42,831 bases of DNA. It comes from Coriobacteriia bacterium (GTDB lineage: Bacteria; Actinomycetota; Coriobacteriia; Coriobacteriales; UBA8131). The stretch is taken from positions 1 through 42,831 of the forward strand of contig WQXH01000015.1 of assembly GCA_009784945.1 (NCBI GenBank), written 5' to 3'. Positions within the stretch are counted from its first letter, which is position 1. Each line of letters begins with the position of its first letter. The position numbers and the translations under genes were made by a program. The notes under the pieces are model-generated. The model saw only the letters and a program-made list of their open reading frames with translations, made no database searches and was not told the DNA's origin. Positions 1-42,831 of this stretch are shown here, piece after piece.

Positions 1-176
1 CCCTGTTGCAGGACTCTGCTGCAATAACTTTCCAAATCCTGATGGATTCATGCGCTGAGTGCTGCAGGGAAAGGCTCGTCTCTTCTATCAATAAAAGATT
101 TGCGTTGTGATTTTCAATCGGCCACCGTTGACGAAGCCCTTGATAGAGCCAGATTCGAATTGGGTTGGCGAGTCAA
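1..176. other. Intergenic left edge, no gene seen
   Basis: No open reading frame with a start signal is visible. Nothing here looks like an attachment site, and no copy of the tRNA-Pro 3' end (which might mark the left end of the island) is recognisable. Confidence 0.5.
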
Positions 177-1157
177 TTACTCAAGCCATCTTAAGTCAAT
201 TTCTTCGTAGACTCCAGGGTACACCTGGATCACCTTCGCTATTTGGGGGCCGCAATTAGGAACAATGCTTATTTCACTACCTTCTGTCACAATAATACCG
301 TCCACCGGAGTTCTCATTTGATCCCGCTTTACTATGTATTGGGTTAAACGATACATGTCGATTCCTGGAAAAGGTTCATAGATTGGTTCTTGGCATTCTG
401 AAATCAATATACTTACTTTTGACCTATCACAGAATATAGTTTCTCGTGCTTGGTAACGCTGCAGGGTATTATTTTTACCAAGTAATTCTGGCAAATCGTC
501 TCCTAAGAAAGATATAAATAGCCTTGTCCCAGAGACAGGAAAGAAAAACCCTCGATAAGTTTCCATGGGCACAGTCCAAAGAGGTTGATACTTGTGTGAC
601 TCATCAAAAAACAATACCGGATTGTCAGAAGTCAAATAAAAGCAACTGCTTTCATCTTCTTCAAGAGATACGACTGCCATTGTTGGACTAGCCTTTAACC
701 AGTTTTCCCTCAGGCGATCTCTCGCTGTATTAAATGATTGCATAAAAATGTCTTTACCGTTTGCTTCTCCAAAACACTCATAAATACCGTGGTAAATAGC
801 AATAGTTTCCTTTTGTCGAAGAGCGGTCAGCATTGCAAAATCAATAAGATTGCAATAATCGTGAGGAGCGAGAGACTTAGTCTCTCTTGCTGCCCTCAGA
901 GAGTCACTCCACATCTTCTCGTTGCTAGAAAACCAGTTTTCTATCTGGTTTTTCTTTGTGTCGCGAGATTCATATAAATTGGGTTCAACTGTGAGAGAGC
1001 GGGTGCTCTGAAGTGGCTGTCGATTTCCGTGCACATCATAAAAAACCAGATCGGTGTCTTCGTATGTTTCTGAATAAGCTCGCGCATAACCACGATGAAG
1101 CTGATGTTGGTTTTGCTTAATTTCCACTAACCCTCTTTCCCAATTGATGAGAATCAT
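177..1157 (-). CDS. DUF4238-like protein
   Basis: Soluble protein of about 327 residues. Near the N-terminus it has QHQLHRGYARAYS followed by DLVFYDVHGNR, which matches the opening pattern of the DUF4238 family (a His-rich start, then a strand bearing 'y d . . G'). A later TSDNPVLFF segment followed by a 'fPVSGTRLFI' strand matches the family's second conserved block. The biochemical role of DUF4238 proteins is not established. They are often cargo of genomic islands. The gene follows the 1185-1910 gene by under 30 nt and is probably co-transcribed with it. The start is uncertain: ATG at 1157 has GGAGA directly before it, while GTG at 1127 has AAAGAGGG 3 nt upstream and begins closer to the conserved region. 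No signal peptide or membrane segment is visible. Confidence 0.55.
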   Translation of the reverse strand: MILINWERGLVEIKQNQHQLHRGYARAYSETYEDTDLVFYDVHGNRQPLQSTRSLTVEPNLYESRDTKKNQIENWFSSNEKMWSDSLRAARETKSLAPHDYCNLIDFAMLTALRQKETIAIYHGIYECFGEANGKDIFMQSFNTARDRLRENWLKASPTMAVVSLEEDESSCFYLTSDNPVLFFDESHKYQPLWTVPMETYRGFFFPVSGTRLFISFLGDDLPELLGKNNTLQRYQARETIFCDRSKVSILISECQEPIYEPFPGIDMYRLTQYIVKRDQMRTPVDGIIVTEGSEISIVPNCGPQIAKVIQVYPGVYEEIDLRWLE

Positions 1158-1184
1158 TCTCCACAATTTGCTCTTACTGTTGTT

Positions 1185-1910
1185 TCAGCAATTAGAGACA
1201 GTTTTTTCATCATCATACTGCTGCCTTGTGTCGCACTTGACATGTTTCCATGATGCACTCTGTGCCGTTTGAACGTTTGGGCTATGTATAATTATTGGCG
1301 TACCAGTTGGTGGGAGATGCGCTCCTGCTATCGGTGCGCCTGTGGGTGGCGCTAGCGGCTCAATTTTCGCTTTAGTGACAGTACCGCTATGCAAATCATA
1401 GGTCACTCTGGTTTCGCCGTCAGTGAAAGACAGAACACCGTTGTCAAACACGATACTCTCGGGATCCCATTCGAACTGTACTTTTTTTAGAATTTTTCCA
1501 TTTTCGTCAAATAATGTAACTGCACTGGTGGCATCTCCATAGACGATTGCCAGAGAGTGTCCATTGTCGAAGACCAATGCATATTCTATCGAAACAGGCG
1601 CTTTCTTTTTCCAAATCAGCTCCTCGCCATCAAAGAGCGCGAGGATGCCATCAAAGTTTGCGAGACAGCCACCAGTCGCCAAATAGAATTTTTTGCTTGG
1701 CGACGCCCACACCTTTTCTGATGAAAAACCGTAACGATCTGGATCATATTCAATCCTTGTCCAATTGTCCCAAAACTCGAGCTTTTCATCGCAGCTGATA
1801 TAGTCCGCCACTACTGCCCTCCTTCTCTCGCAGTCAAGATAATCCGAGTAACTACAAAGTTTTTTTCGCTTTCCTCGAGGGCAACCTTCATGCGGAATAA
1901 AAGTCGCCAT
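1185..1910 (-). CDS. Hypothetical protein, beta-repeat-like
   Basis: Protein of 241 residues that I do not recognise. The middle has alternating short strands and turns (FDGILALFDGEELIWKKK, VTLFDENGKILKKV, LSFTDGETRVTYDL), suggesting beta-propeller-like or WD/PQQ-like blades. The N-terminal 40 residues contain four cysteines and a CPRGKRKKLC segment. The C-terminus carries two imperfect copies of PPTG(A/T)PI. There is no signal peptide. The start has no clear Shine-Dalgarno sequence; an A/T-rich TAAAAT box lies 5 nt upstream of the ATG. It lies just upstream of the DUF4238-like gene on the same strand and probably forms a two-gene cargo unit at the island's left side. Confidence 0.5.
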   Translation of the reverse strand: MATFIPHEGCPRGKRKKLCSYSDYLDCERRRAVVADYISCDEKLEFWDNWTRIEYDPDRYGFSSEKVWASPSKKFYLATGGCLANFDGILALFDGEELIWKKKAPVSIEYALVFDNGHSLAIVYGDATSAVTLFDENGKILKKVQFEWDPESIVFDNGVLSFTDGETRVTYDLHSGTVTKAKIEPLAPPTGAPIAGAHLPPTGTPIIIHSPNVQTAQSASWKHVKCDTRQQYDDEKTVSNC

Positions 1911-2060
1911 TTCTAATTTTACTTCATAAGCATCGCCAACTGTTCATCGGTCCTTTATTGATCATTCATTCTAACCGCAAGACCGAAAGAGAAAAAGAAA
2001 GTTTTTGAGTAAAAGAAACAATGCATTGCGCATATTATCCAACAATCGAAAGGAGAGCAC

Positions 2061-2988
2061 ATGTCAAACAATCCAACATTATTATGCCCACCAGAAGAGG
2101 AAGTGAAAGGAGCAAAGCAGATGGTAAAAACTGAGTTTGGGGACATTGAGGTAGTCAGCGTTCCAATAGAGAGCCTTGTGTCATACCTTGGGCATCCATT
2201 TCATGTACGCGACGATGAGGAAATGACAGCACTTGTCGTAAGCGTCAAAGAGTATGGGGTGCTGTCACCAGCAATAGCAAGAATCAAAGATGAAGGACAC
2301 TATGAGCTCATCAGTGGGCATCGGAGAAAGAGCAAGCGAGCTTGCTGGTCTTACGACGATGCCTGTCACCATACTTGAGTTTAGCAATGAGCAGGCAGCT
2401 ATCTTCATGGTTGATTCTAACTGCCAAAGAGAGAAGTTGTTGCTAAGCGAGAAAGCTTATGCGCATAAAATTAAGATGGATGCCTTGAGAAAACAGGGGC
2501 AGCGTACTGACCTCACTTTGCGACCAGTGGTCGAGAAGTCTAATAGCGCCGTTGCCGTAGGCTCAGAGAATGGAGAGAGCGCCAGGCAGATACAGAGGTT
2601 CATTCGCCTAACCGAACTGGTGCCACCACTGCTCAAGATGGTGGACGAGGGCAAGATAGCCTTTCGTCCTGCGATAGAAACTAGCTGCCTTCCGAAGAAG
2701 GCTCAGAAAGAGCTTCTTTCTGCAATGGAAAGAGAGGTTTGCACTCCGTCTCTTGCCCAAGCAATCAAGCTCAAAAAGCTTGCTGCTAAAGGTGTTCTCA
2801 CGCCAGAGACCATCACCTCTGTGATGGCTCAGCAAAAGCCAAACCAAAAAGAACAGCATCGTATTCCTTGTGAGGAGCTGAAGTGCCTCTTCAAGCCCAA
2901 CACTTCAGCTGAGGAAATGAACAAGGTCATCATCAAGGCACTTGATATGTACCGTAAACGCGAACGCAGCCGAGAGCAAGCCCGTTAG
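2061..2988 (+). pseudogene. parB: ParB-like protein, frameshifted
   Basis: The two overlapping frames together encode one ParB/Spo0J-family protein of about 309 residues. Frame one (2061-2378) has the ParB N-domain with the diagnostic GHYELISGHRR motif. Frame two takes up at ASELAGLTTMPVTILEF and continues through the helical DNA-binding domain (ARQIQRFIRLTELVPPLL, IAFRPAIETS). Removing a single A around 2325-2331 fuses them as SGHRRKASELAGL, the expected family sequence. The ATG at 2061 is preceded by AAAGGAGAG. ParB homologues are common at the head of Tn4451-like mobilizable elements and may act in maintenance or mobilization control. This could be real decay, a sequencing error, or less likely a +1 recoding site. 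Confidence 0.8.
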
Positions 2989-3093
2989 TTTGACTTATCC
3001 TCTGCATCCCATCTGACAATCGAATAACCCACACTAAAGAGGCTCCTGTGAGGAGTTTCTTCTCTTCGTCAGGTAACGGTACTTGCCAGCAAT

Positions 3094-3152
3094 GCCTGTG
3101 TACTCCCACGTACACAGGCGCAGGTTAGGGGAAGGTTTGTGCCTTCCCCTAA
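3094..3152 (+). other. oriT: Candidate origin of transfer (oriT)
   Basis: Two perfect hairpins lie back to back between parB and mobC. The first has 10-bp arms (3094-3103 and 3110-3119, GCCTGTGTAC) around a 6-nt loop. The second has 11-bp arms (3125-3135 and 3142-3152, TTAGGGGAAGG) around a 6-nt loop. Inverted repeats directly upstream of mobC-relaxase genes are the usual position and shape of an oriT, with the nick site just beyond a repeat arm. Neither hairpin is followed by a run of T, so ordinary terminators are less likely. The nick site cannot be assigned by eye. Confidence 0.5.
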
Positions 3153-3212
3153 TACCCCTACCGCTAACTGGCGACATCTGGTCAATCATTCCCCCTATCG
3201 AAAGGAGTCCTC

Positions 3213-3542
3213 ACGAGGATACGAAATATCAAGTTGCAGCTTTGTCTGAATGACAGAGAAGCAGACAGACTTGAGAAGAAGGCTGCACGCTGCAAGATGA
3301 GCAAGTCAGCATATGTCCGATGTTTCATTAATGGATACGAACCAATCTCTGCGCCGCCCACAGAGTATTACCGCATACTCGGTGAGCTTCGCGCCATCGG
3401 CAACAACATCAACCAAATAGCTCACCGTGCAAACGTGACTGACGACATCAGAGCTGAGGCGTACTGTAAGGAATATGCTGTGCTCACTAGGATTACTGAC
3501 GACTTAACCAGAGCCTTCTTGCCCAGAAAGCACGGGTGCTAG
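3213..3542 (+). CDS. mobC: MobC-like relaxosome protein, start codon ACG
   Basis: Small accessory relaxosome protein. It has the ribbon-helix-helix-like N-terminus (RIRNIKLQLCLNDREADRLE, then KMSKSAYVRCFING) and the MobC hallmark ELRAIGNNINQIAHRAN near residue 65. Proteins of this family bind oriT next to the nick site and help the relaxase. Homology suggests translation from 3213: AAAGGAG at 3201-3207 is ideally spaced from codon 3213, but that codon is ACG rather than ATG. The next in-frame start, TTG at 3234, has no Shine-Dalgarno sequence and would remove the first strand of the DNA-binding fold. Either a start mutation or a non-canonical ACG start is likely. The stop is one base before the relaxase ATG. 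Confidence 0.75.
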   Translation, partial: TRIRNIKLQLCLNDREADRLEKKAARCKMSKSAYVRCFINGYEPISAPPTEYYRILGELRAIGNNINQIAHRANVTDDIRAEAYCKEYAVLTRITDDLTRAFLPRKHGC

Positions 3543-3543
3543 T

Positions 3544-4821
3544 ATGGCGATCACAAAGATATTTCCTGTTCGCCAGCGTTTTGACCATGTGCTTTCCTAT
3601 ATAACTGACGAGGCAAAGACCGTAGGCAGCACTCTTGTTACAGGCATCAACTGCGCACCTGAAACTGCCTATGAGTCGATGAGTGCTTCGTTTGCATTAA
3701 ACGATAAGCCGCTTCGTGTGCAGGGCTACCATATCATCCAGAGCTTTGCCAAAGATGAGGTCAGTCCAGTTGCTACGCACGAGATAGGAGTTAAGCTAGC
3801 GAAGCGTCTATTTGGTGAGAGCTTCCAAGTGGTTGTCTCTACCCATCTCAACACTGGCATTATCCATAACCACATCGCACTTTGCTCAACATCATTCATT
3901 GATGGACACCGCTATCATTCCTGCAAGACGAGCTACCAACAGATACGCGAGACATCAGATTCTTTTTGTTCAGAGCATGGTCTTTCTGTCATCGAAAACC
4001 CAAGGCGTGGGAGATACAAATCCACAGCTGAGGTCAAAGCAGAGCGGAGCGGCAATAAGACCTGGCTATCTATCATCAAGGCTGATGTCGATGAGGCAAT
4101 CACAAAGGCAACAAGCTCAAAGCAGTTTCTTGCTAATCTGCAAAGGCTTGGATATGAAGTCAAGGTGGGTAAGGATATCTCAGTAAAGCCGTCAGGCAAA
4201 GAGAGATTTGTGAGACTGGCAAGAAACCTTGGAGATGGTTACACTCATGAAAGCATTACCCAGCGAATTCTAAATCAGACGCCTCAAAAGAGGGTGATAC
4301 CTAGGCAAAGTCACTCAGTGGAGAAACCGAGGAAGCTGCCTAAGTTTGCTCGCGGCTCACTTTTCGCTCTGTATCGTCACTATCTGTATCTCTTAGGCTA
4401 TTGGCAAAAACAGAGCAGTAGCTCCAACACTCGAATACACTATCTCCTTAGAGATGACATCAGGAAGCTTGATGCCTTCATTGAGGATGCCCGACTGCTT
4501 AAACGCGAAGGTATTGTAAACAGAGGTCAGCTCGATGGCTTTTACCACCGCACCAGCCGCGCGATTGAGGAACTGGTTGATGAGCGCAAGTCGCTCTACA
4601 GTGCGCGGTTAACTGATTAGCCTGAAAGAGCCACCAATGCTAAGGTGCAAATTGTCCATATAAACAGTCAGCTTAAACTACATCGCGCAGAGATTCACCA
4701 GTACAATCGCATCGTTGATCGCTCAGGAGAAATCCTTAGCAAGATTGACCAGATTGAGCGGGCTGCTAACACCCCGCTTCAAGAGAGCCGAAGGAAACAT
4801 TTACCAAACAATGAACGCTGA
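3544..4821 (+). pseudogene. MobP-type relaxase, interrupted by amber stop
   Basis: Relaxase/mobilization nuclease of the MobA/VirD2 type, which nicks oriT and carries the strand into the recipient. The HUH motif is intact: H101 in STHLNTG and HNH at residues 108-110. GYHIIQSF lies around residue 62, and a likely catalytic tyrosine (Y19) lies in VLSYITD. The frame runs from ATG 3544 to TAG at 4618-4620 (358 aa). The same frame then continues without a break for 66 more sense codons (PERATNAKVQIVHINSQ through ERAANTPLQ) to TGA at 4819-4821. That tail is helical and looks like the normal relaxase C-terminus. The catalytic domain lies before the stop, so a truncated nuclease might still be active. 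The ATG directly follows the mobC stop, implying coupling. Confidence 0.8.
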
Positions 4822-4951
4822 GCAAAGCTCCCTTGCACAGTTGCAAACAAACACTATCAGCTCATGATAGCCAGCGAGAAGGCAGAGCTGTGCGGTGCTG
4901 TGCTATCATTTTTGAAAGCAATAGAACTCGTTATAGCACTGAGGAGAAGTC

Positions 4952-5374
4952 ATGGCAAGAATAGAGTCAGGCAACATCATCAATAAAAGAATGTTCGTCT
5001 TTGAACATCAGGCTCACTTTGAGAACCACATATATCAAGCTGTTGCAGACGAAATACAAAGGCGTGCGCTACCAGTGCAGATTGCTGTTCAAAAAATGAA
5101 ATCTGGCGGCATGTTTATGGGGACAAAAGAAGACGTAATAACGATTACCTCAGCGGGGTTCAACCCGATTTACATTATTACTCGTACTGTGGGCTCGTAC
5201 CTATATGTAAGTATCGTCACAATGGCCATCTATGATTTCTCGAAGGTGGAAAACATTTTTATGACCGAGTCGATCAATGCATTTTGGAGCGCATGTTTAA
5301 TAACCCTACAAACAGCCCTTGAGAATCTTGGACTACAAGAGCAACCAAAGAGAATAACTGGGGTGGACTCGTAA
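4952..5374 (+). CDS. Hypothetical 140-residue protein
   Basis: Not recognised. A soluble-looking alpha/beta protein with hydrophobic strands (FNPIYIITRTV, LYVSIVTMAIYDF) and a C-terminal helix (NAFWSACLITLQTALENLGL). It starts at an ATG preceded by GAGGAGAAG at good spacing. It sits alone between the broken relaxase and the long region upstream of the recombinase, on the same strand. The 4822-4951 gap holds nothing else that I can identify. Confidence 0.6.
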   Translation: MARIESGNIINKRMFVFEHQAHFENHIYQAVADEIQRRALPVQIAVQKMKSGGMFMGTKEDVITITSAGFNPIYIITRTVGSYLYVSIVTMAIYDFSKVENIFMTESINAFWSACLITLQTALENLGLQEQPKRITGVDS

Positions 5375-5841
5375 TAGCTTTAGGCACAAAGTAGCAGCCT
5401 ATGTGACAAGCATCCTAGTGGCAACTAGCTAAACAGCGGCTCCCTGTTCGAAAGATGCACTGTTGTTGCCTGCTACCTTTATAGGTTAATCAAACATCCC
5501 AATCACTAAACTTGCCATTAACCGAAAACTTGCTTGGTAAGGGTGCCCATTTACCCCTCTAAGTGTGGAAGTTAATGAGAAGAGAAAAATTCTGACTTCG
5601 TTTTTTTCCTCTGAGTGGGGAAACAAGTGAGAGAGTTTTTCTCTGCACCTTGAAAACTCAATAGCCAACTGTCTGGGTAAGGGCAGGAGCGCGCCACGCG
5701 AAGATAGCCCTCGTAGACGGTTGACAGTATAGCGCCAGGCGGCGCATAAAAGTCGTACACCCAAAATACAGCTCTGTCCTCAAGCCCGCCTGGCCTTACA
5801 TACCACGCCTTTAGATGGTATCTATTCGAAAGGCTAAATCC
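5375..5841 (+). promoter_or_regulatory. Non-coding region upstream of recombinase operon
   Basis: This 467-nt stretch has no credible gene. It holds small inverted repeats: GTAGCAG near 5390 against CTGCTAC near 5475, and CTAGT/ACTAG at 5415-5428. A good promoter candidate is TTGACA at 5721-5726 with an A/T box CATAAA at 5745-5750. Its spacer is almost filled by the palindrome GCGCC-AGGC-GGCGC (5732-5745), a natural position for a repressor operator. A further inverted repeat, ATACCA (5800-5805) and TGGTAT (5816-5821), lies just ahead of the GAAAGG ribosome site of the next gene. Confidence 0.45.
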
Positions 5842-7811
<1,970 letters not shown>

Positions 7812-7815
7812 GGAC

Positions 7816-7848
7816 TCACGAAAAGGATCCTCAAATCCTTTGTCGTGA
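7816..7848 (+). terminator. Hairpin after recombinase, likely terminator
   Basis: TCACGA plus AAAGGAT (7816-7828) pairs with ATCCTTT and TCGTGA (7835-7848) with one bulged base and a short loop. It lies 4 nt after the recombinase stop and is followed by TTAAT, so the T tract is weak. Confidence 0.5.
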
Positions 7849-7905
7849 TTAATACTGGTCGCCTTATCGAACACCGATATAAACGTCATTGAGCGTGCTA
7901 GACAG

Positions 7906-8346
7906 GTGAGCCTCGGGCAACACAACCAATGTAGCACAGAATTGCCAGCAAACAAAGAGCCGCTCTATTCCTGTGGATTGCCAGAGGGTGCTGTTGTCGT
8001 TACCAAACTCACGCGTCAGCACAGACAAAGATTTACACAGGAAGAAATCCAGGAAATTGTTAGAGGCTATACCGAGCATGGTTTGACTGTTAATCAGCTT
8101 GCGGACAACTACTCATGTCACAGAACAACCATCAGCAAGGCACTCAACGCCAGCGGGGTTGAGATAACCATACGCAAGCTCACTGCCGACCAGGTCAAAG
8201 AGGCCACCGAGCTCTATCAAGCAGGTCGCTCTCTGCGCGAGATTGCACAAGAGATTAAGTCTGCCAAGACTACTGTTAATGAGGCGTTGATAAAAGCAGG
8301 AATCGAAATGCGAGAAGCCCAGAGGGTGCCACGGGAGGCTGTTTAG
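7906..8346 (+). CDS. Double helix-turn-helix protein
   Basis: Protein of up to 146 residues with two consecutive resolvase-type (HTH_7-like) DNA-binding motifs. The first is FTQEEIQEIVRGY...VNQLADNYSCHRTTISKAL and the second is LTADQVKEATELY...LREIAQEIKSAKTTVNEAL. There is no catalytic domain. Such proteins resemble detached DNA-binding ends of serine resolvases and may act as regulators or accessory factors for the neighbouring recombinase. The GTG at 7906 opens the frame but has no convincing ribosome site. The first 35 residues look unlike the rest, so the true start may be further in, or the gene may be the 3' remnant of a resolvase gene. Confidence 0.6.
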   Translation: MSLGQHNQCSTELPANKEPLYSCGLPEGAVVVTKLTRQHRQRFTQEEIQEIVRGYTEHGLTVNQLADNYSCHRTTISKALNASGVEITIRKLTADQVKEATELYQAGRSLREIAQEIKSAKTTVNEALIKAGIEMREAQRVPREAV

Positions 8347-8387
8347 TCACAACCAAGCTGCTGCTTCAGTGGTTAGGCAAAATAGTC

Positions 8388-8416
8388 TTGCATTTCTATA
8401 CGATTATCTATACAAT
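8388..8416 (+). promoter_or_regulatory. Promoter for leaderless brnT
   Basis: TTGCAT (8388-8393), a 17-nt spacer, and TACAAT (8411-8416). The predicted transcription start is within a base or two of the ATG at 8424, and no Shine-Dalgarno sequence precedes that ATG. The toxin mRNA would therefore be leaderless. Confidence 0.65.
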
Positions 8417-8423
8417 AGTATGC

Positions 8424-8693
8424 ATGAAGTTTGAATGGGACAAAGCCAAGAGCCAAGCTAACATTGAGAAGCACGACATCTCATTTGAGGAAGCGGCACT
8501 AGCTTTTACCGACGACAAACGTATTGTCGAGCGCGACACCACCCATTCAACTTCTACCGAAACGCGATATTTTCTCTACGGCGATACAGGTCGAGGTATC
8601 GCAACGGTAAGATTCACAATAAGAAACGGCAATATCCGTATCATTGGGGCTGGATATTGGCGTAAAGGAAGGAGCATATATGAGCGCAGTTAA
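8424..8693 (+). CDS. brnT: BrnT-family toxin
   Basis: Ribonuclease toxin of a type II toxin-antitoxin pair, 89 residues. The opening MKFEWDKAKSQANIEKHDISFEEAALAF is the family signature, followed by TRYFLYGDT and RIIGAGYWRKG. BrnT folds like RelE and cuts RNA until bound by BrnA. The toxin gene comes first and the antitoxin overlaps its 3' end by 14 nt, the normal order for this family. The start at 8424 is chosen because the conserved sequence begins there and a promoter -10 box sits 7 nt before it. Confidence 0.9.
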   Translation: MKFEWDKAKSQANIEKHDISFEEAALAFTDDKRIVERDTTHSTSTETRYFLYGDTGRGIATVRFTIRNGNIRIIGAGYWRKGRSIYERS

Positions 8694-8934
8694 ATATACC
8701 AATGCACCAGCTGATGTTGATGCTGCCATGGACGCAGCAGTGCGCGTTAATGATGATTTTTTGCCATCACCGGAATACTTTGCAGAAATGCTGGCAAAAG
8801 AAAAGATTAGTCTCAACGTTGATCGCCATGCAGTAGAGAGCTTTAGAGCTTATGCTAAAGCACATAACCTAAAGTATCAGTCTTTGATGAATCAGGTTTT
8901 GAGCGCTTATGCTAAGCGGCTACAAGCTAAGTAG
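8680..8934 (+). CDS. brnA: BrnA-like antitoxin
   Basis: Antitoxin partner of 84 residues. The N-terminal half (FLPSPEYFAEMLAKEKISLNVD) would wrap the toxin. The C-terminal half (HAVESFRAYAKAHNLKYQSLMNQVLSAYAK) is a ribbon-helix-helix DNA-binding domain that would autorepress the operon. The ATG at 8680 has AAGGAAGGAG just upstream, a strong ribosome site lying inside the toxin gene. An upstream in-frame ATG at 8644 is disregarded because it lacks such a site. Confidence 0.85.
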   Translation: MSAVKYTNAPADVDAAMDAAVRVNDDFLPSPEYFAEMLAKEKISLNVDRHAVESFRAYAKAHNLKYQSLMNQVLSAYAKRLQAK

Positions 8935-9015
8935 TTGTATGGCTACGCACAGGTAGCATTGCAATGCACAATAATTGTATGATATTATGTTAATGTATCA
9001 TCCATAGGGATACTG

Positions 9016-9098
9016 CCGCTCTTCGAGCGAGTCGGTCATTTACACTGGCAATCCCATGCCTGCGTTTTCATAACTTGACCGGCTCGCTGGGGGAGCGG
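9016..9098 (+). ncRNA. Long imperfect hairpin, possible structured RNA
   Basis: The 301-nt gap between brnA and the InlB-repeat gene holds a nested stem: CCGCTC (9016-9021) with GAGCGG (9093-9098), AGCGAG (9026-9031) with CTCGCT (9083-9088), and CGGTCA (9033-9038) with TGACCG (9076-9081). The apical loop is 37 nt. The 3' side runs into TTTTGTG, so it may double as a terminator for the brnTA operon. It belongs to no RNA family that I recognise. Confidence 0.5.
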
Positions 9099-9192
9099 TT
9101 TTGTGCTCGCAGCAAAAGCAAGCCGCTGCACATGATCAGTACATAATCGACCAGGTTCAAACGCTCAGCAATCATGTCAACTCACTACACTA

Positions 9193-9220
9193 TTTACTAA
9201 TAGCATAATGTTGCTATAAT
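9193..9220 (+). promoter_or_regulatory. Promoter of the secretion module
   Basis: A perfect -10 box TATAAT (9215-9220) lies 15 nt before the ATG at 9236, with TTTACT (9193-9198) as a weak -35. No ribosome site fits between. A four-codon frame (ATG at 9225, stop TGA overlapping the ATG at 9236) lies in the short leader and may simply be chance. Confidence 0.55.
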
Positions 9221-9235
9221 GGTTATGTATTTATC

Positions 9236-10483
9236 ATGAAGAGCAATCCAAGAAAACTGAATTCAATCAGAAGAGTGTTCTGGGCACTACTGCGTCGCCC
9301 TGCTCCGTTCGTGCTGACTGCTCTTGCTGTTTCACTCTTTTTGTTAGTTGGATTTGTCGAGAGCGAAAGTGCGCGCGGACTGAGTGACAGCGACGATCCC
9401 AACAGGATTTTTGTTACTGATGTAGCGGGTAGCGAATGCAGTGTTTATTCCCGTAGCGTACTAGATTGGGCTAATCGTGATGATGATAACACTGTCAAGA
9501 TTCATGTCTATCAGCCAGGAGGCCCCACTTTTCAAGATAGTAGCGGCAATGGTTACATCGTACTCCTCTTGACCTGCAAGGGGGTAAAAGTCGATGGCTT
9601 TAACGGCAAATTTGACTATAGTGGCAAGACATGTACGATGATATTTGATGTTACCTATGATACGTGGTTTCGAAATAAAACGAGCCTTTATTCTGGAGTC
9701 GTATACGATCCAGCCGACGAGACAAATAGCTTACGATGTCTCTCTGATATGAATCCAGCCAGCTACACTGGCTCGGATGCTGGCAAGAGATATGTCCAAG
9801 ATCTGTACAACAACCGCTTCAACGGTCGCCAGCTCAAAGACGTAAGTGGAAAGACACCTCATTCCCCAGGGGGGCACAGCGAAGTCTGGTTACAGGGAGG
9901 TCAAATAATTCTTGATGCCAATGGAGGCAAGTGGTCTGACGGCAGCACAGAAAAAACAGTTGATTATTCCCTGAATAGAGACAGCACGGCCAACACATGG
10001 ATTAGCTCAGGGTGGACATTGACGTTACCTGACAGTCCTGAGCCTCCCGATGATGAGTTAAAGTTTGCTGGATGGTGGGATCAAAAGGATTATGACCGAG
10101 ACACGGGAGAGGGAGGAAGACGGGTTTCTGGTGGTGCCTCAGCAGGTGGTGTGAGCGGTGATCTCAATGGCGCAATCCCAGACAGAATCTACGCCCATTA
10201 TGCCCTCAAGCCTGTTGCCGCTGACCCTGGCGCTCCAAGCCCCTGTGAGGCGGCCAGCGAGGGCTGGGGCTGGGTTGCCTGCCCAATAATCACTGCATTG
10301 CAGGGTATAGTTGACTGGGCAATGGAAGGCATCACCGATTTTCTAGATTACCAGTCGCTCAATGAGGGTGGCGACACCATCAAAAACGTTCATGGCGCGT
10401 TCATTCCCATTGCTAACATTGCCTTTGCCATTGTCTTTCTCATTATCATTTACTCAACAGCCATAAGCGGAGGAAGGCAGTAG
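9236..10483 (+). CDS. InlB-repeat membrane protein with CPR VirB6-like end
   Basis: Protein of 415 residues. An N-terminal membrane segment (about 25-41) follows a basic stretch, giving a signal-anchor or signal peptide. The extracellular part has cysteines and, at about 224-325, a Listeria-Bacteroides (InlB B) repeat: LDANGGKWSDGST...FAGWWDQ...RIYAHYA. After a Pro-rich linker comes CPIITALQGIVDWAMEGI, then a C-terminal membrane helix IPIANIAFAIVFLIIIYS. That ending matches the segment lying just before the VirB6-like core in Saccharibacteria/CPR proteins, and the next gene supplies that core. InlB repeats mediate surface binding in other proteins, so a role in cell contact is plausible. The stop TAG shares a base with the next start GTG. 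CPR origin is my pattern recognition, not a search result. Confidence 0.75.
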   Translation: MKSNPRKLNSIRRVFWALLRRPAPFVLTALAVSLFLLVGFVESESARGLSDSDDPNRIFVTDVAGSECSVYSRSVLDWANRDDDNTVKIHVYQPGGPTFQDSSGNGYIVLLLTCKGVKVDGFNGKFDYSGKTCTMIFDVTYDTWFRNKTSLYSGVVYDPADETNSLRCLSDMNPASYTGSDAGKRYVQDLYNNRFNGRQLKDVSGKTPHSPGGHSEVWLQGGQIILDANGGKWSDGSTEKTVDYSLNRDSTANTWISSGWTLTLPDSPEPPDDELKFAGWWDQKDYDRDTGEGGRRVSGGASAGGVSGDLNGAIPDRIYAHYALKPVAADPGAPSPCEAASEGWGWVACPIITALQGIVDWAMEGITDFLDYQSLNEGGDTIKNVHGAFIPIANIAFAIVFLIIIYSTAISGGRQ

Positions 10484-12171
10484 TGTTTAGCAATTACTCT
10501 GTCAAGAAAATCCTGCCACGGCTTATTATTATCGCCATTGCCGTCAATCTTTCCTTTTATATTTGTGCTGTCTTTGTGGACATCAGCAACATCTTGGGAG
10601 CAAACCTCAAGGACTTCGTTGTGAATTTTGGTGGCACTCTTCCTGGTCAGCATGATGGCTTTGGCGAGATTGTTGCAAACATCTTTGGGGGAGCAGTTGG
10701 CATACTGGCTGGGATTGGTCTCGTCCTCCTCATAATCATGAACCTTGGAACGGTGGTCATTGGGATATTGCTGGTCTTTGCAGCTCTGGCTTTGCGAGAG
10801 GTGCTGATAACGGTCTTTATCATTATCTCACCCATTGCCTTTGTCATGTATTTGCTGCCAAACACAGAGAAGTGGTTCAAAAAATGGCTCAGTGAGTTTA
10901 GCCGCATGTTGTTTGTCTTTCCGATGATTGCCTTTGTTTGGGGTGCCACACAGCTGATTACCTTAATCTTGCTTGCAGATGGTTTAGATGTCTTCAAGTT
11001 TGTCATGGTCTGCTTAATACAAGTAGTGCCAGCTCTCACTATCCTTCCCATTATGAAAATGGGCGGCCAAGCTCTGGGGCAGCTACAGGGTCTGGCAGAA
11101 AAGGGCATGGCCAAGACGCCAATCAAAGACATTGGCAACAACCTGGGACAGGCTGCAAAAAGTGGCGGATTGAATGCGGCAGGTCGAGGGCTCAGCAGTT
11201 TAAGCAGCAAAGTTAGAGCGCCTCTTAATAGGAACGAAATAATAATGAGCGGAAAAAACAAGGGGAGAAAGCGATACATGAAAGACGGTGATGGAAATAT
11301 TCGTGACATTGCAAATGATAATAAGGTAATTCCTGAGAGCGCTTTTAGCAAGGGGCGAGGTCTGCGTAGGTTTGGCGGAGCGTTGATTGGGGGAGCTGGG
11401 CGAGGTATAGGCGCTGCTGCTGGCTTTGGTGACGGTGGCCTCACAGAAAAAACCAAGCTGATGGCTGATAGTGCAAAAGGCAACACTAGCAGCGCAACAG
11501 GTACCGAAAATCTAAAGGTTAAGCTCGGCATCAACAAAGCATCGCTACAGGCAGATTTAGACAAGCATGAGTATGAATTGAGAGTAAGGACTACTGGCAA
11601 AAGTGGTGATCGCGTCATTGCGCACGAAGCAGCCAAGTTTGGTGCGGAAGATAAATATAAATCTGGCGTAACAGGCTCAGAATATCGCACTGCACAGATG
11701 GCTGCCGCAATGAACCCGAGCAGCGTGGCCGCACAGGCACGCTTCAGCCAAGTGCAAGACAAGATTGCACAAGAATCACAAGCTATACTTGAAAACTCTG
11801 GCGCGATGAGCGTGAGGGACGCAAACGGTAATGAGCAAAGGGTGAGCGTCGGCAATAACGCCAGCGATGTAATTGCAGGGCTAAAGGGAGAAGGGACAGG
11901 CGCAGCGCTCGCAGGTGCCAGTGCTGACCAGCAGAACATTGCAATACAGGCGGCATCTAAAATGCTGTCAACGCAACTCGCTTCAGCCAGTGGTGAGGGG
12001 GAGGTGGAAGCAATCAAGGGTCAAATTGCAGAACTAAAAACCCTTTCTAATTCGTTACACGGGGCAAATAAAAACATAGGCGCAGCCGTGAATTTCGATG
12101 CAATGAGTCGTGTCGCAGATGACAGAAAAGCAATCATCGACGCACGAAGTCGCGGCGTGGGCGGCGCATAG
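10483..12171 (+). CDS. VirB6/TrbL-like T4SS membrane protein (CPR-type)
   Basis: Polytopic membrane protein of 562 residues. Residues 1-195 contain about five membrane segments beginning NYSVKKILPRLIIIAIAVN, then FVDISNILG, REVLITVFIIISPIAFVMY and a KWLSEFSRMLFVFPMI stretch. The 'YxxKKxLPRLI...N.S...C...VD.SNILG' pattern is one I associate with the VirB6-like type IV secretion proteins of Saccharibacteria and related CPR bacteria. VirB6 forms the inner-membrane channel through which substrate passes. Residues 200-562 are hydrophilic and Ala/Gly/Lys-rich, probably cytoplasmic. GTG 10483 overlaps the upstream stop and has GGAGGAAGG in front, so it is coupled to the upstream gene. A long open frame on the opposite strand here is a codon-bias shadow. 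Confidence 0.8.
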   Translation: MFSNYSVKKILPRLIIIAIAVNLSFYICAVFVDISNILGANLKDFVVNFGGTLPGQHDGFGEIVANIFGGAVGILAGIGLVLLIIMNLGTVVIGILLVFAALALREVLITVFIIISPIAFVMYLLPNTEKWFKKWLSEFSRMLFVFPMIAFVWGATQLITLILLADGLDVFKFVMVCLIQVVPALTILPIMKMGGQALGQLQGLAEKGMAKTPIKDIGNNLGQAAKSGGLNAAGRGLSSLSSKVRAPLNRNEIIMSGKNKGRKRYMKDGDGNIRDIANDNKVIPESAFSKGRGLRRFGGALIGGAGRGIGAAAGFGDGGLTEKTKLMADSAKGNTSSATGTENLKVKLGINKASLQADLDKHEYELRVRTTGKSGDRVIAHEAAKFGAEDKYKSGVTGSEYRTAQMAAAMNPSSVAAQARFSQVQDKIAQESQAILENSGAMSVRDANGNEQRVSVGNNASDVIAGLKGEGTGAALAGASADQQNIAIQAASKMLSTQLASASGEGEVEAIKGQIAELKTLSNSLHGANKNIGAAVNFDAMSRVADDRKAIIDARSRGVGGA

Positions 12172-12188
12172 CCCTCGCCTCACCAACC

Positions 12189-12217
12189 TTGATAAATACG
12201 CCTTAGCCTGTTAAGAT
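12189..12217 (+). promoter_or_regulatory. Leaderless promoter for 12224 gene
   Basis: TTGATA (12189-12194), 17-nt spacer, TAAGAT (12212-12217), then 6 nt to the ATG at 12224. Transcription would begin at or next to the start codon. No ribosome-binding site is present. Confidence 0.65.
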
Positions 12218-12223
12218 ATTATT

Positions 12224-13501
12224 ATGTCCAGCAGCAATCCCAATACCCCACCGAACAACTCTAACGCACCCAACCCAAACACTGGGTCAATGGGCAGCGC
12301 TGCTGTGAGCGGATGCGAACCAGAAAACCCAAACTGCCCTAACGACACTATCGGCCCAGAAGAACAAAAGTGGATTGACTGGTTCAAAGAAGATGATAAT
12401 CATCGAGCGAGTGGCATCCCCGCAAACATTCTTAACAACACCCAGGTTGAGAAGGAAATTACCAAAATCATCAAGGATCGCCTCGACGCGGCACTGCCCG
12501 CAGGCGCAGAAACCTATAGCAATGACAGTGAGAGCTACGACCGTTCGGTTAACAACGCCGACATCAACAACTTTCTCAATGGTGACGAGATTATATTTTG
12601 TCAGCCAATTCTAACCCTGCGCGATGGAGAAAAAACCAATAGGCTGAGCCTGGAATGGGTTAAGCGCGGCAAATACGACAGGAGCATACGCTATATCCTG
12701 CGCGCAATGATTGGCATGTACCTGGTCAAGACAGGCAGCAAGGGCGAAAAGAGTGACGCCGTCTACTTTGCTAAAAACATCCTAAACGAGCTCGGCACCA
12801 ATGCGTATCCAGGTGCCGACGAAGCAACCCTTGGTGCTGATGCGGCATTTATCATATCTCAAGACCCCTCCACAGATTTCTATGCCAGCGGCGTTGACAA
12901 GTCCCATGCATACAAGGGCAGAGGCTTTACCCGAAAGAACTCAGAAAAATGGGCAGACCAAACAAGCGATGGGGTAAAGGGGATAATATTTGGCGGTGGT
13001 GCTATTGAGACTGAGACTGCCAAAGACATTGGAATCAAAGTATTTCCTGACAGAGTAGGCATGGAAGCACTTGAATTCCCCGACAAAGTGGACAGTTACA
13101 GCCAACTCAACAACTCTGGCAAGCGGCGCATTGACGCAATGGCAGAATTTACTCGCACCTTGCTCAAGGAAAAAACCAACGCGGTAATCAATGGCTTTGA
13201 CGGCAGTGACCAGGGGCTGTTGGTTGATGCCTTTCGTCTCTACAAACAGATTTGGGACAGTGGCGGTGATGATGCTGCCCAAGAGATGCTTGGCATGAGC
13301 CCTGGCAACTCCGAAAAAAACATACAAAAAGCAAGAGAGTGCGCAGAAACCCTCTATTGGGAATACGCTGGCAACAGCAACCTGTCGTATTACATGAAAG
13401 AACCGCTCTCTGTGGCAATAGCAGAATTTGTCGGCATCCCAGAAGGCAGTAGAAGAAGGTTCAGGGAAACTGGCTCAGCAGCGAGCTCCAGCGCGGATTA
13501 G
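12224..13501 (+). CDS. Hypothetical soluble module protein
   Basis: Protein of 425 residues, not recognised. The first 50 residues are Asn/Pro/Ser-rich and disordered, with CEPENPNCPND. The rest is helical and soluble with no membrane segment or signal peptide, ending in a Ser/Ala-rich tail. It is therefore probably cytoplasmic. It is transcribed on its own from a strong leaderless promoter, and its stop is followed by the foldable RNA region. Its place between the VirB6-like gene and the hydrolase genes suggests it is part of the module, for example as an effector, chaperone or assembly factor, but nothing in the sequence decides this. Confidence 0.65.
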   Translation: MSSSNPNTPPNNSNAPNPNTGSMGSAAVSGCEPENPNCPNDTIGPEEQKWIDWFKEDDNHRASGIPANILNNTQVEKEITKIIKDRLDAALPAGAETYSNDSESYDRSVNNADINNFLNGDEIIFCQPILTLRDGEKTNRLSLEWVKRGKYDRSIRYILRAMIGMYLVKTGSKGEKSDAVYFAKNILNELGTNAYPGADEATLGADAAFIISQDPSTDFYASGVDKSHAYKGRGFTRKNSEKWADQTSDGVKGIIFGGGAIETETAKDIGIKVFPDRVGMEALEFPDKVDSYSQLNNSGKRRIDAMAEFTRTLLKEKTNAVINGFDGSDQGLLVDAFRLYKQIWDSGGDDAAQEMLGMSPGNSEKNIQKARECAETLYWEYAGNSNLSYYMKEPLSVAIAEFVGIPEGSRRRFRETGSAASSSAD

Positions 13502-13530
13502 TAGTCACCACAGCCAAAAGCAAATAGATA

Positions 13531-13719
13531 TGCTATTCTTTAGGTGCTGAACTTACTTGGTTAACTTAACCTGGTTATGAAATGAATACCTGTCAAGAAG
13601 GGCATCTGTCCCCATTTTAGGTATTGTATTTCAATAACCTGGGTAAGTTCAGCGACTGTAAAGCGGATGCCCTTCTTTATATCTCAGGAGCAAAGAGGCG
13701 GCATCTCCCAAAAGAAGGG
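13531..13719 (+). ncRNA. Candidate structured RNA with alternative pairings
   Basis: The 339-nt gap between two genes contains an RNA-like structure behind an extended -10 box (TGCTATTCT, 13531-13539). A long stem pairs 13546-13556 with 13643-13653 (11 bp), 13573-13583 with 13628-13639 (one bulge), and 13585-13591 with 13619-13625. The apical loop contains AAGAAGGGCATC (13595-13606), perfectly complementary to GATGCCCTTCTT (13666-13677) outside the stem, giving a 12-bp pseudoknot. The same 3' strand (13670-13678) also pairs perfectly with AAAGAAGGG (13711-13719), so the two pairings exclude each other. This is the logic of a regulatory switch. A second promoter at 13761-13788 lies before the next gene. 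Confidence 0.6.
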
Positions 13720-13760
13720 TTGGTTGCTGCGGTTATGAAGCTCTGCACTCATTTTAGCTA

Positions 13761-13788
13761 TTTACATATTTGTGATAATATGTATAAT
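13761..13788 (+). promoter_or_regulatory. Promoter for lipoprotein gene
   Basis: TTTACA (13761-13766), 16-nt spacer, TATAAT (13783-13788). The leader to ATG 13841 is about 45 nt and contains a normal GAGGAGG ribosome site, in contrast to the leaderless neighbours. Confidence 0.6.
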
Positions 13789-13840
13789 GGTAGAGAAAAT
13801 CAACAGCACAATAGAATAATTACTAATTGCGAGGAGGACA

Positions 13841-14353
13841 ATGATGTCTAACCCTAATATAAATGCGCGCGGCAAAGCAGAACAACCAAAAGGAAAAGTA
13901 CTCCGGCGGATTACAGAACTCGCGTTGACATTTACATTGGTCACAGGCGGCGCAACATTGGCCGCGTGTGATGATAACAGCAACAATCAAGGGGTCAATG
14001 AATTACCAGGCAACACGCCAATGGAGCAAACAGTCGAGCAACCCCCAGTCGATGAGCCAACAGTCGTCGAAACCCCGGCGAATAATATAGAGGTCAGCGA
14101 AGAGAATTTTTATCAAGAAGCTCGAGCCGCCGCCGAAGCCCAAGGATGGCGTTTTGCACACACGGGCACGATAGATGTTGATGGGGTTATCAAAAAAGAT
14201 GTGGCGTTTGTTGGAAATAGCACTGGCGCTCACCTCCTCGCATTTTTCGATACGAGCAACGGTAGCATTAGATGGGTGGTTCGTGTCTCAGACAAAATAG
14301 TCGGCGAGGGCAACAGCCTCAGCACCATTCCTAACGTGAATCAATACATGTAA
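13841..14353 (+). CDS. Small secreted lipoprotein
   Basis: Protein of 170 residues with a lipoprotein signal: a basic N-terminus, a hydrophobic core (LALTFTLVTGG), then the lipobox LAAC with the lipidated cysteine at residue 43. After it come an Asn-rich spacer and a Glu/Pro/Thr-rich linker. The folded domain of about 80 residues (YQEARAAAEAQGWRF...GNSTGAHLLAFFDTSNGSIRWVVRV) resembles small beta-rich extracytoplasmic domains. It would sit on the outer face of the cytoplasmic membrane. T4SS modules often carry small lipoproteins, but no named family is recognised. GAGGAGG precedes the start. Confidence 0.7.
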   Translation: MMSNPNINARGKAEQPKGKVLRRITELALTFTLVTGGATLAACDDNSNNQGVNELPGNTPMEQTVEQPPVDEPTVVETPANNIEVSEENFYQEARAAAEAQGWRFAHTGTIDVDGVIKKDVAFVGNSTGAHLLAFFDTSNGSIRWVVRVSDKIVGEGNSLSTIPNVNQYM

Positions 14354-14467
14354 TGCACCTATCACTGATCACCATGCTGGCTCAAGGGGATAGCTAACAC
14401 TGGCGATTATCTGGCAATAATCCAATAATCTAACGTAAAACCCGAGTACGAAAAACAAGTCAGCTCT

Positions 14468-14495
14468 TTGCATACTATAATGTTAATGCTATAAT
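14468..14495 (+). promoter_or_regulatory. Promoter with near-leaderless start
   Basis: TTGCAT (14468-14473), 16-nt spacer, TATAAT (14490-14495), then 8 nt to the ATG at 14504. A second TATAAT lies at 14476-14481. No ribosome site precedes the ATG. Confidence 0.65.
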
Positions 14496-14503
14496 ACTAG
14501 CAT

Positions 14504-17416
14504 ATGCAGTGGGGATACGACTCAGCTCCTGGGGATGAACCAAAGGACAACTCGCAGCCGCGAGATTATTCAGAGGCAAAAGACTACTCCCAACCAGCAG
14601 ATTATTCTAAACCAGCCGACAACTCCCAGTTCCTAGGTAAAGCAGAAAAAGAAGCGCAAGGGTCAGAAAAAGGTTCAGGAAAGATTAAGGACAACAAAGA
14701 GCTGGCCAAGATGGAGCGGTGGCTCTATGGCAAAAGCCCTCAATCAACAGAGACCAATAAAAGCAAAACGCAAGGCAAGGCGCGCTTTTCGGGCAGGATC
14801 AAAAGAAGGATTGGGCTCTCGCTCGGCGGGGCATTACTTGTTGGCAGTGCGGGAATCTTTGGCCCTGGGATGCTAGGTACAACAGGCATCCTTAAATTCT
14901 ATGAGATGCTCAACGGGCACTTTAATATTGGCATTGAATCCATCTCTTCTCGCAGAGCAAACAAGGTCATAGCCAAGCAGATCAACAGCAGCAACCGCAC
15001 GCCGAGTGCTGGGGCACTGTGCAGTGTGCCAGGCAAAATAGGTTGTCGGTACAAAGACATGAGCAACCGCGCCATCAAAAACCTCGAGCGGCGCACCGGC
15101 ATCAGGGTCATCACTGCAAACAGAGCCAGCTTGCCAGGAAAGAGCCCCGTAGCGGGTCTATGGATGCCTGATGGCAAGATTTTGAGTGCCGTGGATTTTG
15201 ACAGGTTGCTCAAAAATGGCGACCCCGAGCTGCGGCGTATGATGCGCCAGGCGATGAAACCACGCGTTGCCGTATGGGCAGGCAAGGCAACAAAGGCGTT
15301 ATTTACCAAGCTCAAGATAGATAAAGCAGGTGGGTTCATCAAGGAAAGAACGGTGGACAAGGCCAGGGATAAAATCAAGGCGCGGCAAAAGGGGTCAACG
15401 GCCAATGTTAATACGAAACCGATACCGCTTTCAGGTGACGCAGATGCAGATGCAGGCGCTAATAGACAAAACTCCGCTGCCCAAAACTTCAAAGAAAACG
15501 TACTGGGCAAACAGCTGGGTTTTGACCTCGATAAAAATGTCACCTCGGCCGCTGCCAGAGGCGCTATCAGGGGTGCCGCCAAAGGCGTAACTGCTGGGGT
15601 TGGTATTATCGGTACGGCAGATATTGCCTGTACGGTGCTCAATATCATAGCCGCCATGGGTTACATATCAAAAGCAATAGGCGCAGAGCAACTGATTGCC
15701 TTTACAACAACCTTTTTATCATCGGTTGATGGACTAAAGGCTGGTAAAGCCACCACGGCTGGTTGGCATACTGCTGGGGAGCTACTGTTTAAGGTTGACC
15801 CAAATACAGGGCAAAACGCCTTTCAGTCCTTTGGCTATGGCATGATGAGTGGAAATTTCTGGGGTGACGAGCTCGACACCATGGAGTTCAAGCTCGGTGG
15901 TGGGTTTGTGGGTGATTTGGTAGATATAAAGAACCAGGTCATCAATTTGGTATCTCCTGGCAACCCCGATGCTGTGCGCGATGCTTGCGGGGTTATTCAA
16001 AACCCATTCGTGAGAGCTGGCAGTTTAGTCGTAGGCGTTGCAGCCATGTTTGTGCCCGGGGTTAATGCTGCACAAATCGCAAAGGTCGCGGTAACTGTGG
16101 GGATAGCTATAGGGCTTTTTGCGGCAATATCATTCCTCGTGCCCGTGGTAACTAGAATGTTAACAGGCGATTTAGTTGGACCAGACACCATGGGTGGCAG
16201 TGCGGGCAACGCAATGACCTCTGGCATGGGGGCACTCTCGGGCAAAAGCGCCAACTCTTTGGGCTTTACCACCATGTCGAGAGCTGAAGCGATTTCCTTT
16301 GACATCAATATACGGCAGCCCTACCTCGCCGAGGTAAGAGAAGACGAACGGCTGGCGGCAAACCCCTGGGATATTACTAATCCGTACTCGGTGGTTGGCA
16401 GTATTGCTGGCGGACTATTTCCGTATCTCAGCGGGGTGTCATGGAAATCAAACCTTGCCAGTTTGAGCAGCCTGGCGTTTAACCCATTCAAGGTGTTTTC
16501 TTCAAGCGTCAGCGCTCAAAGCGCAGAGCGGTACTACGAGGTGTGTGACGATGATGATTACAGAGACCTCAATATTGCAACTGATCCATTTTGTAATCCT
16601 GTGTACGGACTGCCCTTGAGCCTGGCGGAGGCTGATCCTGATGATGTGATGTTGTATATGTACAACAATGGCCATATCGACGACACAGGCAGTCCAAAAT
16701 CAAAATCCTACAAGGATTTCTTGGAAAATTGCGTTAACAATGCCGCCCCGATTGGTTTTTATAACGAGGAGTTAGATGACGACGACATTATGCCCCAGGA
16801 GTGCATTAGGGGCGGCGGAAAGTTCGCTTATGACGAGATGTTCTTTATCTACACCATCGACGACTCTGTGTATCAGATGATGCAATGTATTTTGGATGAA
16901 GTTGGCGAGGCGTGTTATAGCGATGGCATGTCGAGTGGGGGTGGTAGCGGAGCACAATCCGCTGGTCATATTGGTGATGGCGAATTGAGCTTGCCAGTTA
17001 AGCTAGGCACCCCAATGACAAGTCAGTTTGGGTGGCGAACACTCGATGGAGTAGCCAATCTTCACTCTGGCTTAGATTTTGGTGGAGCGTTAAACGACCC
17101 CATCTATGCGGCTGGAGCAGGAAAGGTAACAGCTGCCAACAACGGCTGTGCCAGCACGCCAAATGATGGTTGTGGTGGAGGATACGGCAACTATGTGTAT
17201 ATCGAGCACAGTGACAAAATAAACGGAAATACGATAGTCACCAGGTATGCACATGGAGCACAAGGCAGTGTTTCTGTAAGCGTTGGCGACACGGTTGTTG
17301 TAGGTCAAGAAATAATGAAGATGGCCAACTCTGGCTGGTCACGGGGCGTGCATTTACATTTTGAGGTTCACGTTAATAGCACGCCTGTTGACCCTAGGTC
17401 GTATTTAGGGCTCTAA
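14504..17416 (+). CDS. Membrane-anchored M23 peptidase
   Basis: Protein of 970 residues combining membrane segments with a C-terminal LytM/M23 metallopeptidase. Residues 10-45 carry tandem six-residue repeats of the form DYSxxx/DNSxxx, followed by a Lys-rich stretch. Hydrophobic segments occur at about 110-130, 360-400 and 505-550. The peptidase occupies about 825-970, with zinc-ligand motifs HSGLD (near 853) and HLHFEV (near 949), so it should cut peptide cross-links of peptidoglycan. VirB-type systems use wall hydrolases to pass the cell wall, and this one appears tethered to the apparatus. Gly-rich hinges (SSGGGSG) precede the catalytic domain. I cannot assign the middle 600 residues to a family; a fused channel subunit is possible. 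Two genes follow on the same strand. Confidence 0.8.
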   Translation: MQWGYDSAPGDEPKDNSQPRDYSEAKDYSQPADYSKPADNSQFLGKAEKEAQGSEKGSGKIKDNKELAKMERWLYGKSPQSTETNKSKTQGKARFSGRIKRRIGLSLGGALLVGSAGIFGPGMLGTTGILKFYEMLNGHFNIGIESISSRRANKVIAKQINSSNRTPSAGALCSVPGKIGCRYKDMSNRAIKNLERRTGIRVITANRASLPGKSPVAGLWMPDGKILSAVDFDRLLKNGDPELRRMMRQAMKPRVAVWAGKATKALFTKLKIDKAGGFIKERTVDKARDKIKARQKGSTANVNTKPIPLSGDADADAGANRQNSAAQNFKENVLGKQLGFDLDKNVTSAAARGAIRGAAKGVTAGVGIIGTADIACTVLNIIAAMGYISKAIGAEQLIAFTTTFLSSVDGLKAGKATTAGWHTAGELLFKVDPNTGQNAFQSFGYGMMSGNFWGDELDTMEFKLGGGFVGDLVDIKNQVINLVSPGNPDAVRDACGVIQNPFVRAGSLVVGVAAMFVPGVNAAQIAKVAVTVGIAIGLFAAISFLVPVVTRMLTGDLVGPDTMGGSAGNAMTSGMGALSGKSANSLGFTTMSRAEAISFDINIRQPYLAEVREDERLAANPWDITNPYSVVGSIAGGLFPYLSGVSWKSNLASLSSLAFNPFKVFSSSVSAQSAERYYEVCDDDDYRDLNIATDPFCNPVYGLPLSLAEADPDDVMLYMYNNGHIDDTGSPKSKSYKDFLENCVNNAAPIGFYNEELDDDDIMPQECIRGGGKFAYDEMFFIYTIDDSVYQMMQCILDEVGEACYSDGMSSGGGSGAQSAGHIGDGELSLPVKLGTPMTSQFGWRTLDGVANLHSGLDFGGALNDPIYAAGAGKVTAANNGCASTPNDGCGGGYGNYVYIEHSDKINGNTIVTRYAHGAQGSVSVSVGDTVVVGQEIMKMANSGWSRGVHLHFEVHVNSTPVDPRSYLGL

Positions 17417-17436
17417 CAGGATAAATAGGAGGAAGA

Positions 17437-17973
17437 ATGATTAAGGCAATAACAACTATGAGTACCCAGAAGAAGTATATTCTGGTATCAGTGATTGCCC
17501 TAGTCGTTTTGCTAGCAGTCACAATTATCCCCGCAGCACTTAACAACAATGCAAACGAAGAGCCGAACCCAAGCCCGCAGTCCCCGCCCTCATCCACTCC
17601 CAATGCCACAGTAGCTATTCAGGGCTTTGCCGAGCAAGCCGAGAACATATCTGATGATCGTATTAAGTCAATCGAAGAAAATTTGTTTGGAACTATTGCA
17701 CTCAACAGTGCTAATCCAAACCCTGCTGATGCCGTAATTCGTGAGGGCAGCTACCAACAAACGGTAGCAGACGCTGCAAAACAAATCTTTCATACAACCT
17801 TTATTGTAGATATAACGAGCCTCAAACAATCGTATCGCATCAGCGACCTTTTCTCTCCACTACCCCCTGAAGTCACAGGGCTCTACGACCAAACGACCTT
17901 TGTTCGATGCCTGGACACACATGAGCTGATATACGGTGAGTTCGATTGTCAAACGCTGGGGATGGGTATATGA
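17437..17973 (+). CDS. Single-pass membrane protein
   Basis: Protein of 178 residues with one N-terminal membrane helix (KYILVSVIALVVLLAVTIIPAAL), a Pro/Ser/Asn-rich linker, and an extracellular domain of about 110 residues. The general layout (short inside, helix, linker, small outside domain) resembles VirB8-like or pilus-assembly accessory proteins, but I see no motif that proves this. AGGAGGAAG precedes ATG 17437. Its stop overlaps the next start as ATGA, so it is coupled to the hydrolase gene. Confidence 0.65.
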   Translation: MIKAITTMSTQKKYILVSVIALVVLLAVTIIPAALNNNANEEPNPSPQSPPSSTPNATVAIQGFAEQAENISDDRIKSIEENLFGTIALNSANPNPADAVIREGSYQQTVADAAKQIFHTTFIVDITSLKQSYRISDLFSPLPPEVTGLYDQTTFVRCLDTHELIYGEFDCQTLGMGI

Positions 17974-19826
17974 GGCGGGAGCTTGGCAAACACATCTCCA
18001 ACTGGCGGCTGGTCATAATTGGGATGGTCTTTATATTTTCATCGGTGGTAGCAATGCCTATCGGCCTGGCATTAGCAGCCAACGAAGACGATGGCGCAAG
18101 CACCATCTCAGCTGAGATGCGAAGATACCATGAGCTTGAGCTGCCCTTTTATGGGGATGGCTGCGGTAGTGGCGAGACAGCAGGTGGCACCACTTGCAGC
18201 AGCAATAGCGACATCGAAAATGCAAAAAATGCCGACAAGTCTTTCTTTCTTGGCAGCCCTAGTGAGTTGTCTGCGGCGTGGAGTGATACAGATGAAGCAT
18301 CCATGCAAAGGCTGCTCGATAACTATGGTGATCTTGCTGTTCGTCTAGGCAATAAGTACGATGTGCCCTATGTAGCCATATTGGTGCAAATGCGCTACGA
18401 AGACCCCGAATCGAGATGTGGCGCCAATAACTTTTGGGGCAATGGCTGCCCTCCTGGAACTCACGATGGTGAAGCTAGCATTAAAGCTGCAAATCTAGGT
18501 GAAGGCTTTAATGAGTATGGAAAAACGCTCACTAACGGCTATCATGATCAGGCTATAGGCATCAAAGACCCGAAAGAGTATCTCGAAAAAATCGGGCCGA
18601 CTTGGGTGCAGGGCGATGTTAACGACGCAGGCTATCACTTAATTAACGAAATGAAGAAATCTGTTGATGCCTTGGCGGCCTATATAGAAAAGATAGATTG
18701 GTGCAAGAGTCTGGGCGGCGGCGGTGATTCTGCATCGGGAAGCAACAGCGGAGGCGGCGGCTCAGTGTCTCTGCCAGAAGAAACTATTGCCAAATTAGAG
18801 GCCAGTGACATCAAGGGCAAAGCCAATAGCAACAAAGCTGCATACGAGGCTGGGGCTAATGACGCTGGAATACCGTGGCAGGCAATGGCGGCTGTTCACT
18901 GGCGCGAAGCGAGCATGGATCCTAATCGGTCTATTGCCAATGGCGAGGCCTTAGGTAGAGGCACTAGCATTGATGGCCAGGCGATAGGACAGACACTGTC
19001 AGAAGATGCAGTCATTGCCGCCAACAAATTAGTTAGCATAGCAAAGAGTGTTTATGATGTAGATATTACCTCGCCCTCTGCCTCTTCGGACGATTTTGCC
19101 TGGGCATTTTTGGCCTATAACCGAGGCTATATGTACCAAGACGTTGGAGAGCCCTTTAATAAATCACCTTATGTGATGAATTACTATGACTTAGATCACT
19201 GGGATATGAAATGGATAGAGGCTGATTCGTCTTACCGAGGCAGCCGCTTAAATAACATTGCTGGCAGTGTGAATGTGCAACTAGGCGCTCTGACCGTTTT
19301 TGAGTATCTTGGTGGGGTGAGCGGCGGCGGTAGTGGTGATGATTGCGAGGTTGTGGGCGCTAGTGGTGACCTACCCACAGAAGAAGAGCTCAGGCGAGCG
19401 CTCGATAATGCGGATAGCCTCACTGATGGCTCGGCAATCAATTCTGGAAACAGCACTCCTCAGACCGTCAAGGTTGCCAAGGTGCTCTGGCATTTCTTTA
19501 AAGACGACTTCTCGGTATTGAGTACGTATGAAGGTAGCGGCACTTCTTGCCACGTTGGCTCTAGCAGAGGCATGGGCAGAGGAATAGACCTCATGATTAG
19601 CGATTACCACAATCCAGTGGTTCGCAAACGGATAGAGGCGATTGCTGAGTGGATTAGCGACAACAAGGCAATGCTTACGGTAGTGGGCGTCATCTACTAC
19701 GACAAAATTTGGTATGGAGCCGCAGGAACGCCGTATAGCAGCTGGAACGCATATCACAACCTGAGCAATGATACTCAAGCGCACAGAGATCATATTCACA
19801 TATCAGTAGACGGGTGCAATGGATAG
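17970..19826 (+). CDS. Secreted multi-domain cell-wall hydrolase
   Basis: Protein of 618 residues. The N-terminus has a basic region and a hydrophobic helix (LVIIGMVFIFSSVVAMPIGLALA), so it is exported. Domain one (about 110-250) has NKYDVPYVAILVQMRYEDPESRCGANNFWGNGCP, resembling glucosaminidase/lysozyme-like folds. After a Gly/Ser linker, domain two (about 275-430) has IPWQAMAAVHWREASMDPN, as in lytic transglycosylases. After a second linker, the last 130 residues end in HRDHIHIS and include GRGIDLMIS and VVGVIYYDKIWY, as in the ARB_07466-like C-terminal domain of actinobacterial proteins. It would cut the glycan backbone and so complement the M23 peptidase. ATG 17970 overlaps the upstream stop. 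Which domain is enzymatically active is not decided here. Confidence 0.75.
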   Translation: MRRELGKHISNWRLVIIGMVFIFSSVVAMPIGLALAANEDDGASTISAEMRRYHELELPFYGDGCGSGETAGGTTCSSNSDIENAKNADKSFFLGSPSELSAAWSDTDEASMQRLLDNYGDLAVRLGNKYDVPYVAILVQMRYEDPESRCGANNFWGNGCPPGTHDGEASIKAANLGEGFNEYGKTLTNGYHDQAIGIKDPKEYLEKIGPTWVQGDVNDAGYHLINEMKKSVDALAAYIEKIDWCKSLGGGGDSASGSNSGGGGSVSLPEETIAKLEASDIKGKANSNKAAYEAGANDAGIPWQAMAAVHWREASMDPNRSIANGEALGRGTSIDGQAIGQTLSEDAVIAANKLVSIAKSVYDVDITSPSASSDDFAWAFLAYNRGYMYQDVGEPFNKSPYVMNYYDLDHWDMKWIEADSSYRGSRLNNIAGSVNVQLGALTVFEYLGGVSGGGSGDDCEVVGASGDLPTEEELRRALDNADSLTDGSAINSGNSTPQTVKVAKVLWHFFKDDFSVLSTYEGSGTSCHVGSSRGMGRGIDLMISDYHNPVVRKRIEAIAEWISDNKAMLTVVGVIYYDKIWYGAAGTPYSSWNAYHNLSNDTQAHRDHIHISVDGCNG

Positions 19827-19836
19827 GAGGGGTCGT

Positions 19837-20766
19837 ATGGCAAACAAGAATAGTAATCAACTGAGATACAACAAACGTGCTGTTGTTTTCGTAGCAACAC
19901 TAGCCGCTGTTGTTATTGCCATCATTCTCTTTACTGTTATATCCTCGCTCACTCCAGAAGCAAAAATGAAGAGGGCAATCTCTGGCGAGATTGGACGAAG
20001 CGACTTTAGCATCGGCGAGGTTGTTATCCAAGATCAAGATTGGCTATTGGTGAGAACTTCGTCGGAGGATGCATACCTAAACATTGCCTACTCTGCGCTG
20101 AAAAAGAGTGGAGGGAGTTATGAATTGGTTTTAGGGCCAATCATAGACACCCAGGGCATGACTGCTGAGGACTTCTTTTTGCTTGGAATGCCTGACTCCT
20201 TCATTAAGTACTTCTTTGGCGATGGTACACATTTTGAGTTTAATGAGTTAAGGGAGCGTCACAACCCTGGATGGATTAGCGCCGTTGAGGCAGCTATTGA
20301 GCTTTATGCTAGGAAAGAAGGGGTTAAACCTTGGAGAGTAAGCCTGGTAAAAGATAGTTATGGCTTTGACAATAGGTCTGATGATACACTCACCCCCTAT
20401 AGCAGGACATCATCTTTCAAGGTGGCCTTTGATGAGAATAAAACTAAACTGAGTGTAAAAACAACTGAAGATCTCAAAATGTCAATCAAACTATTTGATG
20501 AATCTGGAAGAGAGGTTTTTTCTGCTGGAGGCTTTAATCATTTTGATAGGTTTTTGCCACTAAGGGCCAATTTGCCAGAGGGCTATGCTGCGGTTAATCC
20601 AACAGGGATGATGACCCTTGTTGATGAGAACACGCCTGATTTGACCCGCACAAACCTGCCGCCTCTAAAAGCTGGCGATGTGGTGAGTCTGCATTACGCC
20701 TGCCCCAAAACCAATCTCAACCCAGAAGACATTTGCAGGGTGTATAGATACGACTATTACTATTGA
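19837..20766 (+). CDS. Hypothetical single-pass membrane protein
   Basis: Protein of 309 residues, last gene of the module. One membrane helix (about 13-38, AVVFVATLAAVVIAIILFTVISSL) is followed by an extracellular region of about 270 residues. That region has a DWLLVRTSSEDAYLNIAYSAL segment and a C-terminal beta-rich part ending in Tyr-rich YRYDYYY. TAGGAGG at 19824-19830 fits ATG 19837, so the ATG at 19819 is not used here. The first coding bases follow closely on the hydrolase stop. Two terminators follow directly. The function is unknown; surface exposure is likely. Confidence 0.65.
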   Translation: MANKNSNQLRYNKRAVVFVATLAAVVIAIILFTVISSLTPEAKMKRAISGEIGRSDFSIGEVVIQDQDWLLVRTSSEDAYLNIAYSALKKSGGSYELVLGPIIDTQGMTAEDFFLLGMPDSFIKYFFGDGTHFEFNELRERHNPGWISAVEAAIELYARKEGVKPWRVSLVKDSYGFDNRSDDTLTPYSRTSSFKVAFDENKTKLSVKTTEDLKMSIKLFDESGREVFSAGGFNHFDRFLPLRANLPEGYAAVNPTGMMTLVDENTPDLTRTNLPPLKAGDVVSLHYACPKTNLNPEDICRVYRYDYYY

Positions 20767-20776
20767 CCCAAATAAG

Positions 20777-20819
20777 GAAGCCCCAGAGGCAGGCACATCC
20801 TGTGCCGTTCGGGGGCTTT
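20777..20819 (+). terminator. Intrinsic terminator 1 of the module
   Basis: AAGCCCC (20778-20784) pairs with GGGGGCTT (20811-20818), with an inner GGCAC/GTGCC stem. It lies 11 nt after the last module gene. Confidence 0.75.
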
Positions 20820-20825
20820 AGATAA

Positions 20826-20866
20826 GAAACCCCGGAGGAGGTGACTAACGCACCTTTCGGGGGTTT
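20826..20866 (+). terminator. Intrinsic terminator 2 of the module
   Basis: GAAACCCC (20826-20833) pairs with GGGGTTTC near 20860-20866, with an inner AGGTG/CACCT stem. It has the same architecture as the terminator just upstream, so transcription of the module is stopped twice. Confidence 0.75.
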
Positions 20867-20926
20867 CATTGATGCAAATATAGCAAGAAGAGCGCGCAAC
20901 GTCAATCGCGATATGTTCAGTTCGTT

Positions 20927-20969
20927 GTAAAGACATCGCATTGACAATATCTTTACACTCTGCTAATCT
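20927..20969 (+). promoter_or_regulatory. Promoter and likely operator of TA pair
   Basis: TTGACA (20941-20946), 17-nt spacer, and an extended -10 (TGC then TAATCT, 20964-20969). The inverted repeat GTAAAGA (20927-20933) and TCTTTAC (20950-20956) brackets the -35 box. A repressor bound there would block polymerase, as expected for antitoxin autoregulation. Confidence 0.6.
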
Positions 20970-20993
20970 GCTTGCAGAAAGGAAGTGATTTCT

Positions 20994-21269
20994 ATGGCAA
21001 GTTCATCTCTCGTAAACTTTCGTATGGATAGCGATCTCAAGGCAGACATGGAAGAGACCTGTCGCGATTTAGGAATGAATATGACTACCGCGTTTACCAT
21101 CTTCGCAAAGAAAATGAGCAGAGAAAAACGAATACCCTTTGAGGTGTCTGTTGATCCTTTTTACAGTGAGAGCAACAGAGAGGCGCTTGCTAAATCCATG
21201 CGCCAACTAGACGAAGGCAATCTTGTTGTTAAGACCCTTGATGAGCTCGAAGCGCTGGCCAATGAGTAA
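20994..21269 (+). CDS. relB: RelB/DinJ-family antitoxin
   Basis: Antitoxin of 91 residues. The N-terminal ribbon-helix-helix (SSLVNFRMDSDLKADMEETCRDLGMNMTTAFTIFAKKM) is the RelB/DinJ DNA-binding domain. The C-terminal helix region (SNREALAKSMRQLDEG, TLDELEALANE) should cover the toxin's active site. AAAGGA lies upstream of ATG 20994. The gene overlaps the toxin gene by 8 nt. RelB-type antitoxins are regularly paired with YoeB toxins in Gram-positive bacteria. Confidence 0.88.
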   Translation: MASSSLVNFRMDSDLKADMEETCRDLGMNMTTAFTIFAKKMSREKRIPFEVSVDPFYSESNREALAKSMRQLDEGNLVVKTLDELEALANE

Positions 21270-21528
21270 GCTGGCCTTTTCGGAAAACGCCTGGGGCGAG
21301 TACTTGTATTGGCAGCAACAAGACAAGAAGACGCTTAAGCGGATTAACGCGTTGCTTAAAGATATTGTGCGCAATGGTTACCAGTGCATTGGCAAGCCAG
21401 AGCAGCTCCAAGGCGACCTTTCTGGATGGTGGAGTGTGCGTATTGACGAGAAGAATCGCTTGGTTTTCAAGATTAAGGATAACTCCATAGAGATACTCCA
21501 GTGCAAGGGTCACTACGACGACAAGTAG
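21262..21528 (+). CDS. yoeB: YoeB/Txe-family toxin
   Basis: Ribosome-dependent mRNA interferase of 88 residues. Diagnostic features are the start KLAFSENAWGEYLYWQQQDKK, the block GKPEQLQGDLSGWWSVRIDEKNRLVF, and the end CKGHYDDK. The glutamate, arginine and C-terminal histidine-tyrosine of the YoeB active site all appear present, so it should be functional. ATG 21262 lies inside the antitoxin gene, implying coupled translation. The pair sits on the right border of the secretion module, mirroring brnTA on the left, and would select for retention of the region. Confidence 0.9.
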   Translation: MSKLAFSENAWGEYLYWQQQDKKTLKRINALLKDIVRNGYQCIGKPEQLQGDLSGWWSVRIDEKNRLVFKIKDNSIEILQCKGHYDDK

Positions 21529-21572
21529 CAGCTGGCTTTGGCTCTACCACTGCCAAGCTGTAGGAGCTGCAC

Positions 21573-21598
21573 GAGTTTCAAAAGGAGAGTTTCAAAAG
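21573..21598 (+). repeat. Short direct repeat
   Basis: Two copies of GAGTTTCAAAAG (21573-21584 and 21587-21598), 14 nt apart, lie between yoeB and the NYN gene. The function is unknown; it may be a binding site or a scar. Confidence 0.5.
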
Positions 21599-21631
21599 CC
21601 CCTCTTTCTAAATAGAAATATTATGTATTTG

Positions 21632-21640
21632 TGTTACAAT
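21632..21640 (+). promoter_or_regulatory. Extended -10 promoter, leaderless
   Basis: TGT followed by TACAAT (21635-21640), then 7 nt to ATG 21648. No Shine-Dalgarno sequence is present and the -35 is weak, as is usual for extended -10 promoters. Confidence 0.6.
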
Positions 21641-21647
21641 CGTATTT

Positions 21648-22178
21648 ATGAATCAAGCCTTTATTGATGGACAAAACCTCTACATGAACACCAAGTCGCA
21701 TGGTTGGAAAGTTAACCTCGTGCGATTTAGGGTGTATCTGCGAGAGAAGTATGCTGTTGATGTAGCCTATTATTTCTTGGGTGCAGTCGATGACGAGCAC
21801 CAGGAGCTCTATGAAAGTATTCAAAGGGCAGGCTTTATACTAGCTTTTCGCGAGCATAACAGAAATATGATTGGAAAAAAGAAAGGCAATGTTGACACCG
21901 ATATTGTTTTTACGGTAATGGAGAAGGTAGCCGAGGGCGAAGAATTTGATAAAGTGGTCTTAGTTTCTGGTGATGGCGACTACATAAAAATGGTCAAATA
22001 TCTTGTTAAGAAAGATAGGCTGGAAAAGGTTCTTGCTCCAAACCGTAAATCTATGTCCTCGCTATATAAGCCGCTAACTCCGAAATACGTGGACTTTCTC
22101 GATAGCCCAGACATCAAGCGTAAAATTGTCTTATCGGAATCAGCGTATTCAGACACGAAAAAAGCGGGTTCTTCTTAG
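21648..22178 (+). CDS. NYN-domain (LabA/DUF88-like) protein
   Basis: Protein of 176 residues with the PIN-like NYN fold. FIDGQNLY at residues 5-12 supplies the first acidic residue. GNVDTDIVFTVME and VLVSGDGDYIKMVKYL supply the remaining conserved aspartates that would hold a metal ion. NYN proteins are (predicted) ribonucleases in RNA processing, and DUF88 proteins are frequent in island and CPR genomes. The start follows a -10 box by 7 nt, so the mRNA is probably leaderless like several genes in the preceding module. It may belong with that module. The substrate cannot be inferred. Confidence 0.85.
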   Translation: MNQAFIDGQNLYMNTKSHGWKVNLVRFRVYLREKYAVDVAYYFLGAVDDEHQELYESIQRAGFILAFREHNRNMIGKKKGNVDTDIVFTVMEKVAEGEEFDKVVLVSGDGDYIKMVKYLVKKDRLEKVLAPNRKSMSSLYKPLTPKYVDFLDSPDIKRKIVLSESAYSDTKKAGSS

Positions 22179-22277
22179 GTATCTCTCCGTTCGAATCGCC
22201 CGCGTCGGTATACCTCTATTTAAGCAAGGTGAGCCACAAAAGTCAATAGTTTTTGCGCGCGTTTTTGCCCTTTTTGC

Positions 22278-23219
22278 CTACCACTGCCAGGCAATGCCTG
22301 AAAACATGCCTCCGTAAAGATCGGTGAAGGTTGTTTGGGCACTGTTGTGTTTTTCCAGGGGTAGGAGTTGTTGTTTGGTGGGTGTGCCTGGGCGCTCGAA
22401 AAAGGTCAGGTGGTTGTACTGCCAGATAATCTCTGGAACTTGCCCAATGAAAAACACCTCAAACCTTGCCTTGAGCGTTGGTTCATGAAACGCCCTGGTT
22501 TCTTCGAGCAAGATTAGGCTCGATGGATCTGCTAATTTTTCATCGGGGGACATGTTAAAGGTTAAGGTGGTAGCCTCTCCGCGCATGAGTGGTTTGTCAT
22601 AGTAGAAGCGATGGCGAAGCCCGCCACTACTTGGCTCTGTCTTTACTTTTGCAGTAGTCGAGGTGACTGTCGCTGGAATAGAACTGCTTATCTCTAGCCA
22701 CCCCACATCATCAACCAAAGAGATGAGCTTGTAGGTCTCCTTGGTTTCTTGCCAGAGCTTGTCTTTGACCAAGGTCTTTACCTCAACGTATTCTTGAATG
22801 GTAGCGTTATGGGGCATGACGTTTGCACTAAAAGGCAGAGGTGCCATGGTGTAGCGCGCGCTCAAAAGTTGTATGGCAAGCTCTCTGAGTGCTGCATTTT
22901 CGTGTTTGGCTATGGCGTCGGTTTTGAGACCAACTCGCTTTCCGTAAGAAATGCGGCGCTCAGATAGTTTTGGCAGGGCTGCTGTCTCATTAGTCAGGGC
23001 ATAGACTGCTATGAGCAAACTAGCAGCTTGTTTGTCTGGCAGCGAGTTAATTGCAGACACAAAGCGCACCTTGAGGTCAGTGAAATCTTGACTAGCCCCA
23101 CCAAGAACTGCCAAAAGCGTAGAGGCATTACGCAGGCGCGCGGCAACAAATCCCCTGTCTTTTCTCAGATACATGAGGTCTGTTATCAAATCTTCGTATA
23201 TGCCACTGTTTTTGTTCAT
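22278..23219 (-). CDS. Hypothetical protein, minus strand
   Basis: Protein of about 313 residues, not recognised. The N-terminal 140 residues are helical (IYEDLITDLMYLRKDRGFVAARLRNASTLLAVLGG, ASLLIAVYALTNET). The C-terminal half is beta-rich and may be an immunoglobulin-like or ligand-binding domain (TTAKVKTEPSSGGLRHRFYYDK, TTLTFNMSPDEKL). There is no signal peptide. It is the only minus-strand gene in the interior of the island, running against its neighbours, and so may be an independent cargo gene. ATG 23219 was chosen because the protein-like sequence begins there. An in-frame ATG at 23264 is possible, and neither has a clear ribosome site. Confidence 0.6.
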   Translation of the reverse strand: MNKNSGIYEDLITDLMYLRKDRGFVAARLRNASTLLAVLGGASQDFTDLKVRFVSAINSLPDKQAASLLIAVYALTNETAALPKLSERRISYGKRVGLKTDAIAKHENAALRELAIQLLSARYTMAPLPFSANVMPHNATIQEYVEVKTLVKDKLWQETKETYKLISLVDDVGWLEISSSIPATVTSTTAKVKTEPSSGGLRHRFYYDKPLMRGEATTLTFNMSPDEKLADPSSLILLEETRAFHEPTLKARFEVFFIGQVPEIIWQYNHLTFFERPGTPTKQQLLPLEKHNSAQTTFTDLYGGMFSGIAWQW

Positions 23220-23351
23220 GCATCCAAGTTTAATCCAACTTTGCCACAAAGAGACCTGAGCCATTCATACTGGCTGGCAAACGTGCTTGTTTATATTCGT
23301 ATGCCTTTGCTTCTTACCACTGAGGCAAAGGTAAAAGAAAAGGAGAATTTC

Positions 23352-23657
23352 ATGGCAAAGACAACAGATTTAAGCCCCTCCCTTTTTGGGGGTGCCGCCA
23401 GAGAGTATACGGAGCTGACTGGCTTGAAAAAATGGGAGGCACGCCAGCAATGCGGCCAGATAGTCAAAGCCACTATGGCTGCCACCTTACACGAACAAGG
23501 CAGAGGACTCCTAACCTCTACCGCACTGGAAAACGTTGGAGCACTCTCAGCGCTTGAAGCGCACCTCACCCAAATAGCCCCTCAAGGTGCAGAGCGCTAC
23601 CGCCATATTGTGGATGCCTATGCTCTTGGCGCTGCCCAAAAGATAGCGAGGTGGTAG
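23352..23657 (+). CDS. Hypothetical 101-residue protein
   Basis: Small Ala-rich, mostly helical soluble protein (LTGLKKWEARQQCGQIVKATMAATLHEQG, LSALEAHLTQIAPQGAERYRHIVDAYALGAAQKI). It starts at ATG 23352 after AGGAG. It overlaps or abuts the next gene and so opens a small two-gene unit on the plus strand. The function is unknown. Confidence 0.65.
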   Translation: MAKTTDLSPSLFGGAAREYTELTGLKKWEARQQCGQIVKATMAATLHEQGRGLLTSTALENVGALSALEAHLTQIAPQGAERYRHIVDAYALGAAQKIARW

Positions 23658-23659
23658 AG

Positions 23660-23992
23660 GTGAGCTTATGCGACATAATCACTACTGCTCTCATTGCGCT
23701 CGGCGTTCTTTTCTTCGTTGCTTGCCTCACCTTAACTTGGGTGGACTCAGCATTGGAGTCTCGCCGCCGTAGGCAAAAAGAGCGCAAAGAGCGTTTGCGC
23801 CAAGAAGAAGAGAGGCTTGCTTGCAATGCGGGATTGCTGGGCTCTTTTTTTGAGCTTCATGCAGACAGTATGCAAGCGCGCCAAGCACTGATTCGTGAGT
23901 CCTTTATTGCGTCTCAGGCAAACACAGCTCAGCAATCTCCCAATAAAACTATGGAGTTTGAGGTGCTGCCTTGCGAGCCAAAATGGCGTTAA
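23660..23992 (+). CDS. Small membrane protein with charged tail
   Basis: About 110 residues. One N-terminal membrane helix (ITTALIALGVLFFVACLTLTWV) is followed by a strongly charged helical stretch (SRRRRQKERKERLRQEEERL) and a less ordered end. The GTG at 23660 has GAGG 8 nt upstream; GTG 23651 in the same frame is an alternative that overlaps the previous stop. It is probably an accessory membrane protein of the conjugation block, but this is only position-based. Confidence 0.6.
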   Translation: MSLCDIITTALIALGVLFFVACLTLTWVDSALESRRRRQKERKERLRQEEERLACNAGLLGSFFELHADSMQARQALIRESFIASQANTAQQSPNKTMEFEVLPCEPKWR

Positions 23993-24012
23993 AGAGTGTA
24001 TTTGAGGGCTTC

Positions 24013-24041
24013 TTGACAGACCTACTTGTTCATTTTACAAC
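24013..24041 (+). promoter_or_regulatory. Promoter of the conjugation operon
   Basis: TTGACA (24013-24018), 17-nt spacer, TACAAC (24036-24041). The leader to ATG 24234 would be about 190 nt. It contains a perfect 7-bp hairpin, AAGGCCA (24181-24187) with TGGCCTT (24211-24217), ending just before the GAAAGGA ribosome site, so it could modulate translation. Confidence 0.55.
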
Positions 24042-24233
24042 AGCGTTTTTTGTAGCCACAAAACTGAGTCTTTGCCCTTACGCACCTCTGTAAGCTGCTT
24101 GCACACACCTGTCTCATCGCTTGGATAAGCACGTGCCCCAACCATTTCAAAAACAAGCGTTATGCGTTGCAATAGATAGCAAGGCCAACGCAAGCAGAGC
24201 AAAGAATAACTGGCCTTGAAGAAAGGACACGCA

Positions 24234-24866
24234 ATGCCAACAACAACTATCACGAAGTACAAAACCATTATGGCTGACCCGCCTTGGGAGACAGAACAAC
24301 ACGGAGCTCGGCGAGGAGCAGTGCACCACTATAAGCTTATGAGCGTAGACGAGATTAAGGCCATGCCCGTAAGTGAGCTGAGTGCAGACGATGCTCACTG
24401 CTGGCTCTGGGTCACAAATGCCTCGCTTCGCTATGGCTATGAGGTGCTTGAAGCCTGGGGCTTTACACCAAGAAGCCTGCTTACCTGGATAAAGCCACGC
24501 ATTGGCCTTGGTCAGTATTTGAGAAATAGCACCGAACACCTCATGTTTGGCACAAAGGGAAGCGCTCCGCTTAACTACAAAGGGCAGCCCACGTGGATGT
24601 TTGCACCTTTGCAAGAACACAGCCACAAACCAGAAGAGCAGTTTGCCGTCATTGAGCGTATCTCAAATGCGCCTTACCTTGAGCTCTTTGCCAGGCGGCC
24701 TCGCCAGGGCTGGGACATCTGGGGTAACGAAGTAGCCTCTGATATAGAGCTGGCAAGATACCCTGTGCCGCGCTACTCAACAAAGTATGGGCGCTACATG
24801 CAAAGGCAGGCAGCGCTGGGAGATCTTAGCCGCAGCCTGAGTAACACCAAGACGGAGGCGATATGA
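24234..24866 (+). CDS. MT-A70 family adenine methyltransferase
   Basis: Protein of 210 residues of the MT-A70 family, which transfers a methyl group from S-adenosylmethionine to adenine N6. The catalytic DPPW is at residues 15-18 (MADPPWETE), followed by LLTWIKPRIGLGQYLRNSTEHLMFGTKG and LELFARRPRQGWDIWGNEV, all standard for the family. No restriction endonuclease is near, so it is probably a solitary methyltransferase that protects the transferred DNA from host restriction. GAAAGGA lies ahead of ATG 24234. Its end carries overlapping start codons for the next frame (ATGAATGAG). Confidence 0.9.
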   Translation: MPTTTITKYKTIMADPPWETEQHGARRGAVHHYKLMSVDEIKAMPVSELSADDAHCWLWVTNASLRYGYEVLEAWGFTPRSLLTWIKPRIGLGQYLRNSTEHLMFGTKGSAPLNYKGQPTWMFAPLQEHSHKPEEQFAVIERISNAPYLELFARRPRQGWDIWGNEVASDIELARYPVPRYSTKYGRYMQRQAALGDLSRSLSNTKTEAI

Positions 24867-25049
24867 ATGAGCGAAAGACCTCTATTGAAACGAGTGCTCA
24901 CGGCAGTGCTCATGATTTCTGCAAGTGTGTGGCTTGTCAGCTGGAGCTTGAGCCAACTCGCACAAATCTGGTGGATGCTACTGCTTGTAGCAGTGCTGGC
25001 AGCTTTGGGGCTTTTAGGGTATCGCCTGTGGCAAAACAGGCGTTGGTAG
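24867..25049 (+). CDS. Small two-helix membrane protein
   Basis: Protein of 60 residues with two likely membrane helices (VLTAVLMISASVWLVSWSL and WWMLLLVAVLAALGLLGYRLW) and basic ends (RPLLKR, RLWQNRRW). It begins immediately after the methyltransferase stop, implying translational coupling. The alternative frame opening at 24863 is also open to 25399 but gives a low-complexity sequence in the overlap, so this frame is preferred here. It may anchor or modulate the coupling protein encoded downstream. Confidence 0.65.
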   Translation: MSERPLLKRVLTAVLMISASVWLVSWSLSQLAQIWWMLLLVAVLAALGLLGYRLWQNRRW

Positions 25050-25072
25050 AAATGGCAAGAAAGGCAATTATC

Positions 25073-25399
25073 ATGGACAATGCGCAAAACAACAACTCAA
25101 GTGAGACTCCCATACAAAAGTCACGTGGCACAGCCCAACCACAAAAAGACGCCGCAAATGGCAACCGTACAAAGGCTGCCAAGATGGGACGCCCTGCTTC
25201 GAGCAGTACTGTGTACTTAGTGCCTCAGTTTAGAGACCCCCTAGATATTGAGCTTTTGGGCAAGGCGCTCATTTCCATTGCTATGAAGCTGCCGCCACCT
25301 GAAGAGGGCGCAGGCGAGCGCTCTGATGGTCGAGAGCTAGGCGGCAAGGAGCTTAGCAGCCAGCAGCCAGCAGGAGCAAAAGATGCCTTGGAAGACTGA
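25073..25399 (+). CDS. Hypothetical protein upstream of virD4
   Basis: Protein of 108 residues, hydrophilic, with a disordered Asn/Gln/Ala-rich start and a short conserved-looking core (STVYLVPQFRDPLDIELLGKALISIAMKLPPP), then an acidic, Gly-rich tail. AGAAAGG lies 8 nt before ATG 25073; an in-frame ATG at 25052 lacks a ribosome site. It overlaps the start of the coupling-protein gene by 17 nt, so the two are probably co-translated. The function is not known. Confidence 0.6.
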   Translation: MDNAQNNNSSETPIQKSRGTAQPQKDAANGNRTKAAKMGRPASSSTVYLVPQFRDPLDIELLGKALISIAMKLPPPEEGAGERSDGRELGGKELSSQQPAGAKDALED

Positions 25400-27662
25400 G
25401 CCTCTTAGCTGGTTAGAAATCTTTTGGCCGCGCCCGCTCGAAGAAAAGAAGGTATTAGAGCTGCTGACACACCTTGCAACCCTGGCGCGCAGAGGGCAGA
25501 TTGTCTTTGAGGTAAGGTGTGCAAAGGCAAGAGTGCGCTATGTACTAGGAGCGCATGACAGTGTGCTTTGGAGGCTTAAGGCTTTGCTGCAAGGGCTCTG
25601 TAGTGAGCTGCGCTTTGCGGGCAAGGTAAAGCGCGCAGACATGATAGCAGCCAAAAGCATCAAGCTTTCTAGCAAGGGGCTTGCAACCAATACACACAAC
25701 CAAGAGGCACTGGTGAGAGCCATCTTGGCAGCTTTAGCACAAACCAGGGCAACTGGCGCAGAAACTGTTTTGCAAATTGTACTCGGCGCTTCTTTTGCAC
25801 CCTCTATGCTGGCAGCCAAACCCGCTAACCCTTCTGCCACATGGCTTGACTACTTGCGCGGCTCTGTGCCGCCTCCGTCTTCTGAGTCGATAAGCTTACA
25901 AAAAGACAGAGTGGCACACCATGGCTTTGCACTTGCCATGAGGATTGGTGCTCTCGCCAAGGAAGGCGCTTGTCCCTCTCCCACAAAAGCACAAAGTCAA
26001 ATGCGTGCGGTCTTTTGTGCCCTCAAGGTTGCAGAAAGCGCAGGGGTGAGGCTGCGTGCTGCCACAGACAAGCCACAAAACCTAAACCTTGCCACATGCC
26101 CCTGGTTTTATCCGATGCGGCTTTCTGTGAGAGAGCTGGCTGGCTTTTTGGCCTGGCCTATCGGAGACACTGAGCTACCAGGTACTGCCTCACTAAATCC
26201 TAAGATTTTGTTTTTACCAACATGGTATAAAGCCGAGACGCGCTCTTTTGGACTCAGCTCTGGCTTTGCAGGAAAGCGCCTTTGCCTTGGCATATCGGCT
26301 CGTGACAGCCTTGAGCATACTGTTTTACTTGGGCCTACAGGTGCAGGTAAATCCACCGCCATGTTAAACCTCATCTTGGCAGACATCGAAGCTGAGCGAA
26401 GCGTGTTAGTCATTGACCCTAAACACACCTTAGTGGGCGATATCTTAGAGCGCATACCTGATAAAAGAAAAGATGAAGTGGTCGTCATTGACCCCACTGA
26501 CACCAGGCCTGTGGGCTTTAACCCTCTCGCTGATAGAACCCAGCACCCCTCACTGGTAGCAGACGGAGTCCTCACCGTGCTCCACGATGTATTTGCTGAC
26601 TTTTGGGGTATCAGGACACAAGATATTTTATCTGCCGCACTCCTCACCTTGGTGCACTACGGGCAAGCTCATGGCGGAAATACCTCACTGGTTTGGCTGC
26701 CTGCCTTGCTGACGGACGCTCAGTTCAGGCATAAAATTGTGAGCAAGGTAGCAGCCATAGACCCTCTGGGCATTGGAGCTTTTTGGGCAGGCTTTGAAGC
26801 CTTAAGCCAAGCAGAAAAAAACCAGCACATTGCCCCAGTATTAAATAAGATTCGCCAGTTTTTATTGCGCCCGCAGCTTAGAGCAGTCTTAGGGCAAAGC
26901 AAGCCTCAGTTTAGCTTGAACGACCTCTTTGATAAAAGGCGTATTGTGCTCGTGCCTTTGAATAAAGGAATTATTGGCAAAGAGGCTGCCAGGCTTTTGG
27001 GCTCATTTATCGTCATGCAGCTTTGGACGCTTGCCCTTGGCAGAGCCAACAAATCTCCCGAGCAGCTACACATAGTAAACGCCTATATAGACGAGGTGCA
27101 AGACTATCTCTCACTACCTACCGACTTGGCTGACGCTCTCTCTCAAGCAAGAGGGCTAGGAGTGGGGCTAACCCTTGCCCACCAATACCGCGCTCAACTG
27201 CCTCCAGCTCTTAGAGCTGGAATAGACACCAACGCAAGAAACAAGATTGTCTTTGGGCTTGGCGCAACTGATGCAAGAGAGATGGCTGCGATGGCAAAGG
27301 CAGAAGGGCTCTCTGCCTTAGACTTTGAGCTTTTGCCTCGCTTTGGAGTCTATGCGAGCTTACAACAAGGTGGCAGGGCAACAGGCTGGATTTCTGGCTC
27401 TACCAAGCCTGCGCCACCAACAACCAGCTTAGGCGTGGAGATAAAGGCTTTAAGTCAGGCTCGCTTTGGCCAAGACGCCAAGCTCATTGAGCAAGAGTTT
27501 TTGGAGCTGATGGGCTATACACGCGCTCATGCAAAGACAGGCGGTTTGCAGGCAAATGCCACGCAGGCAAGTGAGGCGCAGGCTAGTGGAGTTCAGCCTG
27601 GCAAGGCACAAGATACGCCCATTGGGCGAAAGATGAGGGGCAGAGATGATGCGGATACATAG
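25383..27662 (+). CDS. VirD4/TraG-like coupling ATPase
   Basis: Protein of 759 residues. The C-terminal two thirds form an AAA-like motor: Walker A GPTGAGKST (near 317-325), the SVLVIDPKHTLVGDILERIP block typical of conjugative coupling proteins, VVVIDPTDTRPVGFNPL, and Walker B AYIDEVQDY (near 568). This class hexamerises at the membrane and feeds the relaxase-DNA complex to the secretion channel. The N-terminal 300 residues are less conserved, with no clear membrane helix, so anchoring may rely on the small membrane proteins upstream. The combination with a Replic_Relax gene is the arrangement I associate with actinobacterial conjugative elements. The C-terminus is Ala/Gln-rich. It would couple DNA to the module at 9-21 kb only if a VirB4 exists outside this window. 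Confidence 0.88.
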   Translation: MPWKTEPLSWLEIFWPRPLEEKKVLELLTHLATLARRGQIVFEVRCAKARVRYVLGAHDSVLWRLKALLQGLCSELRFAGKVKRADMIAAKSIKLSSKGLATNTHNQEALVRAILAALAQTRATGAETVLQIVLGASFAPSMLAAKPANPSATWLDYLRGSVPPPSSESISLQKDRVAHHGFALAMRIGALAKEGACPSPTKAQSQMRAVFCALKVAESAGVRLRAATDKPQNLNLATCPWFYPMRLSVRELAGFLAWPIGDTELPGTASLNPKILFLPTWYKAETRSFGLSSGFAGKRLCLGISARDSLEHTVLLGPTGAGKSTAMLNLILADIEAERSVLVIDPKHTLVGDILERIPDKRKDEVVVIDPTDTRPVGFNPLADRTQHPSLVADGVLTVLHDVFADFWGIRTQDILSAALLTLVHYGQAHGGNTSLVWLPALLTDAQFRHKIVSKVAAIDPLGIGAFWAGFEALSQAEKNQHIAPVLNKIRQFLLRPQLRAVLGQSKPQFSLNDLFDKRRIVLVPLNKGIIGKEAARLLGSFIVMQLWTLALGRANKSPEQLHIVNAYIDEVQDYLSLPTDLADALSQARGLGVGLTLAHQYRAQLPPALRAGIDTNARNKIVFGLGATDAREMAAMAKAEGLSALDFELLPRFGVYASLQQGGRATGWISGSTKPAPPTTSLGVEIKALSQARFGQDAKLIEQEFLELMGYTRAHAKTGGLQANATQASEAQASGVQPGKAQDTPIGRKMRGRDDADT

Positions 27663-27784
27663 ATTGTTTGGCAGCAGGGCTGATTGTCGCATCGGCTGTC
27701 GCATCGACCGACGCATCGCGTTGGCTATTTGTGCGCTAAAGCAAGGGCTACAAGCACAAAGTTGGGCTTTTTGGGATATGACTG

Positions 27785-27836
27785 ACTTAGCGTCTGCAAA
27801 GACGCTAAGTAACCCAGAAACCTCCAGGTTTCTGGG
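27785..27836 (+). promoter_or_regulatory. Tandem perfect hairpins before Replic_Relax gene
   Basis: Two perfect 11-bp hairpins lie 2 nt apart. The first is ACTTAGCGTCT (27785-27795) with its complement at 27800-27810 and a GCAA tetraloop. The second is CCCAGAAACCT (27813-27823) with its complement at 27826-27836. Neither has a T tail. The strong AAGGAGG and ATG 27861 follow. They may be an RNA processing or stability element, an attenuator, or a protein binding site. Confidence 0.6.
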
Positions 27837-27860
27837 GATTGAGCCTAAGGAGGCGTACCT

Positions 27861-28727
27861 ATGAGCATTGAGCAAAGGGGAGTAAAACAGCCACGAAAAC
27901 TGATTGGCAAAAGCGAGCTTGAGTCCTTACTTGAGCGCACAGGAGAGCGTGACAGAGCGCTCCTGCAAGCTTTAGAGGACTACCGCTTTTTGCTCACCAG
28001 TCAAATTCAAAGGCTCTACTTTAGGCAAGCTGCAAGCAAGCTTGCGGCTCTTAGAGCCACCAACCGCTGTTTGCTCAAGCTGGAGGGCTGGGGGCTGCTT
28101 ACCACGCTCAGGCGAAGAATTGGCGGGGTCAGAGCTGGCTCAGGTTCATATGTGTGGACGCTTACGCCAGTGGGGCATAGACTGCTTGAGCTGCTGAGTA
28201 AACCCAGTCAAGAAAAGGCTACGCGCAAGCGCCTCTATGAGCCCTCTCCCTTCTTTGTGCAACACACCTTGGCGGTTGCAGAAGTGGCTTTGCGCCTCAC
28301 AGAGCTGGCTGTAAGCAAAAAGATCGGGCTTATAGAGCGCCAGGTAGAGCCTGATTGCTGGCGAGACTATGTTAATGCTGGTGGCACGGTGGCTACACTG
28401 CGCCCCGATCTCTGCTGCGTCACTATTGCAGATGGCGGCAAGGCCGTCTATGAAGACCACTGGTTTATAGAAGTTGACCTGGCCACTGAGTCTCCTGTGG
28501 TAGTTGTCCGCAAATGCCAGCAATACCTGGCCTACATGAAAAGTGGCGAAGAACAAAAGGCCAGGGGAGTCTTTCCTCTCATTGTTTGGGTCGTACCTGA
28601 TGAAAAACGCAAAGCCTCACTGGAAGCACACATTGCCAAGGAGCTCCCTCAAGATAAGAGCCTGTTTATCTTGGCCACACTTGAGCAGTTTGAAAAACTC
28701 GTCTTACAAGGAGCGCCCTGTGGATAA
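27861..28727 (+). CDS. Replication-relaxation family protein
   Basis: Protein of 288 residues of the Replic_Relax family (PF13814), thought to act in plasmid or conjugative-element replication and relaxation. A winged-helix N-terminus (ALLQALEDYRFLLTSQIQRLYF, ATNRCLLKLEGWGLLTTLRRR) is followed by VWTLTPVGHRLLEL. The C-terminal nuclease-like part has LRPDLCCVTIADGG, HWFIEVDLATES and KCQQYLAYMKSG; the acidic residues in PDL and EVD could be catalytic. It is preceded by AAGGAGG. It is the last gene of the conjugation operon before a new promoter. Confidence 0.88.
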   Translation: MSIEQRGVKQPRKLIGKSELESLLERTGERDRALLQALEDYRFLLTSQIQRLYFRQAASKLAALRATNRCLLKLEGWGLLTTLRRRIGGVRAGSGSYVWTLTPVGHRLLELLSKPSQEKATRKRLYEPSPFFVQHTLAVAEVALRLTELAVSKKIGLIERQVEPDCWRDYVNAGGTVATLRPDLCCVTIADGGKAVYEDHWFIEVDLATESPVVVVRKCQQYLAYMKSGEEQKARGVFPLIVWVVPDEKRKASLEAHIAKELPQDKSLFILATLEQFEKLVLQGAPCG

Positions 28728-28783
28728 GTTCTCAAAGCCAGCTGTCTACTGGGGCAAAGTGAATAATTATGACAAATACGGAC

Positions 28784-28812
28784 TTGATTCTGAATACAAT
28801 CGGAGTTATAAC
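28784..28812 (+). promoter_or_regulatory. Promoter for integrase gene
   Basis: TTGATT (28784-28789), 17-nt spacer, TATAAC (28807-28812). A TAAGGAG ribosome site (28837-28843) precedes ATG 28850, so the recombinase is transcribed on its own. Confidence 0.6.
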
Positions 28813-28849
28813 AGAGTATAAGTGAATAATAAGCAGTAAGGAGAATATC

Positions 28850-30811
28850 ATGACCACACCAAGCAGCCACGCTACACAAGGCTCAGAGAGCACGCTCATA
28901 CTAAAGCGCGCGGTATCGTATTTGAGGGTATCCACACGCGGACAAGGCGAGAGAGGCGGCGGTGATGACGAGGGCTTTTCCATACCTGCCCAGCGCGAAG
29001 GAAATAAACGCAAGTCCTTTGCGCTTGGCGCTGGCATAGTCAAAGAGTTTATTGACCGCGGTGCAAGTGCCAAGTCTGCCGACCGTGGTGACCTCAAAGA
29101 CCTGTTGGACTACATTCAAGAAAACCCCGTGGACTATGTCATCGTCAATAAGGTGGACAGATGGGCGCGCAACAGAGCTGATGATGTGCAGCTTACCCAG
29201 GCGGTCAAGGAGGCTGGCGCAACCTTGGTGTCAGCCACCGAGGATATAGACAATGAAACGCCGCATGGAATGTTGCTCCACGGCATACTGGCCTCAATCT
29301 CTGAGTTTTATTCAAGAAATCTTGCAAGCGAGGTGGTTAAGGGCATGAGCCAAAAGGCTCAGTTGGGGGGCACGCCCAGTCTTGCGCCACTGGGTTATCG
29401 CAACGTGCAAGAGCGGGATGAACTAGGCCGCGAAATGCGCTATGTCATTGTTGACGAAAAACGCGCACCGCTCATACGGCTAGCATTTGAAATGTATGCC
29501 ACGGGAGACTGGACTGGCAAGTCATTGGCTGAGTACTTGGCTAAGCGGGGGCTTTCCAGCCGTGAGACCGCACGAAAGCCCTCTAAGCCCGTTGACTACA
29601 GGATGGTCTATGCCATGTTTAGAAACCCTTACTACAAAGGCATCGTCACCTATAGAGGTGTTCAGTATGATGGCAAACACAAAGCTCTCGTAGATGATGC
29701 CACCTGGCAAAAAGTGCAAGAAGTGCTTGCCGACCATAGGAATGGCGAGCGCACCAGAAAGCACCCTCACTTCTTAAAGAGTACGCTGTACTGCGGACTT
29801 TGCGGCAAGCGTCTACTGGTGCATAATGCCAAGTCTTCTTCTGGGATGTATTACCCCTACTTTACCTGCTCTGGCAGTTATACCAGGAAAGAAACAGGAG
29901 AGGGAGCTTGCATTCAACGCGCAGTATTAATTTCTAGAGTTGAAGATGAAATGGCAAAGCTCCATACGCACATTGGCCTTTCGGCAGAGCAGCGCAGGCT
30001 GCTCGAAGCGTGGCTGATGACCGAAGTGGAAAATATGAACAAATCCGCCATAAAAGAAATAGCAGACTTGGAGACCCAGCAAAAGCGGCTGAATAATGAA
30101 GAGGCCAAGTTGCTGCAAGCCCACTATGCAGAGGCTGTTTCCATTGATCTGCTCAAAAGCGAACAAGCCCGCATTGCTAAGTCCTTGGCAGACATTGGAG
30201 CTAGGGTTGAGCGCTTAAAAAGCAACATTGAAACAGTGCGGAGCAAGTTGCTCATGGCCTTGGACTTGGTAGAAAACTGTGGGCAAGTCTATGAGCTAGC
30301 CAATCAGCAGGGAAAGCGTAAGCTGAACCAAGCTCTGTTTGAGCGAGTGTTAGTTAATGGAGACGGTACGCTTGACCCTGAATATAAGGAAATTGTTGGC
30401 TTGTTTGTTGATCAAAAGCTTCGTAGAGCATTATGGGACGCCGAGGTCGGTTCTAGCTTGGAGACAGCCAGCCGAGCTACTGAAACAGCCTCTATGGAGG
30501 AGGGGGAAACAAGCTTTGCCTACACTCCGCCCAATGCAACAACAAGCTCCTCCGCCCCTGGTAAATCCCCCAAATACAAGAAGCCCATGCTTGCTGGGCT
30601 TCAACAGTCCGTAACTCGCTTAATCAACTCACGCTTTTTTAATCCGTGTTTAAGTAAGGAAGTTCTGGTCGGGTTGACAGGATTTGAACCTGCGACTTCT
30701 GCGTCCCGAACGCAGCGCTCTACCAAGCTGAGCCACAACCCGACCTTGCTGCCTCTCCCTCCTTGCAAAACCGTTCTCCGCACTAAGGGCAGCGTTGCAA
30801 TCCTACCATAA
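28850..30811 (+). CDS. Large serine recombinase (island integrase)
   Basis: Recombinase of 653 residues. The resolvase domain has the catalytic serine at residue 28 (SYLRVSTRGQ), then VDRWARNRADD and SEFYSRNLASEV. The recombinase domain follows, with a zinc ribbon near 312-355 (YCGLCGKRL, YFTCSGSY, GACIQ) and a coiled coil at about 370-480. Catalytic parts appear intact. It would integrate and excise the island. The last approximately 110 residues are abnormal: residues about 605-631 (LTGFEPATSASRTQRSTK) are the antisense translation of the tRNA-Pro gene, and the stop lies beyond it. The natural end is probably upstream, near residue 560; the present reading frame has run into chromosomal sequence, as happens when integration removes the stop. 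The tRNA's own terminator also lies inside the frame. Confidence 0.88.
   Translation: MTTPSSHATQGSESTLILKRAVSYLRVSTRGQGERGGGDDEGFSIPAQREGNKRKSFALGAGIVKEFIDRGASAKSADRGDLKDLLDYIQENPVDYVIVNKVDRWARNRADDVQLTQAVKEAGATLVSATEDIDNETPHGMLLHGILASISEFYSRNLASEVVKGMSQKAQLGGTPSLAPLGYRNVQERDELGREMRYVIVDEKRAPLIRLAFEMYATGDWTGKSLAEYLAKRGLSSRETARKPSKPVDYRMVYAMFRNPYYKGIVTYRGVQYDGKHKALVDDATWQKVQEVLADHRNGERTRKHPHFLKSTLYCGLCGKRLLVHNAKSSSGMYYPYFTCSGSYTRKETGEGACIQRAVLISRVEDEMAKLHTHIGLSAEQRRLLEAWLMTEVENMNKSAIKEIADLETQQKRLNNEEAKLLQAHYAEAVSIDLLKSEQARIAKSLADIGARVERLKSNIETVRSKLLMALDLVENCGQVYELANQQGKRKLNQALFERVLVNGDGTLDPEYKEIVGLFVDQKLRRALWDAEVGSSLETASRATETASMEEGETSFAYTPPNATTSSSAPGKSPKYKKPMLAGLQQSVTRLINSRFFNPCLSKEVLVGLTGFEPATSASRTQRSTKLSHNPTLLPLPPCKTVLRTKGSVAILP
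30580..30602 (-). terminator. Terminator of tRNA-Pro
   Basis: GAAGCCCA and TGGGCTTC form a perfect 8-bp hairpin with a 7-nt loop. Read on the minus strand it is followed by TTGTATTTG, about 65 nt beyond the tRNA 3' end. It lies inside the recombinase reading frame on the other strand. Confidence 0.6.
30666..30742 (-). tRNA. proM: tRNA-Pro(CGG)
   Basis: A 77-nt cloverleaf on the minus strand. The acceptor stem CGGGTTG pairs with CAACCCG, followed by A and an encoded CCA. The D arm contains GCTCAGCTTGGTAGAGC, the anticodon stem is CTGCG/CGCAG around loop TTCGGGA (anticodon CGG, proline), and the T arm has GTTCAAATC. The first base C is usual for bacterial tRNA-Pro. The gene is intact although the antisense recombinase frame reads through it. 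Its position next to an integrase suggests an insertion hotspot, although no second copy of its 3' end is seen. The symbol is only indicative. Confidence 0.93.
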
Positions 30812-30870
30812 TGAGGCTCTGTGCAACAGGGGCATGGACACTAGGAGCCACGCAGACAGCAAGGGCAGCA

Positions 30871-30941
30871 AGGAGTGCCAGGGGTGAGACAGAGGGCGGT
30901 ACTGTGTCCCACCCGTCCTCTTTTCCACCCCTGACACTCCT
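30871..30941. repeat. Palindromic intergenic repeat
   Basis: AGGAGTGCCAGGGGTG (30871-30886) is complementary to 30926-30941 with one mismatch. Inside is a block with ACAGAGGG and GTGTCCCA that also appears in the large repeat at 38390-38481, so both may belong to one repeat family. It lies between the tRNA and the ABC exporter gene's end and may also terminate transcription. Confidence 0.6.
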
Positions 30942-30982
30942 CAGCAGTTCCCAACCTGGCGCTCCCGTCCCCTTGGTGCCCC

Positions 30983-32782
30983 TCAGCAGTCTCCCAGGAA
31001 GGCACCTGACTGTCTTGACCAGAGTCTTGCGTATTCACCGCCAGCTTCTACGAGCTCGGCGTGGGTGCCGTCTTCTACAATGCGCCCCTCGCTGAGAACG
31101 ATGATGCGATCTAGTGAGGCAACCGTTGAGAGGCGGTGCGCTACTACGATGGAAGTACGATCTTTCATCAGGTTGGCCATGGCGTCCTGGATGAGTTTTT
31201 CGCTCTCGGAGTCAAGGGCAGAGGTGGCTTCATCCAGCACCAAGATGGGCTCATCGGCAAGAATGGCGCGCGCAACTGCAATACGCTGGCGCTGCCCGCC
31301 GCTGAGCTTGACTCCTCGCTCGCCCGTGATGGTCTCAAACCCCTTGGGCAAAGCTTCGATGAACTCGAGGGCGTTGGCCTTATGGGCGGCAGCACGAATC
31401 TCATCCAAGCTTGCATCTGGGCGGCCATAAGCAATGTTTTCGCGCACCGTACGATGAAAGAGCAGGGGCTCTTGGGGCACGTAAGCAATATTTGAGCGCA
31501 GGCTTACCTGCGTTACGCTGGCTATGTCTTGACCGTCTATAAGAATCTGGCCTTCTTGCAAGTTTGAGAGGCGCAACAATAGCGTGGTGAGAGTGGTCTT
31601 GCCCGAGCCGCTTCTTCCTACAAGGCCTACTCGTTGCCCGGCGGGAATATGCAGCGTAAAGCCTGAGAAGACCTTTGTTGAGAGCCCATCTTCTTCCACA
31701 TAGGCAAAGCTCACATTCATAAAGTCAATGGCACCAGTGCCTACCTCTATCTCGGATGCACCGGGGGCATCGCTCACCAGTCTTGGCTCGTCGAGGATTG
31801 CCGTCATGGCAGATGCCTCACCAAAGCCACGGTACACAGAAGCAAAGGTCATATTGAGTCTGTTGAACTGCATGCAAAGAGCGCTGGTATACGTAAAGGC
31901 CATGACCAACGTGCCAGCGGTAATGCCAAACCAGGCGCTGCCGCCGGTAACCAGAATGACCATACAGGTCATGATGCACACAATGATAAAGCTGGTGACC
32001 CCTCCCCTAAAAGTAGCTGAGCGCATACGCCGTGACCCTGCAACAAAAACATCGTTATTGACCTCGTTGAATATGCCCCGCTCGTAGGCCTCTCGTCCAT
32101 AAGACTTGACTGCCAAAATATTGGTGATTGAGTCAGAGAGCTCACCAGAGAGAGCATTTTGCGCAGCAGCTGTAGCGGCGTTGAGCGGCAGTATCTTCTT
32201 AAAAAGCAGCCACGCCGCAACCGTATAAATGGTCAACAGCAGGGCAAGTACTGCCACATACAAGGGCAGCGGCACTGCCAGTATTACCAGGGTAAAGACA
32301 GCGGTTAGAGCAATAGGAACTACAGCATACACAAGGTTTTCTACCAGTATGGCATAGCCGCTGATGAATTTTTGTGTCTGCGATACCAGCGAGCCGCCAA
32401 AGCGCGCCGCATGAAAGGTCATGGATTGATTGGAGAGCGTGTCAAAGGTACTGGTGGCCAGGTCGTAGTTGGCAAGAATCTCAAGCTTCCAAACACTGTA
32501 GTCTTGCACTTTTGAACAGGCCTGACCTACCAAGTTGATACCTACCAAGGCAAGGATATAGGGAGAGTAGGCCTGTAGGATGTTTTCTTCAAGCCAAGGG
32601 GGTTCAGCGGTGAGCTTGTCTACTATCATGCCCATTACAAAAGGGTTACCAAACGTAAGAAGCCCCACAAAGCCCAGAGTTGAGAGCATCCCCAGTGCAA
32701 AGAACGCCCAGTGCTTGCGTGTTACCGCCCAGTAGTAGTGCAACGTGCGGCGTGTAATTGATGCTTCCTTTTTCTTACTCAT
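30983..32782 (-). CDS. ABC exporter, fused permease-ATPase
   Basis: Protein of 599 residues with the half-transporter layout: about six membrane helices in residues 25-310, then an ATPase domain with Walker A GRSGSGKTT (near 390), Q-loop AYVPQEPLLF, signature LSGGQRQRIAVARAIL and Walker B ILVLDEATSALD, plus the switch histidine in VVAHRLSTV. All key residues are present. It exports an unknown hydrophobic compound, drug or lipid after dimerising. ATG 32782 is used because GAAAGGCAGG precedes it; an upstream in-frame start at 32818 has none. No second half-transporter is adjacent in the window. Just downstream lie the repeat and tRNA-Pro where the island begins. Confidence 0.92.
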   Translation of the reverse strand: MSKKKEASITRRTLHYYWAVTRKHWAFFALGMLSTLGFVGLLTFGNPFVMGMIVDKLTAEPPWLEENILQAYSPYILALVGINLVGQACSKVQDYSVWKLEILANYDLATSTFDTLSNQSMTFHAARFGGSLVSQTQKFISGYAILVENLVYAVVPIALTAVFTLVILAVPLPLYVAVLALLLTIYTVAAWLLFKKILPLNAATAAAQNALSGELSDSITNILAVKSYGREAYERGIFNEVNNDVFVAGSRRMRSATFRGGVTSFIIVCIMTCMVILVTGGSAWFGITAGTLVMAFTYTSALCMQFNRLNMTFASVYRGFGEASAMTAILDEPRLVSDAPGASEIEVGTGAIDFMNVSFAYVEEDGLSTKVFSGFTLHIPAGQRVGLVGRSGSGKTTLTTLLLRLSNLQEGQILIDGQDIASVTQVSLRSNIAYVPQEPLLFHRTVRENIAYGRPDASLDEIRAAAHKANALEFIEALPKGFETITGERGVKLSGGQRQRIAVARAILADEPILVLDEATSALDSESEKLIQDAMANLMKDRTSIVVAHRLSTVASLDRIIVLSEGRIVEDGTHAELVEAGGEYARLWSRQSGAFLGDC

Positions 32783-32914
32783 GAACCTGCCTTTCTTCTT
32801 TGAAGTCTCAGTGTACACCTATTTGCCTACTTGCACTCTACCTGGAGCCTGGTCACACATGAGGCTGTAACATAAGCCGCTTTTGGACAGAGGGCAATGG
32901 CACTGCCAGTGCCC

Positions 32915-32925
32915 TATGATATAAT
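32915..32925 (+). promoter_or_regulatory. Extended -10 promoter of first hydrolase gene
   Basis: TGATATAAT (TG at 32917-32918, TATAAT at 32920-32925). The same motif and the leader sequence AGAGACAGGCTTTC before the ATG recur before the paralogue, at 34304-34357. Confidence 0.65.
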
Positions 32926-32970
32926 TGCGCATTCGGAGTATTGGGAAGGACTTTAAAGAGACAGGCTTTC

Positions 32971-34020
32971 ATGCAACTTCTCTTAGGTAAAAAAACAAAG
33001 ATTCTCGTACTTACCCTTGTGGTGAGCTTGACAGTTGGTCTTATGTCCATGCAGGCTGCTTGGGCTACCGACGAGGTCGCCGTAAATGCTCCCTTCCCTA
33101 ATATCATCGAGAGCCAGGCGCAGGTTGACGAGGCGTCTGTGCGATTTGACGAGGCCACTACGCAGATTGCAGAGCTCAAAAAAGAAATTGACCTGCTGAG
33201 CGACAGGATTGACACGATTCAAGAAATATTGCCCGAAGCACGCGATCTCTCGGATCAAGCGGCGCGCGATTACTACCGTATGCTTTCTGCCTCAAACCCC
33301 TTCTTGGAGATGGTTTTTGGTGCTACGTCGCTTGCAGAGTTCTTTGCCAAGGTCGAGTATTCTACACGTTTGAACCAAAGCTGTCTTGACAATATCACCA
33401 GCCTTTCGAGGCTTTCTGACGAGCTGGAAGACAGTCGAGTTGAGCTGGATGAAAAGATGGTTGCACTGGAAGATGAGCGGCTGCGCGCAGAAGAAGCGCT
33501 CATTGATGCCCAAAACGCTCGCTTGGCTGTTGAAGAAGCCGCGCGGCACATATCTGAGATTACCTCAACAGCAACGGCAGAAGTAGCTGCAGCAGTGGCA
33601 AACGGGACACACGTTCACGCAGATCCTCTGTTTCCTGGCATGTCCGGGCTCCCCTCAGCAAAGCAGGCATTTGTTGATCTTTGGTCGCCACGTATTGATG
33701 ACTATCTGGCAGGCTCCCCCTTGGCTGGGTATGGTTACGCCTTTGCAAATGCTGCCTATGACTACAATGTTGACCCTCGTTGGAGCCCCGGTATTTCCTG
33801 CAAAGAGAGCAGCAAGGGTCGCTACTGCTTTAGGGCTTATAACGCTTGGGGTTGGGGACAAGTAAACTGGCCAGACTGGCAAACTGCCATCTACGAACAC
33901 GTGTTGGGTTTGTCCCTTTACTACGGCTATACCATATCAGAGGCAGCAGCTAAAAAGTATTGTCCGCCTAATTGGTTGGAATGGTACAACGATATTTCCA
34001 GCGATATGACCCTTATTTAG
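32971..34020 (+). CDS. Secreted coiled-coil, lysozyme-like protein 1
   Basis: Protein of 349 residues. The signal peptide MQLLLGKKTKILVLTLVVSL...AAWA is followed by a long coiled coil (about 45-210; QAQVDEASVRFDEATTQIAELKKEI) of the kind seen in secreted peptidoglycan-hydrolase partners. The C-terminal 120 residues (GYAFANAAYDYNVDPRWSPGISCKESSKG, RAYNAWGWGQV, CPPNWLEWY) resemble a lysozyme-like/transglycosylase fold; the glutamate in KESSKG is the likely catalytic residue. It probably acts on the cell wall. ATG 32971 was chosen because the signal peptide begins there and the paralogue starts at the same position; TTG 32941 would add ten residues. It is closely similar to the next gene. Confidence 0.78.
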   Translation: MQLLLGKKTKILVLTLVVSLTVGLMSMQAAWATDEVAVNAPFPNIIESQAQVDEASVRFDEATTQIAELKKEIDLLSDRIDTIQEILPEARDLSDQAARDYYRMLSASNPFLEMVFGATSLAEFFAKVEYSTRLNQSCLDNITSLSRLSDELEDSRVELDEKMVALEDERLRAEEALIDAQNARLAVEEAARHISEITSTATAEVAAAVANGTHVHADPLFPGMSGLPSAKQAFVDLWSPRIDDYLAGSPLAGYGYAFANAAYDYNVDPRWSPGISCKESSKGRYCFRAYNAWGWGQVNWPDWQTAIYEHVLGLSLYYGYTISEAAAKKYCPPNWLEWYNDISSDMTLI

Positions 34021-34357
34021 TAGGCGGCTGAGGCCAGTATTGCAGTTGATTTGGAAAGCTATCCGGATACCTCTCTGATTAACGCCTACTATTTGCCCAG
34101 ACACTTGATGATAGTTGACTCAGCGCACAGCGTATTACTAGTCAGACTGTAGTCCGTCATTGCGGCCTCCGAGCCGCAATCTAACCATAATGCGTCTCAG
34201 ATTGCGGGTCAAGCCCGCAATGACAAATTGGGTCTGATCAGTAACCCCAGCGTACAGCATTGACTCGGAGTGCTATCAGAGTGCTGGTTCTGCCAGCGCC
34301 CTGTGATATAATTGTATATTCGAAGAGTAACGATAGAACTTCAAGAGACAGGCTTTC
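34021..34357 (+). promoter_or_regulatory. Intergenic region between hydrolase paralogues
   Basis: No gene is visible. It holds the palindromic repeat at 34156-34224 and, near its end, an extended -10 box (TGA then TATAAT, 34304-34312) in a leader that matches the one before the first paralogue. Confidence 0.6.
34156..34224. repeat. REP-like palindromic repeat
   Basis: GTCATTGCGG (34156-34165) is mirrored by CCGCAATGAC (34215-34224), and CCGCAATCT near 34184-34192 by AGATTGCGG near 34199-34207. The two half hairpins together form a long cruciform-like unit. A degenerate copy of its first half lies at 39934-39973. Confidence 0.65.
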
Positions 34358-35422
34358 ATGCATCTTCTCTTAAAGAAAAAAGTAAAGATTCTTGTACTTG
34401 CCCTTGTGGCCAGCTTGGCGTTTGGTCTTTTGCCCACGCAAGCTGCTTTGGCTACCGACGAGATTACCGCAGACACTCCCTTCCCTAATATCGTAGAGAT
34501 CCAGGCACAGGTTGACGAGGCATCTGCGCGGTTTGACGATGCCACTACACAGATTGCAGAGCTCAGAAAAGAGATCGAACTCCTGAGCAATCGCATCGAC
34601 ACGATACAAGAGTGTTTACCCGATGCGCGCGATCTCTCGGATCAAGCGGCGCGCGATTACTACCGCATGCTCTCTACTTCTAACCCCTTCTTAGAGATGG
34701 TACTTGGCGCTACCTCGCTCACAGAGTTCTTTGCCAAGGTCGAATACTCTACGCGCCTTAATCAGAGCTATATTGACAATATCACCAGCTTAACAAGACT
34801 TAATGACGAGCTGGAAGGCAATCGAGGCGAGCTGGAAGGCATGATGGTTGCACTGGAAGATGAGCGGCTCCGCGCTGAAGAAGCGCTGATTGACGCCCAA
34901 AACGCTCGCTTGGCTGCTGAAGAAACAGCTCGACTGATTGCAGAGGCTACGGCAGCAGCAACGGCAGCAGCTGCGGCTGCAGCGGCGGCTGCGGAGGAAT
35001 CACACGTTCCAGCGGCTCCACTGCCTCCGAGCTTTCCTGGCATGCCCGAGTCTCCCTCAGACAAGCAGGCCTTTGTAGACCTTTGGACTCCGCGCATTGA
35101 TGCCTATCTGGCTGGCTCGCCTATGGCTGGTTTTGGCTATGCCTTTGCAAACGCTGCTTTTGACTACAATGTAGATCCTCGCTGGAGTCCTGCCATTGCT
35201 TGCCTCGAGAGTAGCAAAGGTCGCTACTGCTTTAGGGCTTATAACGCCTGGGGCTGGGGACAAGTAGACTGGCCAGACTGGGAAACCGCCATATACGCGC
35301 ATATCCGCGGCATGTCTACTGGCTATGGTTACACTATATCCGAAGCAGCAGCCAGAAAGTATTGCCCGCCTAATTGGGCGCATTGGTATACAGTTATATC
35401 CAGCGAAATGACCCGCATCTAA
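34358..35422 (+). CDS. Secreted coiled-coil, lysozyme-like protein 2
   Basis: Protein of 354 residues, paralogue of the preceding gene, with the same order: signal peptide (ending AALA), coiled coil, linker, and a C-terminal lysozyme-like domain (GYAFANAAFDYNVDPRWSPAIACLESSKG, RAYNAWGWGQVDWPDW). The linker differs: here it is a run of alanines (about 195-210) from expanded GCA/GCG codons, a likely slippage-prone stretch. The catalytic candidate glutamate is in CLESSKG. The conserved promoter and leader indicate a recent tandem duplication and shared regulation. It is likely a cell-wall remodelling or division-related hydrolase; the substrate is not established. Confidence 0.78.
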   Translation: MHLLLKKKVKILVLALVASLAFGLLPTQAALATDEITADTPFPNIVEIQAQVDEASARFDDATTQIAELRKEIELLSNRIDTIQECLPDARDLSDQAARDYYRMLSTSNPFLEMVLGATSLTEFFAKVEYSTRLNQSYIDNITSLTRLNDELEGNRGELEGMMVALEDERLRAEEALIDAQNARLAAEETARLIAEATAAATAAAAAAAAAAEESHVPAAPLPPSFPGMPESPSDKQAFVDLWTPRIDAYLAGSPMAGFGYAFANAAFDYNVDPRWSPAIACLESSKGRYCFRAYNAWGWGQVDWPDWETAIYAHIRGMSTGYGYTISEAAARKYCPPNWAHWYTVISSEMTRI

Positions 35423-35583
35423 CCTTTCGCATAACCTCGTCCCAGACCACTACGCTACGCTACGCTACACAGCTGACTTGCTCCGCCTGTTTCGCTCGCT
35501 TCGTGACTGGCCCCTCTCCCCATAAGCCCCTTACTTTGCCCAGTGAACTTTACGTTGCCACAGCAGTGGCACCTTGACGCTTC

Positions 35584-36297
35584 CTACAACCCTAGGGCTT
35601 TTTTGAGGCCGGCTACTCTTCTTCTGGATACGGGCACCTTTTGCTCCTCGCCTGCCAGGGTGAGTTGTAGTGTGCCGCCGCTCACGGGCATGATCTCATC
35701 AACGCAATCGAGGTTCACAAGATAGCGGCGATGGACTCTGAAGAAATTGTAAGGCTCAAGCTTCATCTCCAGTTGCGCAAGTGAGACCGTAGAAAGGTAT
35801 CTGTCGGTAGTCGTGTGAAGATACGAGTAGTCATCCTTTGCCATGATAAAGCGAATCTTGTCGGTAGCAACCAAAAGCTTCTTACCGCCCTTCTCTACAG
35901 GAATGCGTTCCATCTGCACGCCTTTTGAGTTGGAGGCGAGATACTTCTTGGCTTTAGAGAGAGCCATTTGCAGTCTCTCGGTTTGCACGGGCTTAACGAG
36001 ATAGTCAACTGCATTAACATCAAAGGCCTTTGCCGCATGCTCACTATAGGCAGTAACAAAAATCACTGCGGGGGGATACTTGAGACTACCCAGTGCATCA
36101 GCAAGCTGAAGTCCGGAGGCTCCAGGCATCTGGATATCCAAAAACATCAGGTCGCCGCCATGCTCTTTGAGCTGCTCAATGGCCTCTCTTACATTGCTGG
36201 CCTCAGCAACCACTTCGACCTGCCCTGTTTCATCCAAAAGAAAATGGAGCTCGCTTCTGGCAGGAGCTTCATCGTCAACTATTATCGCTTTGATCAT
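35584..36297 (-). CDS. lytR: LytTR response regulator
   Basis: Response regulator of 237 residues (LytR/AlgR family). The receiver domain has acidic pocket DDE at residues 8-10, phospho-acceptor D54 in LMFLDIQMPG, and K102 in VKPVQ. The C-terminal LytTR DNA-binding domain has FIMAKDDYSYLHT and FFRVHRRYLVNLDCVDEI. It would be phosphorylated by the upstream kinase and control target promoters, which in this family often concern cell envelope or autolysis. The two genes overlap by 23 nt, confirming an operon. Start ATG 36297 lies within the kinase gene's end. Confidence 0.93.
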   Translation of the reverse strand: MIKAIIVDDEAPARSELHFLLDETGQVEVVAEASNVREAIEQLKEHGGDLMFLDIQMPGASGLQLADALGSLKYPPAVIFVTAYSEHAAKAFDVNAVDYLVKPVQTERLQMALSKAKKYLASNSKGVQMERIPVEKGGKKLLVATDKIRFIMAKDDYSYLHTTTDRYLSTVSLAQLEMKLEPYNFFRVHRRYLVNLDCVDEIMPVSGGTLQLTLAGEEQKVPVSRRRVAGLKKALGL

Positions 36298-37582
36298 ATA
36301 AGACCACCTTACAAGACTCTCTGAGGCCCAAGTTTAAAATGATACGAGTGCCCACGTTGACTTCTGATTGTACCTCAAGCCTGGCGTTAATACCAAAAAA
36401 CCCTTCGAGCCTTTCGGCGACGTTCTTGAGAGCAATGCCCACACGGTCGTGACCTATACGCTCAAGCGCCCGCTCTTGTGTGGATTCGGACATGCCCACA
36501 CCGTCATCTTCTACAATAATGATTGTTTGTCCATCGATTACTCTGCCCCTGATGCACACATGAAGCGGCTCTCCCTCTCGTCTTCCGTGAGCCACCGCAT
36601 TTTCTACCAGTGGCTGAATGATAAAAGCAGGCACGCTGATGCTAAGCATGTCTTCGTCCACCTCAACCTTCACAAAAATCTGGTCTGCACCAAAGCGGGC
36701 TTTCTCAAATCCAAAGTAGCGCAGCGTCTGAGTAATCTCCCAGTCCAGTGTGGTTTCGTCCATTGAGCCCTCAAGGGTCTGGCGATAAAAAGTAGCAAAC
36801 TCCCGAAGTAAAATGCGGGCATGCTGAGGATTAGTGCGGATAAGAGAGGCAATGGTGTTGATGGTGTTATATAAGAAGTGAGGGTTAATCTGTGCTTGCA
36901 GAGCCTTGAGGTTCATCTTTGCAGCCAGCTCTTTTTGATACTCAAGCTCGGCGAGCCTGAGTTGCATTTCCAAAAGGCCACCGAGACCTTCGGCCATGGC
37001 GAGCTGATTGGCGTTAATTTGGCGAGGGTTCCTGAAATAAAACTTGAGAACGCCTACTACCTCTCCTTGTTGAGAAAGCGGCACACAAATAGCCGCTTGC
37101 AAAGACTCAAACGCCTGTGGCGGACCAATTTCGGCATAAGAGCGAGCTATTTGGATCTTGCCCTCTTCAATGGCGCGACGGGTGGCGGCTGTGCGGATAG
37201 GGCTTCCGATGCGATGCGAGTTCATCTCGCGCCCAAAATATCCGAGAATCCTCTCTCTGTTTGTAATGGAGACTGCGCTGGCCTCGGTAGCTGGCAAAAG
37301 CAGCTTGCAAACCTCTTGAGCGCTCTCTTCTTTGAGACCCTTTTGCATATACGGAAGTGTTTGTGCTGCCAGCTTGAGTGTTCGCTCACTTTGTCGTGCG
37401 CGTAGGCGGTCTGGGTTTACGCTGATGAACACAAAAATCAGCAGTAATATGATGGCGGCCAGCGCAAAGAGGGCAACAATGCCTGGGTGAAAGTTAACCA
37501 GCACCGCCGCAATAGTTATCATCAACAAAACCGCAGAAGCGATGATAACTATAACTTCTATTATAGAAAGACTTCGATTCAT
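36275..37582 (-). CDS. lytS: LytS-like sensor histidine kinase
   Basis: Kinase of 435 residues. Two membrane helices occupy about 8-55. A GAF domain follows at about 75-205 (EASAVSITNRERILGYFG, AAICVPLSQQGEVVGVLKFYF). Next come the histidine-kinase core with the phospho-acceptor in QINPHFLYNTINT (near 236) and an HATPase domain (VPAFIIQPLVENAVAHGRREG, VEDDGVGMS). The large sensing domain of LytS-type kinases (5TM) is replaced by a short membrane part plus GAF, so the signal may be cytoplasmic or membrane-derived. It forms an operon with lytR. Confidence 0.9.
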   Translation of the reverse strand: MNRSLSIIEVIVIIASAVLLMITIAAVLVNFHPGIVALFALAAIILLLIFVFISVNPDRLRARQSERTLKLAAQTLPYMQKGLKEESAQEVCKLLLPATEASAVSITNRERILGYFGREMNSHRIGSPIRTAATRRAIEEGKIQIARSYAEIGPPQAFESLQAAICVPLSQQGEVVGVLKFYFRNPRQINANQLAMAEGLGGLLEMQLRLAELEYQKELAAKMNLKALQAQINPHFLYNTINTIASLIRTNPQHARILLREFATFYRQTLEGSMDETTLDWEITQTLRYFGFEKARFGADQIFVKVEVDEDMLSISVPAFIIQPLVENAVAHGRREGEPLHVCIRGRVIDGQTIIIVEDDGVGMSESTQERALERIGHDRVGIALKNVAERLEGFFGINARLEVQSEVNVGTRIILNLGLRESCKVVLYDQSDNS

Positions 37583-37621
37583 TCGATAATTCTATCATGT
37601 TCCGTTCTTAAACCTACTAAC

Positions 37622-37684
37622 TGCTATACTTGCCTTGGTAGCACCGTCGGGTCCTGCTGCTGAGTTTTTTTATTCGTTGCCCGA
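37622..37684 (+). promoter_or_regulatory. Leader with pseudoknot ahead of QueT-type gene
   Basis: An extended -10 box (TGC then TATACT, 37622-37630) starts a short transcript. GTAGCA (37638-37643) pairs with TGCTGC (37655-37660; one G-U), and TTTTTTT follows 4 nt later, an intrinsic-terminator shape. Loop bases TCGGG (37647-37651) can pair with CCCGA (37680-37684), giving an H-type pseudoknot. preQ1 riboswitches control QueT transporters and are pseudoknots, so this could be a variant aptamer. The known preQ1-I tail and the preQ1-II consensus are not seen. Confidence 0.45.
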
Positions 37685-37744
37685 GCACATCAGCACTTTG
37701 AGTCAGACTCTGTGTGAGCGTGCAGACCTATTGAGGAGAATTCT

Positions 37745-38326
37745 ATGAGTTACCCGTCCGACCGTGCGCTTTCTGTGCGCACAGCCAGCATAGCCCAAGC
37801 TGGAATTATTGCTGCAATCTATGCCTCACTCACCCTCATTACACTTACGCTTTTGGGAGGCCTTGCTTTTGGGCCGATACAGTTGAGGATATCCGAAGCA
37901 GTTTGTGTGCTGGCTCTCTTTACCAGAAATGCAATTCCTGGGCTCACTATTGGCTGTGTTCTGGCCAATCTCATAGGCATTGCGCTGTTTGGCAGTGGGG
38001 TCTTGGGGCTGCTCGATGTAGTAGGCGGATCGACTGCTACTCTTTTAGGTGCCTGGTGGTGTTGGCGCATGCGACATAACGTAGGCATTGCGCTGCTTGG
38101 GCCTGTAGTAGCCAATGCCCTTATCGTCTCTGCCTATCTCCCTCTCATTTTGGCAGCCCTGGGTTTTTATACCATACCTTTTTTGGAGATTTCGCTCGTA
38201 GAGAGTTATCCCCTCATGTACCTCTTTGGCGTCGTAGCAATTGGCCTGGGACAAGCGCTCGTAGTCTACGGTCTTGGACTGCCTTTACAAGCCGCGCTCA
38301 GAAAAACTGCTCTGTTTGGGCAATGA
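37745..38326 (+). CDS. queT: QueT-type queuosine precursor transporter
   Basis: Membrane protein of 193 residues of the QueT family, the predicted substrate-binding subunit of an ECF-type importer of queuosine precursors. The GPIQLRISEAVCVLALFTRNAIPGLTIGC block and the LGLLDVVGGSTATLLGAWW stretch are family hallmarks. About five membrane helices are visible. TTGAGGAGA precedes ATG 37745. No ECF energizing module is nearby; these are usually encoded elsewhere. The leader fits regulation by a queuosine precursor. Confidence 0.88.
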   Translation: MSYPSDRALSVRTASIAQAGIIAAIYASLTLITLTLLGGLAFGPIQLRISEAVCVLALFTRNAIPGLTIGCVLANLIGIALFGSGVLGLLDVVGGSTATLLGAWWCWRMRHNVGIALLGPVVANALIVSAYLPLILAALGFYTIPFLEISLVESYPLMYLFGVVAIGLGQALVVYGLGLPLQAALRKTALFGQ

Positions 38327-38389
38327 CGGCGCGAGAAGCATAAGTGCAAGAGGCAAGAAAGGCGCACAACAGGGTGCATAAAAACTGCA

Positions 38390-38481
38390 CAGGGGTGTAA
38401 TGGGACAGAGGGGCTAGTGTCCCAAACGCCACAGGGGAACTTGGGACACCAGCCCCGTCCCTCTGTCCCATTACAGCCCTG
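38390..38481. repeat. Large palindromic intergenic repeat
   Basis: TGTAATGGGACAGAG (38396-38410) is complementary to CTCTGTCCCATTACA (38461-38475), flanked by CAGGG/CCCTG. Inside, GTGTCCCAA (38417-38425) pairs with TTGGGACAC (38441-38449). The structure ends near the stop codons of both queT and the MFS gene, so it may also terminate both convergent transcripts. It shares motifs with the repeat at 30871-30941. Confidence 0.7.
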
Positions 38482-38504
38482 TTGACACCTTTGCTTTGTT
38501 AAGC

Positions 38505-39758
38505 TTACTCTGCCTCTTGGGCGTAAGCCTTTCCTTTGCGGTGGGCGAGAATTGTTGTGCCGGCCATGATGGCAGACAGTATCATCATTCCTATCCAGAT
38601 GGGAGTCCAGCCAATGGACTCAAAGAGTGCTTCTACGACCATGGGGCCCGATGCTATGCCTAGCCCGTAGAACAGGCTCACAATACCAAAGATGGTGGCG
38701 TAGTCTCTCACGCCTACAATCCTGGCCGTGAGGTAAGGCGGCGTAACCGTGGACATAGAGGCAACCAGTCCAAACACCGCACCAAAGGCATAGGCAATGA
38801 CAATGTTAACGTCTTGGGCAAAGATGAGCAGTGTGGCACATCCAATGAAACAGAGCAGGCAGTATACTTGGCTAAAGGGAACCCCCCTTTTGTCGTAGAA
38901 CCAGCCAAGAATCAAGTTGCCAAAAATCTGCACAAACAAACCTATGGAAAAGGCCATGGTGGCTTCAGAAAGCGTATAGCCCATGTCGGTGAGATAGGTA
39001 GAGATATTGTTTTGGACGCCAATGTTGGCAAAGCCGATGATGAAGCAACTCAGCGCAAGCAGCCAAAAAGAGCTCGTCTTAATAAATCTTCCAAGTTTGA
39101 TGCCAGCCTCAATTTCTGAAGAAACCGCCATGTCCTCCGACACTACCCCGTAGGGCAGCAGTCCTTTTTCTTTGGGGTGACTTCTTACGATGAGCAGTGT
39201 TACCGGAATGGATATTACAGCGGCAAATATTCCCTGCATCATGTATGCCTCAGACCATCCCTGGGTCGTGACCATGAATTCAGTAGCCTGAACAAAGATC
39301 AAGCCGCCTACAACGCTTCCGGTAAAGGCAATGCCGGTAGCCAAACCCTTCTTTTCGTGAAACCAGTTATTAATGAGGATGCCACAAGGAACAAGCGAAA
39401 TGCCGCTGGCACCCAAACCAACCAATATCGAACACAGGTAGAGCTGCCAGAGCTCGCTGCTTAAAGACCAGCCAAAAATGCCGAGCGACATTACCACCGC
39501 ATACACTGGCATGATCTTGCGCATCGACAGCTTTGAGTAAACCTTGCCTGCTATGGCGCCTCCCACAAGGTTAGCCAAAACCGCAATGGTAAAGATGAGT
39601 TGGATGCTTCCACCCTCCTCGCCACCAGCGCCAAAATGTTCTCGCAAGGCAGGCACGAGAGGATTAAAGCAATTGATGAGAATGCCGATAGAAACTGCCA
39701 TGAGAAGAAAACACGCCGCTACAATGAGCCAATGATACTTGTGGTTTTGCTGTGTCAT
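38505..39758 (-). CDS. OFA-family MFS transporter
   Basis: Transporter of 417 residues with twelve predicted helices of the major facilitator superfamily, oxalate/formate antiporter (OFA) type. Typical features are an opening WLIVAACFLLMAVSIGILINCFNPLVPAL, GLGASGISLVPCGILINNWFHEKKGLATGIAFTG and GWFYDKRG after helix eight. It is likely to move organic anions. The substrate is not determined. A possible linkage to the decarboxylase and reductase genes on the other side of the intergenic gap is speculative. Confidence 0.88.
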   Translation of the reverse strand: MTQQNHKYHWLIVAACFLLMAVSIGILINCFNPLVPALREHFGAGGEEGGSIQLIFTIAVLANLVGGAIAGKVYSKLSMRKIMPVYAVVMSLGIFGWSLSSELWQLYLCSILVGLGASGISLVPCGILINNWFHEKKGLATGIAFTGSVVGGLIFVQATEFMVTTQGWSEAYMMQGIFAAVISIPVTLLIVRSHPKEKGLLPYGVVSEDMAVSSEIEAGIKLGRFIKTSSFWLLALSCFIIGFANIGVQNNISTYLTDMGYTLSEATMAFSIGLFVQIFGNLILGWFYDKRGVPFSQVYCLLCFIGCATLLIFAQDVNIVIAYAFGAVFGLVASMSTVTPPYLTARIVGVRDYATIFGIVSLFYGLGIASGPMVVEALFESIGWTPIWIGMMILSAIMAGTTILAHRKGKAYAQEAE

Positions 39759-40076
39759 AATCTTAACCCTCGATTCTTAGAGAACTGTTCGGAAAAAACT
39801 CTGTCCACGCCCAAAAGCAATTACGGCAGTAGTGTAACAGAAATATTGCCTTTGTGAGTCCTCGGTATCGTCTTCAGCTCGTCCTCAGTTCACGCTGCCT
39901 GTGATATTATGGCTCCAGGTGTTACAGGTCAAGCAGTAGTCCAACACTTTGGCCTCTGAGCTGCAGTCCTACCAGCACAAGAGAGGATTGCTCATCATGT
40001 TGGGGTGATGTTGCTGGATGTACCTTGTAACCTCCAAGTGCCGTTTTGGGTTATTGCTCTTAAGGAGGCTGCTTTT
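39759..40076 (+). promoter_or_regulatory. Intergenic region, decayed repeat and promoter
   Basis: An extended -10 candidate TGTGATATTAT (39900-39910) lies here. At 39934-39973 is a degenerate copy of the first half of the palindrome at 34156-34224 (shared blocks GTAGTCC, GGCCTC and GAGC, differing at scattered positions). The strong AAGGAGG at 40062-40068 serves the next gene. Confidence 0.55.
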
Positions 40077-40934
40077 ATGAAAATACTGGAGACATTTGAC
40101 GGAACACTACTGGCAAACGAAGACAAGTTCCAAGATCCCTTTTTCCAACGATTCCAACTAAAGAAGCGCACTATTGCACTCACTGATGACTTTGAGAAGG
40201 AGTACAGTTTTCCCACTTTTTATGGCGACGTAACTTGTTGCCAGGCAATCTTTCTCTGCTCACTCGATGCGGCTCAAGCACTTATGCCACACCCCGCAGT
40301 GCAACCGGTGCGGGCAAAGAAAAAACATGCCGTGCTGGCAGTGTCTTGCTACGAGTATAAGAATGTGCTTGGCATACCGCCTTACAACGAGATTGCCTTT
40401 ACGCTTGCGGTGGAGGTAGAAAAAGAGAAGAGCCCTGTACTGCTTCCCCTGATGAAGAACAGCTTTAGCGGCTACTTTGTGTTTTCGATGCCGGTAACTT
40501 CTCGAGAGAACTGTCTACGTGGCAATGTCATTTGGGGTCTGCCCAAGGTGACCCAGGAAATCGACATTGATGTCTCTGGTAACGAAGCGCTGGTCAAGGC
40601 GTATGAAGAGGGCACTGAGTACTTTAGCCTGAGAGTGCCCAAGGCTGGAAAGCTCACTCCCATGGATGAAACCACCTACCTGTTTCCCAAGTTAGATGGG
40701 GTTGTACATAGGGCCGAAACGAATTTCAAGGGTGATTTCTTGATTGACAAAAACCTGGGGGTTCTACTTGGCCCCAACAAGGCTGCTGACAAACCCTTCT
40801 TTACCCTTGGCGATACACCTTGTGGGCAAGTCTTAAAGGATCTGCAGATGAGCCCTAGGCCGCTGCAAACCCGCTATGTGGAGCATATGACAGCGTGCTT
40901 TGATTACTACGATGAATCTTACGAGCTCGTATAA
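40077..40934 (+). CDS. Acetoacetate decarboxylase-like protein
   Basis: Protein of 285 residues of the acetoacetate decarboxylase superfamily. IWGLPKVTQEI near the middle matches the family's GxPK block, where the lysine forms the Schiff base. NSFSGYFVFSMPVTSRENCLRG and KDLQMSPRPLQTRYVEHMTACFDYY also fit. The exact substrate is uncertain; family members act on beta-keto acids or related compounds. ATG 40077 has AAGGAGG before it; upstream in-frame codons from 40005 are not used. The stop is 11 nt before the next start, so the two form an operon. Confidence 0.78.
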   Translation: MKILETFDGTLLANEDKFQDPFFQRFQLKKRTIALTDDFEKEYSFPTFYGDVTCCQAIFLCSLDAAQALMPHPAVQPVRAKKKHAVLAVSCYEYKNVLGIPPYNEIAFTLAVEVEKEKSPVLLPLMKNSFSGYFVFSMPVTSRENCLRGNVIWGLPKVTQEIDIDVSGNEALVKAYEEGTEYFSLRVPKAGKLTPMDETTYLFPKLDGVVHRAETNFKGDFLIDKNLGVLLGPNKAADKPFFTLGDTPCGQVLKDLQMSPRPLQTRYVEHMTACFDYYDESYELV

Positions 40935-40945
40935 AGGAGAGAGAG

Positions 40946-41962
40946 ATGAAGACTGTTATTATCGGAGCAGGAGCTGTAGGTGGCTGTCTCGGTGGCTGGC
41001 TTACAGAAAAGTACGACGATGTTTACCTGATTGACCAGGGAGAGGTTGCCAAGAACCTGAAAGAAAATGGTATCACCCTCTACCAACAGTTCCAAGAAGA
41101 TGCCAAGAAGAACATATCGGTTAAGGTGGTTGACAGCCTCAGCGAAGTAGAAAACCCCGATGTCATCGCCATTGCAGTTAAGAATTACAGCCTTGAGGAT
41201 GTGGCAAAGTCTGTGGCAGACCAGATGACGGGCTCGCCTATTATTCTTGGCCTACAGAATGGTGTTTTAAACCAAACCGTGTTGCCCAAGTACTTTGAGA
41301 AGGTCATCTATGGAGTAGTTGAGTTTAACGCCTGGTTTGACAAGCCTGGTGTCATTGGCTATCAAAACAAAGGGCCCTTTGTGCTTGGCTGCCTAGGCGG
41401 TGAGCTACAAAAAGAGCTCGCAGCGCTTCAAACGTACATGAATGCAGCGGCAGAGACCGTTGCGACAGACCGCATACGCGACGCTGCCTACTGCAAGATG
41501 GTCATCAACCTCACGAATTCTTACACCACCTTGGTAGGCTTTAAGTATCGTGAGATAGGTTCGCTACCCCTCTTTAAGAAGGTGCTCTCTAATTCTATGT
41601 ATGAAGGCATACAGGTGCTTAAAGCTATGGGCATACAAGAATACAAAGCCGGCGACATGCCTACTTGGTCAAAGATCAGAGCCTCCGCAAAACTGCCAGA
41701 CTTCGTTACCATGGGCATCTTTAAGAAGAGCCTCGCTAAAATGGTGCTTTCAAGCATGGCGCAAGACATCTTGCAGCGCAAGGCTGGCGTAAGTGAGCTT
41801 GAGTCTTTGGTGGGCGAATTTGTCAGGCTCGCCGATGAGCACAAAGTGCCCGCTCCCTACAATAAAGCAGTCTACCAACTGTGCAAAGAAGAATTTGCCA
41901 AGCCAGAATTCAAGCCTCTCACAGAAGAGCAGGTTTGGGAGGCCGTAAAGAAAAACCTCTAG
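40946..41962 (+). CDS. Ketopantoate reductase-like protein
   Basis: Protein of 338 residues of the ApbA/PanE family. An N-terminal Rossmann fold starts VIIGAGAVGGCLGGWL and continues with DVIAIAVKNYSLEDVA. The C-terminal helical domain has DAAYCKMVINLTNSYTTLVG, which carries the lysine and asparagine of the active site. It would reduce a 2-oxo acid with NADPH. Length and pairing with a decarboxylase-like gene suggest a paralogue used in a degradative or detoxifying pathway rather than pantothenate synthesis. GGAGAGAG precedes the ATG. Confidence 0.85.
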   Translation: MKTVIIGAGAVGGCLGGWLTEKYDDVYLIDQGEVAKNLKENGITLYQQFQEDAKKNISVKVVDSLSEVENPDVIAIAVKNYSLEDVAKSVADQMTGSPIILGLQNGVLNQTVLPKYFEKVIYGVVEFNAWFDKPGVIGYQNKGPFVLGCLGGELQKELAALQTYMNAAAETVATDRIRDAAYCKMVINLTNSYTTLVGFKYREIGSLPLFKKVLSNSMYEGIQVLKAMGIQEYKAGDMPTWSKIRASAKLPDFVTMGIFKKSLAKMVLSSMAQDILQRKAGVSELESLVGEFVRLADEHKVPAPYNKAVYQLCKEEFAKPEFKPLTEEQVWEAVKKNL

Positions 41963-41977
41963 AGCGTATCCAAAGAT

Positions 41978-41998
41978 GACAAGGGCAGCCCTCTTGTC
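41978..41998 (+). terminator. Possible terminator
   Basis: GACAAGGG (41978-41985) pairs with CCCTCTTGTC (41989-41998) with one bulged base, 16 nt after the reductase stop. The T tract is poor. Confidence 0.4.
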
Positions 41999-42082
41999 TT
42001 ACTAGAACTGCCCCCTGTCATCCCTCCTGTCAGCTCGTTTCACTGTCAACTTGTGAGTGTTTCTTGCTATTTGTGCGAAGCA

Positions 42083-42088
42083 TATAAT
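42083..42088 (+). promoter_or_regulatory. -10 box before sigma factor gene
   Basis: TATAAT lies 29 nt before ATG 42117. No good -35 is evident, so it could depend on an activator or be read by another sigma factor. Confidence 0.4.
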
Positions 42089-42116
42089 GAAGGCACAAAC
42101 GCACGAGGAGTTGATT

Positions 42117-42677
42117 ATGGACGAAAGCAAGATTATCAAGGGTTTAAAGGCGCGAGAGGAAAAGGCATTTAGCGAAGCTATTGAAGGCTACTCACGGTTG
42201 TTGTGGGTGGTTGCAGGCAGGCATCTGTCAAAGGCAGATGGCTTCTCCGATCGTGACATCGAGGAATGTATTGCCGATGTTTTCTTTGACCTTTGGCGAC
42301 AAAACGAACGCTATGATTCCAATAAGGGAAGTCTCAAGTCGTATCTATGCGTACTGACCTCCCGCAAGGCGATTAGCAGGTATCGAAAGGCATCACAAAC
42401 AAAAATTCTCTCCTTTGAGGATTTAAGGCCCGATGACGAGCCCTACTACATTGAGATGGTAGATGGCGCAGATCACCATAGCCTGTATACCGCTATTGCA
42501 GAACTCCCAGAACCAACCAGAGAGGTTCTCATCCGGCGATATTTCTACGAACAGCAACCCGGCGCTATAGCGGCAAAGATGCATCTGCCAAAAAAGGAAG
42601 TAGAAAATCGCTTGTACCGTGCAAAACAAAGCCTTTCACGCACCCTACCGCAAAGCTTGAAGGAGGCATTGTCATGA
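42117..42677 (+). CDS. RNA polymerase sigma factor (ECF-like)
   Basis: Protein of 186 residues. Region 2 is seen in IEECIADVFFDLWRQNERYDSNKGSLKSYLCVLTSRKAISRYRK, and region 4 in LPEPTREVLIRRYFYEQQPGAIAAKMHLPKKEVENRLYRAKQSL. This is the two-domain form of an extracytoplasmic-function sigma factor. GAGGAG precedes ATG 42117, chosen over upstream frame extensions that lack a ribosome site. Its stop overlaps the next start as ATGA, the typical link to a regulator or anti-sigma partner. Confidence 0.88.
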   Translation: MDESKIIKGLKAREEKAFSEAIEGYSRLLWVVAGRHLSKADGFSDRDIEECIADVFFDLWRQNERYDSNKGSLKSYLCVLTSRKAISRYRKASQTKILSFEDLRPDDEPYYIEMVDGADHHSLYTAIAELPEPTREVLIRRYFYEQQPGAIAAKMHLPKKEVENRLYRAKQSLSRTLPQSLKEALS

Positions 42678-42831
42678 GTTATCCAAAGAACCCCTTAGAA
42701 CACTTGTCACAAGAGGAGCTCACCTCTGTTTCTGGGTACGAACACCCCGTGCAAGACGAGCATATTCAAAACATCCAAAGCCGTTTTAAGGCGCTGGCGT
42801 CAGATGCTGCTTTGGCAGATGCAGATGCAGC
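42674..42831 (+). CDS. Partial gene coupled to sigma factor
   Basis: The first 52 codons of a gene that continues beyond the window. The start overlaps the sigma-factor stop, with AGGAGG upstream. The visible part is soluble and acidic (SYPKNPLEHLSQEELTSV). By position it is probably the cytoplasmic end of an anti-sigma factor or another regulator. This cannot be confirmed from the fragment. Confidence 0.7.
   Translation, partial: MSYPKNPLEHLSQEELTSVSGYEHPVQDEHIQNIQSRFKALASDAALADADA

Follow-up and report, generated by a model that had tools for sequence, protein, structure and literature searches.

This locus raises the question of whether an intergenic segment at positions 13531-13719 of the window (the whole 42,831-nt stretch of DNA analysed here) encodes a regulatory RNA, and whether that RNA switches between two pairings. 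The preliminary description had proposed a structured RNA with a long stem, a loop complementary to a strand outside that stem, and a second, downstream partner for the same strand. All three pairings are exact: 13546-13556 pairs with 13643-13653, AAGAAGGGCATC at 13595-13606 is the perfect complement of 13666-13677 (12 bp), and CCCTTCTTT at 13670-13678 is that of 13711-13719 (9 bp). When folded, 13546-13680 reached -47.5 kcal/mol (z -5.45), with none of 200 shuffled sequences equally stable, and the hairpin ranked second among all 110-nt windows of the 42.8 kb after GC regression. A 12-bp perfect inverted repeat occurred in 0.08% of shuffled 189-nt sequences and a 9-bp repeat in 6.9%. The 12-bp duplex is worth -19.4 kcal/mol. 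Because chance would give about 0.3 pairings of 12 bp within 200 nt when the whole window is searched, this match alone is only suggestive, and homologues decide its reality. Tandem duplication of the region was considered and set aside as weak (P 0.052). At 38396-38475, in the chromosomal part, a near-perfect inverted repeat forms the window's most stable hairpin, possibly a terminator. Coordinates of the features discussed below are given in Table 1.

Table 1. Features of the window copy of the RNA and of the gene that follows it.
Feature	Position	Strand	Detail
Extended -10 element, TGC-TATTCT	13531-13539	+	6 nt before basal stem
Main fold	13546-13653	+	Basal stem 13546-13558 with 13641-13653; side hairpin 13559-13571; apical stem 13573-13592 with 13618-13639
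Apical loop strand of pseudoknot, AAGAAGGGCATCT	13595-13607	+	Conserved in all copies
GCGAC: last two stem bases plus start of 11-nt linker (13654-13664)	13652-13656	+	Invariant in 8/8 copies
Pseudoknot 3' strand, GGATGCCCTTCTT, pyrimidine-rich, able to pair with Shine-Dalgarno sequences	13665-13677	+	
Local hairpin that, in the window copy, takes up the strand also used by the pseudoknot	13665-13706	+	-18.5 kcal/mol
AAAGAAGGG, 9-bp alternative partner of the preliminary description	13711-13719	+	Perfect complement; ensemble probability 0.009
P0002 promoter-like site TTTACA-16-TATAAT, between RNA and gene	13761-13788	+	11/12 consensus matches
Downstream gene P0002, lipoprotein-like, 170 aa	13841-14353	+	Translation

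Searches by BLAST, Rfam and neighbouring genes yielded no relatives of the RNA. No Rfam 15 family reached its gathering score for the region or for the other copies, the best sub-threshold matches being eukaryotic microRNA models or lying outside the fold. By DNA similarity, the window's own genome returned only the segment itself, 100 relatives and plasmids returned nothing, and among phages two records shared only a 35-nt stretch (E 0.1). Likewise, the neighbours P0001, P0002, TrbL-like, M23 and P0004 had no useful homologue in relatives, viral contigs, plasmids or phages. With BLAST, Rfam and neighbour synteny all empty, the family came to light only through a covariance model (R1) built from the window sequence 13540-13710 alone. 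Over 340 genomes of the window's class, R1 gave four further matches at E ≤0.001, namely on contig C25 of the window's own genome (E 3e-12) and in genomes of the same order (G310, E 5e-7), the same family (G006, E 8e-5) and the same genus (G001, E 3e-4), all of which carry the same loop and the same tail as the window. An exact search for AAGAAGGGCATC gave two more copies in the window's own genome, L007 on C5 and L009 on C10, scoring 26-34 bits with R1. Because R1 recovered only two of the four own-genome copies in the large scan, its count of 4 in 340 genomes is a lower bound. A second covariance model (R2), built from seven copies with the basal stem alone as pairs, found an eighth that was absent from its building set (L091 in G001, 70.8 bits, E 1.2e-15), while its scores on 35 viral stretches pre-selected for GGCGAC...GATGCCCTTCTTC were all at chance level (maximum 18.4 bits). 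About 0.5 Mb more from G001, G006, G008 and G009 contained no further copy, and R1 found none in 325 Saccharibacteria-class genomes, where a single-sequence model can miss divergent members. The sample is thus eight sequences from four genomes of one bacterial order, the window's own genome holding four of them.

All eight copies share a common plan: a -10 box, a basal stem, usually a three-way junction, a loop with the consensus AGAAGG(G/A)CA(U/C)C, the GCGAC motif at the stem foot, a linker, and a knotting 3' strand, GGAUG(C/U)CCUUCUU. Covariation was computed on a sequence-based MAFFT alignment of these copies. For the basal stem, 88/88 cells were paired and 6 of the 11 base pairs showed double-sided changes, a count somewhat biased towards the models by which the copies were recovered. 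The loop-to-tail pseudoknot was paired in 92.3% of cells and showed double-sided changes at three pairs: G-C to A-U in L066, with G-U in L068, and both U-A to C-G and U-G to A-U in L091. The covariation score was 0.379, compared to 0.138 (sd 0.024) after shuffling; none of 500 shuffles scored as high, and slid partners reached at most 0.14. This covariation is not circular, since neither R1 nor R2 contained the knot as a pair. In every copy 10-11 nt of linker separate the stem from the knot, and a side hairpin creating the three-way junction is predicted in seven of the eight (side hairpin and apical stem are per-sequence predictions, outside the covariation test). Because 10-11 nt is a short distance for bridging a straight arm of about 30 bp, we infer that the junction would bend the apical arm back. 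Altogether, the proposal of a structured RNA is borne out by a fold beyond chance and by homologous copies with compensatory changes, and the alignment identifies the 12-bp pairing of loop and tail as a conserved pseudoknot, with compensatory changes seen in independent copies. The folded RNA family is apparently undescribed, as judged by comparison with Rfam 15.

The idea of a mutually exclusive switch fared less evenly. Its 12-bp half is the conserved pseudoknot, but the 9-bp alternative has a negligible share of the ensemble in the window copy and is not conserved across copies. The preliminary description had missed the local hairpin that competes for the 3' strand, which has a pairing probability of about 0.99 in the pseudoknot-free ensemble and was not seen as a conserved element when the eight copies were compared. 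Downstream partners for the tail strand beat shuffled sequence in only two of the eight copies, at about the 1-2% level each, and a conserved alternative fold or pairing was not found among the eight. Switch behaviour of the window RNA is possible and unproven, because the 9-bp alternative is weak and not conserved.

The promoter box reported just upstream of the fold is indeed there, as an extended -10 element without a clear -35. Each of the eight copies has a -10-like hexamer 5-7 nt ahead of the stem, matching TATAAT at five of six positions in seven copies and at four in the window copy (background for 5/6, 2% per site), and it is preceded by a TGn extension in seven of the eight. Given the fixed spacing between promoter and stem, a transcript start at the stem foot is the simplest interpretation. 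Downstream, each copy is followed by a same-strand gene at 60-285 nt, and no T-run of five or more, of the terminator-like kind, occurs between fold and gene in any of the eight copies. The linked genes recur in type: L070 and L071, from two bacterial families, precede secreted He_PIG/ChW repeat proteins of the Ig/ChW surface type, and L007 and L072 precede zinc-ribbon proteins. L091 precedes an isochorismatase-domain protein, L009 and L073 precede proteins without an assigned family, and P0002 has no significant Pfam family. Since a same-strand gene follows in eight of eight copies, no T-run intervenes and downstream gene families recur, we favour a cis-acting function, in which the family would be an orphan cis-regulatory leader at the 5' end of mRNAs, a reading that we hold to be reasonably probable.

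Several observations count against a leader. The same-strand orientation is only moderately improbable, the gap to the gene is 160-285 nt in four copies, and no alternative fold is conserved. In the window, the promoter-like site between the RNA and P0002 complicates reading the RNA as a leader of P0002 alone. Pairing of the tail with the Shine-Dalgarno sequence of its own gene was no better than with those of control genes in copies other than L071, where the tail pairs best with its own gene's Shine-Dalgarno sequence together with GACAUC (-14.4 kcal/mol, in the top 4% against 173 Shine-Dalgarno sequences of control genes); cognate-specific anti-Shine-Dalgarno pairing is thus unsupported except in L071. 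The main rival is that the copies are multicopy stand-alone small RNAs acting in trans, whose GAUGCCCUUCUU strand or AGAAGGGCAUC loop would bind target mRNAs upon knot opening. In its favour, one genome holds four copies, every copy has its own promoter, P0002 has a separate promoter-like site, and the tail GAUGCCCUUCUU pairs with control Shine-Dalgarno sequences as well as with its own. Against it count the missing terminator-like T-run after the fold in every copy, the constant presence of a same-strand gene and the recurrence of downstream gene families, and we regard this reading as rather unlikely.

The spacing of promoter and stem is also consistent with a simpler role at the 5' end, in which a stable stem at the transcription start would sense nothing and only shield the mRNA against 5'-end-dependent decay, given that in all copies the transcript would begin at the stem. 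Conservation of the loop sequence, the GCGAC motif and the linker length, however, goes beyond what a simple stabiliser needs, which leaves this role improbable.

The genomic setting bears on where the RNA came from. The window copy sits within a conjugative-type element encoding a VirD4-like protein, a Replic_Relax protein and a serine recombinase overlapping a tRNA-Pro gene, and the closest relatives of the core module are from Saccharibacteria (L039, VirD4 61%) and Actinobacteria. Compared to L039, a contig of the same Saccharibacteria genome as L063, the element core (22278-30811) gave 70% over 22278-23264, 68% over 24216-24866, 61% for VirD4, 59% for Replic_Relax and 55% for the recombinase. 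The 3' end of the recombinase gene (28850-30811) overlaps the opposite-strand tRNA-Pro gene at 30666-30742, and such an overlap with an opposite-strand tRNA gene recurs in relatives (L039, L040 and L042; tRNA-Leu, tRNA-Val and tRNA-Ala); the recombinase elements apparently form a tRNA-targeting family. The secretion block at 9236-20766 (TrbL-like, P0001, lipoprotein, M23 peptidase and P0004) is syntenic with Saccharibacteria locus L063, at 32-58% identity, and L063 adjoins genes that resemble dnaA, dnaN and recF when read from their translations. P0001 has one clear homologue, in the Saccharibacteria genome, and no other turned up among 295 genomes of the Saccharibacteria class or in 150 relatives of the window's genome. 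Patescibacterial type IV secretion systems are reported to be homologous to the monoderm conjugation machinery (PMC12102498). The match of the element core to L039 points to possible gene exchange between Saccharibacteria and a bacterium with a larger genome.

L063, the only syntenic locus, is without the RNA, its intergenic region beside the P0001 homologue being neither alignable nor unusually stable. After that homologue, at 13100-13270 of L063 on the minus strand, lies a 10-11-bp inverted repeat, CCGCCACCTT ... AAGGTGGTGG, 3' of a promoter-like site, with a fold z of -0.24, within chance. Because L063 lacks the RNA while other contigs of the window's own genome carry three further copies, the window RNA was probably acquired from the host side. 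The segment 2061-7811 of the window encodes a ParB_N-like fragment, a MobC/NikA-like protein, a MobA/VirD2-type relaxase and a second serine recombinase (DUF4368), and seems to be a mobilisable element in its own right, next to the conjugative one; at 8424-8934, two adjacent small genes have translations that resemble, by eye, a BrnT/BrnA toxin-antitoxin pair.

A long imperfect palindrome, intergenic, inside a mobile element and present in several copies in the genome, might also be an element that works at the DNA level, for example a MITE, an integron attC-like site or the origin hairpin of the conjugative element. Against this, copies occur outside the conjugative element and in other genomes, the promoter is fused to the fold, G-U pairs are present in the plus orientation, and the own-genome copies are strongly diverged from one another. 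The core boxes of attC sites are RYYYAAC ... GTTRRRY, and the ends of the copies, GCCAAAC/GTTTGGC or GCTGAAC/GTTCAGC, are off this consensus, so that comparison of the end sequences speaks against an attC site; a DNA-level element altogether seems highly improbable. That the hairpin and its complementary strands arose by chance, as the empty DNA and Rfam searches might suggest, is already refuted by the homologues, with eight copies showing compensatory change and one found blind far above the pattern-selected viral controls, and the probability of this reading is negligible.

Returning to the cis-regulatory leader, its mode of action can be outlined as follows. Transcription would start from the extended -10 promoter where the basal stem begins. 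In the RNA from 13546 to 13677, the basal stem would lead, usually through a three-way junction, to an apical arm; that the loop of this arm pairs with the strand just 3' of the stem, as a pseudoknot, is shown by conservation and compensatory change. Transcription would then continue into the downstream gene. Forming or breaking of the knot, under the influence of a ligand, a protein or another RNA, would free or sequester the pyrimidine-rich 3' strand, and this would set the translation or stability of the downstream mRNA. Such knot-based control is the likely mechanism of a leader of this kind, and it is put forward as a proposal because pairing of the tail with cognate Shine-Dalgarno sequences did not exceed control outside L071.

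A bolder, more doubtful extension is that the family constitutes a new class of ligand-sensing riboswitch specific to one bacterial order, which would control surface and zinc-ribbon proteins via its loop-to-tail pseudoknot and would have been taken up by a conjugative element with a Saccharibacteria-type secretion locus to put the element's own lipoprotein under host control. An orphan RNA with a defined fold, start site and linked genes makes the hunt for a ligand or target directly testable, and, carried by a conjugative element, it would exemplify the use of a host's regulatory RNA by mobile DNA.

Among known systems, the replication-control leaders of IncB/IncI plasmids have a pseudoknot between a loop and a distant strand upstream of rep. 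They resemble the family described here in having a long hairpin whose loop pairs with a strand otherwise able to sit in a downstream hairpin, but the present family has no rep downstream, and its copies are chromosomal and lie before unrelated genes. 6S-like RNAs likewise combine a long interrupted hairpin with their own promoter, whereas the family here is not matched by the Rfam models, is multicopy and has a conserved pseudoknot. Pseudoknotted translational riboswitches, for example the preQ1 classes, have been reviewed (PMC11625349). Like these, the present RNA, if a leader, would form a structured 5' region with a conserved pseudoknot beside a strand able to pair with Shine-Dalgarno sequences; unlike these, it has no Rfam match, its fold is larger and different, and cognate Shine-Dalgarno pairing rises above control only in L071. 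Candidate structured RNAs upstream of genes have also been found computationally in microbiome surveys (PMC8040213), and the family described here is similarly a computationally found structured RNA located upstream of genes.
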